Shown here: in pieces, positions 1-64,000 of the stretch
How the letters are laid out: every line of letters starts with the position of its first letter
Numbering within the stretch: the first letter of the stretch is position 1
Origin: Roseobacter sp. CCS2
GTDB taxonomy: Bacteria; Pseudomonadota; Alphaproteobacteria; Rhodobacterales; Rhodobacteraceae
Assembly (NCBI RefSeq): GCF_000169435.1
Contig: NZ_AAYB01000001.1
Coordinates: 434,001 to 498,000, forward strand
Direction of reading: 5' to 3'
Length of the DNA stretch: 64,000 nt
Notes under the pieces: model-generated
The model's database searches: none
Seen by the model: the letters and a program-made list of their open reading frames with translations, nothing else
What the model was told of the DNA's origin: nothing
Position numbers and translations under genes: made by a program

Positions 1-1
1 A

Positions 2-730
2 TATTCCGGTCAGGTGATCACCGTCTATGACCCCATCGTGCACAGCGCGGCAGAGAATGATGTGGATGACCCCAACAGCCTGCGCCGCACCTCTGGCCGC
101 TTTGACACGCGCTATGTGCGTTGTGAGCGTCCGACTGTGATTACCGGTGGTGAATTGTCGCTGTCGATGCTTGACCTTGTTTATAACCCGACGGCACGAA
201 CCTATCAGGCGCCATTGCAGCTGAAATCCACCGGCGGCATCTTCATCGTGGATGACCTTGGTCGTCAGCAAGAACCGCCGCAGACCCTTGTGAACCGTTG
301 GATTGTGCCACTGGAAGAAAACAAGGATATTCTAGCCCTGCAATCGGGTGAAAAATTCGAAGTGCCGTTCGACACGCTTGTTGTCTTTTCGACCAACTTC
401 CACCCCAACGCGATCTTCGATAAAGCGGCGCTGCGTCGTATCTTTTACAAGATCAAGATCGATGGTCCCAATCAGGAAGACTTCCTTAAAATTTTCGCGA
501 TGGTCGCGCGCAAGCGTAAGATGCCCTTGGATGAAGATACGCTCGTTCACCTGCTGAACGTCCGCTACCCTGAGATCGACAATGTCTATGCGAACTATCA
601 GCCGATCTTCCTGATCGACCAGATGATTTCAATCTGCGAATTTGAAGGTATTCCGTACCAGATGTCACCCGATCTGATCGACCGGGCATGGGCCAACATG
701 TTCGTTAAAGAAGAAGACATCATTCACTAA
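2..730 (+). CDS. AAA family ATPase, C-terminal part (5' end outside window)
   Basis: The reading frame is open to the left edge, so this is a partial gene; the GTG at 14 is an internal codon. About 240 residues remain. A Walker-B-like stretch (GGIFIVDDLGRQ), a sensor-1-like stretch (TLVVFSTN) and a downstream arginine motif (KAALRRIFYKIKI) show the C-terminal half of an AAA+ ATPase domain followed by a small alpha-helical region. The Walker A motif must lie before the window. Substrate and process cannot be told from what is present. A strong hairpin with a T tract follows the stop codon, so the gene ends its own transcription unit. Confidence 0.75.
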   Translation, partial: YSGQVITVYDPIVHSAAENDVDDPNSLRRTSGRFDTRYVRCERPTVITGGELSLSMLDLVYNPTARTYQAPLQLKSTGGIFIVDDLGRQQEPPQTLVNRWIVPLEENKDILALQSGEKFEVPFDTLVVFSTNFHPNAIFDKAALRRIFYKIKIDGPNQEDFLKIFAMVARKRKMPLDEDTLVHLLNVRYPEIDNVYANYQPIFLIDQMISICEFEGIPYQMSPDLIDRAWANMFVKEEDIIH

Positions 731-752
731 TCGCTTTCGACATTTCCAATAC

Positions 753-787
753 AAAGGCTTCCCTCTACGCTGCGGGAAGCCTTTTTC
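753..787 (+). terminator. Rho-independent terminator after the AAA ATPase gene
   Basis: The arms AAAGGCTTCCC and GGGAAGCCTTTT form a GC-rich stem that runs into a T tract. It starts 22 bases after the ATPase stop and ends just before the Shine-Dalgarno sequence of the next gene. Confidence 0.8.
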
Positions 788-800
788 GTTGGAGGGATTG

Positions 801-1586
801 ATGGCGGATATCATTGGCGTCGCGGGTTGTGGCCGCATGGGCATGGGGATGTTGCGAAACCTGCAAAAGGCGGGATTTGATGCGCGTGGTTTCGATGTGC
901 GACCGCTGCAAGGTGTGGGGAACGATGTAAGTGCATTTGTCGATGGGCTGACAACGCTGATTACCGTCGTGCGCGATACCGCTGAAACAGATGCACTACT
1001 TTTTGATGACCAAGCTGTCGTCGCCAACGCTTCAACACTTCAACGGATCGTTGTCAGCTCAACGCTTTCTCCCAAATATGTCAAAGGCTTACGGAATCGC
1101 GTGCCAGATCAGATTAACCTGATTGATGCGCCAATGTCAGGCGCACAAATCAAAGCGGATGCCGGTACATTAACCTTCATGACCGGGGGCCCGGCCAATA
1201 AGGTCACCCCGCTATTGCAGTCAATGGGCGACACCATTCATCATATGGGGGATTTTGGCGCTGGCATGACAGCCAAGGTACTGAACAATCTTTTGGCCGC
1301 CTCAAACACCGCAATGACACGTCTTGTTCTGGACTGGGCCGATGCAGCAGGCGTTGAAGAGGGCAAGCTGCTTGCCTTGATCCATACCGCATCCGGGCAG
1401 AACTGGCTGGCGTCCGGGTTTGACGAAATCGAATTCGCACGTGACGGCTATGACCCCGACAATACCATCGGTATCTTGGTAAAAGACGTAGCTTCCGCCC
1501 TTGATATTGCGCCTGATGATGCGATGGCACTGCCATTGGCCGTGCAAACCGCCATTCGTAATCTGCAACCACGGCGCAAAGCGTAA
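801..1586 (+). CDS. NAD(P)-dependent oxidoreductase, 3-hydroxyisobutyrate dehydrogenase family
   Basis: The predicted product is 261 residues, somewhat shorter than the usual 290 or so of the family. It opens with a dinucleotide-binding motif (GVAGCGRMGMGM, residues ~6-17), carries the family signature DAPMSGAQ near residue 110 and the catalytic lysine region GAGMTAKVLNN near 155. Such enzymes oxidise beta-hydroxy acids with NAD(P)+, but the substrate cannot be read from sequence. I chose ATG 801 because GGAGGG ends five bases before it; the TTG at 789 precedes that Shine-Dalgarno. A second member of the family lies at 36690, not closely similar by eye. Confidence 0.8.
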   Translation: MADIIGVAGCGRMGMGMLRNLQKAGFDARGFDVRPLQGVGNDVSAFVDGLTTLITVVRDTAETDALLFDDQAVVANASTLQRIVVSSTLSPKYVKGLRNRVPDQINLIDAPMSGAQIKADAGTLTFMTGGPANKVTPLLQSMGDTIHHMGDFGAGMTAKVLNNLLAASNTAMTRLVLDWADAAGVEEGKLLALIHTASGQNWLASGFDEIEFARDGYDPDNTIGILVKDVASALDIAPDDAMALPLAVQTAIRNLQPRRKA

Positions 1587-1628
1587 GGTGCGTCTTGACG
1601 CATCCGCACTTAGGGTCACTTTACTCTT

Positions 1629-4034
1629 ATGACCACCCTGCCCCCAAAATTTGAAACATGGTTTGCCACACGCGGCTGGGCGATCCACCCTCATCAACAG
1701 GCGATGCTGAACCAAGCAGATGCGCCCGCGCTGATGCTCATCGCGCCAACCGGTGGTGGTAAAACCCTCGCGGGTTTTCTCCCCTCTCTTCTCGAACTTT
1801 CTGATGGGCAGCATGATGGGCTGCACACGCTCTACGTTTCCCCACTCAAAGCACTGGCGGCTGATATCAAACGCAATCTGCGCACGCCTGTAGCGGAAAT
1901 GGATTTGCCCATCCGTATCGAAGACCGCACTGGTGATACCTCATACACCCAAAAACGTCGTCAGCGCGCCGATCCCCCACATATCCTGCTGACAACACCA
2001 GAGTCATTGGCACTGCTCACCAGCTATGAAGATGCCCCGCATATCTTCAAAGGTTTGCAGCGGATCATCGTTGATGAAATCCACGCCCTTGCCGAAAGCA
2101 AACGTGGCGATCAACTCATGCTTGCGCTCAGCCGCCTGCAAACGCTGGCACCCAATCTACGCCGCGTTGGGCTTTCCGCCACCGTCGAAGACCCTGACGC
2201 AATCGCCGCCGAACTTGCCTGCCACCCTGACCCTTGCGCGATCATCAATGCAGACCCCGGCCCTGACCCCGATATTTCGATGCTCATCACACAAGAAAAG
2301 CCGCCTTGGACGGGCGGAGGTGCGAAATACGCCATCCCTGCCGTTCTGGAGCAAGTCAAGAACCACAAAACCACGCTGATTTTCCACAATACGCGCGCAC
2401 AGGCCGAGATTTTCTTTCACAATCTGTGGCTTGCCAACATTGACGACCTGCCTATCGGTATTCACCACGGCAGCCTTGCCCGCGAACAACGTGAAAGGGT
2501 CGAAGCTGCGATGGTGGCCGGGGAGTTGCGGGCCATCGTTTGCACCGGCTCGCTTGACCTTGGTATTGACTGGGGCGATGTCGATTTGGTGGTGCAGGTC
2601 GGCGCACCCAAGAACGTGAAACGCTTGGTCCAGCGTATTGGCCGCGCCAACCACCGCTACAACGCACCATCCAAAGCGCTGCTGGTGCCTGCCAACCGCT
2701 TTGAAGTTGTTGAATGCGTGGCCGCCTTGGAGGCCGTGAAAGAACACGACCTTGATGGCGACCGAAAGGGGCCCGGACCGCGCGATGTTTTGTGCCAACA
2801 TATTCTGATCACGGCCTGCGCCGGCCCCTTTGATGCTGATCAACTTTATCAAGAGATCAAGACCGTGGGCGCCTATCGCACGTTGTCTCGTGCCGCCTTT
2901 GATGACTGTCTCGATTTCTGTGCCACCGGTGGCTATGCCCTGCGTGCCTATGACAAGTGGAAGCGGTTACTGCAAACCGCTGATGGCCTGTGGCAGCTGC
3001 GTGACCCGCGTGCGGCCCAACGCATCCGTATGAACATCGGCACGATACAGGATACTGATACGCTCAAAGTTCGCATGAAAGGCAACTTCAAGGCTTTGGG
3101 CGAGGTCGAAGAGGCCTTCGCCGCAACCCTTACCCCCGGCGACACCTTCCTGATCGGAGGGCAAGTGGTGCGCTACGAAAACCTCAAAGAAATGACCGTT
3201 GAAGTGTCGCGAAGGGGCGATAAAACGCCCAAGATCGCCACCTTCATGGGCACAAAATTTGCCAATTCCACCCAGCTGTCCCAACGCATCCTGCGTATGT
3301 TCGAACAACCTAATTGGCCTGAACTGCCCGCGCACACGGCTGAATGGCTGGGCCTGCAACGAAGGGTTTCAAAACTGCCCGAAGCTGACCGCATCCTTGT
3401 TGAAAACTTTCCGCATGAAGGGCGTCATCATATCTGCGTCTACGGATTTGCCGGACGTAACGCGATGCAAACGCTGGGTATGCTGGTGACGCAACGGATG
3501 GAGGAGTTAAATCTTCATCCTTTGGGATTTGTCGCAACAGACTACGCGACGCTGATCTGGGGATTGGATCCAATTGATGACCCTGCCCCGCTATTCAAAC
3601 CCGACAACATCCGCGCTGATTTTGAAACGTGGTTATCGGGCAACGCGGTGATGAAGAAAACTTTTCGAGGTGCCGCCACGATCGCTGGCCTGATCGAACG
3701 TAACCTGCCACAAGCCCGCAAAAGCGGGCGGCAAGCGACATTTTCCTCTGATATTCTCTACGACACGCTGGCGAAATATGACCCAGATCACCTTATGATG
3801 CGCATCACCCGCGAAGAAGCGATGCGCGGCCTTGTCGATTTTGGACGGATCGAAGAAATGCTGTCCCGAACAGCAGGGCGGATTGACCACATCGCGCTGG
3901 ATCGCGTCACACCGCTGTCATTGCCCATGTTCCTTGAACAAGGCCGCATCGCCGTGGCTGGTGCAGGCCAGGACCGCATTTTAGAAGAAGAAGCAGCGCG
4001 CCTGATGCACGAAGCAGGCGTCGGTTCACTTTGA
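1629..4034 (+). CDS. Ligase-associated DEXH-box DNA helicase (Lhr-like)
   Basis: This 801-residue superfamily-2 helicase has Walker A APTGGGKT (residues 39-46), the DEIH box (149-152), a TTPESL motif Ic (~122-127) and motif VI QRIGRANHR near 337. The long C-terminal part matches the architecture of Lhr-core helicases, including the bacterial ligase-associated DNA damage response helicase. It probably unwinds damaged DNA together with a nuclease. The next gene, pdeM, starts just after its stop (4-base overlap if the TTG at 4031 were used) and is the usual partner. The exonuclease and ATP-dependent ligase genes normally found upstream are absent here. Confidence 0.88.
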   Translation: MTTLPPKFETWFATRGWAIHPHQQAMLNQADAPALMLIAPTGGGKTLAGFLPSLLELSDGQHDGLHTLYVSPLKALAADIKRNLRTPVAEMDLPIRIEDRTGDTSYTQKRRQRADPPHILLTTPESLALLTSYEDAPHIFKGLQRIIVDEIHALAESKRGDQLMLALSRLQTLAPNLRRVGLSATVEDPDAIAAELACHPDPCAIINADPGPDPDISMLITQEKPPWTGGGAKYAIPAVLEQVKNHKTTLIFHNTRAQAEIFFHNLWLANIDDLPIGIHHGSLAREQRERVEAAMVAGELRAIVCTGSLDLGIDWGDVDLVVQVGAPKNVKRLVQRIGRANHRYNAPSKALLVPANRFEVVECVAALEAVKEHDLDGDRKGPGPRDVLCQHILITACAGPFDADQLYQEIKTVGAYRTLSRAAFDDCLDFCATGGYALRAYDKWKRLLQTADGLWQLRDPRAAQRIRMNIGTIQDTDTLKVRMKGNFKALGEVEEAFAATLTPGDTFLIGGQVVRYENLKEMTVEVSRRGDKTPKIATFMGTKFANSTQLSQRILRMFEQPNWPELPAHTAEWLGLQRRVSKLPEADRILVENFPHEGRHHICVYGFAGRNAMQTLGMLVTQRMEELNLHPLGFVATDYATLIWGLDPIDDPAPLFKPDNIRADFETWLSGNAVMKKTFRGAATIAGLIERNLPQARKSGRQATFSSDILYDTLAKYDPDHLMMRITREEAMRGLVDFGRIEEMLSRTAGRIDHIALDRVTPLSLPMFLEQGRIAVAGAGQDRILEEEAARLMHEAGVGSL

Positions 4035-4072
4035 GCCTTGATCTGCCGTACGGCTTGCCCCAAGAACAGAGC

Positions 4073-4717
4073 ATGAACGCCTACAGCTTTCTTTTCTGCC
4101 AAACACGATGCACCGCCCTGCCTTCCGGGGCGCTGCATTTACCCGATCACGATGTGCTATGTGTGTCCGACTTGCACTTAGGCAAATCCGAACGGATCGC
4201 ACGGCGCAGTGGCGTCATGTTACCACCTTACGAAGTCGTTGAAACGCTACAAAAGCTGGAAACGGACATTGCTGCGACAAATCCAGACCACATCATCTGT
4301 CTTGGCGATAGCTTTGATGATCTTGATGCTGCGATAAGTCTGAACGAAGATATGCGGCTTTGGCTGGCCCGTTTGCAAGCCGGCAAAACCTGGGTCTGGA
4401 TCGAAGGCAACCATGACCCCGGCCCGGTTGATATGGGTGGAACGCACAAAGCTGATATAACCGTGGGCACCCTGACGTTCCGGCATATCGCAACCAATGC
4501 AACGGCCGAAGTGTCAGGTCACTATCATCCGAAACATCGGGTCACCGGGCGTAGTCGTCCTGCTTTTCTATGTGATACGCAGCGGCTGATCATGCCCGCC
4601 TATGGTGCTTACACAGGCGGTCTTGCCAGTCATGCACCAGAGCTGCGTAAGCTCTTTAACGGACGGATAATGGCAATTCTGACCGGGCATAAGGCGATCC
4701 CCGTTCCGATCACTTAG
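4073..4717 (+). CDS. pdeM: Ligase-associated DNA damage response endonuclease PdeM
   Basis: This is a 214-residue calcineurin-type metallophosphoesterase. Metal-binding motifs are visible in order: [10 protein letters not shown] (D33, H35), GDSFDDL near 78, EGNHDPG near 112, and SGHYHPKH near 146. The family member PdeM is a Mn-dependent nuclease of the ligase-associated repair cluster. I prefer ATG 4073, giving the family-like start MNAY, over the TTG at 4031 that overlaps the helicase stop. The gene converges on folD with a four-base overlap of the two 3' ends. Assignment is firm on motifs and on the helicase neighbour. Confidence 0.88.
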
Positions 4718-5607
4718 ACGGTCAAACCCTCAGGTTCGGCCAAACCGTTTGCGCGACAACATGCAGTCAGCGTATTGGCCAGCAAGCAGGCAATCGTCAT
4801 TGGGCCAACACCGCCTGGGACAGGTGTGATTGCCCCTGCGACAGCCGCGCAGCTTTCATAGTCGCAATCGCCAACCAAACGCGTACCGCCATCTGGTTTA
4901 TCGATCCGATTGATACCCACATCAATCACAGTTGCACCCGGCTTGATCCAGTTACCTGTCACCATTTGCGGGCGCCCAACAGCGGCAACAACAATGTCGG
5001 CCTGCCGCACAACGGCCTCTAAATCCTGTGTCCGGCTATGTGCAATCGTCACCGTACAACTATCACCCAACAACAATTGCGCCATCGGCTTGCCAACGAT
5101 GTTGGACCGCCCAATCACCACAGCGTTCATACCGGACAGTGACCCGTGATGGTCACGCAGCATCATCAGACTGCCCAAAGGCGTGCAGGGCACCATGCTT
5201 TTCTGCCCGGTACCAAGCAGGCCCACATTCGAAATATGAAACCCATCCACGTCCTTGGCAGGATCAATGCTATTGATAACCAGATCACTGTCCAGATGGT
5301 CTGGCAAAGGCAGTTGTACCAATATTCCATGGACCGCAGGATCATTGTTCAACTGATCGATCAGTGCCAAAAGATCTGCCTCAGACGTTTGAACATCAAG
5401 TTTGTGTTCAATGGATTTCATGCCCACTTCGGCAGTCATCTTACCTTTGGACCGGACATAAACCTGACTTGCAGGATCTTCACCCACCAAAACCACAGCA
5501 AGGCCGGGTATGATACCCTGCTCTTCTTGCAGCTTGGCCACGCCTTTGGCGACTTGGCCACGTACTTTTGCGGCAAAGGCTTTTCCATCAATCACTGTCG
5601 CTGTCAT
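4714..5607 (-). CDS. folD: Bifunctional methylenetetrahydrofolate dehydrogenase/methenyltetrahydrofolate cyclohydrolase
   Basis: FolD interconverts 5,10-methylene-, 5,10-methenyl- and 10-formyl-tetrahydrofolate using NADP. The product is about 297 residues, near the usual 280-300. Visible motifs are the catalytic region [14 protein letters not shown] (residues ~50-63), GILVQLPLP near 93, [14 protein letters not shown] near 165, and the C-terminal [15 protein letters not shown] 5607 has GAGAAG six bases upstream; ATG 5613 is also possible but leaves no spacing. fhs lies upstream on the same strand, so the two enzymes of the C1-folate branch are probably cotranscribed, with an intervening GC-rich hairpin. 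Confidence 0.95.
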
Positions 5608-5631
5608 GGTCATCTTCTCATGTTCAAAAAT

Positions 5632-5646
5632 ACCTCCGCCGGAGGC
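5632..5646. repeat. Short intergenic palindrome (CCTCCGCCGGAGG)
   Basis: A 13-base inverted repeat lies in the fhs-folD gap. A closely related copy (TTCCGCCGGAGG) sits just upstream of the gene starting at 17741, so this may be a small dispersed element rather than a terminator. Confidence 0.4.
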
Positions 5647-5658
5647 AATCGGGAGGGT

Positions 5659-5695
5659 GGGCGGGGCGATGACGCAGTCAAGCGTCGCCCCGCCC
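5659..5695 (-). other. GC-rich hairpin between fhs and folD
   Basis: The arms GGGCGGGGCGA and TCGCCCCGCCC pair perfectly around a loop of about 15 bases immediately after the fhs stop. There is no T tract on the transcribed strand, so it looks more like an mRNA-stabilising or attenuating stem than a full terminator. Confidence 0.5.
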
Positions 5696-5701
5696 GATCA
5701 A

Positions 5702-7378
5702 TCAGAACAGGCCTTCGATTTCACCTGCGTCATTCAGCATAATCTGTTCAGCAGACGGCACACGCGGCAGGCCCGGCATCGTCATGATTTCACCGCAGAT
5801 CGCAACGATAAACCCAGCACCTGCGCTCAACCGCACTTCGCGCACCGGCACAGAGTGACCAGTTGGCGCACCGCGCAGGGTAGGATCCGTCGAAAAGCTA
5901 TACTGCGTTTTGGCCATGCAAACCGGCAAGTTGCCATATCCTTGCTCTTCCCACTTTTTCAACTGATCACGAATTTTGCTATCTGCAATCACCTCATCCG
6001 CGCGGTAGATACGTTTGGCAATCGTATCGATCTTATCGAAAAGGCTCATATCATCGGGATAGATCGGGGCAAAGTTGGCCTCACCCGCATCAGCAATCTG
6101 CGCCACACGAGTCGCCAGCTCTGTCGTGCCTTCAGACCCATGCGCCCAGTGCTTGCACAAAATCGCCTCGGACTCTTGGGTTGCGACATAGGCTTTGACC
6201 GCGTCAACCTCAGCATCCGTATCCGTGACAAAGTGGTTGATGGCGACCACGACAGGCACACCAAAGGATTTTACATTCTCAATATGACGGCCCAGGTTCG
6301 GGCAGCCTGCATTGACCGCCTCAACGTTCTCGGCCCCCAGGTCAGCTTTCGCAACACCGCCGTTCATTTTCATCGCACGTACTGTCGCAACAACCACAAC
6401 ACACGATGGGGCAAGACCAGCCTTGCGGCATTTGATATTCAGAAATTTCTCGGCACCCAAATCAGCACCAAAACCGGCCTCTGTCACAACATAATCTGCG
6501 AGTTTCAGCGCTGTGGTCGTCGCAGTGACCGAATTACAACCGTGCGCGATGTTCGCGAATGGGCCGCCGTGCACGAAGGCCGGATTATTCTCAAGCGTCT
6601 GTACAAGGTTCGGCTGCATCGCATCTTTCAACAGAACAGTCATCGCACCATCAGCCTTGATATCGCGGCAATAAACCGGGCTGCGGTCGCGCCGGTAAGC
6701 CACGATGATATCGCCAAGGCGCTTTTGCAGGTCATCCAGATTACGGGCCAAACACAGGATTGCCATGACCTCTGATGCGACAGTGATATCAAAACCGGCT
6801 TCACGGGGGAAACCATTGGCAACCCCACCCAAGGACGCTGTAATCTGGCGTAACGCGCGATCGTTCATATCCAGCACCCGGCGCCAAGCCACGCGGCGGA
6901 TATCAATTTCAAGCGCGTTGCCCCAATAGATGTGATTGTCGATCATCGCAGACAGCAGGTTGTGCGCAGATGTGATCGCGTGAAAGTCACCTGTAAAATG
7001 CAGGTTCATATCTTCCATAGGCACGACCTGCGCGTAACCACCACCGGCAGCCCCGCCCTTCATACCAAAGCACGGGCCAAGCGACGCTTCGCGAATACAA
7101 ATCGCAGCTTTCTTGCCAATCGCGTTCAGCCCGTCGCCCAAGCCCACTGTCGTGGTTGTTTTACCCTCACCCGCCGGTGTGGGGTTTATCGCAGTGACAA
7201 GGATCAGCTTGCCGTCTTCGCGATCTTGCACACTATCAATCAAGCGCTGGCTGACTTTTGCCTTGTCGTGGCCATAAGGCAGCAAATCATCACTGTCGAT
7301 GCCCAGCTTCGCTCCGATTTCCTGAATGGGGCGCTTTTGGGCACCACGAGCAATCTCGATATCAGACTTGTATTCCAT
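5702..7378 (-). CDS. fhs: Formate--tetrahydrofolate ligase
   Basis: This enzyme makes 10-formyl-tetrahydrofolate from formate, ATP and tetrahydrofolate. From ATG 7378 the product is 558 residues, the normal length of the family, and the start has AGGGAAG upstream; the longer open frame to 7420 is untranslated leader. The P-loop [11 protein letters not shown] (~67-77), the [18 protein letters not shown] block near 105 and the [10 protein letters not shown] block near 305 are all intact. Together with folD it feeds one-carbon units to purine, methionine or methylated-compound metabolism. Confidence 0.96.
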
Positions 7379-7519
7379 GCAAAACTTCCCTGCGCGTTGG
7401 CAAATGCCATTCTTGTTCAATATCGCTTCTAGCGGTTGGATACCGCTGTATGCACCGTGATTACGACATTTTCACCGCCGGAATCGTCGGCATGCACTAT
7501 GCCTGTGTCGGATTGGAAA

Positions 7520-8098
7520 CTAAGGTGCCCAAGCGCGTTGGTCTGGGATATGCAGACGAACACTATCGCCGACATGGATATGCCCTTCGCATTCGACCCA
7601 CGCGGTTACACCGCGCTTGCCCTTGGCCGCCGCTTTGAACTTATCACCTGCACCCGGATGGTCTGCGTTGATTGGCTTGGCCGGCAAATGGCATGGTCGG
7701 TTCTCCATATCGACGACAATCGATGATCCATCAGGAAATTGGAGCCGCGATGACGGCGGAAGATGGGTAAAATCAGGAATACCGCTGATCACAAGCGATG
7801 CACCAATATGGCGGGGGTCAAACGCATCCAATCCACACTCCGCCGCCACCTCGGCCAATTCTTCGGCCGACATGACCGACAACTGCCGCACATTTCGAAT
7901 TTCGGTATCTTTAGGGTACTGGCTGCGCACCCGCACGCAGGCTGGTCGCGTCAGACCACCGTGGGCTTCGCCAGGAATACCTTCATATGTCAGTTGCGCA
8001 TCCTGCGTGGGCTCTGATTGCAACGATGTGTCACGGTCCGGAACATGACCGATCCAGACAATTTCACCTGTGATGTCTGTGGGTAATAATGCGGGCAC
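7520..8098 (-). CDS. MOSC domain protein
   Basis: The 192-residue product fits a stand-alone MOSC (molybdenum cofactor sulfurase C-terminal) domain: GEAHGGLTRPACVRV (residues ~44-58), QYPKDTEIRNVRQLS (~60-74), DMENRPCHLPAK near 130 with the conserved cysteine, and GKRGVTAWVE near 160. MOSC proteins bind molybdenum cofactor and act in sulfur carrier or reductive detoxification reactions; the substrate here is unknown. The start is GTG at 8098, supported by AGGAGAG six bases upstream. It is separated from fhs by about 140 bases and stands alone. Confidence 0.85.
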   Translation of the reverse strand: MPALLPTDITGEIVWIGHVPDRDTSLQSEPTQDAQLTYEGIPGEAHGGLTRPACVRVRSQYPKDTEIRNVRQLSVMSAEELAEVAAECGLDAFDPRHIGASLVISGIPDFTHLPPSSRLQFPDGSSIVVDMENRPCHLPAKPINADHPGAGDKFKAAAKGKRGVTAWVECEGHIHVGDSVRLHIPDQRAWAP

Positions 8099-8186
8099 AA
8101 TACTCTCCTGTTGCGTGTTGGGACATGCTTAGGACAGGTCTCAATGCGCTTCAACAAAACAGTTGCTTCATGTTGGTTGCAAAAAA

Positions 8187-8222
8187 GAAAAACGCCGCTC
8201 TTCGAAAGAGCGGCGTTTTAAT
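8187..8222. terminator. Bidirectional terminator after ftsH
   Basis: The perfect stem AACGCCGCTCTTTC/GAAAGAGCGGCGTT is flanked by an A run on the left and a T-rich run on the right. It sits six bases past the ftsH stop (minus strand) and can also end transcription from the left. Confidence 0.85.
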
Positions 8223-8226
8223 TTTC

Positions 8227-10146
8227 TTACGTGGATGGTTCCGGTTCCATCCCGCCATCGTCAGATGCCCGCGGTTTCTTTGGTTTCGTCTTCGGGATCG
8301 CTGTCACTGACGGCGTTCCACCAGATGGCGGCGTATCATCTGCGTCGTCGCTGGTATGCGGTGGTTCACCGGCCATCACGCGCTTGATCTCGTCACCGGT
8401 GAGTGTCTCATACTCAAGCAAGCCTTGGGCCAGCCGTTCGAACTCAACATTCTTCTCGGTGATGATCTGATGCGCGCGGTCATAGCCAGCTTGAATAAAC
8501 CCGCGGACCTCTTCTTCGATCAGCTCTTTCGTGTGGGCTGATACGGACAGACCAGCGGTGTTGCCAGAATAGCCTTCGTGCGCTTCCGAGTAGTCGATGT
8601 TGCCGACCTTATCAGACATACCCCAACGCAGGATCATTGCGCGCGCCAGCTGGCTGGCCTGCTGGATATCACCTGCAGGACCATTGCTGACCTGATCTTC
8701 ACCATATTTAATGATCTCAGCCGCTTTACCTGCCATTGTCATCGCCAAACGCTGGTGGCATTCGTCCTTGAACATGTTCAGGCGATCCATTTCTGGCAGG
8801 CTCATCACCATACCCAAGGCACCGCCACGCGGAATGATCGTGGCCTTATACACCGGGTCACACTTTGGCAGACTGATGCCGACAATGGCATGGCCTGCCT
8901 CGTGATAAGCAGTCATTTCTTTCTGCTCAGACGTCATGACCATCGACCGGCGTTCGGCCCCCATCATGACTTTGTCTTTCGCGGACTCAAAGTCGATCAT
9001 TGTCACAAACCGGCGCCCGACACGCGCCGCCATCAAGGCAGCTTCGTTCACAAGGTTGGCCAGATCAGCACCCGAGAACCCCGGTGAACCACGTGCGATG
9101 ATCCGCAGATCAACATCAGGGCCCAACGGGATTTTCCGCGCGTGAACGCCCAAAATCTTTTCGCGACCTTTGATATCCGGGTTCGGCACAGTGACCTGAC
9201 GGTCAAAACGACCCGGACGCAGCAAAGCGGGGTCAAGTACATCACGGCGGTTGGTGGCCGCAACGATGATCACACCTTCGTTGGCTTCAAAACCGTCCAT
9301 CTCGACCAGCAATTGGTTCAATGTCTGCTCACGCTCGTCATTGCCGCCGCCAATACCGACACCACGGGACCGACCGACCGCGTCAATCTCATCGATGAAC
9401 ACGATACATGGTGCATTCTTTTTGGCCTGCTCAAACATATCGCGGACGCGGGATGCACCTACACCAACGAACATTTCCACAAAATCAGAACCCGAAATTG
9501 TGAAGAATGGCACGCCAGCTTCGCCGGCAATCGCACGCGCAAGCAGTGTTTTACCGGTTCCCGGGGGGCCCACAAGCAGCGCACCTTTGGGAATCTTACC
9601 ACCGAGTCGCGAGAATTTCTGCGGATTACGCAGGAATTCGACGATCTCTTCCAGCTCTTCTTTGGCTTCGTCAATACCGGCCACATCATCAAATGTGACC
9701 CGCCCATGCTTTTCCGTCAGCAGTTTCGCGCGCGACTTGCCAAAGCCCATCGCGCCACCTTTGCCACCGCCCTGCATACGGTTCATGAAATAGATCCACA
9801 CACCGATCAACAGCAGGAAGGGCAGCAAGCTCAAAAGGAACGATTGGAAGGCCGAAGTTTCTTGGCTTCGCGCCTCAACCGGGACATCAGCATCAATCAA
9901 AAGCTGTGTGATTTCAGCATCTTGCGGCATAATTGTCGAATAAGTGCGCCCGCCTTCGGCAAAGCGTACACTTTCGCCATCGATCACCACATCGGTGACC
10001 CGTCCGCCTTCTACTGCTTCAACAAATTCAGAGTAGCTGCGCGCCTCACTGTTTGTCGTGCCCGCCGGGCTGCTGAATAGATTAAAGAGCGCTAGGACCA
10101 TCAAAAACAAGACGACCCAAAAGACCATGTTACGCGCGTTGCCCAA
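8227..10146 (-). CDS. ftsH: ATP-dependent zinc metalloprotease FtsH
   Basis: This membrane-anchored AAA+ protease degrades unassembled membrane proteins and regulators such as RpoH in other bacteria. The 639 residues show two membrane segments (~7-24 and 102-122), Walker A GPPGTGKT (193-200), Walker B IVFIDEID (248-255), the second region of homology ending in RPGRFDR (~310), and the zinc site HEAGH (415-419). The C-terminal tail is rich in Pro, Asp and Lys. It lies downstream of tilS and closes the tol-tilS-ftsH block. A strong terminator follows. Confidence 0.97.
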
Positions 10147-10225
10147 GGGGAAAACTCCTTTGAAATGGGGAAGTGGAACGACAGAGTCGCATCACAAGCG
10201 TTTCCTCTAAAATAGAGGCGAAAGA

Positions 10226-11500
10226 TTAATCTTCAATGGCAAACGCAGTTGAATGAAAATCCGCGACAATCCGCGCGGACCAGCCGTTGGATAAACCTGC
10301 CAATGGTGCCGCGATCACAACGTCGCCTTCCCATACCGAAGGTGACGCCAAAAGTGATGTGCGTGGCATACCGCTGTCGCGCCAGTTCGGACACTCCATG
10401 ATCCCGTCACCAAGTGCCTTGAAGGTCAAACTATCCTGCACCGGCCCTTCCAGAAACCACCTGTGATCCCAAAACGCGCCTGTCATATCAGGTTTGGGGG
10501 TGGGGCGCCGGGTCGCGGCTGTTGCGGCCGCTTCGCGCGTTAACCGCACAATGCCATTCGGTTCCGGGGTCATGATACAACCGGCCAGCGTAACGGTCAT
10601 CCCTTTGCGCGCGCGCGCCACAGTATCCAGCAGTTGTTCAAAGCGGGGCCGATAGGTACGGCTACCAACCCAAGCAAAAGCTGCGGCCATCACACGCCGC
10701 GGCGCGTCAGCCTTTTGTAGATCAAGCGCCGGAGGATCACAAAGAAGATCACCCGCATCTTGACGCACGTGTTGCCTGGCAAAACCATGGGCCGCGATTT
10801 GCAACGACAGATGGGCAGCCTGCATATGATCAATGGTCTGCAACAACCGTTTGCGCGTCAGGCCCAGCCCTTCAAGCTGCGCAAACATTTGACGGGCGCG
10901 CACCCGATCAAAACGCGGGTCGTCGTTGCTGGGGTCTTCGCACCATGGGATTTTATTCGACTGTAACCAGTGACGCAGATCCGCGCGCGCGCAACCCAAC
11001 AAAGGGCGCAGAATACGCAAATCATCCCGTTCGGACAGCGGGTACATTGCCGTCAAGCCATCGATACCAGACCCGCGGGCCAGCCGCATTAATACGGTTT
11101 CGACCTGATCGTCCTCGGTATGGCCCAACCACACTTCGCGCATGTTATGCATTGCAGCCCATGCGCTGACCGCAGCCCAGCGCCTTGCGCGAGCGGCAGC
11201 TTGCAGGTTGCCTTGGCCATCCCAGGTCCATGGCATCACCGCATGATCGATGTTGAGGTCGGCCGCCTGCGACGCCACCAGCGCAATTTCCTGCTGTGCC
11301 TCGGGCCGTAGCCCGTGATCCACGGTCAGTACACGTAGCCTCTTTGGATCGCGCAGGCGCGCGGCCAAATGCATCAAGGCAATGGAATCGCCCCCACCCG
11401 ATACCGATAGACCGATTGTTTCTTCAGAAGCGGTCGGCGAGGCAGCAATTGCATTTTGAAATCGCGCACATACGTCAGCCGATGTCGTATCTACTGACAT
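10226..11500 (-). CDS. tilS: tRNA(Ile)-lysidine synthase TilS
   Basis: TilS attaches lysine to C34 of the CAU-anticodon tRNA(Ile), changing its codon reading to AUA. The 424-residue product has the PP-loop SGGGDS (34-39), the HGLRPEAQ motif near 75, and HTEDDQVETVLMRLARGSG near 126, all typical of the N-type ATP pyrophosphatase domain. Its start overlaps the 3' end of ybgF by ten bases, so translational coupling in the tol operon is likely. Roughly 80 bases separate it from ftsH. Confidence 0.95.
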   Translation of the reverse strand: MSVDTTSADVCARFQNAIAASPTASEETIGLSVSGGGDSIALMHLAARLRDPKRLRVLTVDHGLRPEAQQEIALVASQAADLNIDHAVMPWTWDGQGNLQAAARARRWAAVSAWAAMHNMREVWLGHTEDDQVETVLMRLARGSGIDGLTAMYPLSERDDLRILRPLLGCARADLRHWLQSNKIPWCEDPSNDDPRFDRVRARQMFAQLEGLGLTRKRLLQTIDHMQAAHLSLQIAAHGFARQHVRQDAGDLLCDPPALDLQKADAPRRVMAAAFAWVGSRTYRPRFEQLLDTVARARKGMTVTLAGCIMTPEPNGIVRLTREAAATAATRRPTPKPDMTGAFWDHRWFLEGPVQDSLTFKALGDGIMECPNWRDSGMPRTSLLASPSVWEGDVVIAAPLAGLSNGWSARIVADFHSTAFAIED

Positions 11501-12306
11501 CCCAACGCTTGCATTTCCGTTTGCGCGTCAACCACCGCGGGGTTGCCGGGGAACCGGACATTGACCTCTGCCAATGTCAGGCAGGCATCCTGTGTCTGGC
11601 CTATTTTACCAAGTGACGATCCCAGCTTGAACAACGCGTCTGGCGCTTTCGGGCCAGTTGGATCACCGGAAAAGGCTTCAAGATATGCGCGCGCGGCCTC
11701 TGTTGTGTCACCCAGACCTTCCAGCGCTTCACCTTTAAGATAATTGGCGTCAGTTGTTAGCGGGCTACCCGGGTAGGTCGTGACAAAGGCCGTAAGCTGG
11801 TCAACGGCGCTGCGAAAGTCACCGGATGCGAGCGCCCCCTGCGCCCGCTCGATATCTGTTTGTTCACCAATTGCGAGCGCCGGACCATCGGCCGGCGCAA
11901 TGGGGTTCGTTCTACCGGTAACGGCACCCGGATCAATACCACCAAGCGGCGTGTCATCCAGCGTACCAATGTCGCAGCCTTCTTCCAACTCGCACAGGCG
12001 GAAGTTCAGATCACCAATGCGATTGCCAGCATCAACCGTGATACTGTTGATGCGGAATTCCAACTGTTCGGTATTCGAGGTGAGGCGTTGCAATTCAGCC
12101 TCAATCGCGTTCAGCCGTTCCAATGGGGTGTTCCCCACGGTGCCGGACGTCAAACCACCGGTTGTCGACAGTTCACGCTTCAACCGCTGCACATCGACAA
12201 AGAGCACTGTCAATTGTTGTCGAATGTCCGCCAATGTTTCTTCCTGCGCTGTGGCAGGCAGTGGCGACAGCAATAAAGCGCAAACAACAACAATTCGGTG
12301 CAACAT
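11491..12306 (-). CDS. ybgF: Tol-Pal system protein YbgF/CpoB
   Basis: This periplasmic protein coordinates the Tol-Pal machine with peptidoglycan synthesis. The 271 residues begin with a signal peptide (cleavage near ATAQ, residue 21). A predicted coiled coil follows (~22-85, with QLTVLFVDVQRLKREL and LNAIEAELQRL), then a low-complexity linker and C-terminal TPR repeats (~150-265, with ANYLKGEALEGLGDTTEAA and APDALFKLGSSLGKIG). It sits directly downstream of pal on the minus strand, the standard order, and overlaps tilS. Confidence 0.92.
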   Translation of the reverse strand: MLHRIVVVCALLLSPLPATAQEETLADIRQQLTVLFVDVQRLKRELSTTGGLTSGTVGNTPLERLNAIEAELQRLTSNTEQLEFRINSITVDAGNRIGDLNFRLCELEEGCDIGTLDDTPLGGIDPGAVTGRTNPIAPADGPALAIGEQTDIERAQGALASGDFRSAVDQLTAFVTTYPGSPLTTDANYLKGEALEGLGDTTEAARAYLEAFSGDPTGPKAPDALFKLGSSLGKIGQTQDACLTLAEVNVRFPGNPAVVDAQTEMQALGCQ

Positions 12307-12329
12307 CAGATGGCTTCCTCCGGTCCGGT

Positions 12330-12851
12330 TCAGCTTGTAACGTCTGAGAATGAAAGAACAGTAACGGCCCGGCGGTTTTGCGCATAACAGCTTTCTTCCG
12401 AACAGATCGCGATGGGGCGTTCCTTACCAAAACTGGTCACTTGCAGGCGCGTCGATGGTACACCGCGTGATACCAGATATTCACGCACCGCATTGGCGCG
12501 ACGTTGACCAAGGGCAAGGTTGTATTCGCGTGTACCCTGTTCATCCGCGTGGCCTTCAATGACCGCGCGGTAGTCCGCATTTGTCAGCAACCATTGGGCC
12601 TGACCATCAAGGATCGTCTGACCCTCTGGCGTGATCGTCGAGGTATCGACCGCAAAAAGAACACGGTCGCCAATTGTCTGATTGAAGAAAAGTGGGCTTG
12701 CAGGATCGCTGGCTGATCCGGCCGCGCCAGTATTCAATCCCGCACCGTCAGCACCACCTGCGCCAGCGCCACCACCAAATCGATCAGGGTTCGTGCAGGC
12801 CGCTGTGGCCAATACCAATGCCACAATCGCCGCTTTCTTAAAGACTGTCAT
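12330..12851 (-). CDS. pal: Peptidoglycan-associated lipoprotein Pal
   Basis: Pal is the outer-membrane lipoprotein that binds peptidoglycan and TolB. The 173-residue precursor has a lipobox ending LATAAC, with the lipidated cysteine at ~19, then a Gly/Ala-rich linker and an OmpA-like domain. The domain includes DTSTITPEGQTIL and EGHADEQGTREYNLALGQRR. It is 24 bases from ybgF and about 80 bases after tolB. Confidence 0.95.
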   Translation of the reverse strand: MTVFKKAAIVALVLATAACTNPDRFGGGAGAGGADGAGLNTGAAGSASDPASPLFFNQTIGDRVLFAVDTSTITPEGQTILDGQAQWLLTNADYRAVIEGHADEQGTREYNLALGQRRANAVREYLVSRGVPSTRLQVTSFGKERPIAICSEESCYAQNRRAVTVLSFSDVTS

Positions 12852-12929
12852 AGGGTTTCATCCTGTTTTTTGACTGCTCTGTTTTCTTTTACCTTAGCAC
12901 GGCTTTCCGCATTAGGGAATCACACATCG

Positions 12930-14246
12930 TTACGGCTGTAGCGGACCCCAAGATGGGTCAGACGCACCGCCTTGCAATGGCACCGCTTTAAGGTTCCGCC
13001 CAGAGATATCGACAGAGTACATCGACGATGTACCACCTGCCCCTTGGGTTTCGCGGCTGAACATGATTACGCGTCCATTGGGCGACCATGTAGGACCTTC
13101 ATCAAGGAAAGAGGAGGTCAGCAAACGCTCTTCCGATCCATCAATACGCATCACGCCAATGTGGAACCGCCCGGCGTTTTGCTTGGTAAACGCCACTAAA
13201 TCACCGCGCGGCGACCAAACAGGTGTGCCATAGCGCCCTTGCCCAAAGGAAATGCGGCGCGCTTCGCCACCATTGGCGGACATCACGTAAAGCTGCTGAT
13301 TACCGGAGCGGTCACTTTCAAATACGATCTGGCTGCCATCGGGTGAAAGGCTGGGCGCTGTTTCAATCGACGGCGCAGATGTCAGGCGCACGTGTTGGCC
13401 TGTAGACAGGTCCGTGCGGTAAATATCAGTATTGCCGCCATTGGACAGGCTATAGATCACTTGGCGTCCATCACGCGAAAAGCGGGGGCTAAAGGCCATT
13501 TCGCCCGGCGCGGTCTGCAATTGCTGGCGACCGACATTGGCCACGTTCAGAACATTAATACGCGGGAACCCGCTTTCAAAGCTGGTATATAGCACACGGT
13601 CACCATTGGGCGAAAAGCGGGGTGCCAGCACGATACTGCTGCTATCGGTCAGGAACTGCACATTTGCGCCATCAAAGTCCATAATTGCAAGGCGCTTTTG
13701 GCGATTATCTTTTGGTCCACTTTCGGACACAAAGACAACACGGCTATCGAAATAGCCCCCCTCGCCCGTAATCCGGCTATAAACGGCATCGGACACTTTG
13801 TGGCCCATCCGACGCCAGCCATCGACTGTGCCCGCAAATTGCAGCCCCTGCCCCAGCTCTTGCCCCGAAAAAACATCATAAAGGCGAAACTTCACCGACA
13901 ACTGGTTGCCGTTCACATTCACAGCCCCCACGATCAACGCCTGCGCATTGATGGCGCGCCAATCGGGGAAAGCGACCGGCTGCACAAAGGAACTGACTTG
14001 GCTGATGAACGCGGTTGCAGGGACTTCCCGGAACAGACCCGTTCCGGCCAAATCCTGCACGACAAGGCGCGAGATGTCAGATGCAGCTTGCTGAGCGGCG
14101 GGGCTTTCGGCCTCGAAACTGGGCACAGCAAAGGTGATCGGTTCGATTACACCATCTGTAATGGTCAGCCGCAATGGCCCGTTCTGGGCCAATACCGGTC
14201 CTGCCAGCATCAGTGCCACCAATAGGGTCAAAAGTCGTTTCATCAT
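12930..14246 (-). CDS. tolB: Tol-Pal system beta-propeller protein TolB
   Basis: TolB is the periplasmic beta-propeller that links TolA with Pal. From ATG 14246 (MMKRLL) the product is 438 residues, with a signal peptide cleaved after LAQ (~21), an N-terminal alpha/beta domain, and six propeller blades bearing repeats such as [30 protein letters not shown] and PVWSPRGD. The ORF is open to 14282, but GAGG precedes the ATG pair at 14246/14243 and the extra residues are not signal-like. It belongs to the tolQRAB-pal operon. Confidence 0.95.
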
Positions 14247-14351
14247 CTTTGCCTCACTCCGCCTGTCCGGGTTCGCGCCCAAAACTGCTCTTTCTTGCTT
14301 CGTTATAGCAGGGGGAAAAATTCAAGTCTCCTCACCTGCGCGTGTCTTTGC

Positions 14352-15458
14352 CTATCTCAAACGCATGCCGCTGGGATCAAAGGTGATCACAACATCCTGC
14401 CATTGGTCGTATTTATCCGCAGGTAGCTGGTAACCACCTGATTGACAGCGCAAGATCGCGCGGCGCGCGGCCTCAAACGCAGTATTTGTCGCAGCTTGGT
14501 CACCGTCCGACGAAATCAGGCGCACCTCATTGCCCTGTACGCGGCCCTCGCGATCAAGACTAAAGCCGACCTCAACAGTCACGCGTGCTGCGACTGACCC
14601 CGGATCAACATTCCAACAGCGGTTTACTGCGACGCGAAAACTGTCACGCTCGGCCCCGGTCATGGGGGGACCTGCGGCAACCGCAGGTGCGTCAGGTGTC
14701 GCACTCAAAGCAGCCTCCAAAGCGGCTGCGACATCATCCTGAGTGGGTTCTGGGTCTGCTGCTACTGGTTCTTCTTGTGCAGGTTGCTCTGCACTTGCCG
14801 TTTCGACTGGCGGCGTCGGACGGCTCGGCCGGGCAATGGGGCGGACAGAGGCCAAATCTTCAATCACTATGGCTGTCGTCGTCTCTTCCGGCGCGGTCGC
14901 CTCCTGCTCTTCTTGAACAACTGCAGCCTCCGCACTGTCATCCGGCACAACTTCGTCGCGGACGACGTCATCAACATTCGCATCCGGCGGCGGCGGCGCG
15001 TTAATAGTGGACGCTACGGTGGGGGCCTGCGGTGGGGTTTGCGTTTCACTCACCTCGACATCCGGGGTTGGTGGCGGTGCAATAGGCGGTGCCGGTTCGG
15101 CCGGGGGCGCATCTGTCACTTCAGCTTCCGGGGGCGCCGGCGGCGGTGGCGGTGGTGGCGCTTCGGTTTCGGGTGGTTCGACGGGCTCTGGCGGCGGCGC
15201 TATCTCGGCGGGTTCTTCTTCGGCCGGCGGCGGCGGGGTCGCATCGTCAACAATAGGCGGCACAGGGGCCGTCGGGTCCGCATCACCAGGCACTGGTGTG
15301 GTGCGCGCGCGCATTTGTTCAAACTCTTCACCGGACACAACGGACACATCCATCGTCTGGATTTCCAGCGGCTCGGACGTCAGCCCCCAGCCGACAATCA
15401 GCCAGCCGATCAGCCCGACGTGGCCAACCCCTGAAATGATGGTGCCTGGGCTCGCCAT
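14352..15458 (-). CDS. tolA: Cell envelope integrity protein TolA
   Basis: TolA bridges the inner membrane TolQR motor with periplasmic TolB and Pal. The 368-residue product has one N-terminal membrane helix (~5-27), a long Pro/Glu/Ala-rich spacer (~55-250) with poly-proline runs, and a C-terminal TonB/TolA-type domain (FRVAVNRCWNVDPGS...VTVEVGFSLDREGRV). The spacer is proline-rich rather than the Ala/Lys-rich helix of enteric TolA. It sits between tolR and tolB with short gaps. Confidence 0.92.
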   Translation of the reverse strand: MASPGTIISGVGHVGLIGWLIVGWGLTSEPLEIQTMDVSVVSGEEFEQMRARTTPVPGDADPTAPVPPIVDDATPPPPAEEEPAEIAPPPEPVEPPETEAPPPPPPPAPPEAEVTDAPPAEPAPPIAPPPTPDVEVSETQTPPQAPTVASTINAPPPPDANVDDVVRDEVVPDDSAEAAVVQEEQEATAPEETTTAIVIEDLASVRPIARPSRPTPPVETASAEQPAQEEPVAADPEPTQDDVAAALEAALSATPDAPAVAAGPPMTGAERDSFRVAVNRCWNVDPGSVAARVTVEVGFSLDREGRVQGNEVRLISSDGDQAATNTAFEAARRAILRCQSGGYQLPADKYDQWQDVVITFDPSGMRLR

Positions 15459-15461
15459 GAT

Positions 15462-15938
15462 CTAACCGTCAGCGCCGCCTGCTGTGGGCGGCGCGATATC
15501 CGTCACCAATCCGATATCGGAAAATCCACCCGCATTCAGCAAACCCATGATCTGCGCGACACGGTTCCAGTCATTGCGGCCATCTGCGCGTAGGAAAATC
15601 TTGTTGCTGGTGCGTTCGGCGGCGATGGCGGTTAAACGCGCGACCAATTCTTCCTCGGTCGTGTCCGTTTCCTGAATCATTACGCGCCCATCATTGGTGA
15701 TGGTCACAGTCAGCGGTTCTTCGTCATCACCGGGCAGCGCTGTGGCAGAGGTTTCCGGTAACTCCACCGGCACACCGACAATCGACAACGGCGCAGCGAC
15801 CATGAAGATAATCAAAAGCACCATCATGACATCCACGAAAGGCGTCACGTTGATTTCGGACATCGGTTTACCCTTGCGCGAACGCCTGCGGCGGCGTCTG
15901 CCACCGTCATCGCCCGAATTCATTACTCCAGCGCCCAT
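15462..15938 (-). CDS. tolR: Tol-Pal system protein TolR
   Basis: TolR is an ExbD-family inner membrane subunit of the proton-driven TolQR motor. The 158 residues carry a basic stretch (GGRRRRRRSRKGKP), the family motif SEINVTPFVDVMMVLLIIFM (residues ~27-46) whose aspartate is the proton-path residue, then a periplasmic domain. It starts three bases beyond the tolQ stop and ends three bases before tolA, so the three are one transcription unit. Confidence 0.95.
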   Translation of the reverse strand: MGAGVMNSGDDGGRRRRRRSRKGKPMSEINVTPFVDVMMVLLIIFMVAAPLSIVGVPVELPETSATALPGDDEEPLTVTITNDGRVMIQETDTTEEELVARLTAIAAERTSNKIFLRADGRNDWNRVAQIMGLLNAGGFSDIGLVTDIAPPTAGGADG

Positions 15939-15940
15939 AA

Positions 15941-16615
15941 TCAGCTATCCAACTGACGGCTAAGGATGGTGGCGAATTCATCGGCAAAAGCTTCATAACC
16001 GCTGACAATCTGGTCGCTGTCCGCCGAAAACTTGTTGTAATAAATCACGGCGGGGATCGCGGCCAAAAGGCCAAGGCCGGTCGCCAAAAGCGCCTCGGCA
16101 ATGCCGGGGGCCACGACCGCAAGGTTGGTTGTCTGCGCCTCGGCAATCTCGATAAACGCGTTCATGATACCCCAAACGGTGCCAAACAAGCCAACAAAGG
16201 GTGCCGTCGATCCCACAGTCGCAAGGATGGGCAGCCCCTTTTGCAAGCTGGACGCCTGTTTCGCGATAGCGACATCCATAGATCGGTCGATCCGCGCTGT
16301 GGCACCCGCAATCAATCCCCCGTCCTGCCTGTGCGACCTGCGCCATTCCAACATACCCGAGGCGAATATCTTTTCCGACTGCCCGTCCGGATCCGCACCG
16401 ATTTGATCGAAAAGTGCGTCCAGCGGCTCTCCCGACCAGAAAGACCGGTCGAAAACATCCGCTTCAGCGCGTGCTTTGCGGTATTGGATTGTTTTATCAA
16501 TAATCACAGCCCAACACCAAACTGAGGCTGCAACCAACATGATCATAACGATTTTTACGGTAATTGTGGCGCGTGCGAATAACGCCCACATGGTGAATTC
16601 CTGTGCTGCTTCCAT
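15941..16615 (-). CDS. tolQ: Tol-Pal system protein TolQ
   Basis: TolQ is the MotA/TolQ/ExbB-type proton channel subunit. From ATG 16615 the product is 224 residues with three membrane segments (~10-35, 130-155, 165-190); the segment TVGSTAPFVGLFGTVWGIM is the family hallmark. The reading frame is open much further upstream, to 16792, but that part overlaps ybgC and has no membrane-protein character. A second ATG at 16591 with AGGA upstream is a possible alternative. Confidence 0.93.
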   Translation of the reverse strand: MEAAQEFTMWALFARATITVKIVMIMLVAASVWCWAVIIDKTIQYRKARAEADVFDRSFWSGEPLDALFDQIGADPDGQSEKIFASGMLEWRRSHRQDGGLIAGATARIDRSMDVAIAKQASSLQKGLPILATVGSTAPFVGLFGTVWGIMNAFIEIAEAQTTNLAVVAPGIAEALLATGLGLLAAIPAVIYYNKFSADSDQIVSGYEAFADEFATILSRQLDS

Positions 16616-16728
16616 ATGCCTGCTCTGCCTATAGGCCCGATTTTGGGCTCTGATTATGGCAGAGCGTAGCGCATCATCGTGCAGAAATCCAACCAATCCC
16701 GCATCACATCTGCGAAAACGAGGCGTTT

Positions 16729-17115
16729 TTAGTGGGTAGGGCGGCGGATCACTGCCGGAAGACGGGCCACTGCACCTTCTTCGGTCATACAAATGATCGT
16801 CAAGATGGCCGAGAATAGTAATGCCTCGCCACGCATCACATCCTGTTTGACGACCAAGCGCGCGCCCGATCCCGGCTCCATCTTGGTGACGACGACAAGT
16901 TCATCGTCGTATTTCGCCGGCGACAGATAATCCGCTTCAACACGGCGCACGGCAAAGACCAGCCCATCAGCTTTCATCTGCACTTGATCAATACCCAACG
17001 CACGCACCCATTCGCTGCGCGCACGTTCGATGAATTTCAGGTAGTTGGCGTAATAGACGATACCCGCCAAATCAGTGTCTTCATAATACACGCGGATCGG
17101 GAAACGGTGAGTCAT
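16729..17115 (-). CDS. ybgC: Tol-Pal-associated acyl-CoA thioesterase YbgC
   Basis: This 128-residue hot-dog-fold thioesterase acts on short or acyl-carrier-bound acyl thioesters and accompanies the tol genes. The signature VYYEDTDLAGIVYYANYLKFIERARSEW (around residues 9-36) holds the catalytic aspartate and tyrosine region. Its ATG overlaps the stop of the upstream unknown gene (ATGA type), showing coupling, and it leads into tolQ. Confidence 0.93.
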   Translation of the reverse strand: MTHRFPIRVYYEDTDLAGIVYYANYLKFIERARSEWVRALGIDQVQMKADGLVFAVRRVEADYLSPAKYDDELVVVTKMEPGSGARLVVKQDVMRGEALLFSAILTIICMTEEGAVARLPAVIRRPTH

Positions 17116-17741
17116 GAGGGGGGCCTTATTCTGGCAGCCAATCGCAACGCATGGCTGGCGTCCTGCACCGCAGCGGGCATGACCGGATCGTAGGCCGCAC
17201 GGATCACATCTGCAATTTCGGGGCGCAAAACGGCGTTGCCTTCAATCAAAGCAAGGGGCGGGTGTTCATCAAATGCCGTATCGGACCAAAGCAAAATTGT
17301 CTGTACGGCCTGACTTAACGCCAGCGTATCTGCGGCAACGGCGGCCATATGCGCATCCATGCGCAAAAACACAAAAGCCGCCCGAATGGCGCCCGCCTCA
17401 TCAAACCTGAAAATGCGGTATTGATTGGCATCCGCCTGTTTCAACTTGCCCACCAGTGGCGCCAAATCAGGCACAAGCTGGTCAAGATGCGGCACCTCTG
17501 ACAGCTCGTCCCATTGCTGGCAGAAAAAGATCATCAGGTTCGCACCCAATTCAGGATCCGTTTCCGCCATCTGATGCGATGCCAAACTTACCACCGCCTC
17601 GATCGCGCCTTTGAACACGCCAAGCGAGGCCGCGTCTACGCCAAACACCACAGGCACAATCGGTCGTCCCCAGCGCGCAAAGACATATGCCCCATCTGCG
17701 CGGGTAAAAAGGCGCTCAATCTGTTGGCTGTCTGTGTTCAT
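17112..17741 (-). CDS. Conserved protein of unknown function between ruvB and ybgC
   Basis: The product is 209 residues from ATG 17741, which has GGAAG five bases upstream; the open frame continues to 17849 but overlaps ruvB. I recognise no named domain. The protein is soluble, without signal peptide or membrane helix, and looks alpha-helical, with hydrophobic stretches such as YVFARWGRPIVPVVFGVD, NLMIFFCQQWDEL and IRAAFVFLRMDAHMAAVAAD. It overlaps ybgC by four bases and lies 28 bases after ruvB, so it is expressed with them. The palindrome CTTCCGCCGGAGG overlaps its ribosome-binding region. Confidence 0.8.
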   Translation of the reverse strand: MNTDSQQIERLFTRADGAYVFARWGRPIVPVVFGVDAASLGVFKGAIEAVVSLASHQMAETDPELGANLMIFFCQQWDELSEVPHLDQLVPDLAPLVGKLKQADANQYRIFRFDEAGAIRAAFVFLRMDAHMAAVAADTLALSQAVQTILLWSDTAFDEHPPLALIEGNAVLRPEIADVIRAAYDPVMPAAVQDASHALRLAARIRPPS

Positions 17742-17747
17742 TAAACT

Positions 17748-17760
17748 TCCGCCGGAGGTT
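17748..17760. repeat. Short palindrome overlapping a ribosome-binding region
   Basis: The sequence TTCCGCCGGAGG resembles the element at 5632-5646. On the coding (minus) strand it supplies the GGAAG used as ribosome binding site by the gene starting at 17741. Confidence 0.35.
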
Positions 17761-17769
17761 TCACGCCTC

Positions 17770-18789
17770 TTACCCAAATAAATCCGTCTGCGATTTCGGC
17801 GCATCCAGCCCCAAATGCGCCCAGGCCGCCTGCGCCAACATGCGGCCACGCGGCGTTCGCTGAATCAATCCTTTTTGCAACAAATAGGGTTCGATCACGT
17901 CTTCCAGACTATCGCGGCTTTCAGATAAGGCCGCCGATAGCGTTTCAACACCAACGGGTCCACCCCCATAGCTTTCCGCGATCAAACGCAGATACCGGCG
18001 GTCTGCATTATCAAGCCCCAGATGATCGACACCAAGCCGGGTCAGCGCGCGATCTGCAATCTGTTGGGTAACGGTGCCATCGCCTTCGACAATTGCAAAA
18101 TCCACCACACGGCGCAGCAAACGGCCCGCGATCCGCGGCGTCCCGCGGGCGCGGCGTGCAATCTCGCGCGCGCCTTCGGGCGATGCAGGCGCGCCCATCA
18201 GCCGCGCGCCGCGTGTAACGATCTCATGCAGCTCATCTTCAGTGTAAAACTCCAGCCGCGTTGGAATGCCAAAGCGGTCACGCAAAGGCGTGGTCAGCAG
18301 GCCCATCCGGGTCGTGGCACCGACCAACGTAAAGGGCTGCAACTCAATCCGCACGGTCCGCGCGGCGGGGCCTTCACCAATCACCAGATCAAGTTCGAAA
18401 TCCTCAAGTGCGGGATAAAGCACCTCTTCAACCGCTGGGTTCAACCGATGAATTTCATCGATAAACAGCACATCACGCGCTTCCAGATTGGTCAGGATTG
18501 CCGCCAGATCACCGGCCTTAGCCAGCACCGGGCCAGAGGTCATGCGAAAATTCACGCCCAATTCCCGCGCCATGATCTGTGCCAGCGTGGTTTTACCCAG
18601 ACCGGGTGGGCCGTGAAACAGCGTGTGATCCATCGCCTCGCCCCGGCGGCGGGCGCTTTCGATAAACACCGACAAGTTTGCGCGCGCCGCTTGCTGTCCG
18701 ATGAACGCATCAAGCGTTTGCGGGCGCAAAGCGCGATCCGCGTCTTCTGGTTGTGGCTCTGGGCGCAAAGTGGGGTCAGGCTGGTCCAT
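17770..18789 (-). CDS. ruvB: Holliday junction branch migration helicase RuvB
   Basis: RuvB is the AAA+ hexameric motor that drives branch migration with RuvA. The 339 residues include [11 protein letters not shown] at the N terminus, Walker [10 protein letters not shown] (~59-67), Walker [10 protein letters not shown] near 108, sensor 1 LVGATTR near 150, and a C-terminal winged helix with QRTPRGR. The length matches the family. It is 9 bases downstream of ruvA on the minus strand. Confidence 0.97.
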
Positions 18790-18798
18790 GGCGCACCC

Positions 18799-19458
18799 CT
18801 ACCCTTTTGGCGCCAGCAACTTCAAGGCGGCGCGGATCAGCGCAGATGTATCCGCATCAGGCGCTGCACCTGCGGCTTCGGCCACGGCGCTTGCGGCTTC
18901 GCCCGGTGCGTACCCCAGATTGCCCAAAGCCGAAAGTGCTTCGGCAGATGCGGCATTTGCTTTCGGTGCAGCGGCGCGCTGCACAGGTGCTGTGGGTTCA
19001 GCCTCGATAACTGCATCGCCTTGCGCTTCTGCCACAGCGCCCCCCATCGCCATCACGCCGGGGGCCTTGTCTTTCAGTTCTATTGTGACGCGCTGTGCCG
19101 TCTTGGGACCCACGCCTTTGGCCTTGGCCACGGCATTCCAGTCACCCAATGCAATGGCACGGCTGACGCCTTCGGCACCCAATGTTCCCAAAATCGCCAT
19201 GGATGCCTTTGCGCCAATGCCTTGGACGGACATCAACAGGCGATGCCATTCCTTTTCCACCAAAGTGGTAAACCCAAACAGCTGTAGATTATCCTCACGC
19301 ACCAGCAGGTCAGTAAACAGCGCAACAGCCTCACCATTGCTTGTCAAACCGGCCATGACGCGTTCCGAGACGTAAACAATGTATCCCACGCCGCGCACAT
19401 CAATCAGCACGTGATCCGTGCTGCGGTATTCCAGCCGCCCTGCAATTTTACCAATCAT
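18799..19458 (-). CDS. ruvA: Holliday junction branch migration protein RuvA
   Basis: RuvA binds four-way junctions as a tetramer. The 219-residue product starts [20 protein letters not shown] (OB fold) and has two helix-hairpin-helix motifs ([14 protein letters not shown] near 80 and [12 protein letters not shown] near 116). A longer than usual Ala-rich linker (~145-175) precedes the C-terminal RuvB-binding domain. Its start overlaps the ruvC stop by four bases. Confidence 0.96.
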
Positions 19459-19961
19459 GCTGACGCCTTTGCGAGCGCAGCAGCAAGGCTACCTGCCGAT
19501 TGCACATAGAAGGAATGGCAAATCGCGATGGCCAACGCATCGGCGGCATCGGGCCCAGCCAATTGGACGCCCGGCAATTGCACTTTCACCATATGCGCAA
19601 TCTGCGCCTTATCGGCATGGCCTACACCGACAACAGCTTTCTTTACCGCATTTGGCGCATATTCACCCACGACCAGACCGGCCTGCGCGGGGACAAGCAT
19701 GGCAATGCCGCGCGCCTGCCCCAGCTTGAGGGTGCCTGCGCCATCTTTATTGACGAACGTCTGCTCAACCGCCGCCGCCTGTGGCTGATGCTGCGTCAGC
19801 ACCGCAGTCAGTTGCTGATGTAATGATAAAAGGCGTGCGGCAAGGTCATCACCCTGCGACCTGCAAACACCGTTGGCCACATGGCCCAGCCGCGATCCTG
19901 ATACTTCGATCACGCCCCACCCCATGTTCCGCAGGCCCGGGTCGATGCCTAAAACGCGCAT
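19455..19961 (-). CDS. ruvC: Crossover junction endodeoxyribonuclease RuvC
   Basis: RuvC resolves Holliday junctions by paired nicking. From ATG 19961 ([15 protein letters not shown]) the product is 168 residues, the family length. The acidic catalytic residues are present: D7, the glutamate of [10 protein letters not shown] near 67, and the aspartates of GPDAADALA near 140. The open frame runs on to 20036, but the extra residues are not part of the conserved protein. It is the first gene of the ruvCAB block. Confidence 0.96.
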
Positions 19962-20084
19962 TGCTCGCCTCTTTTTTTGTTCTGTGTTTATCGCTAGCAC
20001 AAAACGCGAACAAAGACCAAGCGCATTGGTTTCCAATGTGTTATTTACGCGATGTCAAAAGTGCGGTGCGCGTACTTTTGCACC

Positions 20085-20894
20085 TTAAGACCGCCACGCA
20101 AGTAACCGCTTTTCGATAAGACCAATAACAGTGCTCAGGATGACACCCAGAAGCGACAAAATCACAACCCCGGCGAACAAGCGTTCCAGATCGTAAAGCG
20201 ACCCTGCCTGAAGAATATATGCGCCAATACCATATTCTGCGCCGAGCATTTCAGCTGCAACCAGCAAGATGATGGCGATGGCCAGTGAAATGCGCAGCCC
20301 CGACAAGATGCCGGGCATCGCGCCGGGCAACACGATTTTGCGCACAATGGAAAACCACGACAGACCAAAGCTTTGCCCCATACGGATCAACGAGCGGTCG
20401 ACGTTGTCAACAGCACCATAGGTCGCCACAACGGTTGGTGTGAACGTCCCAAAGGCGATAAGCGCATATTTAGACGCTTCATCAATGCCAAACCAAATCA
20501 CAAATAGCGGTAAAAGTGCGATTTTGGGGATCGGAAAGATGGCAGCGACAAGCGGGACCAATCCAGCACGGACATAGGAAAACAGTCCGATCATAACACC
20601 CACAGCAATGCCAATCGACGCGCCAATAGCGCCACCTATGGCAAGACGGCTGAGCGATGGCGCGAGATGTTTGAACAGTAATCCTGTTTCCCAAAGCTCA
20701 CCAAACGCGGCCAAGACATCAGAGGGCTTTGGCAGGGTGAGTGACGATATAAAACCGGTTTGCGTTGCGATTTCGATGCCTGCAATCAAAACTATAAAGA
20801 CGGCAAAGCCGACCCAGCGCGGCGATTTTGGTGCAAAGCCGCCGCCACGAAAGCGGACTTCGATAGGCTGACTTTTGTGTGCGGCATCAGACAT
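20085..20894 (-). CDS. ABC transporter permease, nitrate/sulfonate/taurine type
   Basis: The 269-residue product is a BPD-transporter-type inner membrane protein with about six membrane helices. The ATPase-contact EAA-like loop is near GQSFGLSWFSIVRKIVLPGAMPGI (~160-183). It resembles SsuC/TauC permeases. It overlaps the upstream ATPase gene by eight bases and is the last gene of the importer operon. The substrate cannot be inferred from sequence: sulfonates, nitrate and pyrimidine-like compounds are all taken up by relatives. Confidence 0.88.
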   Translation of the reverse strand: MSDAAHKSQPIEVRFRGGGFAPKSPRWVGFAVFIVLIAGIEIATQTGFISSLTLPKPSDVLAAFGELWETGLLFKHLAPSLSRLAIGGAIGASIGIAVGVMIGLFSYVRAGLVPLVAAIFPIPKIALLPLFVIWFGIDEASKYALIAFGTFTPTVVATYGAVDNVDRSLIRMGQSFGLSWFSIVRKIVLPGAMPGILSGLRISLAIAIILLVAAEMLGAEYGIGAYILQAGSLYDLERLFAGVVILSLLGVILSTVIGLIEKRLLAWRS

Positions 20895-21654
20895 CTAGCA
20901 ATTCCTCATCAGCGGCGCGGGCTTCTTCGCGCATCAGGTCCCAAAGGTGCTTTTGAATTACCTCAAGGTCAGCATCGCCATAGCCGCGTGCGCCCAACGG
21001 TTTGTCAATTTCGACAATCTCGCGGATTGCACCCGGCCGGCGTGACAGGACAACGATGTAATGACCAAGGCGAACAGCCTCGGCCAGATTATGTGTGACA
21101 TAGACAGCCGTGAACGGCTGGCGCGTCCAAAGTGCCACAAGATCGTCCATCAGCAATTCGCGGGTCTGGCTGTCAAGCGCAGACAAAGGTTCATCCATCA
21201 ACATCACAGCCGGATTAACGGCCAAAGCACGGGCAATGGCGACACGCTGTTTCATGCCGCCCGATAGCTGACGGGGCAGTGCGTTACTGAAATCGCTCAG
21301 CTTGGTGCGTGCCAGCACATCGTCGATAGTGGCATCTGCACGAGCCCCGCGAATACCGTGATCTTCCAATACAAGCGAAATGTTCCCCTGTACGCTGCGC
21401 CAAGGCAGAAGTGCAAAATCCTGAAAGATATACGTCAGCGGATTGAGACAATCCGCCGGTGGGGTACCAAGCTGCAAAACACGGCCCTGGGAAGCGCGCT
21501 CCAACCCGCCGATCAGACGCAGCAATGTGGATTTGCCACAGCCCGATGGACCGACAAGACAGACAATGCGGCCTGCCGGTATCTCAAGCGAGATATCGCG
21601 CAGCACCTCGGTCTCGCCATAGGCATGGCTGATTGCATCCAGACGAATGTCCAT
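20887..21654 (-). CDS. ABC transporter ATP-binding protein, nitrate/sulfonate/taurine type
   Basis: The predicted product is 255 residues from ATG 21654, where AAGGAG lies about six bases upstream. Motifs are Walker A GPSGCGKST (~35-43), signature LSGGMKQRVA near 130, Walker B VMLMDEPLSALD near 150 and the H-loop VYVTHNLAEA near 186. It energises import through the permease encoded next. An upstream in-frame start at 21696 lies before the Shine-Dalgarno and is not used. Confidence 0.92.
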   Translation of the reverse strand: MDIRLDAISHAYGETEVLRDISLEIPAGRIVCLVGPSGCGKSTLLRLIGGLERASQGRVLQLGTPPADCLNPLTYIFQDFALLPWRSVQGNISLVLEDHGIRGARADATIDDVLARTKLSDFSNALPRQLSGGMKQRVAIARALAVNPAVMLMDEPLSALDSQTRELLMDDLVALWTRQPFTAVYVTHNLAEAVRLGHYIVVLSRRPGAIREIVEIDKPLGARGYGDADLEVIQKHLWDLMREEARAADEELLDV

Positions 21655-21713
21655 GAACCGCTCCTTCACACATTGTGGCGGGCGGCACCAAGGCACCGCC
21701 CGCCATAAGGACC

Positions 21714-22733
21714 TTAAGCCGTGTAGGTTTCAACGTAGCTTGGGTCGACAATCGTATCGAGCGTGATATCCGCATCGACCAGATCTTCGGACTGGAACCA
21801 GCTTAGCTGATCTTGCAGCGACGCCGTATTCATTCGCGCGCCTTCGTTGATACGCATGGTGCCGTTGATGATGGATGGCGCGGCGCGGTCACGCTCGCGA
21901 TCTGTGTAGACATATTTATGGATCAGATCGACCATTTCATCCATGCCTTCCTGACCGCCCGCACCGTCAATCATGGTCGCATTATAGTCGGCGGCCCCCA
22001 TGCTGAAGGCTTTGATGAAATCAGCGGTCTGTTCTTGTTCGTTCGTAGCATTCTCGGTCGATGTGAAGACTGTCGTGACCTGATAGTTGGGCAGGTAATC
22101 GGACACATTGCCGATGATATGCACGTCACCTGATCCGGCCAGCGGCTTGGCTATATGCGGCACAATCGACCACGCATCAATCTGGCCCGACTTCAGCGCG
22201 CCGATGATCGCGCCAACTTTCTGAAGCGGCGTAAAGGATAGCTCGATCCCCTCTGCCTGCGCGATGCGCGACCCCACATAGTGAAAAGAGGATCCCGCGG
22301 TGGAGATACCAAATTTCTTACCGCCCATCTGCGCAGGTGACGTCATACCGCCTTGGAACGCCGCATCGGACGCCAAGATTTTTTGACCGTCGATCCCCGG
22401 TTCTTCGCTTAGCGCGCCACCGATAACCCTGATCGCCCCGCGATTGGCAAGCGAGATCAAACCGCCCGACATCGCTGTGACCGCATAATCGACATCGCCT
22501 GACGCAATCGCGACCGCCATGGGTTGCGCCGCTTGGAAAAAGCGTAGCTCAACATCAAGACCGGCTTGTTCGAAATACGCGCGTTCTGCTGCGATAAAAC
22601 TTGCCGAATGCGATGTGAAGCGCAACGCACCCACAACGATAGGCCGGTTTTGCGACAGTGCTGGTGTGGCAAGCCCCGTTGTGGCGGCCGCACCAAGCAG
22701 ACCCATCGTCTGACGTCTGTTAAAAGTGATCAT
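21714..22733 (-). CDS. ABC transporter substrate-binding protein, NMT1/THI5-SsuA-like
   Basis: This 339-residue periplasmic protein starts with a twin-arginine style leader (NRRQTMGLLGAAATTG, cleavage near LSQ at 28). The mature part resembles SsuA/NMT1 proteins: PIVVGALRFTSHSASFIAAERAYFEQAGLDVELRFF near the start, then GKKFGISTAGSSFHYVG near 135. It precedes the ATPase and permease genes and follows a GntR gene, so the four form a regulated uptake system. The ligand is unknown. Confidence 0.88.
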   Translation of the reverse strand: MITFNRRQTMGLLGAAATTGLATPALSQNRPIVVGALRFTSHSASFIAAERAYFEQAGLDVELRFFQAAQPMAVAIASGDVDYAVTAMSGGLISLANRGAIRVIGGALSEEPGIDGQKILASDAAFQGGMTSPAQMGGKKFGISTAGSSFHYVGSRIAQAEGIELSFTPLQKVGAIIGALKSGQIDAWSIVPHIAKPLAGSGDVHIIGNVSDYLPNYQVTTVFTSTENATNEQEQTADFIKAFSMGAADYNATMIDGAGGQEGMDEMVDLIHKYVYTDRERDRAAPSIINGTMRINEGARMNTASLQDQLSWFQSEDLVDADITLDTIVDPSYVETYTA

Positions 22734-22766
22734 TGTTTCCTCCCTAAATGATCCGGTTTGTTTCAG

Positions 22767-23441
22767 TCAGGCGCCCAAATCAGCGCCAATTTCGTCGGTG
22801 AGAATGGAAAGCGCACAGCTGGTATCACGCGCAATGATCGCGGTTTGCAGATCACTGCGCCTTGCCTTGCGGGCCGCAAAATCAATCCGGCCCTCACGCA
22901 AAAGGGCCAGACGAAACCGTCGCGATTGGCCATAAAACCGTGCGGCCATATTGATCAGACGGGGTGACCCGCTTCCCGATATCAGTGCCATGCTCAGATC
23001 ACGACACGCTTCGTCCCAGCCAAGCGCGGTCAGATCATCCGGGTTGTCCTGAACATTTGCATCGGCGCGATCAACGGCATGTAACGCTGCGATAACCCGG
23101 CTTTCCCAAACCACATCACCGCGTTCGAGCGATCGTGCGAGCCCCAGCTTTTCGACTTCAAGCCGGACAAACAAAATATCGCGAAGATCATCTTCGGTCG
23201 CGGACGTGACGCGAAACCCACGTTGATTGATGGCTTCGACAACCCCTTCGGCGGACAAGACCCGCAGTGTTTCACGCATGGAGTGATTTGATCCGCCATA
23301 GGCCTGACGCAGATCTGTCAATTTCAGTTTCTGATCAGGCCGCAAAACCCCGAACGAAATGTCGCGCCGGATCGCGGAAGCCAGCATTTCAACCACTGTA
23401 TCGTCATCATCGTTGCGACCGCTGAAGAACACTTTGCCCAT
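22767..23441 (-). CDS. GntR family transcriptional regulator (FCD type)
   Basis: The 224-residue product has an N-terminal winged helix (~18-80, with LRPDQKLKLTDLRQAYGGSNHSMRETLRVLSAEGVV) and an all-helical C-terminal domain of FCD type (ILFVRLEVEKLGLARSLERGD). I use ATG 23441 rather than the GTG one codon earlier. It lies 33 bases upstream of the substrate-binding gene on the same strand and likely controls the importer. A perfect 7-3-7 palindrome just upstream of its start is a plausible autoregulatory site. Confidence 0.88.
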   Translation of the reverse strand: MGKVFFSGRNDDDDTVVEMLASAIRRDISFGVLRPDQKLKLTDLRQAYGGSNHSMRETLRVLSAEGVVEAINQRGFRVTSATEDDLRDILFVRLEVEKLGLARSLERGDVVWESRVIAALHAVDRADANVQDNPDDLTALGWDEACRDLSMALISGSGSPRLINMAARFYGQSRRFRLALLREGRIDFAARKARRSDLQTAIIARDTSCALSILTDEIGADLGA

Positions 23442-23449
23442 CACTCTCT

Positions 23450-23466
23450 AAAATATTGGATATTTT
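23450..23466. promoter_or_regulatory. Palindrome upstream of gntR, candidate operator
   Basis: AAAATAT-TGG-ATATTTT is a perfect inverted repeat starting nine bases before the gntR ATG. Its position in the leader or promoter suggests autoregulation; the binding protein is inferred, not shown. Confidence 0.45.
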
Positions 23467-23789
23467 GGATCGTGTTGGAGGCTGCATGTCAAGGTTGGTT
23501 ACATAAATCTTGCTCGAAAGCTTTGTTCTTGACGGTAGGCGCGACGCCACTGCGCGGTGCTGTTGACCTATTGTTCAAAGGTCGGAATGCGCCGTTTGTC
23601 CGCCTGAATACGACGCTATTAACCCCTTATAAACTAAGGGTTTGCGGCAAAATATGCACAAAAATGAGGCATGCTGAAAACGCATATGACCCTTGCCAAA
23701 ATGGCACTAGTCATCGCGCGCTATCCCACCTAGATGCGCCTCATGAGATTAGCGCTGCAGGATGCAGCACAAAACTAAGGAATATGGCC
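23467..23789. other. Intergenic region without a gene
   Basis: This gap lies between gntR (minus) and the DUF1127 gene (plus). An open frame runs through it into the DUF1127 gene, but its upstream part has no coding character or ribosome-binding site. The region probably holds the promoter and a long leader of the DUF1127 gene. Confidence 0.5.
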
Positions 23790-23993
23790 ATGGCCTCTTT
23801 TGACACCAACCGCACCACTGCTGGCCTTTCCGCTGGCAAAACATCTTTCTTCGCAAATATTATTGCGTCTTTTACCGCATGGAACGATGCACGCGTGACA
23901 CGCAATTCTTTGTCAAAACTGACTGCGCGTGAGCTGGACGATATCGGCCTGTCTTACGGCGACATCGAAAAGATCGCGACACGCACACGCTAA
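23790..23993 (+). CDS. DUF1127 domain small protein
   Basis: The 67-residue product ends with a DUF1127 (YjiS-like) domain: a short amphipathic segment followed by LSKLTARELDDIGLSYGDIEKIA. Some DUF1127 proteins in alphaproteobacteria affect RNA turnover or phosphate and carbon metabolism; nothing in this sequence specifies the role. ATG 23790 has AAGGA eight bases upstream, whereas ATG 23784 leaves only two bases. A strong terminator follows. Confidence 0.85.
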   Translation: MASFDTNRTTAGLSAGKTSFFANIIASFTAWNDARVTRNSLSKLTARELDDIGLSYGDIEKIATRTR

Positions 23994-24015
23994 ATTCAGC
24001 GTATCCGTAAAAGCG

Positions 24016-24048
24016 AAAGGCCGCGTTCATTGCGAACGCGGCCTTTTC
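24016..24048. terminator. Bidirectional terminator
   Basis: The arms AAAGGCCGCGTTC and GAACGCGGCCTTTT form a near-perfect stem with A and T flanks. It separates the convergent DUF1127 gene and the gene ending at 24068. Confidence 0.85.
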
Positions 24049-24067
24049 GTTTGTCTGATGTGATGAC

Positions 24068-24415
24068 TTAGTTTTGCGGCAGGATTGTCGCGATACCATC
24101 AGCGGCAATAACTGTCACCGGATCAGGCTGCATGACCCATGCGCCAGCTTGTTCAAGAACGCTACCACCCTGCAATGCGGCAACACGCTCAATATATTCG
24201 GCCTCGCCAAGATAAGCGAAAAGGAAGCCTTTAAACAAAAATCCAAGGAAAAGAACTGCAAGCAGTCCCTTAAGCGGAAAGCGCGGACGATAAAGCCGTG
24301 GCTTTGCAACGATCAAACCATCTGAATTGATAGATTTCACCACGCCATTCGACATCTTGTCGTGGCGGCGCACAATACGCTTTAGTCGTTTATCGAATGG
24401 GACCTGGGCTTGCAC
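24068..24415 (-). CDS. Small single-pass membrane protein, unknown function
   Basis: The 115-residue product has a basic N-terminal half (KRLKRIVRRHDKMSNG), one hydrophobic segment (~49-68, LLAVLFLGFLFKGFLFAYLG) and a C-terminal domain of about 45 residues. With the basic half inside, the C-terminal part would be periplasmic. I recognise no family. It stands alone, with a terminator on its 3' side and AT-rich DNA upstream. Confidence 0.7.
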   Translation of the reverse strand: MQAQVPFDKRLKRIVRRHDKMSNGVVKSINSDGLIVAKPRLYRPRFPLKGLLAVLFLGFLFKGFLFAYLGEAEYIERVAALQGGSVLEQAGAWVMQPDPVTVIAADGIATILPQN

Positions 24416-24510
24416 CTGTTCATCCTCCGGAAATTACGCGAATATATACACTCATAACTTCGCCAATTAATACATATCAAACAAGCTATACCTCAATGAC
24501 AAGGACACAT

Positions 24511-25395
24511 TTAGTCAGAATTGAGCCTATTTTTCCGCAAAGTTAGCGTTGTCCAGTCAACAATAACCCGTTTTTGGGTAAGATTGAACCCATTTTGCTG
24601 ATAAACAGCGATCACGTCGTCCGCTTGTTCATTCAGAATCCCCGAGAGAATCGCATAGCCGTCATCCGCTGTATGCGCGCCCAAATCAGGGGCAAGTCCG
24701 ATAAGTGGCGCTTTGAGGATATTTGCAAAGATCAGATCATAAGGGCCGTTTTCTGTCAGCGCAGGCGCGCCAAAACCCGCAGCCACAACGCAGGTCACGC
24801 GGTCCTTTAGACCGTTGCTGATCACGTTGGCTTGCGCAACCTCAACCGCGACCGGATCAATATCGCTGGCCAAAACAGGATGCGGCAACACTTTGGCCGC
24901 CGCCATACCCAAGACGGCAGTACCGCAGCCTACATCAAGAATTTTCTCGCCTTCGAACCCATCCGACAACAGCGCGTCAAAGGCCTCTAGACATCCTTTG
25001 GTGGTGCCGTGGTGGCCAGTGCCAAATGCCATGGCCGCATCAATCAGCAGGGGGATTTTATCATCTGGCACCTTGTCTGCGTCATGACTGCCATACACAA
25101 AAAACCGTCCCGCAGGCACAGGCGCAAGTTCGCGCTGCACCTTTGACACCCAATCCTGTTCGGGGATGTCCGAGATATTGAAAGGTTTGGCCAAATGCAG
25201 GGCTGACAGCACGGCCAATCCGCCCGCATCCGGGGCATCCATAAAATACGCCGCGACCTCCCATAAACCCGAACCGTCTTCGATCTCGAAAACGCCGACA
25301 CCAGTGGGTTCAGGGGTCAGCGTTTCAAGATCATCCGCCAGCCGATAGGCGGCATCCTCGCCCTTGATCGTGGTCAGCGCCGAGTAGCTTGTCAT
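24511..25395 (-). CDS. prmA: Ribosomal protein L11 methyltransferase PrmA
   Basis: The 294-residue product methylates lysines of ribosomal protein L11 with S-adenosylmethionine. The class I methyltransferase motifs are clear: AFGTGHHGTTKGCLEA (residues ~134-149), the SAM loop ILDVGCGTAVLGMAAAK near 165, DIDPVAVEVAQAN near 189, and the FANILKAPL motif near 232 that corresponds to the catalytic NPPF-like element of PrmA. ATG 25395 has AAGG upstream; the longer frame to 25626 overlaps the neighbouring hydrolase gene and is not conserved-looking. Confidence 0.92.
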   Translation of the reverse strand: MTSYSALTTIKGEDAAYRLADDLETLTPEPTGVGVFEIEDGSGLWEVAAYFMDAPDAGGLAVLSALHLAKPFNISDIPEQDWVSKVQRELAPVPAGRFFVYGSHDADKVPDDKIPLLIDAAMAFGTGHHGTTKGCLEAFDALLSDGFEGEKILDVGCGTAVLGMAAAKVLPHPVLASDIDPVAVEVAQANVISNGLKDRVTCVVAAGFGAPALTENGPYDLIFANILKAPLIGLAPDLGAHTADDGYAILSGILNEQADDVIAVYQQNGFNLTQKRVIVDWTTLTLRKNRLNSD

Positions 25396-25426
25396 GGTGA
25401 TACCTTTGTGTTGGGTCGCCTGTCGG

Positions 25427-26188
25427 TTATGGCGCGTCCTTGTCCGCGTCAAGCAAATCAGGATCGGCCAACACGATTTGCGCCACCTCCTCGGCCCAGC
25501 GGGCATAGACCGCAGGTCCGGGGTGAAAACCGTCTGCGGACATGTTGCTTTCGTCCAATCCCATGTCGAATTGCAGGGCAACACAATCCGCGCGCTGTGC
25601 GGCAAGCGCATGAAGATATCTGTCAAAACGCGCTGCCTGCCGCCCCAGCACCCAACGTAGCGGATGCGGCAAAAGCGGGAATTGCCCGACCGGCGGCAAA
25701 CCCGATAAAATAACCTTTGGCTGGCGCAACTGTGACATTAGCCTGTCAACAAGCTCTGTCTGCTGGCGCAGCCATTTGCGCAATGACACACCTTTGGTCA
25801 CATCATTCACGCCCAGCGCTGTCACGACCACATCATAGCTTTCGCCCGGCAAATCATCGACCCACGTCAGGACATCGGCTGTTTTCGCACCCGTCTTTGC
25901 CACCAGATCATAAGAAATGGTGGCATGGTCGCGCAGCCGGGACGTCAGTTGACCCAGCAACGCGTCAGATTGCGTGGTCACGCCAATGCCCAAAGCAGAA
26001 CTGTCACCGATGATCAAAAGCCGCAGCGGCGGACCACATCCTATGGTCCCACTGCGCAGGCCGGTGGGTTCAGGCAATTCAATATAGTTGGCACGTACAT
26101 GAACCGCCTGCCCCAGCAGGACCGGCATCAACAGGACCCGCGCAGTGATATCCAGATAATCGCGCGTGGGTTCAGACCCCGACGCCAA
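25427..26188 (-). CDS. SGNH/GDSL hydrolase
   Basis: The 253-residue product has the four blocks of the SGNH fold: block [14 protein letters not shown] (catalytic Ser ~63), a glycine in the central part, block [13 protein letters not shown] near 127, and block [18 protein letters not shown] with the catalytic Asp and His near 232. Such enzymes are esterases or lipases of broad range. It has no obvious secretion signal. It overlaps the 3' end of msrA by 17 bases, so the two are likely cotranscribed, but a functional link is not evident. Confidence 0.85.
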
Positions 26189-26822
26189 TCGGACAGGTCA
26201 CGCCCGTTCCGCCAATACCACAATAGCCGTTGGGGTTCTTGGCCAGATATTGCTGGTGGTAGTCCTCGGCGAAGTAAAACGCGGGGGCCTCAATGATCTC
26301 GGTCGTGATGGCACCATAGCCCGCTTGTGACAGGCGCGGGGCGAAAGCCGCTTTCGATGCATCCGCTGCTACCTTTTGCGCCGCTGAATATGTGTAGATA
26401 CCTGACCGATACTGCGTCCCTGCGTCGTTGCCTTGCCGCATCCCTTGGGTTGGATCATGGCCCTCCCAGAACACCTGCAAAAGCTGATCATAGGATATGA
26501 TCGTCGGATCATAGATCACGCGCACCACTTCGTTATGGCCGGTCTTGCCAGAGCAGACCTCTTCATAAGTTGCGTTCGGTGTGTATCCACCCGCATACCC
26601 CACCATTGTCGATTGCACGCCGTCCAGTTTCCAAAACATCCGCTCGACACCCCAAAAACAGCCCATACCAAACATGGCTTCTTCCATGCCCGCAGGCACT
26701 TCGCCTGTGAGGGGGGTATCGAAAACGAAATGCGTGCTTGCTGTCGGGATCGCAGTGGGGCGACCGGGCAAGGCGGCATCTTGGCCGACCATTTCAGACT
26801 TTGCGCGGGACATAAAAAACAT
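26172..26822 (-). CDS. msrA: Peptide-methionine (S)-S-oxide reductase MsrA
   Basis: MsrA repairs oxidised methionine. The 216-residue product has the active site GCFWG (54-58, nucleophile Cys55), [24 protein letters not shown] downstream and a [14 protein letters not shown] stretch near the C terminus. It carries about 45 extra residues before the catalytic motif, like the longer MsrA class. AAGGAG lies eight bases before ATG 26822. Confidence 0.95.
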
Positions 26823-27136
26823 CAGTGTGCTCCTTGTTTCTGACCTTTCAGATAGGGCGTTTGCACCACTTTACCAAGACCGCAGTTTGCCACGTCTTTG
26901 TGAGCAAATTTTTCAGAAACCTTGAAAATCAACGTATCAGCTCCCAATTGTATACTTATGCATACCAAGGTTTCTATTTCAGCCAATTCAATTGCCCGCC
27001 CCATGCTGGCGGCATCTGTTGGCCTGACACGGCATGCATCCTTGGGCAGCAAACTCTAGCGCCACTAACAACCAATAGATCGAAAATCATCAGGGGCGCG
27101 CCTGCGCGACCCCCTTCAACAGGAGTGTGTAATCAT
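26823..27136. other. Intergenic region, no gene recognised
   Basis: About 315 bases lie between the divergent msrA and the membrane-protein gene. A 76-codon frame on the minus strand (26822-27052) has no recognisable character. The region is locally AT-rich around 26910-26970, with a TATACT that could serve as a -10 element. Confidence 0.5.
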
Positions 27137-27571
27137 ATGACTGGTGCAATTATCGTCGTGGCTTTTTCATTTTATATTTTGGAGTTCATTATTGGCTGGG
27201 GCCTGCAACAAGCGGGGATTTCAGCACCTTGGGCTTCCATGATCATCCCGCCGCTGCTTGGCGGATTATGCGGGGGTATGCAGTTCGCCCGCACTGAACG
27301 GCGCGGCATGCGTATCCCGCGCAGGCTGTCATGTGCGTTTAGCAGCTGTCTGGCCATCGTCTTTGCACCATTGCTGTTCGCCTTTGCGGTGCTGCTGATA
27401 CATGCAATTGCTGGCGGCCTCAGCTTTCTGCCCCTGGTGCCAAACATCGCATCATTCCTGACTTTGGCCGGATTGATCCAGATGGCTGTTTTTACACTTT
27501 ACGGGCTGCCGGCGATCTTCATTGGTCTGACAGCGGGACAATGGCTACAGTACAAAAGAATGATACAATAG
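27137..27571 (+). CDS. Small polytopic membrane protein, unknown function
   Basis: The 144-residue product is almost entirely hydrophobic with four predicted membrane helices (~3-22, 30-48, 62-90, 98-135). A short basic loop FARTERRGMRIPRR follows helix 2. The topology resembles the ABZJ_00895-type small membrane proteins, but I would not assign that family from inspection alone. The frame is open upstream to 26825; ATG 27137 is preferred because AGGAG precedes it and the hydrophobic helix starts there. It converges on the MFS gene with two bases between the stops. Confidence 0.72.
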   Translation: MTGAIIVVAFSFYILEFIIGWGLQQAGISAPWASMIIPPLLGGLCGGMQFARTERRGMRIPRRLSCAFSSCLAIVFAPLLFAFAVLLIHAIAGGLSFLPLVPNIASFLTLAGLIQMAVFTLYGLPAIFIGLTAGQWLQYKRMIQ

Positions 27572-27573
27572 TT

Positions 27574-28803
27574 TTATTCGGCCGCCGCCAAAAGCCGCCC
27601 TTGAAACACGGTCTCATGACCGGGGGCGGGGTGGCGTGGGATCAGCAGTGACAGCAAAAGCGAGATAATGGCCATCGCAGCAGCCATCAAAAACACCAGA
27701 CCCGGCGATTGCAGCCAGACATAGCCCAGAAGCGCCGGCAAAAAGACAGCTGCAATGTGGTTAATGGTGAACGCCACGGCAGCAGTGGGTGCGATATCCT
27801 GCGGATCAGCGATTTTCTGGAAATATGTCTTGATCGCCAGCGCGAGGCTGAAAAAAAGGTGGTTAATAATGTAGAGTGCTGTCGCAAGCATGACGCCCCA
27901 CCCGAAGTAATAGATCCCGCCGTAAGCAAAGAACACGAGACAAAGACCTGCATATTCGAAAACCAGCGCGCGACGTTCCCCAAACACCTGTACCAGCTTA
28001 CCCAAAAGCGGGGCCACCAGCATATTGATCAACAGCGTGACCATGAAAAGCTTGGTGATGTCGTCAACGGCAAAGCCAAACTGTTCGACCATCATAAAGC
28101 CCGCAAAGACCACAAAAACCTGCCGCCGCGCACCCGACATGAATTGCAGCGCGTAATAAAGCCAATACCGCTTGCGCAAGATCATCTTTTTGATTTGCGG
28201 ATGGGGGGCTTCGAACTGTGGATAGGCCAGCAGACAGATCGTCGCGACCACGGCTGTAAACCCGCCTGACAGCCAATAGACGATGCTGTAGGTCAGGCCA
28301 AAGCGATCCCAACTGATGACGATTAGCAGATACACCACCAGCGTGGCCGCAGAGCCGGCTGATAGGATCCAACCAAGGGTTTGCGGCGCTTTCTTCTTGT
28401 CGATCCACTGCAATTGCAGCGACTGATTGACGGTCTCATAGTAATGAAAGCCAATTGAAGACAGCATCGTCACCGCCAAAATGCCACCCATCTGCGGAAA
28501 TTGCGCGGTCACAGCCGTAGCAGCCCCCAACATGATCAAGGCCACCAGCCCCAACACCTGCTCTCGGATAAACATGATCAGCGCGATGACCCCAATCGCG
28601 AAAAAGCCTGGGATTTCGCGGACCGTGTGCAGCCAGCCGATGTCAGAGCCATCAAACTCCGCGACCTCAATCACGAAGTTATTAAGCAGCGCCGACCATG
28701 TCGCAAAGGCAATCGGCATCGCCATTGCCATCACAAACAAAAGCGACGTTGGCCTGCGCCAAAGCGGGAGGGTATGCGCTTCTTCAAGGCGGATAATGTT
28801 CAT
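27574..28803 (-). CDS. MFS transporter
   Basis: The 409-residue product has about twelve membrane helices spread through the whole length, with a cytoplasmic loop in the middle (~ residues 195-215, ending QIKKMILRKRYWLYYALQF). The overall pattern is that of the major facilitator superfamily. No motif identifies the substrate. A probable promoter region of 170 bases separates it from the divergent gene at 28973. Confidence 0.8.
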   Translation of the reverse strand: MNIIRLEEAHTLPLWRRPTSLLFVMAMAMPIAFATWSALLNNFVIEVAEFDGSDIGWLHTVREIPGFFAIGVIALIMFIREQVLGLVALIMLGAATAVTAQFPQMGGILAVTMLSSIGFHYYETVNQSLQLQWIDKKKAPQTLGWILSAGSAATLVVYLLIVISWDRFGLTYSIVYWLSGGFTAVVATICLLAYPQFEAPHPQIKKMILRKRYWLYYALQFMSGARRQVFVVFAGFMMVEQFGFAVDDITKLFMVTLLINMLVAPLLGKLVQVFGERRALVFEYAGLCLVFFAYGGIYYFGWGVMLATALYIINHLFFSLALAIKTYFQKIADPQDIAPTAAVAFTINHIAAVFLPALLGYVWLQSPGLVFLMAAAMAIISLLLSLLIPRHPAPGHETVFQGRLLAAAE

Positions 28804-28972
28804 GAAAATAGGCTTACGCCTATTGGGTCGTGAAAGCGAGAACGAAGAAAGCAGCTATGAACATGTGATGTTCAGCGTCTTCGAACAATGCAAAGGACCG
28901 CTTCGAGCCCAATGTGTCTGTAGGCTTGGGTGATTTGCAGTTGCCATTTGTGTAGCTAAAAGACAGTTTTGG

Positions 28973-29296
28973 ATGATGAAAAAAGTTCACCCGAAGATCA
29001 ATACTAACAGGCTCAGGGAAATCGGATGGTCTCTGTGGGACCCTATCGGTTTGAACAAGACAATGGGTGGCTGGAAAGGTCGACCGTTCGAAGATGAATA
29101 TGATACCTACTTAGCTAAGGCTGCGGGAATGTTGCGAAATAATAGCGATTTTACCGAAGTTGTTGACTATCTTTTCTTCATTCAATCGCAGCATATCGGC
29201 ATGGGTCCCAAAGAAATTGACCTTCGAATTCGAACAAAGCTGTTGGCGGTCGTTCAAGCAATCTCCGACGATCCATTGATATGGCGCAAGCCTTAA
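28973..29296 (+). CDS. Hypothetical protein with WDPIGL motif
   Basis: The 107-residue soluble protein starts with a basic segment and contains LREIGWSLWDPIGL (~14-27) and FEDEYDTYLAKAAGML (~39-54), then two amphipathic helices. I recall small bacterial hypothetical proteins with a similar 'WDPIG...EYDsYL' core, often near mobile or toxin-like loci, but cannot name a characterised family. The local base composition is lower in GC than the neighbours. It is flanked on both sides by unrelated transcription units. Confidence 0.6.
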   Translation: MMKKVHPKINTNRLREIGWSLWDPIGLNKTMGGWKGRPFEDEYDTYLAKAAGMLRNNSDFTEVVDYLFFIQSQHIGMGPKEIDLRIRTKLLAVVQAISDDPLIWRKP

Positions 29297-29388
29297 AAAC
29301 AGAGACCTATGCTTGCGAATTAGATTACAGCTTTGTCCGCAAAGCACACAGATCGCTCGCAAGACATTTAGCCACACCACACACATCA

Positions 29389-29402
29389 TTGATCCACATC
29401 AA
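29389..29402. promoter_or_regulatory. FNR/FnrL box upstream of ccoG
   Basis: TTGAT-CCAC-ATCAA is a perfect FNR-type site centred 72 bases before the ccoG ATG. A TTACAA about 28 bases downstream could be the -10 element, which would place the box near -41.5, the activator position. Confidence 0.8.
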
Positions 29403-29467
29403 AGATATTCCCAGAGGACCGCTTACAAGCAATCCTGCGAACAGAACTCTAGCCTTGTAGGTCATCC

Positions 29468-30880
29468 ATGTCCTCATCCGAAAACCAACCACTCTACGCC
29501 CCGCGTGAGCCTATTTTTCCGCGCCGCGTCAAAGGGTTTTACCGGAACCTGAAATGGTGGGTGATGGCTGTGACATTGGGCATTTACTACCTGACACCCT
29601 GGATCAGGTGGGACCGCGGCCCGAACCTGCCCGATCAGGCGGTTCTGATCGATATGGCGCACCGCCGTTTCTATTTCTTCTGGATCGAGATTTGGCCGCA
29701 TGAATTCTACTTCGTCGCAGGCCTGCTTATCATGGCCGGGCTGGGTTTGTTTCTCTTCACTTCGGCCTTGGGCCGCGTTTGGTGCGGCTATACCTGCCCT
29801 CAAACCGTCTGGACCGATCTTTTCATTCTTGTTGAACGCTGGATTGAAGGCGATCGTAACGCGCGGGTTCGCCTTTGGAATGCAGATTGGTCTTTGCGCA
29901 AAACCCGGCTTCGCCTCACAAAATGGACTGTTTGGCTGCTGATTTCAGTGGCAACAGGCGGTGCTTGGGTCTTCTATTTCGCCGACGCGCCAACCTTGGC
30001 TGTCAATCTTGCGACATTCAACGCACCCCCTATCGCGTGGGCAACAATCGCTGTTCTGACCGCCACCACCTTTCTTTTTGGTGGCTTCATGCGCGAACAG
30101 GTATGTAACTATATGTGCCCTTGGCCGCGTATTCAGGCCGCGATGATGGACCCTGAAACCCTGACCGTCGCCTACCGTGAATGGCGGGGTGAACCGCGGG
30201 GCAAACAACGCGTCGAAGGGGCGGGCGATTGTATCGACTGCATGGCCTGCGTGAACGTCTGCCCGGCGGGCATCGATATTCGTGAAGGCCAGCAGATGGA
30301 ATGCATCACTTGTGCGCTGTGTATCGACGCCTGCGACGACGTGATGGACAAGATCGGCAAACCGCGTGGCCTGATCGATTATCTGGCACTGTCGGATCAG
30401 GAAGAAGAGGCCAAGGGCAAGCCTGCCAAAAAGCTGTGGCAGCATGTCTTTCGCTTTCGCACCATTCTATACACAACGATGTGGGCCGCCATTGGGTTTG
30501 GCCTTGTCTTTGCGCTGTTTATCCGCGCCGATATTGAAATGACCGTCGCTGCGGTACGCAATCCGACCTTCGTGACATTGTCCGATGGCACGGTCCGCAA
30601 CATCTATGATATTCGCCTGCTGAACAAACATGGTGAGGATCGAGAATTTCACCTGTCACTGACCTCAGACGACATCCTGCGCATTGATCTTGAGGGCACG
30701 GCCCAGCGCAGCATTATCGTGCCCGCCAATGAAACCTACCTACAGCGCGTTTACGTATCTGCCCGCCCGATTGACCCTGCATCAACCACCGACCGCACGG
30801 AATTGCGGTTCTGGGTCGAAGATCTGGTGTCTGGCGAACGCGCGCACAAAGACGCAATCTTTAACGGGAGAGCCCAATAA
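29468..30880 (+). CDS. ccoG: Cytochrome c oxidase accessory protein CcoG (FixG)
   Basis: CcoG is a membrane protein with polyferredoxin centres needed for copper loading of cbb3 oxidase. The 470 residues show four to five membrane helices, a CGYTCPQTVW motif near 110, the two [4Fe-4S] cysteine clusters (CIDCMACVNVCPAG near 259 and CITCALCIDACDD near 279), and a C-terminal periplasmic immunoglobulin-like domain. It heads the ccoGHIS operon and has a perfect FNR box upstream. The ccoH start overlaps its stop by one base. Confidence 0.95.
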   Translation: MSSSENQPLYAPREPIFPRRVKGFYRNLKWWVMAVTLGIYYLTPWIRWDRGPNLPDQAVLIDMAHRRFYFFWIEIWPHEFYFVAGLLIMAGLGLFLFTSALGRVWCGYTCPQTVWTDLFILVERWIEGDRNARVRLWNADWSLRKTRLRLTKWTVWLLISVATGGAWVFYFADAPTLAVNLATFNAPPIAWATIAVLTATTFLFGGFMREQVCNYMCPWPRIQAAMMDPETLTVAYREWRGEPRGKQRVEGAGDCIDCMACVNVCPAGIDIREGQQMECITCALCIDACDDVMDKIGKPRGLIDYLALSDQEEEAKGKPAKKLWQHVFRFRTILYTTMWAAIGFGLVFALFIRADIEMTVAAVRNPTFVTLSDGTVRNIYDIRLLNKHGEDREFHLSLTSDDILRIDLEGTAQRSIIVPANETYLQRVYVSARPIDPASTTDRTELRFWVEDLVSGERAHKDAIFNGRAQ

Positions 30881-31332
30881 TGACACGTGAGTTTACTGGA
30901 TGGCACATGCTGGGTCTTATGGTCGGCGGTTTTGGGATTATTATCGCGGTCAATCTGACGCTGGCATGGAATGCCATCGCGACATTTCCAGGTGTCGAGG
31001 CCCGCAATTCCTATGAGGTCAGCCAAAGGTTCCAAGCTGACCGCGCCGCGCAAAACGCCCTGCGTTGGGATGTAAGTGCTGATATCGCGGATGGCGTCCT
31101 GACCGTCGCAATCTTTGACCACATGGGCGCCCCTTTGCAGGTTGAAGTCACCCGCGCGGTTCTGGGGCAAGCGACAAACGTCAACATGGACACTGTGCCT
31201 GATTTTACGTGGACTGGTGCGGCCTACACGGCCCCCGTCACGATGACCGAAGGCTACTGGAACCTGCGGCTTGAGTTGTTGGCACCTGACGGCACCAAGT
31301 TCCGCCGCCGCTTTCCCATCACCGCGAAATGA
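30880..31332 (+). CDS. ccoH: FixH/CcoH family protein
   Basis: The 150-residue product has one N-terminal membrane helix (~10-32, MLGLMVGGFGIIIAVNLTLAW) and a periplasmic domain with GYWNLRLELLAPDGTKF near the end, as in FixH/CcoH. It helps assemble or stabilise the cbb3 oxidase. It overlaps ccoG by one base and ccoI by four, so the genes are translationally coupled. Confidence 0.92.
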   Translation: MTREFTGWHMLGLMVGGFGIIIAVNLTLAWNAIATFPGVEARNSYEVSQRFQADRAAQNALRWDVSADIADGVLTVAIFDHMGAPLQVEVTRAVLGQATNVNMDTVPDFTWTGAAYTAPVTMTEGYWNLRLELLAPDGTKFRRRFPITAK

Positions 31333-33476
31333 GCGATACTGCGATTTGTCCGGCCTGTGTAGGCTTGCCTGAAGGGCAGCTTGAAAAAGCGGCCTCGAAC
31401 GGTACCGCACAGATCGTCCTATCACTGCCCGGCATCCACTGCGTTGCTTGCATCAGCGGTGTGGAACGCGCCTTGCGCGCGGTGGACGGGGTTGCCAATG
31501 CACGCGTCAACCTCAGCATGAAGCGGGTGACCGTTGGTACCAACCAGCCCGTTTCGCCCGAAGCCTTGATCGACACGCTGGAACTGGCCGGGTTTGAGGC
31601 GCGTATCCTTGATACCAGCATGCTTGGCACGGAAACTGATGCTTATGGGCGCGGTTTGATGACACGGCTTGCGGTGTCCGGTTTTGCCAACATGAACATT
31701 ATGCTATTGTCTGTTGCCGTCTGGTCCGGGGCCATTGGTGCCACGATGCATATGTTCCACTGGATCACCGCAATGATCGCGATACCGGCGCTGATCTATG
31801 CAGCACAACCGTTCTTTGCCAGCGGGTGGCGGTCATTGAAAGTTGGCCGTCTGAACATGGACGTTCCCATCTCATTAGCGATTTTGCTGGCCTCGGGCAT
31901 ATCGCTTTATGAAACGCTTTATGGCGGGCATCATTCTTATTTCGATGCTGCCGTAACATTGACCTTCTTCCTGCTGATTGGCCGTTATCTGGACCACCGC
32001 AGCCGTAAGGCCGCTGCTTCTGCTGCCGCACAACTTGCGGCGCTTGAAGTGCCGCGTGTGATGCGGGTGCGCGACGGGGTTCGTCAAATGGTCGACTTTG
32101 CCGATCTGGCGATTGACGATCTGGTACAGGTTCTGCCCGGTGGGCGTATTCCAGTCGATGGTACGGTCATCAAAGGCACCAGCCAAATGGACCGATCACT
32201 GCTGACAGGCGAAAGCCAGTTAAGCACTGCAAACGTCGGCGCGACCGTTACAGCTGGTGAAGTGAATATGACCGGCCCTTTGACGATCCGCGCCACCACC
32301 GTCGGGGCAGACACAACCTTGCGCAAAATGGTGACGATGGTGGATGAGGCCGAAGCCACCCGTAATCGCTATACCGCTGTCGCGGACAAAGCCGCTGCCC
32401 TTTATGCCCCCGTTGTACATTTGCTGGCGCTTGCTGCTTTTGCAGGCTGGATGCTGTATTCCAACGACGTTCGCTTGTCGTTGAACATCGCGGTCGCGGT
32501 TTTGATCATCACCTGCCCTTGCGCGATGGGCCTTGCCGTGCCTGCCGTTTCAACAACGGCAGCCGGACGCCTATTCCGGGCGGGTCTGTTAGTAAAGGAC
32601 GGCACAGCGCTGGAACGGCTGGCAGAGGTGGACACTGTTGTTTTTGATAAAACAGGCACGCTCACTATGCCGGCTGCTGCGCGCGACGCGCTGACGGCGG
32701 AAACACAAAGCATCGCCATTGCGCTGACCCAAAACGCAACCCACCCCGTCAGCCAGGCGATTGCTGCATCATTGGACGGGATCACACCTGCCCGACTGGA
32801 CAAGCAGCAAGAACATGCAGGCAAAGGTCTGAGTGCGAGGTATCGCGGGCAAACGGTCCGGTTGGGATCCGGTGCTTGGCTTGGTGCGGGAAACGGCACC
32901 TATATTCAAATCGGTGATAACACACCTCAGAAAATCACACTGCGCTCTGAATTGCGTGATGGGGCCAAAGCGCTTGTGCGCGCGTGGCAGGATGCCGGGT
33001 TGGATATCCATCTCGTCTCTGGCGATGATGCAGATGAGACAAAGAAGATCGCTGGCGCGCTGGGGATCAACACCTGGCAAGCCGGAACAAAGCCCGCCGA
33101 TAAGATCGCCTATATTAATGATCTTTCATCCAAGGGCGCGAAAGTTCTGATGGTTGGTGACGGTTTGAATGATACCGGCGCATTGGCCGCCGCCTATGCC
33201 TCTGTTTCGCCTGCGACAGCCGCGGATGCATCGCGCGCGGCATCTGACATTGTATTGCTGAACGATAGTTTGGACCCGTTGATCGAACTGCCGCTTGTTG
33301 CACGCGCCGCCCTGCGCCGGATCAAAGAGAACTTTACCATCTCGACCCTTTACAACGTGATTGCTGTGCCGGTCGCATTGGCTGGCTTTGCAACGCCGCT
33401 GATTGCCTCTATAGCGATGTCAGCATCATCAATTACTGTATTGCTGAATGCGCTGCGGCTGAAAGGCAGGCTATGA
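31329..33476 (+). CDS. ccoI: Copper-translocating P-type ATPase CcoI (FixI)
   Basis: CcoI exports copper for insertion into the cbb3 oxidase. The 715-residue product has an N-terminal CPAC motif (~6-9), a heavy-metal-associated domain with GIHCVACISGVERAL (~35-49), the transmembrane CPC motif TCPCAMG near 398, the phosphorylation site DKTGTLT near 441, and the hinge VGDGLNDTGALAAA near 610. All key residues are present. It sits third in ccoGHIS. Confidence 0.95.
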   Translation: MSDTAICPACVGLPEGQLEKAASNGTAQIVLSLPGIHCVACISGVERALRAVDGVANARVNLSMKRVTVGTNQPVSPEALIDTLELAGFEARILDTSMLGTETDAYGRGLMTRLAVSGFANMNIMLLSVAVWSGAIGATMHMFHWITAMIAIPALIYAAQPFFASGWRSLKVGRLNMDVPISLAILLASGISLYETLYGGHHSYFDAAVTLTFFLLIGRYLDHRSRKAAASAAAQLAALEVPRVMRVRDGVRQMVDFADLAIDDLVQVLPGGRIPVDGTVIKGTSQMDRSLLTGESQLSTANVGATVTAGEVNMTGPLTIRATTVGADTTLRKMVTMVDEAEATRNRYTAVADKAAALYAPVVHLLALAAFAGWMLYSNDVRLSLNIAVAVLIITCPCAMGLAVPAVSTTAAGRLFRAGLLVKDGTALERLAEVDTVVFDKTGTLTMPAAARDALTAETQSIAIALTQNATHPVSQAIAASLDGITPARLDKQQEHAGKGLSARYRGQTVRLGSGAWLGAGNGTYIQIGDNTPQKITLRSELRDGAKALVRAWQDAGLDIHLVSGDDADETKKIAGALGINTWQAGTKPADKIAYINDLSSKGAKVLMVGDGLNDTGALAAAYASVSPATAADASRAASDIVLLNDSLDPLIELPLVARAALRRIKENFTISTLYNVIAVPVALAGFATPLIASIAMSASSITVLLNALRLKGRL

Positions 33477-33634
33477 ACGTTCTGGTTTTTCTGATCCCTG
33501 TTTCGCTGATCCTTGGTGGTATCGGCCTTGCTGCGTTTCTGTGGAGCTTGCGGAACGATCAGTATGAAGACCTGGAAGGCGATGCATGGCGGATATTGTC
33601 CGAAGATGACGATGCGCCCACGCCCCGCGACTAA
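33473..33634 (+). CDS. ccoS: cbb3-type cytochrome oxidase assembly protein CcoS
   Basis: This short gene encodes 53 residues: one membrane helix (~4-26, VLFLIPVSLILGGIGLAAF) followed by WSLRNDQYEDLEGDAWRIL, the typical CcoS tail. CcoS is needed for cofactor insertion into CcoN. Its ATG overlaps the ccoI stop by four bases. It closes the ccoGHIS operon. Confidence 0.93.
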   Translation: MNVLVFLIPVSLILGGIGLAAFLWSLRNDQYEDLEGDAWRILSEDDDAPTPRD

Positions 33635-33682
33635 GTAAGTTTACCAAATCCAAAAAATGCGAAATTCCCAGCCATTGGGCTG

Positions 33683-33711
33683 TTGACAGGCGCATGGCTG
33701 ATCCTTACCTA
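33683..33711 (+). promoter_or_regulatory. Sigma-70-like promoter of groESL
   Basis: A TTGACA -35 (33683-33688) is followed 17 bases later by TACCTA (33706-33711). The CIRCE operator begins about eight bases further on, so it covers the expected transcription start. Confidence 0.6.
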
Positions 33712-33718
33712 CGCTGCG

Positions 33719-33745
33719 TTATCACTCGACATGGTTGAGTGCTAA
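33719..33745 (+). promoter_or_regulatory. CIRCE operator (HrcA site)
   Basis: TTATCACTC-N9-GAGTGCTAA matches the CIRCE consensus TTAGCACTC-N9-GAGTGCTAA with a single mismatch. It lies 33 bases before the groES ATG, the usual place for HrcA repression. Confidence 0.93.
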
Positions 33746-33778
33746 CATGGGAGAAACACGAACTGGAGAAGTTCTGAA

Positions 33779-34063
33779 ATGGCATTTACACCACTTCACG
33801 ACCGTGTACTGGTCCGTCGCATTGAAGGCGACGAAAAGACAGCAGGCGGTCTTATCATTCCTGAGAACGCAAAAGAAAAGCCAGCAGAAGGCGAAATCGT
33901 CAGCGTTGGTGAAGGTGCACGCAAAGACAGCGGTGAGCTGATCGCGATGTCCGTCAAAGCAGGCGACAAAGTACTGTTTGGCAAATGGTCTGGCACCGAA
34001 GTCAAGATCGACGGCGAAGACCTGTTGATCATGAAAGAAAGCGACATCCTGGGCATCATGTAA
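33779..34063 (+). CDS. groES: Co-chaperonin GroES
   Basis: GroES caps the GroEL chamber during ATP-driven folding. The 94-residue product is of normal length, with [33 protein letters not shown] at the N-terminus (the mobile loop around ~17-32) and [13 protein letters not shown] at the end. It starts with GGAGAAG upstream and precedes groEL by about 50 bases. Expression is governed by the CIRCE element. Confidence 0.98.
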
Positions 34064-35755
<1,692 letters not shown>

Positions 35756-35778
35756 GCCGAAACGCCAAGCGTTTCGGC
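35756..35778 (+). other. Hairpin immediately after groEL
   Basis: GCCGAAACGC and GCGTTTCGGC form a perfect 10-base stem with a 3-base loop, beginning right at the groEL stop. It has no T tract and may protect the 3' end or help termination. Confidence 0.55.
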
Positions 35779-35845
35779 GCGGGCAGCAAAGCGGCAGTCG
35801 TTTCATATGAAATGGCAAAAGCTTTGACCCCGCATCGGCAAAATG

Positions 35846-35876
35846 AAGGGCGGTTCCATAGGGAGCCGCCCTTTTT
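35846..35876 (+). terminator. Rho-independent terminator of groESL
   Basis: AAGGGCGGTTCC pairs with GGAGCCGCCCTT around a four-base loop and is followed by a run of T. Confidence 0.85.
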
Positions 35877-35983
35877 CGTTGGCCTTCAACCACGCGCGGC
35901 GGGCGCCATTGAAAGACATCGGCGGACCGGATACCGTTCTGGCAGAACGAACGCCCCCCTTTACCTTACGGATGACATCCCAC

Positions 35984-36607
35984 ATGGACCCTGTCCTTTT
36001 CCTTGCCTTCCTGACGACCACGCTGATGTTTGTGGCTGTTCCCGGACCATCCGTCGCTTTTGCAACGGCACAGGCCTTACGGTCGGGTCCACGCGCAGCT
36101 TATATCGCCGTGGCCGGCGATGCGTTGGGCACGATGGTGCATGTCGCGGTGGCGGTTGGTGGCCTGACGGTGCTGATCGCCCTATCCGAACGCATTCTGC
36201 CAATCCTGCAAATCGCAGGTGGCTGCTTTATCCTGTTTATGGCTTGGCAAAGCTTTCGGCACGTCGTGCATCCAACGGGTGCGGCACCGCTGAAATCAGA
36301 CGCTGGCACATTCTGGGCCGGTTTCTTTGCCTGTGTGACAAACCCAAAGGCAATCGTCTTTTTTGTGGCGCTGTTTCCAGCCTTCATTTCGCCGCAGCAC
36401 AATGTCCTGTGGCAAGGCGTGGTCTATGGCGTGGTGTTCATCATGCTGGATGCTATTTCTATCCTTGCATATGCGCTGCTGACCCGCGCGGCAGTCAGAC
36501 GTGCCGCATCACGCTGGTTAAACGTTGATGTGCTTAGTGGGCTTGGCCTGACAGGGGTCGGGGTCGCGATGATCGTCAAAGGATACCGCGCGATCCCATC
36601 AAATTGA
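35984..36607 (+). CDS. LysE family translocator
   Basis: The 207-residue product is an inner membrane exporter of the LysE/RhtB family with about six membrane helices. The family signature is visible near the start (AVPGPSVAFATAQALRSGPRAA, ~18-39) and at NPKAIVFFVALFPAF near 115. Members export amino acids or homoserine lactones; the substrate is not determinable. The open frame to 35843 begins inside the groEL terminator, so ATG 35984 (or 35972) is used. Confidence 0.88.
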   Translation: MDPVLFLAFLTTTLMFVAVPGPSVAFATAQALRSGPRAAYIAVAGDALGTMVHVAVAVGGLTVLIALSERILPILQIAGGCFILFMAWQSFRHVVHPTGAAPLKSDAGTFWAGFFACVTNPKAIVFFVALFPAFISPQHNVLWQGVVYGVVFIMLDAISILAYALLTRAAVRRAASRWLNVDVLSGLGLTGVGVAMIVKGYRAIPSN

Positions 36608-36689
36608 CACACCTATCAAAATAGGCTGTGACCCTTCCCATTCTGACGCATCCGGTATCAACTCTACGCATCGAACAGGGAGAGACGGT

Positions 36690-37535
36690 ATGGAACGCAT
36701 CGGCGTTATCGGACTAGGGCGCATGGGCAGCGCAATTGCCAGGCGTATGCAGGCGCAGGGGCATCAGGTCACCGGGTGGACCCGCAGCGGCAGAACGGTA
36801 GAGGGCGTTGAAATTGCCGATAGTCTTGGCACGCTGGTCGCGCAAAGCAATACATTAATCCTTAGCCTGCTCAACGATGAAGCGGTCGCCAGTATTCTGG
36901 ACAGCTGCCTTGAGATGAATCTAACCGGCAAGCAAATCATTGAAACCAGCACCGTCGTTCCAACCATTCTAAAAGATAGGATCGAACGCATCACAGCAAA
37001 AGGGGCAACCGCTGTTGATGCCCCCATCTCTGGCGGGCCGGAACTTGTGCTGGCAGGCGCATGTGGCGTTTTCATTGGTGGCGACGCCGCAGCAGCAGCG
37101 CGCGCGCAGACCACTATCGCGGGATTTTCAGGCCGTATTTTTCATGTCGGGCCACTGGGGACCGGCATTGTCATGAAGACCATCAACAACAGCATGATCC
37201 AATGCTATTTCAGCGGTCTGGACGATATGATGCCTTTGGCCAAACGCGCAGGTCTGCCTTTGGAAACAGCGTTACGTATCCTATGCGGCGGGCCTGCTGG
37301 CATGCCAATGATCGCAGATCGTATTCCAAAGATCCTTGGCGAAGACGAAACAGTAGGCTTTGAAATTCAAGCGGCCCACAAAGATAACGATGTATTCCGG
37401 CGCGTTGTCCAAGCCTATGGGCTGGCATCACCAACCTTGGACCATACAGCCGAAAGGCAACGTGTTGCACTGGACGAGGGGCTGGGTCATGCCGATCCCG
37501 CCGCACTTGTTTCGGCAGCCTATCATCGTGGCTAG
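36690..37535 (+). CDS. NAD(P)-dependent oxidoreductase, beta-hydroxyacid dehydrogenase family
   Basis: The 281-residue product has the cofactor motif IGVIGLGRMGSAIARRM (~4-20), DAPISGGPELVLAGACGVFIGG near 110 and the catalytic lysine in GIVMKTINNSMIQ near 162. It is close to the usual 290-residue length. AGGGAGAGA lies just upstream of the ATG. The neighbouring EamA gene lies 21 bases downstream, so the two may form an operon; the substrate is unknown. Confidence 0.85.
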   Translation: MERIGVIGLGRMGSAIARRMQAQGHQVTGWTRSGRTVEGVEIADSLGTLVAQSNTLILSLLNDEAVASILDSCLEMNLTGKQIIETSTVVPTILKDRIERITAKGATAVDAPISGGPELVLAGACGVFIGGDAAAAARAQTTIAGFSGRIFHVGPLGTGIVMKTINNSMIQCYFSGLDDMMPLAKRAGLPLETALRILCGGPAGMPMIADRIPKILGEDETVGFEIQAAHKDNDVFRRVVQAYGLASPTLDHTAERQRVALDEGLGHADPAALVSAAYHRG

Positions 37536-37556
37536 CAGCTTGGCGGGGCATCACAC

Positions 37557-38402
37557 ATGAGGCTCTTTGCGCTTGTCGCGCTTGTTATGTGTGCTTTTGC
37601 GGCCAATTCCGTGCTGAACCGGATTGGCGTGGCACTGCAAGGCATGGACCCGATGAATTTTGCGACAGTCCGGACAGGCGCTGGTGCGGGCATGCTTTGG
37701 GTGTTGGTGATAGCGCGCAAAGCGCCACGACCCATCGTATTTTCCGCCAAAAGACTGGCGGGCGCGACGGCGTTGGCTGTCTATATGGTTGGGTTCTCTT
37801 GGGCATATATCACGTTGGATGCAGGACTGGGCGCGCTGATCTTGTTTGGTGTGCTGCAAGTCGTTGTGTTTGGCTGGGCTATCATCGAAGGCGGCAAAAT
37901 ACCGATGTTGCGCTGGGTCGGCGCGTCTATCGCGTTGCTGGGCCTATGCGTTTTGCTTTGGCCCGGCGGCGACGCACCTGTACCGTTAGGTGGCGCGATT
38001 TCCATGACTGTCGCAGGTGCCGCTTGGGCCGTTTACACGCTACTGGGCCGGGCAGAGGCCGATCCACTGGGTGCAACCGCAGGCAACTTTCTGCTGTGCT
38101 TGCCTTTGGTCGCCATCGCGATGATCTGGTCGGGCATAGGTACAATGCCGTCGCAAGGGATCATCACTGCGATCATCGCAGGCGCAATTACATCCGGGCT
38201 TGGCTATGCGCTGTGGTATCGCGCCCTACCCTTTTTGCCGACAACGGTTGCAGGGATCGCGCAACTTAGCGTCCCGGTCATTGCCATTGCCGCAGGCGTG
38301 CTGTTTTTGGACGAGCCGCTGACACTGCGCTTAATCATCGCCGCCGGGTTGGTTTTAGGTGGTATTGCAGTGTCATTGACAGCGCGACGCAAGGTTTCTT
38401 GA
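37557..38402 (+). CDS. DMT superfamily (EamA-type) transporter
   Basis: The 281-residue product has ten predicted membrane helices in two EamA repeats; the second repeat ends [25 protein letters not shown], the usual EamA terminal pattern. Members export metabolites or amino acids. It follows the oxidoreductase gene by 21 bases. No motif gives the substrate. Confidence 0.87.
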
Positions 38403-38445
38403 CTTCAGGGGTTTTGCGCAGGCCGGTCGGTGCTACTTTAAAGGC

Positions 38446-39171
38446 ATGAGAGTTTTCTGGGCGTCCATTTTTGGCATTTTCACCGCTTCCGCAGCCATGG
38501 CGGAGGAGTGTGTCGTGATGCTGCACGGGCTGGCCCGCACTGAGATTTCATTCACACCGCTGCAACTGGTGCTGGAAGACGAAGGTTATCTGGCCATCAA
38601 TCGCGGCTACCCGTCGACAACTGCCAAAATTCAAACGTTGGTCGATGAACACCTTGCCGAAGACGTTGCGGCCTGCGGTGAAAGGCGTGTGAATTTCGTG
38701 ACCCATTCGATGGGCGGGATCCTTGTGCGCGCCTGGTTAACGAATAACCGGCCCGAACAGATGGGGCGTGTTGTGATGTTGGGACCACCCAACAACGGGT
38801 CCGAGCTGGTAGATATCTTTGGCGATTTCGAACCGTTTCAATGGGTCAATGGCCCGGCGGGCCTGCAACTGGGGACAGAAGAAGACAGCTTGCCCAACCG
38901 GCTTGATAATCTGCCCTATGAGATTGGGATTATTGCAGGGAACCGGACGCTTAATCCGGTCTATTCCGCCTTGATCGAAGGGCCGGATGACGGCAAAGTT
39001 TCTGTGGCCTCGACCCGATTGGACGGCATGCAGGACCACCTCGTCTTGCCGGTGACGCATACTTTCATGATGAACAACCCACTTGTCATAGAAGAGGTGC
39101 TTGCATTTCTGCGCGATGGGGTTTTTGATCGAAACCTTAGTCTGACGGGCATCATCTTTGGCACCGATTAA
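38446..39171 (+). CDS. Secreted alpha/beta hydrolase, lipase-like
   Basis: The 241-residue product begins with a signal peptide (cleavage near AMAEE, residue 19). It has the oxyanion region [11 protein letters not shown] (~23-33), the nucleophile elbow THSMGG (Ser88) and a candidate catalytic histidine in [10 protein letters not shown] near 206. It resembles PGAP1-like or triacylglycerol lipases. The only cysteine pair (~22 and 77) could form a disulfide. It converges on purK with five bases between the stops. Confidence 0.82.
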
Positions 39172-39175
39172 CCGG

Positions 39176-40249
39176 CTATGATGCAGATCGTATCACCCGG
39201 TTGATGTGTCCCATCTTGCGACCTGCTTTCACGTCGGCCTTGCCATAAAGATGAATTGCGGCGTCGGTTTTGGCCAGTTCAGGTACGCGGTCCATATCAT
39301 CGCCAATCAGGTTTTCCATCACGACATCTGAATGCCGCGTACCAGCCCCAAGCGGCCAGCCAGCCACAGCACGAATATGCTGTTCAAACTGACAAATTGT
39401 GCATCCATTCTGTGTCCAATGCCCCGAATTGTGCACACGCGGGGCAATTTCGTTCACGATCAGACCCTGCGACGTCACGAAAAGCTCGACCCCCATAACA
39501 CCCACATAGTCCAGCGCGTTCAGAATGCGGGCGGCGATCAGGACTGCATCGGTCCGCTGGCCGGAGGTCAATTTGGCCGGCACTGTTGTCGTCCGCAAAA
39601 TACCGGCGTCATGGACATTTTCGCCGGGATCGTAACACGCCACATCGCCCGATGGCCCCCGGGCGCCAATGACCGAAACTTCATGACTGAAATTCACAAA
39701 ACCCTCAAGGATCGCAGGCGCGCCAGCCATATCGGCCAGCGCCTGATCGGCATCTGTAGGTGACATGATCCGCGCCTGCCCTTTGCCATCATAACCAAAG
39801 CGCCGGGTCTTCAGGATCGCAGGCGTGCCAATATCGGTAACCGCTGCCTTTAGGTCTGTTGCATCTGCGATATCTGCGAAGGGGGCTGTTTGCAGGCCAA
39901 GGTCTTGTAGGAATGCCTTCTCTGTTAACCGATCCTGACTTGTGGCAAGTGCCCGCCTGTCCGGATGGATCGGGGCCAGCGTTTCCAGCAGATCAAGGGC
40001 GCTGGTGGGAATGTTTTCAAACTCGTAGGTGATAACATCGACGGAATTGCCGAAAGCTGTCAGAGCGTCCTTATCTTCATAGCTGGCTGTGGTCACCAGA
40101 TGCGCCACGTCGCCCGCGGGGGCATGCGCCCCGGGTTCAAAGATGTGGGTTTTGAGCCCCAGACGGGCTGCGGCAACCGACAGCATACGGCCGAGTTGCC
40201 CGCCACCCAAGATACCGATTGTGGCCCCAACGGGCAAAGGCCTAGTCAT
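39176..40249 (-). CDS. purK: 5-(carboxyamino)imidazole ribonucleotide synthase PurK
   Basis: PurK uses ATP and bicarbonate to carboxylate aminoimidazole ribonucleotide in purine synthesis. The 357-residue product is an ATP-grasp enzyme: [24 protein letters not shown] (~9-32), [12 protein letters not shown] near 79, the phosphate loop [15 protein letters not shown] near 147 and [14 protein letters not shown] near 272. ATG 40249 is chosen over 40261. Both lie close to the purE stop, so the two genes are coupled. Confidence 0.94.
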
Positions 40250-40730
40250 CGCTTGGCTCATCCGGGATCGACGCGCTGAGTGCTGCGCGCCAGCCGTCCA
40301 AACGTGTGGCAAGATCGGGGTCTTGCAAAGCAAGAATACCGGCAGCCATCAGACCACCATTCTTTGCCCCCGCAGCCCCAATCGCCATGGTCGCAACCGG
40401 ATAACCGCGCGGCATTTGCAAGATCGAATAAAGACTATCAACACCCGAAAGCGCATTGGTCTGCACAGGAACGCCAACCACCGGCACCCGTGTTTTAGAA
40501 GCCATCATGCCTGGCAAATGCGCCGCACCACCGGCACCCGCAATAATCACCTGCAAACCGCGGTCTACGGCTGTCTTGCCATATTCCCAAAGCCGGTCTG
40601 GGGTGCGGTGCGCCGACACGATCTTGGTCTCGTAAGCCACGCCCAATTCATCAAGCACATCGGCTGCCTCACGCAGCGTGGGCCAGTCAGACTGGCTGCC
40701 CATAATGATACCGACAAGGGGTTTGGTCAT
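40242..40730 (-). CDS. purE: N5-carboxyaminoimidazole ribonucleotide mutase PurE
   Basis: PurE converts N5-carboxyaminoimidazole ribonucleotide to the 4-carboxy isomer. The 162-residue product has the class I signature [16 protein letters not shown] (~8-23), [15 protein letters not shown] (~33-47) and [16 protein letters not shown] (~66-81). It precedes purK on the same strand with a short overlap. Confidence 0.96.
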
Positions 40731-40793
40731 CGCATTGTCCCACCTTCATAAGGAAGCGGCACTATAGCCAAGGCAGGCCGCGCGGCAATGCTA

Positions 40794-41027
40794 TCATGCG
40801 ATGATATCTGGCAAAATTCGGTCTTCAAGTTGGGTAATCTGATCTTTCAAGGCCAGCTTTTGCTTCTTGAGGCGTTTCAGCGTCAGCATATCGGATGACC
40901 CGCGGGCATGCAGCGCCTCGATCGCCTCGTCCAGATCGCGGTGTTCGACGCGCAGCACGGCGAGTTTGACCCGAAGAACCTCGTCTTGTTCCATTTCGGC
41001 GGATGTGTTCATCGACAGGGGATCCAT
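40794..41027 (-). CDS. DUF465 (YdcH-like) small protein
   Basis: The 77-residue product is a helical hairpin protein of DUF465: LAVLRVEHRDLDEAIEALHARGSSDMLTLKRLKKQKLALKDQITQLE. The function of the family is unknown. ATG 41027 follows a TTG that could also start; ATG 41012 is another option. It is a lone gene of the minus strand, divergent from hsp20. Confidence 0.85.
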   Translation of the reverse strand: MDPLSMNTSAEMEQDEVLRVKLAVLRVEHRDLDEAIEALHARGSSDMLTLKRLKKQKLALKDQITQLEDRILPDIIA

Positions 41028-41084
41028 CAAGCAATGTGTTACGGTAATCTACACCGCTTCGTCGTGAAGAACCTAATACTTCCT

Positions 41085-41113
41085 CTTGATCAATGCACCC
41101 CGGAACCCCATAT
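41085..41113 (+). promoter_or_regulatory. RpoH-like heat-shock promoter of hsp20
   Basis: CTTGAT (41085-41090) is followed after 15 bases by CCCCATAT (41106-41113), matching the sigma-32 pattern CTTGAA-N13-15-CCCCATnT. It lies about 65 bases before the hsp20 ATG. Confidence 0.7.
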
Positions 41114-41178
41114 TTTTAGCAATGGTCGCCGCACGCGGGGCCAAAACCAGACAGTCGCTTAAGAAAAGGACGTGTCGT

Positions 41179-41592
41179 ATGACAAAATTGGCTTTGGGAA
41201 CACATCCGTTCCTTTTGGGGTTTGAACAGCTGGAACGGCTGGTCGAACGCACCGCGAAAAGCGGGAACGAGGGTTACCCCCCCTATAATATCGAGCAAAC
41301 TTCAGAGAATTCTTACCGGATCACGCTGGCCGTAGCCGGCTTTGCCGAGGGTGATCTGGCGATCACCGTCGAAGACAGCGCGCTTGTGATCCGCGGGCGT
41401 CAGTCAGACGATGGTGAAGGCCGTGTGTTTTTGCATCGCGGTATTGCTGCGCGCCAGTTTCAGCGCTCATTTGTGCTGGCTGATGGCGTTGATGTCGGCG
41501 AAGCGATTATGGAAAATGGTCTGCTCCACGTCGATCTGACCCGCGCTGTACCAGAGCGTATTGTCCAAACCATCAATATCAAGAAAGGATAA
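41179..41592 (+). CDS. Hsp20 family small heat shock protein
   Basis: The 137-residue product has an alpha-crystallin domain: PYNIEQTSENSYRITLAVAGF (~35-55), LVIRGRQ near 71, HRGIAARQFQRSFVLADGVDV near 85 and ENGLLHVDL near 113. It resembles IbpA/IbpB-type holdases that bind unfolded proteins. ATG 41179 has AAAGGA nine bases upstream. The DUF1150 gene follows three bases on. Confidence 0.93.
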   Translation: MTKLALGTHPFLLGFEQLERLVERTAKSGNEGYPPYNIEQTSENSYRITLAVAGFAEGDLAITVEDSALVIRGRQSDDGEGRVFLHRGIAARQFQRSFVLADGVDVGEAIMENGLLHVDLTRAVPERIVQTINIKKG

Positions 41593-41595
41593 GCT

Positions 41596-41820
41596 ATGGA
41601 TACCAAATTTGATTTTGAGAAGTTCGAGCAGGGTATTGTCTATGTGAAGCCTATCCTGGCCGCTGATCTACCCGATGAGATGCGGGCAAAAGTCGGTGAT
41701 CTGGAAGAGCTGTTTTCGGTGCATAATGCAGAAGGCGAACAACTGGCGCTGGTCGCAGACCGCAAGCTAGCATTTCACCTTGCGCGTGAGAACAACATGG
41801 AACCTGTGACGGTTCACTGA
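41596..41820 (+). CDS. DUF1150 family protein
   Basis: The 74-residue product matches DUF1150: YVKPILAADLPDEMRAKVGDLEELFSVHNAEGEQLALVADRKLAFHLAREN. It follows hsp20 by three bases, a pairing common in alphaproteobacteria, so a stress role is inferred only from context. The molecular function is unknown. Confidence 0.9.
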   Translation: MDTKFDFEKFEQGIVYVKPILAADLPDEMRAKVGDLEELFSVHNAEGEQLALVADRKLAFHLARENNMEPVTVH

Positions 41821-41825
41821 AACGA

Positions 41826-41852
41826 GTAAGATGGATCAGTAATCCATCTTAC
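41826..41852. terminator. Hairpin between convergent DUF1150 and RNA ligase genes
   Basis: GTAAGATGGAT and ATCCATCTTAC form an 11-base perfect stem with a 5-base loop. It overlaps the RNA ligase stop codon and follows the DUF1150 stop by five bases. T tracts are weak on both sides, so termination strength is uncertain. Confidence 0.6.
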
Positions 41853-42481
41853 GCTTTGCTCAATCCATTCGGGATCATCGGGCATTTTGACCAATGCTGC
41901 GCGCCGGGCTGCACGTGACCAGGTCTGACCCATTTCATAACTGAACGCTGGAAGTTCGAGATTTGAAACGCTGATGCAAGACGGATCACACAGCCCTCGA
42001 CTTGGTCGAGGTTAAGCTCGCCTGTGACGTCCAAAACGGTTGTCGGCCCGAAAGTACCGCGCCAAAGGGTGCGCACAGGTTCAACATTCCAATCAGTAAA
42101 TCGCGCCAGAGTTTCATCCCAAGACAAGCAGTCGTTCGCATCATTCCAGACAGAAAAACCCAGAAAATAAGCAGGAAGATCCTCATAAGCCAACGCATGA
42201 CGGGCATACAGATTCTCGCCGCAGATACGCCACCCAGGTGGAATCAGATATCCACGTTCAGCTTGAAATCGCGCCAGCCAATCTCGCGATGGATGCCGAC
42301 CGCTATCAAGCGAACGGGCATGAAACCCGTCCGCATATAAGGTCGTATTCTCTCCATCCATCTTCTCAGTTATGACGACTTCAGCACCTTCAAATGCACC
42401 CAGATCGGATGCGATCTTATCGTCCGATTGCACCCCCGGCGACATAGGATGATGGAGCGTTCGCGGATATTTGACACGCAT
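41849..42481 (-). CDS. RNA ligase family protein (ATP-dependent, Rnl2-like)
   Basis: The 210-residue product has nucleotidyltransferase motifs: KYPRTLHHPMSPG at the N terminus, motif I EKMDGENT with adenylated lysine K40, GENLYARHALAY (88-99), motif III near FLGFSVWN (106-113), motif IV EGCVIR (162-167) and motif V VMKWVR (181-186). It is a compact ligase without an extra C-terminal domain. Such ligases seal nicked or broken RNA. No kinase or AAA-ATPase partner adjoins it: sat-cysC is on one side and DUF1150 on the other. Its start codon is inside a strong inverted repeat. Confidence 0.85.
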   Translation of the reverse strand: MRVKYPRTLHHPMSPGVQSDDKIASDLGAFEGAEVVITEKMDGENTTLYADGFHARSLDSGRHPSRDWLARFQAERGYLIPPGWRICGENLYARHALAYEDLPAYFLGFSVWNDANDCLSWDETLARFTDWNVEPVRTLWRGTFGPTTVLDVTGELNLDQVEGCVIRLASAFQISNFQRSVMKWVRPGHVQPGAQHWSKCPMIPNGLSKA

Positions 42482-42520
42482 CTTAAATTTCTTCCCAATT
42501 TGGCAAATCTAAGATGCGTG
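42475..42520 (-). promoter_or_regulatory. Inverted repeat enclosing the RNA ligase start codon
   Basis: CACGCATCTTA (42475-42485) and TAAGATGCGTG (42510-42520) are perfect inverse complements 24 bases apart. On the minus-strand transcript the AUG lies in the 3' arm and the GGGAAG ribosome-binding sequence in the loop. Five further weaker pairs extend the stem to about 16. It could sequester the start codon, or act as the end of sat-cysC. Confidence 0.7.
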
Positions 42521-42530
42521 GCAAAGTGCC

Positions 42531-44240
42531 TTACGCCTTGATCAGCCCAAGGCTTTCAAGTTTCAGCAAAACCTGATGTGCGCAGTTATCAACAGGAATG
42601 CTTTCCGTTTCCAGACGCAACTCAGGGTTTTCAGGCGCATCATAGGGATCGGAAATCCCGGTGAACTCTTTGATCTTGCCTGCGCGCGCCAGCTTATAAA
42701 GGCCTTTGCGGTCCCGGCGTTCACATTCTTCGATTGAGGTCGCGACGTGCACCTCAACAAATGCGCCAAACTGCTCAATGTCTTCACGCACAGCGCGGCG
42801 CGTTGTGGCATAAGGTGCAATTGGCGCACAGATCGCGATGCCACCGTTCTTGGTGATCTCGGAAGCCACATACCCGATACGGCGGATGTTCAGGTCGCGG
42901 TGTTCTTTGCTAAAGCCCAGCTCTGACGACAGGTTCTTGCGGACGATATCACCATCCAGCAATGTTACCGGGCGTCCGCCCATTTCCATCAGTTTGACCA
43001 TCAACGCGTTGGCGACGGTCGATTTGCCTGAGCCAGAGAAACCCGTGAAAAACACGGTGAACCCCTGGTCCGCCCGTGGAGGGCGCGTCTTGCGCAATTC
43101 TTCGACCACCGCCGGGAAAGAAAACCATTCTGGAATTTCCAAACCTTCGGCCAAACGACGGCGCAACTCCGTCCCTGAAATATTCAGGATTGTCACGTCA
43201 TCCTTATCGGCAATCTCATCCGCTGGCTCGTATTGGGCGCGGTCCTGCACATAAACCATGTGCTTAAAGTCGACCATTTCGATGCCCATTTCAGCCTGAT
43301 GTTCGCGAAACAGGTCTTGTGCGTCATAGGGGCCGTAAAAATCCTCACCTGCTGAATTTTTACCCGGTCCCGCATGGTCACGCCCAACGATGAAATGCGT
43401 GCAGCCATGATTTTTGCGGATCAGCCCATGCCAGACAGCCTCGCGCGGGCCAGCCATGCGCATGGCAAGGTTCAGCAAGGACATGGTTGTCGTGGACGAC
43501 GGATACTGGTCCAGCACAGCCTCGTAGCATCGCACGCGGGTAAAGTGATCAATATCTCCCGGCTTGGTCATGCCCACAACGGGGTGGATCAACAGGTTTG
43601 CTTGCGCTTCTTTCGCGGCACGAAAGGTCAATTCCTGATGGGCGCGGTGCAGTGGGTTGCGGGTCTGGAAGGCCACAACCTTGCGCCAACCCAATTTGCG
43701 AAAATAGGCGCGCAATTCGTTTGGTGTATCGCGGCGCGCGCGGAAATCATAGTGAACAGGCTGCTGGATACCCGTAATTGGGCCGCCCAGATAAACCGCA
43801 CCCGCACTGTTATGCAGATAGTTCACAGCCGGATGCGCGCTGTCGTCTGCGCCAAAGACTTTCTTTGCCTCATGCGCCTTGTTTGGCACCCATTTGTCAG
43901 TGACGGTCATCGTGGCAAGAATAACGCCCTCTTGATCACGCAGGGCGATATCCTGTCCAAGCTCAACCGTTTCGGCAAAGCCTTCGGACACATCGAGCGT
44001 AATTGGCATTGGCCACAGCGTGCCGTCAACAAGCCGCATTGTGTCGACGACACTTTCGTAGTCTGCCTGCGACAGAAAACCCTTCAGCGGGTTAAATCCG
44101 CCATTCATCAACAGTTCCAGATCGCAAATCTGACGTGGCGACATATCGTGGCTGGTCAGCTCTGCCGCTTCCAGCTTCATCTTTTGGGAACTCTCGTAAG
44201 AAACATAGAGTTCGGGAATGGGTGCTAAATCTAATGACAT
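42531..44240 (-). CDS. Bifunctional sulfate adenylyltransferase/adenylylsulfate kinase
   Basis: The 569-residue product fuses ATP sulfurylase (residues ~1-390) and APS kinase (~395-569). The sulfurylase part has QTRNPLHRAHQEL near 197 and GRDHAGPGK near 290; the kinase part has the P-loop GFSGSGKST near 402 and DGDIVRKNLSSELGFSKEHRD near 432. It converts sulfate to PAPS, the first steps of sulfate assimilation. ATG 44240 starts the family-like MSLDLAPIPEL; the longer frame to 44351 is leader. A 21-base near-palindrome lies about 120 bases upstream. Confidence 0.93.
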   Translation of the reverse strand: MSLDLAPIPELYVSYESSQKMKLEAAELTSHDMSPRQICDLELLMNGGFNPLKGFLSQADYESVVDTMRLVDGTLWPMPITLDVSEGFAETVELGQDIALRDQEGVILATMTVTDKWVPNKAHEAKKVFGADDSAHPAVNYLHNSAGAVYLGGPITGIQQPVHYDFRARRDTPNELRAYFRKLGWRKVVAFQTRNPLHRAHQELTFRAAKEAQANLLIHPVVGMTKPGDIDHFTRVRCYEAVLDQYPSSTTTMSLLNLAMRMAGPREAVWHGLIRKNHGCTHFIVGRDHAGPGKNSAGEDFYGPYDAQDLFREHQAEMGIEMVDFKHMVYVQDRAQYEPADEIADKDDVTILNISGTELRRRLAEGLEIPEWFSFPAVVEELRKTRPPRADQGFTVFFTGFSGSGKSTVANALMVKLMEMGGRPVTLLDGDIVRKNLSSELGFSKEHRDLNIRRIGYVASEITKNGGIAICAPIAPYATTRRAVREDIEQFGAFVEVHVATSIEECERRDRKGLYKLARAGKIKEFTGISDPYDAPENPELRLETESIPVDNCAHQVLLKLESLGLIKA

Positions 44241-44358
44241 CTTAATCTCAACGGTTACTGGTTCAATGAGCGGTGGCATAGACCAGTCACAAACAGAATG
44301 TCCAGCGAACATAGGCAAAAACAACGCAGCATTGTCAGACCGCTGACACAACGGGCAC

Positions 44359-44379
44359 TTGAGCGCTTTAAGCGCGCAA
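44359..44379. promoter_or_regulatory. Near-perfect 21-base palindrome upstream of sat-cysC
   Basis: The core GCGCTT-T-AAGCGC is perfect, and the outer bases TTG and CAA also match, giving 10-base arms with one mismatch. It lies about 120 bases before the sat-cysC start, a plausible operator position. The binding protein is unknown. Confidence 0.45.
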
Positions 44380-44418
44380 CTTTAGCCTGAAACGTTAGAT
44401 AATAGACGTCTTGAAAGT

Positions 44419-45387
44419 CTACTCTGCCGCGGCGACCGCGCCCGCATCTTCCATTTCGGCGATGTATTTTTCTGCATCAAGCGCCGCCATGCAGCCCATA
44501 CCAGCCGATGTGACCGCCTGACGGTAAATATGATCTGTCAGATCGCCAGCGGCAAAGACACCTGGGATTTCAGTTTTGGTCGTGCCGGGTGCCACTTTTA
44601 CGTACCCGCCATTATGCGTTTCCAATTGATCCTTGATCAGCTCGTTCGCTGGGGCATGGCCGATCGCCACAAAAACACCCTTGGCCGCGATATCTGTGAT
44701 CTCGCCCGTTTGGGTATGTTTCACACGCACCCCTTCCACCCCCAGTGGGGTGTCTGCACCGTGGACTTCCTCGACCTCATGGAACCAAAGCGTTTCAATC
44801 TTGGGGTTATTAAACAGCCGGTTTTGCAAAATTTTCTCTGCCCGCAGTTCATCCCGGCGATGCACCAATGTCACTTTGGACGCAAAATTCGTCAGAAACA
44901 GCGCCTCTTCCACGGCTGTATTCCCGCCACCGACAACGACAATTTCTTGGCCGCGATAAAAGAAGCCATCACAGGTCGCGCAGGCGCTGACACCGAAGCC
45001 TTTAAACTTTTCTTCCGACGGCAGACCAAGCCACTTTGCCCGCGCACCAGTGCACAAGATCACAGCGTCGGCCGTATAGACCGCACCACTGTCACACGTC
45101 GCCGTGAACGGACGTTTCTGTAAATCCAAGGATGTGACGATATCGCCCACGATCTCGCACCCCATTGCACGTGCGTGCGCTTCCATCCGCACCATCAGGT
45201 CGGGGCCCTGCACCTCGGTATCACCGGGCCAGTTTTCAACTTCTGTTGTTGTGGTCAGCTGCCCGCCCGGTTCGATCCCTTGAATCAACACGGGTTCCAA
45301 CATTGCGCGTGCTGCGTAAACACCAGCGGTATAGCCCGCAGGGCCGGATCCGATGATCAGAACTTTGATATGTCGCGTGTCGGTCAT
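44419..45387 (-). CDS. trxB: Thioredoxin-disulfide reductase TrxB
   Basis: TrxB reduces thioredoxin with NADPH. The 322-residue product has the FAD motif [19 protein letters not shown] (~10-28), the redox pair CATC (136-139), the NADPH motif [16 protein letters not shown] near 151 and the FAD motif [23 protein letters not shown] near 280. ATG 45387 has GAGG five bases upstream; the longer frame to 45507 is leader. It is divergent from an Lrp-type regulator. Confidence 0.96.
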
Positions 45388-45523
45388 GGCAGCCTCATTA
45401 ATATGTTGAACCCGATATAGCGCCGCAAAGGCCATGAGAAAAGGCCAACAAAGCGCAAGCTTCACACGTTCTTTTGTTGCGACATCTTGAAACATTCTTG
45501 CGCCCACACCTACATCAGCGTAG

Positions 45524-45537
45524 TATTTGCAAAAATA
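45524..45537. promoter_or_regulatory. AT-rich palindrome upstream of the Lrp-type gene
   Basis: TATTT-GCAA-AAATA is a perfect inverted repeat 15 bases before the lrp-like ATG, in the divergent trxB intergenic region. It may be an autoregulatory Lrp/AsnC site. Confidence 0.35.
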
Positions 45538-45551
45538 TCGGGGGGCATTTG

Positions 45552-46052
45552 ATGCCGGGCACTAAATTAGATGAAATTGACCGGATGATTCTGGCTGAAC
45601 TACAGGCTGATGGGCGTATGACCAATGTCGAATTGGCCAAGCGTGTGGGAATCTCTGCCCCGCCGTGTTTGCGCCGCGTGCGCACGTTGGAGGAACAGGG
45701 ATTTATCCAAGGCTATCATGCTGATGTTAATTCCCGCGAACTTGGGTTTGAGGTGCAAGTTTTTGCGATGGTCGGATTGGTTAGTCAGGCCGAAGCGGAC
45801 CTCAGTGCATTTGAAGGTCTTTGCCAAGGCTGGCCGCTTGTGCGCGAATGTCACATGCTTAATGGTGAGGTTGATTTCATCCTGAAATGTGTCGCCCCTG
45901 ACCTGCGGTCATTCCAGCGGTTTTTGACCGAGGACCTAACCAGCGCAGAGAATGTGGCGTCAGTAAAAACCTCATTGGTTATTCGTGGGGCCAAGGATGA
46001 ACCCGGCGTGCCTTTTGATGTGCTTGAGGCGCGTTTGGCACAAGAAGCCTAA
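45552..46052 (+). CDS. Lrp/AsnC family transcriptional regulator
   Basis: The 166-residue product has the AsnC-type helix-turn-helix ([47 protein letters not shown], ~5-51) and a C-terminal RAM domain with [18 protein letters not shown] near 98. ATG 45552 starts the conserved region; the upstream frame from 45474 is not protein-like. Such regulators respond to amino acids. No specific target is obvious next door apart from trxB. Confidence 0.92.
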
Positions 46053-46163
46053 ACATATTTTCATCTAAAATATCTAAATTTGCCAAAAGAAATGGCTGTT
46101 GTAACAGGCCCGGATTGCATGAAAATCTGTGTCTATTGCCACGAACAACAATGAGGTCAAATC

Positions 46164-46451
46164 ATGAAACGCAGTGCTTTTCCGTTTTTCTTTATCGTGG
46201 TGTTCGCTGCTGGTTGCGCATTGCAAACCGGCGACAGAACGTTGGTCAAAGGCACGGGTCCTGACGAACTGCTTAAACTGCGCTCGGGTCCGGGACTTGG
46301 GTTTAATATCATTTTGGGGCTGCCTGATGGCACCGCGCTTAACCGACAGGATTGCGTCACCGAAGTGGGGCAACGTTGGTGCAGGGTTTCGCTTGCTGAT
46401 GCGCCGCAGATTTCAGGATATGTTTCGGCTGATTATATCTCAGAGCGTTGA
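46164..46451 (+). CDS. SH3 domain-containing lipoprotein
   Basis: The 95-residue precursor has a lipobox (VVFAAGC, lipidated Cys ~18) and a bacterial SH3-like domain: LLKLRSGPGLGFNIILGLPDGT (~37-58) and RWCRVSLADAPQISGYVSADYI near 71. These domains often bind peptidoglycan or partner proteins at the envelope. It is a lone gene between an Lrp-type regulator and the terminator shared with ccoP. Confidence 0.82.
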   Translation: MKRSAFPFFFIVVFAAGCALQTGDRTLVKGTGPDELLKLRSGPGLGFNIILGLPDGTALNRQDCVTEVGQRWCRVSLADAPQISGYVSADYISER

Positions 46452-46483
46452 TGATACTGAAAAGTGGCACAATTCTAAAACGA

Positions 46484-46515
46484 AAAGGGCGTCCACTGCA
46501 GCGGACGCCCTTTCC
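46484..46515. terminator. Bidirectional terminator before ccoP
   Basis: AAAGGGCGTCC and GGACGCCCTTT form a perfect stem, flanked by A and T. It lies between the convergent lipoprotein gene and ccoP. Confidence 0.85.
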
Positions 46516-46568
46516 TTCACGTAAACCCAAAGCCTTTGCGCGAACAGATGGCTTTAGGCCGGTGATGC

Positions 46569-47441
46569 TTATTCGCCGCCGCCCAACTGGTGGACATAAG
46601 CGGTAACTGCTTTGATTTCGGCTTCGCTCAGGCGTTCGCCCCATGGGGGCATCACACCAAAGCGTGCATAGCGCACCGTTTCTTCCAGACTTGCCAGATC
46701 ACCACCATAAAGCCAGATCGCATCGGTCAGGTTCGGCGCACCCAGATCACGGTTGCCCATGCCATTGTCGCCATGACAGGCCGCGCAATTGTCCAAAAAC
46801 AGTCCTTCACCCGCAGCAGCCAAGCCTGCGTCATGTTCCTGTCCGGAAATCAGACGCACATATTGCACAACCTGATCAACCTCATCGTTGCTGAAAATGT
46901 CGTCATAAGCCGTCATTTCTGACCACCGCGCATCCCAGTCTTCTTCGTTCCGGATGCCATGGCGAACGGTATATTCGATGCTCGCGAAATCACCGCCCCA
47001 AAGCCAATCATCATCCAACAAGTTGGGATAGCCAACGAACCCAGCCGCACCGGACCCGTGGCATTGCGAACAATTGTTACGAAACACCGCACCACCGGCA
47101 GAATTCGCATACCGCAGCAGTTCAGGGTTTTCATTCAATACGTTCAGGTCCGCCGCGGCAAGCTGCGCTGAAATTTCGGCGTTGGCGTCTTCGAAACGCG
47201 CGATATCCTGGGCGACTTCACCACGTGTCGAATAGCCCAACATGCCCGAGGTCGCGCTGCTGACCAACGGCCATGCAGGGTAAGCGATTGTATAGGCGAT
47301 GCCCCAGACAATGGTGATGTAGAAGCACCAAAGCCACCAGCGCGGCAAGGGGTTATTCAGCTCTTTGATCCCATCCCAAGAGTGACCGGTTGTGTCGGTC
47401 CCTGTGACTTCGTCAATGTCTTTTTGATCATTGCTGCTCAT
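46569..47441 (-). CDS. ccoP: cbb3-type cytochrome c oxidase subunit CcoP
   Basis: CcoP is the dihaem cytochrome c subunit of the high-affinity cbb3 oxidase. The 290 residues show an N-terminal membrane helix (~35-55), two CxxCH haem sites (CSQCH near 126 and CAACH near 220) and candidate axial ligands in GVMPPWGERLSEAEIKAVTAYVHQLGGG at the end. It overlaps ccoQ by four bases and is the last gene of ccoNOQP. Confidence 0.96.
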   Translation of the reverse strand: MSSNDQKDIDEVTGTDTTGHSWDGIKELNNPLPRWWLWCFYITIVWGIAYTIAYPAWPLVSSATSGMLGYSTRGEVAQDIARFEDANAEISAQLAAADLNVLNENPELLRYANSAGGAVFRNNCSQCHGSGAAGFVGYPNLLDDDWLWGGDFASIEYTVRHGIRNEEDWDARWSEMTAYDDIFSNDEVDQVVQYVRLISGQEHDAGLAAAGEGLFLDNCAACHGDNGMGNRDLGAPNLTDAIWLYGGDLASLEETVRYARFGVMPPWGERLSEAEIKAVTAYVHQLGGGE

Positions 47442-47629
47442 TTTTGCAGATCCTCAGTCTCGGAAGAACCGGGGTGGTCCTCGTTGCGGAAAGGAATGTT
47501 TGCCGTCTCGTCGTGGACGTCACGGCTGCCGGGACGAAGCGCCCAAAGGATGGCCCCGATAAACAGCGTGAACATGACCACAAGCATCCAGTTGTCTGCG
47601 ACTTCAGCCAGAAAAGAGGTGTTTTCCAT
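47438..47629 (-). CDS. ccoQ: cbb3-type cytochrome c oxidase subunit CcoQ
   Basis: The 63-residue product has one membrane helix (~10-30, DNWMLVVMFTLFIGAILWAL) followed by RPGSRDVHDETANIPFRNED, the typical CcoQ pattern. CcoQ stabilises the oxidase in oxygen. It sits between ccoO and ccoP, with 12 bases to ccoO and a four-base overlap with ccoP. Confidence 0.93.
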   Translation of the reverse strand: MENTSFLAEVADNWMLVVMFTLFIGAILWALRPGSRDVHDETANIPFRNEDHPGSSETEDLQK

Positions 47630-47641
47630 CTGTATACCCTC

Positions 47642-48403
47642 CTAGCGGCTTGCGTCTGGGGTGAAGGTCGAAAAGTCGACCGTCGTGCCTAGCATTTGCA
47701 GATAAGCTATCAAAGCGTCCATTTCGGACACGCCCGGTTCACCATCAAAGTTGCGGATTTGTGCGCCCGGATATCGTTCAAGCAGATCGTCGTATGCGTC
47801 TGTATCCGGGTCGGCTTGCGCCAATGTATCAGCCGCTGCCACTTCGATCATATCGTCAGTGTAAGGCACGCCGACAAAGCGATGGGTGGCGACAAGGTCA
47901 GCGGTGTACTCTGCATTGACTTGGGTATCGAGCAGGTAGGCATAGCCCGGCATGATCGATTCAGGCACCACAGAACGCGGCGCGATCAAGTGATCAAGAT
48001 GCCAAGCGTCAGAGTATTTGCCCCCCACACGGGCCAAATCTGGCCCGGTCCGTTTGGACCCCCATTGAAACGGATGGTCGTACATGGATTCCGCAGCAAG
48101 TGAGTAGTGACCATAGCGCTCAACCTCGTCCCGCATAGGACGGATCATCTGGCTGTGGCACACATAACACCCTTCGCGGACGTAGACATCGCGCCCTGCC
48201 AGTTCCAGCGGGGAATATGGTCGCACGCCGTCGACTTCCTCGATGGTGTTTTCGAGGTAAAACAAAGGTGCAATTTCGACGATCCCGCCGACCATGACCA
48301 CCAAAAGGGAGGACACAAGCAGCAACGTCGGGCTACGCTCAAGAAATGCGTGCTTGGCAAGAAAGCCTTTGGCCGGTGCGTCGTTTGGTGTTGTCTCAGA
48401 CAT
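47642..48403 (-). CDS. ccoO: cbb3-type cytochrome c oxidase subunit CcoO
   Basis: CcoO is the monohaem cytochrome c subunit. From ATG 48403 the product is 253 residues with one N-terminal membrane helix (~28-48), the haem site CYVCH in [20 protein letters not shown] and [10 protein letters not shown] further on, which holds a likely methionine ligand. The longer frame to 48460 overlaps ccoN and has no signal for a start. It follows ccoN by 13 bases. Confidence 0.95.
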
Positions 48404-48416
48404 TTTCCAGCCCTCC

Positions 48417-50012
48417 TTATTCTGCCGGCACGCCAACCGGGGCAGCGACACGTGCGCCACCTCGGATGGTCATGAACATGTTCCACGCCATGATCAGCGC
48501 GCCGCTGAGGTACAGAACCCCACCAAGGCCACGGACCACATACATCGGGAACTTCGCGGAAACGGTGTCGGCAAAGCTGTTCACAAGGAACCCGTTTGCG
48601 TCGACTTCGCGCCACATCAGACCTTCCATGATCCCCGTGACCCACATTGAGGCCGCGTAAAGGATGATACCGATTGTGGCCAACCAGAAGTGCCAGTTGA
48701 TCGCAGACATGGAATACATCTGTGCCCTGCCCCACAGTTTTGGTGTGAGGAAGTAAAGTGCAGAGAACGTAATCATCCCGTTCCAGCCCAGCGCACCCGA
48801 ATGTACGTGACCGATGGTCCAGTCTGTATAGTGTGACAGGCTGTTGACCGCGCGGATCGACATCATCGGGCCTTCGAATGTGGACATGCCGTAGAAGGCA
48901 AGGCTGATCACCATCATCCGAATGATCGGATCGGTGCGCAGCTTGTCCCATGCGCCTTGCAGCGTCATCAGGCCGTTGATCATGCCACCCCAGCTTGGCA
49001 TCCACAGGATGATCGAAAAGACCATACCAAGGGTCGATGCCCAATCCGGCAGCGCTGTGTAGTGCAAGTGGTGTGGACCTGCCCAGATATAGAGAAAGAT
49101 CAGGGCCCAGAAGTGGATGATGGACAGTTTGTAGGAAAAGACCGGACGCCCCGCCTGCTTGGGCACGAAGTAGTACATCATGCCAAGGAAACCCGCAGTC
49201 AGGAAAAAGCCCACCGCGTTATGACCGTACCACCATTGCACCATCGCATCTTGCACACCGCTAAAGACCTGCACAGATTTGCTGCCCCAGATGCTGACAG
49301 GGATCGAAATATTATTAACGATATGCAGCATCGCAACCGTCACAATGAACGACAGCAGGAACCAGTTCGCCACATAGATATGCTTTTCCGTGCGTTTGAA
49401 GATGGTCCCAAGATAAACCAGCAAGAACGCCACCCAGACGATTGTCAGCCAGATATCAACGTACCATTCAGGTTCGGCGTATTCTTTGGATTGTGTGCCA
49501 CCAAGCAGATATCCGGTCGCGGCCAGGATAATGAAAAGGTTGTAACCCCAAAACACGAACCAAGCCAGATTGCCGCCCCACAGCCGCGCACCGCAAGTAC
49601 GCTGCACGATGTAGAAGGACGACATGATCAGGGCGTTGCCCCCGAACGCAAAAATCACCGCACTGGTGTGCAGTGGGCGCAAACGTCCGAAATTGCCGTA
49701 AGGTTGAAGAACCTCGAAGTTGAGCTGCGGAAAAGCCAGCTGGAAGGCGATGACCACCCCAACAAGAAATCCAACAACACCCCAGAAACCTGTCGCAATG
49801 ACGCCGGCACGGATAACATCGTCCATGTAGCCGTCAGGTGTTGCGTAAACCGGCTCATCCATTTTGCGAAGAACACGCACAAACATGAAACCTGCAACGG
49901 CCAAGATAATCATGGCATGGACGATGTAGGATACATCACGTCCCCAATTTGCAGCAACAGCAGCAAAGAGCGCAACGCCCCCCAATGCGATCAACTTGAT
50001 ATAGTTCCCCAT
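48417..50012 (-). CDS. ccoN: cbb3-type cytochrome c oxidase subunit CcoN
   Basis: CcoN is the catalytic subunit with haem b, haem b3 and CuB. The 531 residues have about twelve membrane helices; expected ligand regions are [17 protein letters not shown] near 105, [25 protein letters not shown] near 250 and [17 protein letters not shown] near 395. ATG 50012 has AAGGGG eight bases upstream. It is divergent from a Usp gene, and the pair of perfect FNR boxes between them fits microaerobic induction. Confidence 0.97.
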
Positions 50013-50099
50013 AAGAGATCCCCTTCCTTGGCCGGATCGCAAACGGGTCCGACAACTACTTGGTATTTTCGCTTATGGAATCTGATGGGCGCGGGGTCT

Positions 50100-50113
50100 T
50101 TGATGTGGATCAA
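50100..50113. promoter_or_regulatory. FNR/FnrL box 1 between ccoN and usp
   Basis: TTGAT-GTGG-ATCAA is a perfect FNR site. A CATAAG on the minus strand (50072-50077) would place a ccoN transcript start about 41.5 bases from the box centre, as for FNR activation. Confidence 0.85.
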
Positions 50114-50121
50114 TGGCGCAC

Positions 50122-50135
50122 TTGATATGGATCAA
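50122..50135. promoter_or_regulatory. FNR/FnrL box 2 between ccoN and usp
   Basis: TTGAT-ATGG-ATCAA is a second perfect FNR site, centred 22 bases (two helical turns) from the first. It is the nearer one to the usp gene and may serve that promoter. Confidence 0.85.
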
Positions 50136-50232
50136 GGCGATAACGCCCCAAGCTTGGCAGTCTTTGTTTGAGGAGCGGTTTGCGCGAACGATCGCCCCCC
50201 TGCGTTGAACCGATATGGGGAAGGCCGAACCA

Positions 50233-51066
50233 ATGACGTACAAGATCATTGCGACGATTCTGACAGACACGGACCAGTCCACAGAAGGGCTGGATGCTGC
50301 CATTTCACTTGCTGATCGCATGGGCGCGCATCTTGACGTCTATGTCGTCACGATCAGCCACACCGAAACGAACAACTATTATATGGGTGCCGAGGCGCTG
50401 ATGATCGCCGAACAGACCCGCGATGCCATGGCGCAACGCGACAAGATCGAAGTTTGGCTGAATGACCGCATGCATGGTGAACTGGTGCGCTGGTCCATGC
50501 AAACGGCCACTGTGCAGGGGCCTGCCCTGACCGGATACCTTGCGCGCAAGTTGCGGTTTTCTGATTTGGTCGTTCTTCCCAAACCGTATCAGAACAATCC
50601 AGAGGCTGCGACTTTGGTCGAAGCTTGCCTTTTTGCCGCCGAGCGCCCTGTTTTAATGATCCCAAAAGGCTGCAAAGCCCCTGATGCAGGTGGCCACGTC
50701 CTGATGGGATGGAACGACGGGGCCGAAGCATTGGCCGCCGCCCGTGCCGCCCTGCCATTGCTTGAACAAGCGGATGTTGCCGATATTTGCATTATTGATC
50801 CGCCCGCGCATGCGGCGGACAGGTCCGACCCCGGTGGGGCCATGGCACAATACCTGATGCGCCATGGCACTAAATCAGAGGTGGCAGTGCTTGCAAAAAC
50901 GGAACCGCATATCGGCGATATCCTACTACGCCGCGCAAAAGAGGTTGGTGCACAAATGATCGTCAGCGGCGCCTACGGCCATTCACGCCTGCGCGAAGCC
51001 GTCTTTGGCGGGGCCACACGTAATCTGTTGGAAACCGCTGATCTGCCGATCCTGATGTCGCGGTGA
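50233..51066 (+). CDS. Universal stress protein (tandem Usp domains)
   Basis: The 277-residue product contains two Usp-like domains: the first (~1-150) begins YKIIATILTDTDQSTEGLDAAISLADRMGAHLDVYVV, the second (~155-277) ends GAQMIVSGAYGHSRLREAVFGGATRNLLETADLPILMS, with a GAYGHSRLRE nucleotide-binding motif. ATG 50233 has GAAGG eight bases upstream; ATG 50215 precedes it. It is divergent from ccoN and shares the FNR boxes, suggesting induction at low oxygen. Confidence 0.88.
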   Translation: MTYKIIATILTDTDQSTEGLDAAISLADRMGAHLDVYVVTISHTETNNYYMGAEALMIAEQTRDAMAQRDKIEVWLNDRMHGELVRWSMQTATVQGPALTGYLARKLRFSDLVVLPKPYQNNPEAATLVEACLFAAERPVLMIPKGCKAPDAGGHVLMGWNDGAEALAAARAALPLLEQADVADICIIDPPAHAADRSDPGGAMAQYLMRHGTKSEVAVLAKTEPHIGDILLRRAKEVGAQMIVSGAYGHSRLREAVFGGATRNLLETADLPILMSR

Positions 51067-51201
51067 AGATGTCTGTTGTGCGGGCAAAGTTATTATTTGT
51101 TGTGTCCATCTAGGTGCCCGCTTTTGCTGGTGGCAGTTCAGTTGGGCGTAATTCGTAGGATGTTCTTTGGCTAATGCAACACGACACTTTGACGTCATCA
51201 A

Positions 51202-52158
51202 TCAATGTTTCATACCTTCATGTCCGTCGCCACCATGCTCACTCATTGCGGCGATCCGGCGACGTTGCGTAGGCGTCAGGGTTTGCTGCCAAACGGCATC
51301 GAACCTTGCCCAGGCCTGTTCGCCCGCTGTGTTGATGCGGGACTTGCCGCCTTCTGAGATCGCTGACCGCACCTCATCCGCGCCAATCCGGCAGGCCTGC
51401 TTGATTGCGCGGTCCTGGCTGCGTGTCACATTGGCAATCCAGAGCGTTCCGTTCTGCGTATCGCACCCACCATCAGTAGCGAGGTTCAGTCCACGCGCGG
51501 CGGCAATGCTGGCGCCTTGCCAATATCTCTCCGGCAGGTCGAGCTTGCGGTATGGAAGGGTCCGATTGAAGTCTGCAAACATCCCATCCGGGTTCTCAAG
51601 CGTTACCCAGGCATGGACCATCGCCAGGCGACCACGATTATCGCCCTTATTGCGGTAGTTCTGGTCGAGCCACCAGTTGGCGATGCCCCCAAGGATGGGG
51701 CGCTCTTCTGCGGCTGCATCGATTGCAGCGACGAAGTCGTGAACGTGCCATCGGTCCATGGACCCTGCAAACCCATCAGGCACCGATTCTCCCGGACCAA
51801 TCCGGACTACAAAGGCAACACCGGTCAGCACCTGTTGACCGCCGATTTCGGTATACATCAGATTGTTCGGGCGGCTGAAATCAAGCGCGTCGCCCGCCAC
51901 GTAATCTGGTGCGGATTCGTTGTAGTAATGCGTGCCCATCAACGGCTCGTCGTCGCCAAATGGTCGCCAGCCCTCGCGACGCGCTACCGCGAAGTCACTG
52001 TAGCGCGCAACCGCTACCCGGAGCTCTTCGACCTGTGCCGAGCGGGTCGTCGGACGGTATTCGTCAACGAGAGCGGGTGCAGGTGGTGTCGAAATGTCTT
52101 GTGCGGTGCAGGCTGCAAGAGACATAGTCATAAGGCCGACAGTGAGCGCAAATTTCAT
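51202..52158 (-). CDS. Lipoprotein of unknown function
   Basis: The 318-residue precursor has a lipobox (MSLAAC, Cys ~17) and no domain I can name. The N-terminal region has an Arg/Ser-rich stretch and repeated acidic-aromatic segments: RREGWRPFGDDEPLMGTHYYNE near 66, RWHVHDFVAAID near 135 and AMVHAWVTLENPDG near 180. The C terminus is His-rich (MSEHGGDGHEGMKH). Conserved histidines suggest possible metal or haem binding, which is speculation. It lies convergent with usp and upstream of fnrL, near the cbb3 cluster. Confidence 0.75.
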   Translation of the reverse strand: MKFALTVGLMTMSLAACTAQDISTPPAPALVDEYRPTTRSAQVEELRVAVARYSDFAVARREGWRPFGDDEPLMGTHYYNESAPDYVAGDALDFSRPNNLMYTEIGGQQVLTGVAFVVRIGPGESVPDGFAGSMDRWHVHDFVAAIDAAAEERPILGGIANWWLDQNYRNKGDNRGRLAMVHAWVTLENPDGMFADFNRTLPYRKLDLPERYWQGASIAAARGLNLATDGGCDTQNGTLWIANVTRSQDRAIKQACRIGADEVRSAISEGGKSRINTAGEQAWARFDAVWQQTLTPTQRRRIAAMSEHGGDGHEGMKH

Positions 52159-52502
52159 GATTTAACCTTCTTGATCTGCCAACCGGGATGATTGTCAATT
52201 TTATGGTCCGAGTTTATGCAGCACCAAGGATGTTATCAAATATCGACCACAGGATAGACGCCAAGTTCCTGTCACGCTTGGACACCATGCAAGGCATCAG
52301 ATGATTTTTTGCTTTGTCCAAAACCATAGGAAATAAACGGGATAAAATACGGGAAGTGCCCACAGCCTGTCTGAGCCATGACGCAAGTCATCACCATTCT
52401 TCAGGCCGATACGGTTGCCTATAAAATTAGCATTACGACAAAGCTGTCGTTCGCATGTTCCAAGGCACTGATCCGGATGGGCTCAAAGCAGACCTCCCGC
52501 AG
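52159..52502. other. Intergenic region, no gene recognised
   Basis: The region lies between fnrL (3' end) and the start of the lipoprotein gene. It contains an FNR-like dyad ATGAC-GCAA-GTCAT at 52378-52391. No coding frame here has a recognisable protein. Confidence 0.5.
52378..52391. promoter_or_regulatory. Dyad ATGAC-GCAA-GTCAT, FNR-like
   Basis: The perfect 5-4-5 dyad differs from the FNR consensus at several arm positions but has the same geometry. A sibling, CTGAC-GCAG-GTCAG, lies upstream of fnrL. Confidence 0.35.
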
Positions 52503-53222
52503 TTACCCATCCTCACCCGTTTCAGCCTTTAGCGCCTCAATGTCCGGCACCCGAATATCGCGCCGCTCGTCAAAGGCGATAAAGCCATCCTTTTTCAGTG
52601 CCGACATCTGGCGGCTTACCGTTTCAATCGTCAGGCCCAGATAATTCGCCATGGTTTCGCGGGTAATTGGCAGTGTAAACGTCATTTCAGCGGTCTCACC
52701 GGGCTTCAATGATGCCATGCGCACCGCAATCATATGCAAAAGCGAGGCGATCTTTTCGCGCGCGGTCTTACGGCCCAACACCAGCATCCATTCGCGCGCT
52801 GCATCCAATTCATCCAACGTCATCTCAAGCAACCGCTGACCGACATGGGGCGTTTGTTCGATCATACCCTCAAAGGGTTTGCGGCGGAAACAACACAGCA
52901 TCACATCCGTCTCGGCGACCACATCACAATCTATAGTATCGCGATTGGGTCGGCCGATAAAATCGCCGGGCAACAACAGGCCAACCATCTGCACGCGGCC
53001 ATCAGGTAAAGTACGGGTCAGGCTTGCAACGCCCGATACAACAGAGCCCACGAACTCCAACGGGTCACCCCCGAAAAAAATCGTCTGACCGGCGGAATAT
53101 GTGCGGTAATATTTAATCTCTTCCAGCTGATCCAATTCATCCGGTTCGCATTTTGAGCAAACTGCATTGTAACGGATCGGACAGTCCGCGCAGGAGCGCA
53201 GTTTCGGGACGGCAAGCGTCAT
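52503..53222 (-). CDS. fnrL: Crp/Fnr family oxygen-responsive regulator (FnrL-like)
   Basis: The 239-residue product has an N-terminal cysteine cluster (C11, C14, C22, C25; CADCPIRYNAVCSKC) for an oxygen-labile [4Fe-4S] cluster, further cysteines at 99 and 110-111, a cNMP-like beta roll, and a C-terminal helix-turn-helix. The recognition helix ETVSRQ (200-205) has the Glu, Ser and Arg arrangement that reads TTGAT half-sites. This matches the TTGAT-N4-ATCAA boxes before ccoN/usp and ccoG. It is the likely regulator of the cbb3 genes. Confidence 0.93.
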   Translation of the reverse strand: MTLAVPKLRSCADCPIRYNAVCSKCEPDELDQLEEIKYYRTYSAGQTIFFGGDPLEFVGSVVSGVASLTRTLPDGRVQMVGLLLPGDFIGRPNRDTIDCDVVAETDVMLCCFRRKPFEGMIEQTPHVGQRLLEMTLDELDAAREWMLVLGRKTAREKIASLLHMIAVRMASLKPGETAEMTFTLPITRETMANYLGLTIETVSRQMSALKKDGFIAFDERRDIRVPDIEALKAETGEDG

Positions 53223-53292
53223 AGGATGAATCCCCGGTCGATTTGGCTGACATCACTATGAACCAAACGTGCAGCCTTCACCAAGGGTAATT

Positions 53293-53306
53293 CTGACGCA
53301 GGTCAG
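53293..53306. promoter_or_regulatory. Dyad CTGAC-GCAG-GTCAG upstream of fnrL
   Basis: This perfect 5-4-5 dyad is centred about 78 bases before the fnrL start codon and has FNR-site geometry with altered outer bases. It could mediate autoregulation or bind a Dnr/NnrR-type protein. Confidence 0.35.
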
Positions 53307-53386
53307 TGTCTAGTTCTGCTGACAGTTTTTTCTTGACTCGGTCAGCACCCGTGATCCCATACTCTATCCAATTGTAAGACATTTAA

Positions 53387-53602
53387 CGCCAGCATTTTTG
53401 GCGTCCGGCCTTCATCGTGGCGGGCGTTCACACCGCAGCGATGACCCTCGCAGGTGGCGCGTTGGCAACAGGCATGTATTTCTGGCTTGGTCTGAAATTT
53501 CTGACCCGCAGCTGGTTCAATTTGGACGTGGTCTGGGCGCTTAGCTTGATCCTTGTTGGCGGGATCGGCGTCATGACGGCCTCACATACAACGCAAATTT
53601 AG
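53387..53602 (+). pseudogene. Possible 3' remnant of a membrane-protein gene
   Basis: The frame is open from 53387, after a TAA, and encodes about 71 residues with two hydrophobic segments; from the GTG at 53417 it is 61 residues. It reads like the C-terminal end of a larger membrane protein (HTAAMTLAGGALATGMYFWLGL followed by SWFNLDVVWALSLILVGGIG), but I see no Shine-Dalgarno and the rest of such a protein is absent. It ends four bases into the iclR stop region. It may be a small real gene instead. Confidence 0.4.
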
Positions 53603-54366
53603 CGGCCCACGATTGCCGCCAGCTCATCTGCGGCGGCACGCAACGGCTCAAGATACTCTACCAGATCAGGCAGGTGACGCCGCTGTTCCGGCGCGTGGAT
53701 CGACAAGGTCGACAAAAGCCGCCCGCGGTTATCAAGGATCGGCACGGCGATGGCTGTCATGCCCGGCATGAATTCTTCATTGTCAGTGGAATAGCCTCGC
53801 TCACGTGTCTTTACCAACTCGTCTTGCAGCTTGGCAGGATCTGTAATTGTCTGATCGGTTTGCTTGTCCAGACTATGGTTCTTCAAAAAACGATCAAGGT
53901 AATCAGGGCGCAACGTCGATAGATACATCTTACCGCTGGCCGTACAGTGAAACGGGACTTGGGTGCCGACCGGCAGTTGGATACGTAGCGGCCAATGTGT
54001 CTCAACCCGGTCCAGATAGAACATGCCTTCGCGTTCCGGGATCGCAAGGTTGCAGGTTTCGCCCACCTTCACGGCAAGTGATTTCAGCACCGCCAGACGC
54101 ACGGTGCGTACCCGTTCAGAAGACAGCGTATTGATCGACAGTAGGCGCATCCGTTTGCCAGGGCTATAGGACCGGCCGTCGATATCGCGTTGCAGGAAAC
54201 CTTCGGCCTCTGCTGTGGCGAAAAGGCGGTGAATGGTGGGTTTGGGCAGACCCAAGGTTTCATTCACGACAGATGGGGTGACGGGGACACCGACCTTCGC
54301 GACTTCCTCCAACAGCAATAACAGCCGCAGGTTCGTCGGAATTTGACCGGTGTCCTCGTCTTTCAT
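53599..54366 (-). CDS. IclR family transcriptional regulator
   Basis: The 255-residue product has an N-terminal winged helix (VAKVGVPVTPSVVNETLGLPKPTIHRLFATAEAEGFL, ~18-55) and an IclR effector domain with LAIPEREGMFYLDRVETHWPLRI near 102, VPFHCTASGKMYLSTL near 132 and GYSTDNEEFMPGMTAIAVPILD near 192. It lies 18 bases after dctM on the same strand, so it is transcribed at the end of the TRAP operon and probably controls it and the divergent oxidoreductase gene. Confidence 0.92.
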   Translation of the reverse strand: MKDEDTGQIPTNLRLLLLLEEVAKVGVPVTPSVVNETLGLPKPTIHRLFATAEAEGFLQRDIDGRSYSPGKRMRLLSINTLSSERVRTVRLAVLKSLAVKVGETCNLAIPEREGMFYLDRVETHWPLRIQLPVGTQVPFHCTASGKMYLSTLRPDYLDRFLKNHSLDKQTDQTITDPAKLQDELVKTRERGYSTDNEEFMPGMTAIAVPILDNRGRLLSTLSIHAPEQRRHLPDLVEYLEPLRAAADELAAIVGR

Positions 54367-54384
54367 ATCGCTACCCTATGCGCC

Positions 54385-55743
54385 CTATCTATCCGGAAGG
54401 ATCAGTAGCGCAGTTTCGGGCACGAGCGCCACAAAGAACCACACGCTGATCAGTGCGATTAGGTACGGGATGATATAGCGCAGCAGTCTAAAGTACGGCA
54501 CGCCCGTCACACCCGAGGCCACATAAAGGTTGAGCCCATAGGGTGGCGTGACAAAACCGATGGATGCACCCACCAAGAACACAACCGCAAAGTGGATCGG
54601 ATCAATACCGACCGACGCCGCAATGGGTGCCAGAATAGGTGCCAAAATGATTGTCACCGGCAGGGATTCAAGGATCATCCCTGTGACAAATACAATCGCC
54701 ATTGACGTAAACAGCACCGCATAATAGCCACCCATGCCCGTCACAAAGTCACCGATAAAGTCCTTGGCGCCAAGCGATGACATCACTTGCTGCATCGCAA
54801 CTGACACGGCGATCAGTGGCACCAAGATGCCCGAGATCTGCGCAGAGCGCGATACGATTGATGGGATCTGCGGCACGGTAAAGCCTTCGACCACAAACAT
54901 TGATGCAAAGCTCTTTTGCTCGACCGGCATATCAGACGCGCTGCCCATGATCTTGTTCAATGGGTAGGACACCAAACCGATAAACACACAGAACCCCACG
55001 GTCACGCCCGCCGCCTCGGTTGGGGAGAAGCGACCGGTGTAAATGCCCCAAAGCACCAGACCGATAGCAAAGAAACCCAACCACGCACCGATGCCTGTCT
55101 TGATCATACGTGACACCGAAAGGCCGATCAGAACGCCCCAGCCATTGATAGTGCAGATGATAAACGCAGCAGTCATCATACCCAGAACCATCAGCGCGCC
55201 GGGAATGATACCTGCCACAAACAGGTCAGAGATCGGCAGGTTCAACAGGAAACCGTAAACGATGAAAATGATGGATGGCGGGATAATGATCCCCACCGTA
55301 CCACCCGCAGCAGCAGTCGCAGCTGAGAAGCGTTCGTCGTAGTTGCCCTTGACCATCTCAGGATGCAGCATGGAACCAATGGTTGCAGTTGTCGCCGAGT
55401 TGGAGCCAGAGATCGCCGCGAAAAGGCCACAGGCCGCAATAGATGCCATCGCCAGACCGCCCCGCAGCCAACCCAGGACCGAGTAGGCAAAATCTGACAA
55501 TCGTCGGGCAATACCAGATTGATTAATCAAGTCCCCCGTCAGAATGAACAGCGGCATCGCCAGCAGCGCAAAGCCCTTGCTGAACACGTTGATCAATTCG
55601 TTGCCCGTGTTTGCCAACGGCAGATCAATGACAAAGCTGATGCCGATCACCCAGTAAAAGATAACCAGCAAGACAGGTGTGCCGAGCATGAAGAAAAGCG
55701 TCACACCCAATGAAATCAGCGTAATCCAAGTACTGTCAGCCAT
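54385..55743 (-). CDS. dctM: TRAP transporter large permease (DctM type)
   Basis: The 452-residue membrane protein has about twelve helices and the family signatures MLGTPVLLVIFYWVIGISF near the start, PLFILTGDLINQSGIARRLSDF (~60-81) and NSATTATIGSMLHPEM near 115. DctM is the ion-coupled permease subunit of tripartite transporters driven by sodium or proton gradients. It overlaps dctQ by one base. Confidence 0.92.
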   Translation of the reverse strand: MADSTWITLISLGVTLFFMLGTPVLLVIFYWVIGISFVIDLPLANTGNELINVFSKGFALLAMPLFILTGDLINQSGIARRLSDFAYSVLGWLRGGLAMASIAACGLFAAISGSNSATTATIGSMLHPEMVKGNYDERFSAATAAAGGTVGIIIPPSIIFIVYGFLLNLPISDLFVAGIIPGALMVLGMMTAAFIICTINGWGVLIGLSVSRMIKTGIGAWLGFFAIGLVLWGIYTGRFSPTEAAGVTVGFCVFIGLVSYPLNKIMGSASDMPVEQKSFASMFVVEGFTVPQIPSIVSRSAQISGILVPLIAVSVAMQQVMSSLGAKDFIGDFVTGMGGYYAVLFTSMAIVFVTGMILESLPVTIILAPILAPIAASVGIDPIHFAVVFLVGASIGFVTPPYGLNLYVASGVTGVPYFRLLRYIIPYLIALISVWFFVALVPETALLILPDR

Positions 55744-56411
55744 CAGACATCCCCCCCGATCACAGCTTGCTTGATGATCTGATCACCGGATTTGAAGTTC
55801 CGCCAATCCTCGATCCAATTGCCGATCACACGGCCGGACATAAAGGTAAAAGCGATGGGCACGGTGATATAGAACCACCATTTCATCACGTCATCGACGC
55901 CATCGACCAATTGGAAGTTGTCGGCTGATAGTGCCGTAAACCGCAGCGATGTCGTAATCGCGATCCAGCAGAAACCGAACCAAAGCACCGCATCCAACGT
56001 CAGCGTGGCCATCTGCCCCGCAGGCGGCATCTTGGAACGGAATTCACTAAAACTAAGGTGTGTGCGCAGTTTGACATTATAGGCGCAGGCAAACCATGCC
56101 ATGACCATGAACAGGAACGGCGGCACCGTTGTTGACCCGGACCACTGGTGCGAGAACACGAACCGGTCAATGACGCCCCAGCAGATAATACCGGCAATAA
56201 TCAGATACATAACAACGGCTGTTGTGCGTTCAAAATGGCGCTCAACAAAAGGAACATAGGTATAGAGCAGGTGAACAAGATAGCCGCCCACAAATGTAAA
56301 AACAAAACAGAACAACCACATGCCATCCGCATCGAATGCCTGTCGCTTTTCCCATGAACTGCCCGAGAACATGGCCGGAATAACGGCCACCGCTTCAGCG
56401 AGTATCGACAT
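55743..56411 (-). CDS. dctQ: TRAP transporter small permease (DctQ type)
   Basis: The 222-residue product has about five hydrophobic segments, more than the usual four, and fits the small TRAP membrane subunit in position and size. Its role is to scaffold DctM. The start is at 56411; the gene lies downstream of a strong hairpin that separates it from dctP. Confidence 0.85.
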   Translation of the reverse strand: MSILAEAVAVIPAMFSGSSWEKRQAFDADGMWLFCFVFTFVGGYLVHLLYTYVPFVERHFERTTAVVMYLIIAGIICWGVIDRFVFSHQWSGSTTVPPFLFMVMAWFACAYNVKLRTHLSFSEFRSKMPPAGQMATLTLDAVLWFGFCWIAITTSLRFTALSADNFQLVDGVDDVMKWWFYITVPIAFTFMSGRVIGNWIEDWRNFKSGDQIIKQAVIGGDV

Positions 56412-56473
56412 CTAGGTCTCCCCCCTCATGTGTCAGAATACCGCTACTATGGAGCGGTCTTTTTGCGTTGAAA

Positions 56474-56505
56474 AGGGCCGGCCGAACTCCCACTCGGCCG
56501 GCCCT
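56474..56505 (-). terminator. Hairpin between dctP and dctQ
   Basis: AGGGCCGGCCGA and TCGGCCGGCCCT form a 12-base perfect stem with an eight-base loop between dctP and dctQ. There is a weak T-run on the minus strand (AAAGACC region reads as TTTT upstream), so partial termination or 3'-end protection of dctP mRNA is likely. Confidence 0.7.
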
Positions 56506-56532
56506 ATTCCTACGGGTCAGATGTGGGCTTTA

Positions 56533-57765
56533 TCAGCCCTTCCACCAACGACGTGGTTCAACATTCTCTGGCAAGGTATCTGCCGAAATTGTGCGGACCT
56601 CGTCATAGATTTCCTGATACGTGTCCAAACCACCGGACCAGCCGTTCAGGCGCTCGCGCCAATCTTCCCAGAGTGCCGGTTGGTACTCAGGTGAACACAT
56701 TTCTTCGGCTTTCTTGATCTCTTCAGGCGATAGGAACGCGTTGCGCACACCGTGTTCTGCAAAGATTGTGCCTGGCAGCTGTGGATCAGATTGACCAACG
56801 GTGCGGATCAGCGCCACTTCGTTGGCAGCCTGCACGTGGGTCTGCGCCCAATACGCAGATTCCATAACGGCATCCTGCAGATATCCTTCTAGGCTATCAA
56901 AGACCGAAGCAGACATCGCCGTGTGCTCTGTCCCGCAGAAGAAGTTCAGGTGAACCGATTGCGATACAACCGGTGCCATGTTTGCATACGCCACCGCAGA
57001 CGCCCATGTTTCCGCACCATCAATCAGGCCCTGCTTCAGGCCATCAAGCGTTTCTTCCCACGCAACAGGCACAGGATTCAGGTTCAGCGCTTCCATCGCG
57101 ATACGGCCCAGCTGCGTACCCGTGACACGGTTCTTTGTACCAGCCAGATCTTCAACAGAGGTCACCAGCGGTTTGTCGTCAAAGTTCAGACCCATCTGGA
57201 TACCGCGCAATTCAGCATGGCTGAACAGGAACTTCAAACCATGACGACGCTCATAGGGTTCACGCAGCAGACGCATGGACGCAGGTGAATATAGGAAGTG
57301 GTATTGGTCTGCCCGGTTCCGGAACATATACGCATAGTCCAGAACGTTCAGATAAGGTGCACCACCGGCAGAGTTTTGCGTGGAAGCCGCAAAGATATCT
57401 GTGATGCCCTGCTGTGTTTTCTCAACACAGGATGTCTGGCCACAGATCTGGTTGTCGCCGATAAACTCGATCCGAATCTCACCATCGGTTCGTGCTTCCA
57501 GGTCACGTGCAAATTCCAACGCGCCAGCGCGTTCGATCAGCAGGTTGCGGGCGTTAAAGCCGGATGCACCGAACTTGAGGTTATACTTCGCTTCTTTCGA
57601 AAACCGGCGCTCATAGGTCGATTCAGCCGCAGACGCCAGGTTTGCAAGGCTCATCGCTCCCCCGAATGTCCCCGCCGCCATCAGCGTAGAGCTCATTCCG
57701 TATTGCCCTGCCAGCTTGAACAGGTCCCGCCGCGAAATACGGCTGAGTTTATCTCCAATCATCAT
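56533..57765 (-). CDS. dctP: TRAP transporter substrate-binding protein (DctP type)
   Basis: The 410-residue precursor has a twin-arginine leader (SRRDLFKLAGQYG, ~11-23), cleaved near ASAAE (~48), then a DctP/SBP7-type domain with KFGASGFNARNLLIERAGALEFARDLEARTDGEIRIEFIGDNQICG and the family arginine in TGTQLGRIAMEAL. ATG 57765 or 57762 follows GGAGG. It heads the dctPQM-iclR operon and lies divergent from the GMC oxidoreductase, so the ligand is likely that enzyme's substrate or precursor. Confidence 0.9.
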   Translation of the reverse strand: MMIGDKLSRISRRDLFKLAGQYGMSSTLMAAGTFGGAMSLANLASAAESTYERRFSKEAKYNLKFGASGFNARNLLIERAGALEFARDLEARTDGEIRIEFIGDNQICGQTSCVEKTQQGITDIFAASTQNSAGGAPYLNVLDYAYMFRNRADQYHFLYSPASMRLLREPYERRHGLKFLFSHAELRGIQMGLNFDDKPLVTSVEDLAGTKNRVTGTQLGRIAMEALNLNPVPVAWEETLDGLKQGLIDGAETWASAVAYANMAPVVSQSVHLNFFCGTEHTAMSASVFDSLEGYLQDAVMESAYWAQTHVQAANEVALIRTVGQSDPQLPGTIFAEHGVRNAFLSPEEIKKAEEMCSPEYQPALWEDWRERLNGWSGGLDTYQEIYDEVRTISADTLPENVEPRRWWKG

Positions 57766-57790
57766 GTTTCCTCCCATGTTGTCGATTATT

Positions 57791-57805
57791 GAGACTTATA
57801 GTTTC
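57791..57805. promoter_or_regulatory. Inverted repeat between dctP and GMC oxidoreductase gene
   Basis: GAGACT-TAT-AGTTTC is an imperfect 6-3-6 inverted repeat, 26-40 bases upstream of dctP in the 90-base divergent gap. A related AGTCT half-site follows nearby. It is a candidate IclR operator for both directions. Confidence 0.4.
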
Positions 57806-57855
57806 AAAAAAGCCTAGTATAGTCTGGTCGTTCTGCATAGAGTTTTTTCAAATAA

Positions 57856-59466
57856 ATGGAGAACGATGCCGTGGAAGCCGATTTTATCGTCGTAGGCGCA
57901 GGGTCTGCCGGGTGCGTCCTTGCCAACCGTCTGAGTGCAAATCCAGCGCATAAGGTGATCCTGCTTGAGGCTGGTGGAAAAGACAACAATCCTTGGATTC
58001 ACATCCCCGTCGGGTATTTCAAGACGATCCACAATCCCAAGGTCGATTGGTGCTATAAAACAGAACCTGATCCGGGCTTGAACGGACGGTCGATTGAATG
58101 GCCACGCGGTAAGGTCTTGGGCGGATCGTCGTCGTTGAACGGCCTCCTTTATGTACGCGGTCAATCCCAAGACTACGACCGCTGGCGTCAAATGGGCAAC
58201 ACCGGTTGGGGTTGGGATGACGTTTTGCCGCTGTTCAAGCGGTCCGAGAATAATGAACGCGGCGCTGATGCGTATCATGGGAACGAGGGCGGATTATCTG
58301 TTTCCAACATGCGCATTCAACGCCCTATTACTGATGCTTGGGTCGCAGCGGCGCAAGCCGCCGGGTACAAGTTTAACCCCGACTACAACAGCGCAGATCA
58401 AGAAGGCGTTGGTTTCTTCCAGCTTACCGCGCGCAATGGTCGCCGGTGCAGTTCTGCTGTCGCCTTTCTTAATCCGGTCAAGTCCCGCGAGAACCTTCAG
58501 ATTATCACCCACGCGCAGGTCGAGAAGGTGATCATTGAAGGCAAGCGCGCGACAGGTGTGACCTACACGGACCGTAGCGGGACCCTGCAAACGGTCAAAG
58601 CCCGCAAAGAAATCGTTCTGTCGGGCGGCGCGATCAACTCTCCCCAACTCCTGATGCTGTCCGGCATCGGTGAAGCCGCGCAATTGGCTGAAAATGAGAT
58701 CGCAGTTGTGCAGCACTTGCCCGCTGTGGGCAAGAATATGCAAGACCACTTGCAGGCGCGCCTTGTCTACAAATGCAACGAACCGACGTTGAATGACGAA
58801 GTCAGCTCACTTTTCGGGCAAGCCAAGATCGGCCTCAAATACCTGATGTTCCGCGCAGGACCGATGACGATGGCGGCCAGCCTTGCCACCGGTTTTCTGA
58901 AAACGCGCGAAGATGTAGAAACGCCGGACATACAGTTTCACGTCCAGCCGCTCTCAGCCGAAAACCCCGGCAAAGGGGCTGACAAATTCTCTGCCTTCAC
59001 GATGTCGGTCTGTCAGTTGCGGCCTGAAAGTAAGGGTGAAATCAGGTTGCAGGGCCATGATCCCAAGGCATATCCGAAAATCATCCCGAATTATCTCTCA
59101 ACCGAAACCGACTGCCGCACGGTCGTCGCAGGCGTGAACATCGCCCGCAAGATTGCGCGCCACGCGCCGCTGACGTCCAAGATCAGTGAAGAGTTTCGGC
59201 CACATGCCAGCCTGCCAATGGACGATTATGACGCAACGCTGGATTGGGCGCGCAACAATACCGCGTCGATTTATCACCCCACTGGCACCTGCAAGATGGG
59301 TCAGGGCAAAGAGGCGGTCGTCGACGAACGGTTGCGGGTGCACGGGATTGATGGGCTGCGGGTCGCGGATTGTTCGATTATGCCAGAAATCGTGTCAGGG
59401 AACACGAATGCGCCCGCGATTATGATCGGCGAGAAGGCCTCGGATTTGATTTTGGAAGATGCATAG
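57856..59466 (+). CDS. GMC family oxidoreductase (choline/alcohol dehydrogenase-like)
   Basis: The 536-residue flavoenzyme has the FAD motif DFIVVGAGSAGCVLANRLS (~9-27), GMC signature 1 GKVLGGSSSLNGLLYVRGQ near 83, signature 2 SGGAINSPQLLMLSGIG near 257 and the active-site region STGTCKMG-like YHPTGTCKMG near 474, with NTNAPAIMIGEKASDLI at the end. GMC enzymes oxidise alcohols such as choline or polyethylene glycol; the substrate here is not set. Divergent TRAP genes suggest that it processes the imported compound. Confidence 0.93.
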   Translation: MENDAVEADFIVVGAGSAGCVLANRLSANPAHKVILLEAGGKDNNPWIHIPVGYFKTIHNPKVDWCYKTEPDPGLNGRSIEWPRGKVLGGSSSLNGLLYVRGQSQDYDRWRQMGNTGWGWDDVLPLFKRSENNERGADAYHGNEGGLSVSNMRIQRPITDAWVAAAQAAGYKFNPDYNSADQEGVGFFQLTARNGRRCSSAVAFLNPVKSRENLQIITHAQVEKVIIEGKRATGVTYTDRSGTLQTVKARKEIVLSGGAINSPQLLMLSGIGEAAQLAENEIAVVQHLPAVGKNMQDHLQARLVYKCNEPTLNDEVSSLFGQAKIGLKYLMFRAGPMTMAASLATGFLKTREDVETPDIQFHVQPLSAENPGKGADKFSAFTMSVCQLRPESKGEIRLQGHDPKAYPKIIPNYLSTETDCRTVVAGVNIARKIARHAPLTSKISEEFRPHASLPMDDYDATLDWARNNTASIYHPTGTCKMGQGKEAVVDERLRVHGIDGLRVADCSIMPEIVSGNTNAPAIMIGEKASDLILEDA

Positions 59467-59476
59467 GAGGCACGCC

Positions 59477-59815
59477 ATGAGACCACAACAGTCCATGCAA
59501 ACGTTTGACTGGTTCAACTGGCTTGCCCTTGTTGCCGTTGGTGTTTTTCTTGGCTTAGCGATTGATGGCCTCGTGGACCTTGCGACCGTAAGCGCATGGG
59601 GCAGTATCATCATGATACTGGGGCTATCCGCTGGGGGGCTAGTTTTTTACTTCTTGATCGAGCGCGTTATTAATTTCATTTCCATCGGGCGTTTCTCAGA
59701 GCCGCAACAACTTCAAAAACCGCGCAAGCCCTTGGCGCTTTATTTTGCCCTGCCTATCGGCATCATCATCGGCGTGATCGGAGCACAGTTTGGTTTGGCA
59801 GAGCTAATTCTTTAG
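59477..59815 (+). CDS. Small membrane protein, unknown function
   Basis: The 112-residue product has three predicted membrane helices (~13-34, 42-64, 85-108) and a basic loop SEPQQLQKPRKPLA between the second and third. I recognise no family. ATG 59477 has AGGAGG seven bases upstream, and it starts ten bases after the GMC gene stop, so it is the second gene of that operon. A function with the oxidoreductase or the transporter is only positional. Confidence 0.75.
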   Translation: MRPQQSMQTFDWFNWLALVAVGVFLGLAIDGLVDLATVSAWGSIIMILGLSAGGLVFYFLIERVINFISIGRFSEPQQLQKPRKPLALYFALPIGIIIGVIGAQFGLAELIL

Positions 59816-59904
59816 CGGTCAAGTCGGCGAGCCAGGTCATATCCGCGCCGCGTGACACCACATACTGTCAACTCCACCCTTGACCCACCCTTCGGAATCG
59901 CAAA

Positions 59905-60105
59905 CAGTACCCGTGATGGTTCCCAAAGCGCCGAAAATGCGTCTGGGATGAAAAGGGAATACGGTGAGGAAGAGCCAAAGCGCGCCAAATCCGTAACTGC
60001 CCCCGCAACTGTGAGCGGCGAGCGACCCCGATGATCACCACTGAGCAAACGCTCGGGAAGGGATCGGGCAAGCAGCGACCCGCGAAGTCAGGAGACCTGC
60101 CATCA
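59905..60105 (+). promoter_or_regulatory. Cobalamin riboswitch
   Basis: The conserved elements of the class occur in order: GGGAATACGGTG (59955-59966), CCGTAACTGCCCCCGCAACTG (59991 onward), CACTG with GGGAAGG (60039-60062), and the terminal B12-box region AGTCAGGAGACCTGCC (60087-60102). It lies about 130 bases upstream of the DUF1636 gene and most likely represses the operon when adenosylcobalamin is plentiful. The exact 5' end is approximate. Confidence 0.93.
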
Positions 60106-60237
60106 AAGGGCGTCGAAATACGCCAAAGAAACTCAAACCGGGCGGGGTGTCCGGAGCGGAGATCATGATGGTGAAACAGGCTCTATTGGCCACACAAACA
60201 TGCCGTTCCAATTCCTCGCTTATGCGCGGAGGGCTGC

Positions 60238-60645
60238 ATGGACCGGACCACACAACATCGAATAACTGTCTGCACATCGTGTAAACATAAAGGGACGGAT
60301 TGCCGCCCGGGTTACGAACTGATCGAAAAGCTGCGCCGCGCCATTGCGGCAGCGGGCGATAGCATTTCCGAAAACTTTGCCATTTCTGGCGTCGCATGTA
60401 TGGCAGGATGTGACCGTCCCTGCACGGTTGCCTATCATGGCACCCAGAAGGCAACATATCTCTTCGGCGATATGACACCCGAAGATGACATCGACGATCT
60501 GGTCGATTTCGCCAAACAATACGCCGTTTTACATGATGGTTGGTGTTCATCCGTCGACCGCCCCGGCAAGCTGCGCAAATCCACCTTGGCGCGCATCCCT
60601 GCCGCGATGATCGCACTCGAAGACAGCAAGGCGCTGGCATCATGA
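60238..60645 (+). CDS. DUF1636 protein (thioredoxin-like [2Fe-2S] type)
   Basis: The 135-residue product has a CTSCKHKGTDCRPG motif (~12-25) and CMAGCDRPC (~54-62), the paired cysteine pattern of DUF1636, which is related to thioredoxin-like [2Fe-2S] ferredoxins. Function is not established; family members lie in cobalamin- or cobalt-linked operons. GGAGG precedes the ATG, and its stop overlaps the ABC ATPase start (ATGA). Confidence 0.88.
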   Translation: MDRTTQHRITVCTSCKHKGTDCRPGYELIEKLRRAIAAAGDSISENFAISGVACMAGCDRPCTVAYHGTQKATYLFGDMTPEDDIDDLVDFAKQYAVLHDGWCSSVDRPGKLRKSTLARIPAAMIALEDSKALAS

Positions 60646-61424
60646 GCAGCGCACATCTGAGCGTGACAGACGTTAGCTGGCGTCCCCATAAACGCGCCGC
60701 CCCCGTCCTGCGCACCACCAGTTTTGAGGTTCAAAAGGGTCATGTCCTTGGCGTTGTCGGTCCCAACGGGGCAGGCAAATCAACCCTGCTACGCCTACTT
60801 TATCGCTTTCAGGTACCCACAACAGGCCACGTGAAAATCAACGGCACTGACATCTGGAAAATCCCCCCCCGTAAGGTGGCGCAACACGTCGCGGCTGTCC
60901 TACAGGAACAGGCGGCCGCCTTCGGTTTAAGCGTGCGTGAGATCATCGCGCTGGGACGCACCCCATATCGTCGCACCTACGGCAGCGCTGATATGCGCGA
61001 CTTGGACGTGATCAAAAATGTGATGGCGATGCTGGACCTGACCGGTCTTGAGCATCGTGATTTCGGCACCCTGTCCGGCGGCGAACGGCAACGGGTCATG
61101 GTGGCGCGCGCACTGGCGCAGGAACCTGAAATCTTGATCCTGGATGAGCCCACAAACCACCTTGATATCCGCCACCAGCTTGAGGTGCTTGCCTTGATCC
61201 GACAGCTTGACCTGACCATCGTGGTGTCCTTGCATGACCTGAACATGGCCGCAGATATCTGTGACAATATTCTGGTGCTTGAAGACGGGCATCCGCGCGG
61301 CTTTGGCACGCCTGACAGCCTGCTGACCGAGGTATTGGTATCCAACACCTTCCGTGTCGATGCCCGCCGCGAAAAGCTGGCGCCGAGCGATACAAATCAC
61401 CTGTCTTTCCACCTTCCGCATTAG
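60642..61424 (+). CDS. ABC transporter ATP-binding protein, BtuD/FecE-like
   Basis: The 260-residue product has Walker A GPNGAGKST (~39-47), signature LSGGERQRVMVA near 145, Walker B ILILDEPTNHLD near 163 and the H-loop VVSLHDLNMA near 198, typical of iron-siderophore/B12 importers. It sits in the riboswitch operon, so a corrinoid or cobalamin-related ligand is likely. BtuFCD gene order differs from enteric bacteria. Confidence 0.9.
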   Translation: MSSAHLSVTDVSWRPHKRAAPVLRTTSFEVQKGHVLGVVGPNGAGKSTLLRLLYRFQVPTTGHVKINGTDIWKIPPRKVAQHVAAVLQEQAAAFGLSVREIIALGRTPYRRTYGSADMRDLDVIKNVMAMLDLTGLEHRDFGTLSGGERQRVMVARALAQEPEILILDEPTNHLDIRHQLEVLALIRQLDLTIVVSLHDLNMAADICDNILVLEDGHPRGFGTPDSLLTEVLVSNTFRVDARREKLAPSDTNHLSFHLPH

Positions 61425-61435
61425 AGACCGTCATA

Positions 61436-62371
61436 ATGAAACTGACCCTGACAACCGCACTCTTTACCCTCGCGGCCGGCACTGCCTTGGCCCAAACCAC
61501 CGTGCAAAGCTGCGATCGTGAAGTGACCTTTGACGCGCCACCACAAGCCGCGATCTCCCATGATATCAACCTGACCGAGATGATGCTTGTCCTCGGCCTG
61601 ACGGACCATATGGTTGGCTACACCGGTATTTCCGGCTGGAACAAACTGGACGCTGAAATGCGTGCCGGCGTTGATCAATTGCCGGAACTGGCAGCGGAAT
61701 ACCCATCGAAAGAAGTGCTGATCGGCGCGGATGCCGATTTCTACTTTGCAGGCTGGAACTATGGCATGCGCGTGGGTGGTGAGCTTACACCAGAAACGCT
61801 CGCGCCTTTCGGTATTCAGGTCTATGAACTGACTGAAAGCTGTATCCATATCAGTGAAAAAGGCGCGGCTTCGATGGACGACATGTACAACGACTTGCGC
61901 AATCTTGGCGCGATCTTTGACGTCGAAGACCGGGCCGAAGCATTGATCACAAACTATCAAATAGACCTCGCCGCATTCTTGGCCAGCCAACCTGCCCTGC
62001 CCGCCGCCCCGCGCGTCTTTGTCTATGACAGCGGCGAAGACGCACCCTTTACCGCGGGTCGTTACGCGATGCCCAATGCGCTGATCGAGGCGGCAGGCGG
62101 CGTCAATATCATGAACGACTTTGAGAAAAGTTGGGCCACTGTCGGCTGGGAAGCTGTCGTTGAACGCAACCCCGAAATCATCGTTATCGTGAACTACGGC
62201 GAAGTGACTGCGGAACAAAAGCGCGATTTCATGATGTCCAACCCGGCTTTTGCAAACCTCGACGCGGTCAGGAACGACCGCTTTGTTGTGTTGGACTATG
62301 TCGAGGCCACACCGGGGCCGCGCAATGTTCAGGCGGTCAAAACGCTGGCCGCTGCGTTTCGTGCCGACTAG
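61436..62371 (+). CDS. Periplasmic substrate-binding protein, BtuF-like
   Basis: The 311-residue precursor has a signal peptide (cleavage after LAQ, ~21) and the fold II (Fe3+-siderophore/B12) binding pattern: ISHDINLTEMMLVLGLTDHMVGYTG near 40, ALIEAAGGVNIMNDFEKSWATVGWEAVVERNPEIIVIV near 215. It follows the ATPase by 11 bases and precedes the permease by three. Cobalamin or corrinoid binding is inferred from the riboswitch. Confidence 0.88.
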   Translation: MKLTLTTALFTLAAGTALAQTTVQSCDREVTFDAPPQAAISHDINLTEMMLVLGLTDHMVGYTGISGWNKLDAEMRAGVDQLPELAAEYPSKEVLIGADADFYFAGWNYGMRVGGELTPETLAPFGIQVYELTESCIHISEKGAASMDDMYNDLRNLGAIFDVEDRAEALITNYQIDLAAFLASQPALPAAPRVFVYDSGEDAPFTAGRYAMPNALIEAAGGVNIMNDFEKSWATVGWEAVVERNPEIIVIVNYGEVTAEQKRDFMMSNPAFANLDAVRNDRFVVLDYVEATPGPRNVQAVKTLAAAFRAD

Positions 62372-62374
62372 CGG

Positions 62375-63430
62375 ATGGACCAAGCCGACAGACAAATCAC
62401 CACCCTTCGCCCGCACAAGGCCCGGCTGCTGCTGACCTTTGGGCTGGGGTTTGTGACACTGTTTCTGTCTTTGTCGGTTGCAGTCAGCGTTGGCGCGGTT
62501 TCGGTGCCGCTGACAACCGTTTGGGGTGTTCTGATCAATAAGATTTCCCCTGACTTTATCGCGCAAAACTGGTCTGCGGGACGCGAAGCAATCGTTTGGG
62601 ATATCCGTTTTCCCCGCGCGATCCTTGCTTGCCTCGTCGGTGCAGGGCTTGCTCTTGTCGGCGCGAGCCTGCAAGCGGTGACGCGCAACCCACTCGCCGA
62701 CCCGCATTTACTGGGAATTTCGGCGGGCGGTGCGTTTGGTGCAATCCTCGCCCTGCTTCACACCGGGCTTTTCATTGGTCTGCTAACCGTGCCTTTCATG
62801 GCGTTTCTTGGTGCGTTGGGCGCTACACTCATTGTTCTGGGCGTTTCGCAATTCGCCGCCGCAACCAGCGCGGACCGTCTTGTCCTGGCTGGCGTCGCGG
62901 TTTCTTTCATCGTGATGTCCGGCGCGAATGTACTGATCTTCCTGGGCGACCCGCGTGCTGTGCATACGGTCGTTTTCTGGATGCTTGGCGGCCTTGGCCT
63001 CGCGCAGTGGGGACAGTTGATGTATCCTCTGGTGATCTTGATCGCTTGCGGCACCTTCCTTTGGGCGAACGCCAGCAACCTCAACGCGATGACCGTAGGC
63101 GATGAAACTGCATCTACACTGGGCATCCCGGTCGGTCGGTTCCGGCTGACCGTCTTTGTTGTGGGTGCGATGATCACCGGCGTTATGGTCGCCTTTTCTG
63201 GCATCATCGGTTTTGTTGGGCTGATGATCCCGCATATCGTGCGGTTGATCGTCGGTGGAGATTACAAACGCGTGCTGCCGGTCTCGGCCCTTTGCGGTGC
63301 GATATTTCTGCTTTGGGCTGATATCTTCGCGCGCACCGTTATGGCGCCCGATGACATACCCATCGGGATTGTCACAGGGTTGATCGGTGGTGTGTTCTTT
63401 GTGTGGTTACTGCGCCGAAACCCGGTCTAG
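62375..63430 (+). CDS. ABC transporter permease, BtuC/FecCD family
   Basis: The 351-residue membrane protein has about ten helices and family signatures RFPRAILACLVGAGLALVGASLQAVTRNPLADPHLLGISAGGAFGA (~72-118) and FSGIIGFVGLMIPHIVRLIVGGDYKRVLPVSALCGA near 273. The usual BtuC/FecD features are intact. Its stop overlaps that of the convergent nrdJ in a CTAG tetranucleotide. Confidence 0.92.
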   Translation: MDQADRQITTLRPHKARLLLTFGLGFVTLFLSLSVAVSVGAVSVPLTTVWGVLINKISPDFIAQNWSAGREAIVWDIRFPRAILACLVGAGLALVGASLQAVTRNPLADPHLLGISAGGAFGAILALLHTGLFIGLLTVPFMAFLGALGATLIVLGVSQFAAATSADRLVLAGVAVSFIVMSGANVLIFLGDPRAVHTVVFWMLGGLGLAQWGQLMYPLVILIACGTFLWANASNLNAMTVGDETASTLGIPVGRFRLTVFVVGAMITGVMVAFSGIIGFVGLMIPHIVRLIVGGDYKRVLPVSALCGAIFLLWADIFARTVMAPDDIPIGIVTGLIGGVFFVWLLRRNPV

Positions 63431-64000
63431 CCGCATTTGGAATAACCGCAGGACCCGCAGGTCATACACCCTTCAACCATGCGCAATTCGTACGACCCGC
63501 ACGAAGAACAGGCCTTCCCGCGCGGCCCGCCATTGATCGCCACCACGTCAGCTTGTGGATCAGCCTTAAGGCCCATCCCTTCACCGGCCAAGAACCCGGT
63601 TGAAACCATGTGTTTTTCGATCACGCCACCAATCGCCGCAAGGATCGAAGGCACATATTTGCCCTGCATCCATGCGCCGCCACGCGGGTCAAACACCGCT
63701 TTCAGTTCTTCGACCACGAAAGAGACATCGCCACCGCGCCGGAACACAGCCGAAATCATCCGGGTAAGCGCAACAGTCCACGCGAAATGTTCCATATTCT
63801 TGGAGTTGATGAAGACCTCAAAAGGCCGCCGGTGTCCGGCAATCACCAGATCATTGACTGTGATGTAAATGGCATGTTCGCTATCCGGCCATTTCAGCTT
63901 GTAGGTCGCCCCATCCAGTTCCTGCGGACGGTCCAGAGGTTCTGACATATAAACGACTTCAGCACCTTCGTCTTCGGTCCGGACTTGGGCGGGAACCTCT
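63427..64000 (-). CDS. nrdJ: Vitamin B12-dependent ribonucleotide reductase, C-terminal part (5' end outside window)
   Basis: The frame stays open to the right edge, so this is a partial gene of at least 191 residues; the ATG at 63948 is internal. The visible C-terminal region has MEHFAWTVALTRMISAVFRRGG, GGAWMQGKYVPSILAAIGGVIEKH and a terminal cysteine pattern CSSCGSYELRMVEGCMTCGSCGYSKCG that relays reducing power in class II NrdJ enzymes. It makes deoxyribonucleotides with adenosylcobalamin. The neighbouring riboswitch-controlled importer fits that cofactor need. Confidence 0.9.
   Translation of the reverse strand, partial: EVPAQVRTEDEGAEVVYMSEPLDRPQELDGATYKLKWPDSEHAIYITVNDLVIAGHRRPFEVFINSKNMEHFAWTVALTRMISAVFRRGGDVSFVVEELKAVFDPRGGAWMQGKYVPSILAAIGGVIEKHMVSTGFLAGEGMGLKADPQADVVAINGGPRGKACSSCGSYELRMVEGCMTCGSCGYSKCG

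Follow-up and report, generated by a model that had tools for sequence, protein, structure and literature searches.

When a B12-sensing RNA stands in front of an ABC importer, does the importer carry the vitamin or cobalt? This question is raised by an operon near the end of the window, by which we mean the whole stretch of 64,000 nucleotides of Roseobacter sp. CCS2 DNA that was analyzed. Most likely, the RNA controls an importer of cobalt and not of the vitamin. The features concerned are as follows.

59900..60118, + strand: cobalamin (AdoCbl-type) riboswitch aptamer, covariance-model match to RF00174
60214..60232, + strand: predicted hairpin pairing the GGAGG Shine-Dalgarno sequence of DUF1636 (local fold)
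60238..60645, + strand: DUF1636 protein (PF07845), 135 aa, predicted thioredoxin-like ferredoxin fold, with Cys12, Cys15, Cys54, Cys58, and Cys62
60642..61424, + strand: ABC transporter ATPase (PF00005, ABC_tran, 116 bits)
61436..62371, + strand: periplasmic substrate-binding protein (SBP) of the FecB/BtuF fold (PF01497, Peripla_BP_2, 80 bits)
62375..63430, + strand: FecCD-family permease (PF01032, 304 bits)
63427..64000, - strand: C-terminal part of nrdJ (TIGR02504), running beyond the window end; a neighbor outside the module

Organization and control of the operon

A preliminary description of this DNA had proposed a cobalamin riboswitch followed by genes for DUF1636, an ABC ATPase, a BtuF-like protein, and a FecCD permease, and profile matches bear out this gene set, all on the + strand downstream of the riboswitch. 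DUF1636 scored 111.2 bits against PF07845 (gathering threshold 31.6), the ATPase reading frame shares its first 4 bases with the end of the DUF1636 frame, and the SBP has a signal-like segment at its N-terminus, as judged by eye. The aptamer is real and strong (RF00174, 128.8 bits against a gathering threshold of 31.5, E = 4.8e-32, model positions 1-189 of 189), but it starts at about 59900 and not at 59905. It was the sole Rfam match at gathering level within the window, and no second cobalamin riboswitch was found in the genome.

The hairpin at 60214..60232, in whose local fold all five Shine-Dalgarno bases are paired (5/5), is likely the expression platform and would act by translation control; it was also examined by alignment of 14 leaders. 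A scan of the leader for a terminator-like site or promoter found none, and the whole 161-nt leader showed no extra stability over shuffles (z = -0.92). For comparison, 117 distinct related loci were assembled from 124 fetched loci (44 from a set of 196 genomes of the order, plus the best 80 of 577) after removal of 7 duplicates, and 116 of them had at least 450 bases upstream. A riboswitch motif preceded 102 of these 116 operons, mostly called by a core motif, with the Rfam model applied to the window, the genome, and a few others. At least 4 of the 5 Shine-Dalgarno bases were paired in 62 of 81 leaders with both riboswitch and DUF1636, a count made without shuffle control.

The label BtuF-like is loose. 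The SBP does belong to the FecB/BtuF superfamily, but its score against the BtuF family was 43 bits (cut-off 234), and its best NCBIfam match was TIGR03868, a "putative F420-0" SBP, at 185 bits. Its AlphaFold2 model (pLDDT 83) gave 4mlz, 4n01, and 5cr9 as the best Foldseek matches, and the nearest BtuF, of the same superfamily, ranked 26th. Assignment as an F420-0 importer was rejected, all three subunits being below the cut-offs of TIGR03868/9/73 (185/392, 257/437, and 250/372 bits, respectively).

Distribution of the importer and its cargo

The genome of Roseobacter sp. CCS2 has a de novo cob cluster and, of three types of cobalt importer (this one, CbtA, and CbiM), only this one was found in it. 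Among the 196 genomes of the order, in which every genome not listed as positive was counted as having no match, a close SBP (66-100% identity) occurred in 44, all of them CbiC+ (44/44, p = 4e-5; this and the following p-values overstate the significance, the genomes being related). Close SBPs occurred in 0 of the 37 CbiC- genomes, and in four genera with SBP+ species, all 5 CbiC- species were without one. More distant SBP relatives (27-29%) were present in two CbiC- genomes.

Within the 159 CbiC+ genomes, the SBP and CbtA were anticorrelated (both in 6, the SBP alone in 38, CbtA alone in 53, neither in 62; odds ratio 0.19, p = 1e-4). The relation was weaker when more distant SBP groups were added (odds ratio 0.35, p = 0.004) or when CbtA and CbiM were pooled (p = 0.0065), and no anticorrelation was seen with CbiM (21/23/51/64 in the same order; odds ratio 1.15, p = 0.72). 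Outside the order, we checked CbiC for 48 of the 80 named loci, chosen by us, and did not detect it in 8 of the 48 SBP-bearing genomes (small single-cell or metagenome assemblies), where cobalt cannot serve corrin synthesis. These 8 genomes and the result for CbiM speak against cobalt, but on the distribution as a whole it is most likely the cargo.

Zur-like boxes in related loci

In close relatives of the importer, a zinc sensor appears to take the place of the riboswitch or to act alongside it. By motif, a Zur-like box was present in 27 of the 116 distinct related loci: in 11 of the 14 riboswitch-less loci (SAR116 and others) and, together with the riboswitch, in 16 of the 102 riboswitch loci, compared with 13 of 1479 control windows. 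Because the matrix was trained on sites first seen in the riboswitch-less loci, in mixed registers, the independent test consists of the 102 riboswitch loci only, and a single group (L134, L138, L145, L154, L156, L162, and L169; Roseibium and Labrenzia) accounts for 7 of the 16 boxes found there. We take the palindrome to be a Zur box from the E. coli consensus, with the neighboring zinc genes as a second basis: the SAR116 operons adjoin Zur-like, ZnuB-like, and COG0523/ZigA-like genes, and zigA flanks the operon of a Klebsiella pneumoniae plasmid relative.

Both the boxes and these neighbors would suit a general importer of zinc and cobalt (a divalent metal or a metallophore) whose site takes both metals alike and whose sensor is zinc, B12, or both depending on lineage. 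A further parallel is Pseudomonas PA2911-2914, described in the available parts of two reports as Zur-regulated and as importing pyochelin-cobalt, but not pyochelin-zinc, under zinc starvation (PMC11481552, PMC13083405). This printed Zur-controlled system thus carries cobalt, as far as those parts tell, and a zinc importer would hardly be expected to have a B12 riboswitch as its sole control element, as most operons do. Moreover, the boxes are motif matches only; none was found in the window at up to 2 mismatches, and the pattern gave 2 matches in the Roseobacter genome at 2 mismatches compared with 12 for the reversed control, which is no support here. We consider such a dual-metal importer unlikely.

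DUF1636 as a candidate cobalt-handling ferredoxin

The preliminary description had noted a [2Fe-2S]-type cysteine pattern in DUF1636, and both conserved cysteines and fold agree. C15, C58, and C62 were invariant in 47 sequences and C12 and C54 were conserved in at least 90%, forming CxxC and CxxxC motifs; a more distant group is without C62, and a few copies (L051, L063, L067, and L077) have lost core cysteines. The AlphaFold2 model (pLDDT 85.5) best matched 9jn8 (E = 8e-10), a DUF1636 protein of R. capsulatus titled thioredoxin-like ferredoxin, and the Aquifex [2Fe-2S] ferredoxin 1f37 (E = 1e-4), with 1m2a also matched. In these respects, DUF1636 has the appearance of a [2Fe-2S] ferredoxin. 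A literature search for PF07845 or COG5469 found no papers, nor was a paper on the 9jn8 structure found; the accessible text of PMC4520260 (2015) had already predicted the thioredoxin-like fold. The preliminary description was right that no published work gives DUF1636 a role with corrinoids, but where the protein occurs links it to the handling of cobalt and the synthesis of B12. DUF1636 was present in 159 of the 196 genomes, including 158 of the 159 CbiC+ ones (158 shared, 2 discordant). The Roseobacter genome has a second DUF1636 elsewhere, with the cob cluster. In a non-random set of 70 DUF1636 loci, from which ABC-adjacent loci were excluded (the 30 best-scoring of an order-wide search and 40 picked by hand), a cob gene was nearby in 70/70, beside cobW-cobN or in cob clusters; the order riboswitch-DUF1636-cobW was seen in 51/70 and cbtA-DUF1636-cobW in 7/70. 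A search for relatives in viral contigs found none.

DUF1636 may reduce or hand over imported cobalt, a reading that we put at somewhat under an even chance. Outside the order, DUF1636 was kept beside the importer in each of the 8 genomes without detected CbiC (8/8), which points to metal handling and not corrin chemistry. It was missing from 31 of the 116 related operons and, since some copies also lack core cysteines, it is not indispensable to the importer. At two loci (L094 and L098), a 249-aa protein occupies its place; this protein had no Pfam match (L098 tested) and, by eye, ends in a ferredoxin-like cysteine motif.

CobR is a flavoprotein reductase. As a substitute for CobR, DUF1636 could instead donate the electron that turns cob(II)yrinate into cob(I)yrinate ahead of adenosylation, and would accompany the importer merely as a member of the B12 regulon. 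Its near-perfect tracking of CbiC, its neighbors cobW, cobN, cobO, and cobD, and its ferredoxin fold all fit such a donor, but its retention by the importer where CbiC was not detected does not, and we regard this role as rather unlikely. It is also quite unlikely that the cysteines bind Co or Zn directly, as in a metallochaperone or sensor with no Fe-S cluster in vivo. The abundance of cysteines in CxxC and CxxxC motifs, the adjoining metallochaperone gene cobW, and a reviewer's remark in the available part of PMC4520260 about the metal-binding annotation of the family are consistent with direct binding, whereas the best structural matches, including a DUF1636 protein itself, are [2Fe-2S] ferredoxins.

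Corrinoid import and the nrdJ neighbor

Salvage of cobalamin or cobinamide in the manner of BtuFCD, in which DUF1636 would reduce or decyanate the corrinoid brought in, would explain the upstream riboswitch and the BtuF/FecB superfamily of the SBP. Two kinds of related locus also fit: in SAR116 locus L173, whose genome has no detected CbiC, the salvage genes cobT-cobS are convergent to the operon, which would suit corrinoid salvage too, and L083 and L224 have a TonB receptor inside the operon. According to the available part of PMC7689651, however, TonB-dependent transport is the route by which B12 and other large molecules pass the outer membrane. The Roseobacter genome gave neither a match to a TonB-dependent receptor barrel (PF00593, E <= 1e-8) nor one to a BtuB-like protein (TIGR01779, 1e-20), and PF00593 was absent from 25 of the 44 importer genomes, some TonB receptor being present in the other 19. 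BtuB-like TIGR01779 matches, none above the curated cut-off, occurred in 36 of the 37 CbiC- genomes of the order, from which the close SBP is absent; 20 loci of CbiC- genomes showed the gene order riboswitch-receptor, and in 17/20 the FecCD permease was a different one, at 33-40% identity. Furthermore, the L083 receptor was not among the BtuB-like matches of its genome, and Zur-like control in SAR116 would be odd for a vitamin importer. Together with the host's own cob cluster and the confinement of the SBP to CbiC+ genomes in the order, these observations speak against corrinoid supply, and we judge vitamin import very unlikely.

The convergent neighbor was correctly recognized as nrdJ: its whole product (760 aa) scored 588 bits against TIGR02504 NrdJ_Z (cut-off 400), on the - strand from 63427. 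The proposed supply-and-use unit of operon and nrdJ, suggested by convergent ends that overlap by 4 bases, was largely refuted by the neighborhood survey and is extremely improbable, as nrdJ adjoins just 5 of the 117 related loci, and these five belong to the nearest relatives (some loci stop shortly after the permease gene, so a few cases were possibly missed).

Proposed model

We return to cobalt import. When adenosylcobalamin is plentiful, the riboswitch would stop translation of the operon, as the aptamer and the Shine-Dalgarno hairpin suggest. When B12 is short, cobalt would enter the periplasm, presumably via porins, the SBP would capture Co2+ or a small cobalt complex, and the FecCD permease and the ATPase would bring cobalt into the cytosol. 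There, DUF1636 might help convert it into a form usable by the CobW/CobN insertion machinery, the simplest chemistry being to reduce Co(III) complexes by one electron, which yields labile Co(II).

According to an old idea, marine microbes swap cobalt for zinc. We tentatively suggest, as a rather doubtful extension, that the operon belongs to a widespread marine alphaproteobacterial module in which cobalt is one currency with two uses and reduction by DUF1636 frees it from inert Co(III) ligands. The importer would be wired to the riboswitch in hosts whose cobalt goes into B12, to Zur in hosts that make no B12 and use cobalt in place of zinc, and to both in hosts for which both uses matter. Such dual wiring would open the swap to genetic testing. 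If our reading is right, a set of genes named for B12, F420, or iron carries cobalt, ideas on which marine organisms trade the vitamin and which gather the metal will change, and DUF1636 can be placed, in a way open to test, at the cobalt step of aerobic B12 synthesis.

Comparison with known systems

The operon is probably a cobalt-acquisition operon that works like CbtJKL of Sinorhizobium meliloti (pSymB) without being orthologous to it. CbtJKL likewise combines a BtuF-like SBP, a FecCD permease, an ATPase, and a cobalamin riboswitch, and the available text of PMC7689651 describes it as an ABC system for cobalt, BtuF-like and controlled by a B12 riboswitch; that of PMC12239276 also reports a cobalt importer. 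The pSymB set in locus L223, which we infer to be CbtJKL from its place and content, has an upstream Rfam riboswitch of 119.6 bits. Orthology was rejected on the low identities (SBP 28%, permease 39%, ATPase 41%), the different gene order (SBP-permease-ATPase, with no DUF1636), and a permease lying outside the clade of the window permease in a tree given without branch support values. The vitamin B12 importer BtuCDF belongs to the same ABC superfamily, and in the CbiC- relatives it too stands downstream of a cobalamin riboswitch, but the window importer differs from it in having no BtuB partner, a low BtuF score, a separate permease clade, and the opposite phylogenetic distribution. PA2911-PA2914 of Pseudomonas aeruginosa is also a FecB-type ABC system for cobalt import, linked to zinc starvation; likened here by description and not by sequence, it comes with a TonB receptor and a metallophore, and the accessible parts of its reports mention neither a B12 riboswitch nor DUF1636. 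DUF1636 resembles the ferredoxins of Aquifex (1f37/1m2a) and R. capsulatus (9jn8) in fold and cysteine pairs, but differs from thioredoxin-like [2Fe-2S] ferredoxins in that its operon partners are cobalt genes. CbtA(B) and CbiMNQO also serve B12-linked cobalt uptake but are of protein families unrelated to the window importer, and CbtA can directly precede DUF1636-cobW.

Riboswitch, operon and neighbouring genes

The preliminary description had proposed a corrinoid supply operon headed by a cobalamin riboswitch and convergent to nrdJ, the gene of a B12-dependent reductase. The layout was borne out: nrdJ is convergent, and the riboswitch, the only one of its class found by a genome scan, is followed by four plus-strand genes for DUF1636, an ABC ATPase, a FecB/BtuF-type substrate-binding protein (SBP) and a FecCD permease, whose ends overlap or almost touch.

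59900-60118, + strand, cobalamin riboswitch (128.8 bits), before the four-gene set

Because no terminator-like site was found in the operon leader and the GGAGG ahead of the DUF1636 start is paired within a local hairpin in the predicted fold, the riboswitch likely controls translation of the operon. Among riboswitch-DUF1636 leaders, of which 14 were aligned, at least four of the five GGAGG bases were paired in 62 of 81 folded (duplicates included; a count without shuffle control). Upstream (55743-59815) lie DctQ/DctP TRAP genes, a GMC oxidoreductase gene near choline dehydrogenase models, and a gene for a 118-aa hydrophobic protein with no family match. The best NCBIfam matches of the riboswitch-controlled transporter (61436-63430) were the "F420-0" models TIGR03868 and TIGR03869, and the F420 label of this family may merit re-examination.

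Distribution and cargo of the importer

Judged by its genes, Roseobacter sp. CCS2 is a B12 producer: 150 kb from the operon lie CobM-, CobJ-, CobI-, CobL-, CobH- and CbiX-like ORFs together with a second DUF1636 and CobD-, CobW-, CobN- and CobO-like ORFs (named by eye; CbiC/CobH confirmed as PF02570). Since the genome carries these genes, the view that the operon imports the vitamin needs testing. Among 196 genomes drawn from the order, 159 have the corrin-synthesis marker CbiC, and close SBPs (66-100% identity; 45 places) occur in 44 genomes, all CbiC-positive (Fisher p 4e-5; this and the other distribution p-values are inflated by relatedness of the genomes). With more distant SBP groups included, the figure is 58 of 58. 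In four genera holding SBP-positive species, the five CbiC-negative species lack the SBP. BtuB-like receptors (TIGR01779 at 1e-20, with no match above the curated cut-off) show the opposite distribution, being present in 36 of 37 CbiC-negative versus 29 of 159 CbiC-positive genomes.

The known cobalt importer CbtA is distributed like the SBP (59 CbiC-positive and 2 CbiC-negative genomes), and among CbiC-positive genomes the two avoid each other (6 with both, 38 with SBP alone, 53 with CbtA alone, 62 with neither; OR 0.19, p 1e-4). No such avoidance was seen between SBP and CbiM, another cobalt importer (OR 1.15, p 0.72). Neither CbtA nor CbiM was found in the genome of the window. SBP, CbtA and CbiM are all missing from 18 CbiC-positive genomes, so further importers presumably exist.

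Cobalamin is described as requiring a TonB-dependent outer-membrane receptor (PMC7689651). No PF00593 barrel was found at 1e-8 in the genome of the window; among the 44 importer genomes, 25 have none and 19 have one to five. Co2+ or a small cobalt complex, unlike cobalamin, would need no PF00593-type receptor. The restriction of close SBPs to CbiC-positive genomes and the missing barrel thus speak against corrinoid uptake, and the reading of this ordinary-looking finding changes: we consider a cobalt importer quite probable.

Riboswitch loci of CbiC-negative genomes served as a control group, 17 of 20 containing a FecCD permease 33-40% identical to that of the window, in most cases on the far side of a receptor gene. 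The control permeases form a group of their own in a tree of 65 permeases (branching given without support values), and the window permease groups first with orthologues from the 44 genomes and named loci. Next to this clade come Paracoccus denitrificans and L083, a related locus, then group 2 with a Klebsiella plasmid protein, and then group 3.

DUF1636

DUF1636 occurs in 159 of the 196 genomes, 158 of them together with CbiC, and only G016 and G051 are discordant; G051 also lacks a cobalamin riboswitch at a stricter filter. In 70 surveyed DUF1636 loci (30 best-scoring and 40 picked), none beside ABC genes, the order was riboswitch-DUF1636-cobW in 51, cbtA-DUF1636-cobW in seven and DUF1636-cobW in one, and in 11 DUF1636 lay in a cobJILH-cbiX/cobD cluster. 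Its AF2 model (pLDDT 85.5) matched an Aquifex [2Fe-2S] ferredoxin and 9jn8, a record titled as a thioredoxin-like ferredoxin of Rhodobacter capsulatus, a fold proposed earlier for DUF1636 (PMC4520260).

We tentatively read DUF1636 as a cobalt-linked ferredoxin and suggest, at somewhat less than even chances, that its role is to supply an electron and so turn incoming cobalt, arriving as a Co(III) complex, into Co(II) that can be exchanged and used by CobW. The action would be rather like that of FhuF-type [2Fe-2S] proteins, which release siderophore-bound iron. A role before the corrin ring is suggested because DUF1636 is kept with the importer in all eight CbiC-negative genomes found among the named SBP carriers examined. 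The importer operon includes DUF1636 at 85 of 116 distinct loci; against the role stand its absence from the other 31 and the loss of core Cys residues in some copies.

Several related loci vary at this position. A protein of about 249 aa with a C-terminal ferredoxin-like Cys pattern (by eye) lies between riboswitch and distant SBP in L094 (3298-4047) and L098 (3345-4091) and possibly stands in for DUF1636; a Pfam search of the L098 protein gave no match. A 92-aa ORF at the DUF1636 position in L070 (2953-3231, SBP orientation) resembles a worn copy and also had no Pfam match, and DUF1636 of L057 (2844-3269) has its second Cys motif duplicated in tandem (12 residues).

A possible second wiring in relatives

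CbiC was found in 40 of 48 named SBP-bearing genomes. The other eight (six SAR116 assemblies plus one each from another alphaproteobacterium and a betaproteobacterium) are each just 1.5-2.2 Mb and thus possibly incomplete. No riboswitch was found in their loci (six by Rfam scan, L161 and L174 by motif), and in all eight a palindrome like TGTTATAACATAACA, which closely resembles the Zur core of E. coli, directly precedes DUF1636. In L144 it adjoins a Fur-family gene whose best NCBIfam match is Zur (85 bits, under cut-off), and ZnuB-, Zur- and COG0523-like genes lie nearby in L173. Scored with a matrix built from such sites, 16 of 102 riboswitch operons have a Zur-like box ahead of them (control windows, 13 of 1479; p 1e-12). 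So do 11 of 14 riboswitch-less operons, most of these being training sites. Roseibium has the box downstream of the riboswitch and ahead of the gene; in L120 it precedes the riboswitch. None was found in the window. L170, a locus with a Zur-like box whose assembly lacks CbiC, has metE (3878-6106), which encodes cobalamin-independent methionine synthase, after the importer.

Because Zur-controlled pyochelin-cobalt import under zinc starvation is reported for Pseudomonas (PMC11481552; PMC13083405), cobalt would be the cargo that best accounts for the two wirings together. A double B12/zinc wiring appears to exist in relatives of the importer; it is new to us, no open-licence literature was found in which Zur and a B12 riboswitch are joined on a single importer, and it merits a bench test.

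Comparison with plasmid relatives and CbtJKL

In L224 (Paracoccus denitrificans plasmid 1) and L083, the order is riboswitch-TonB receptor-ATPase-SBP-permease, a siderophore-type receptor occupying the place of DUF1636. A flavin amine oxidase gene separates SBP and permease in L075 (4965-6311) and L079 (4945-6294; PF01593). A relative with an SBP of 45% identity lies on Klebsiella pneumoniae plasmid NZ_CP047635 (L226, 4522-9529). A Zur-like box and a COG0523 fragment precede it, zigA follows, and the locus has no riboswitch. Hundreds of plasmid records from Klebsiella carry this relative (556 of 790 matched), and cbtJKL is named among K. pneumoniae metal genes (PMC8151138).

CbtJKL of S. meliloti, described as lying under a cobalamin riboswitch, was initially thought to be a cobalamin transporter owing to the likeness of CbtJ to BtuF but proved to carry cobalt (PMC7689651; PMC12239276). 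We take the single riboswitch-SBP-permease-ATPase set in 30 kb of pSymB to be CbtJKL. Its permease falls outside the window clade in the tree, and a true relative of the window importer (62%), with riboswitch, DUF1636 and all three ABC genes, lies on another S. meliloti plasmid (L225). The SBP, permease and ATPase of the pSymB set share just 28, 39 and 41% identity with their window counterparts, its gene order differs and it lacks DUF1636. The window importer is predicted to work like CbtJKL without being its orthologue.
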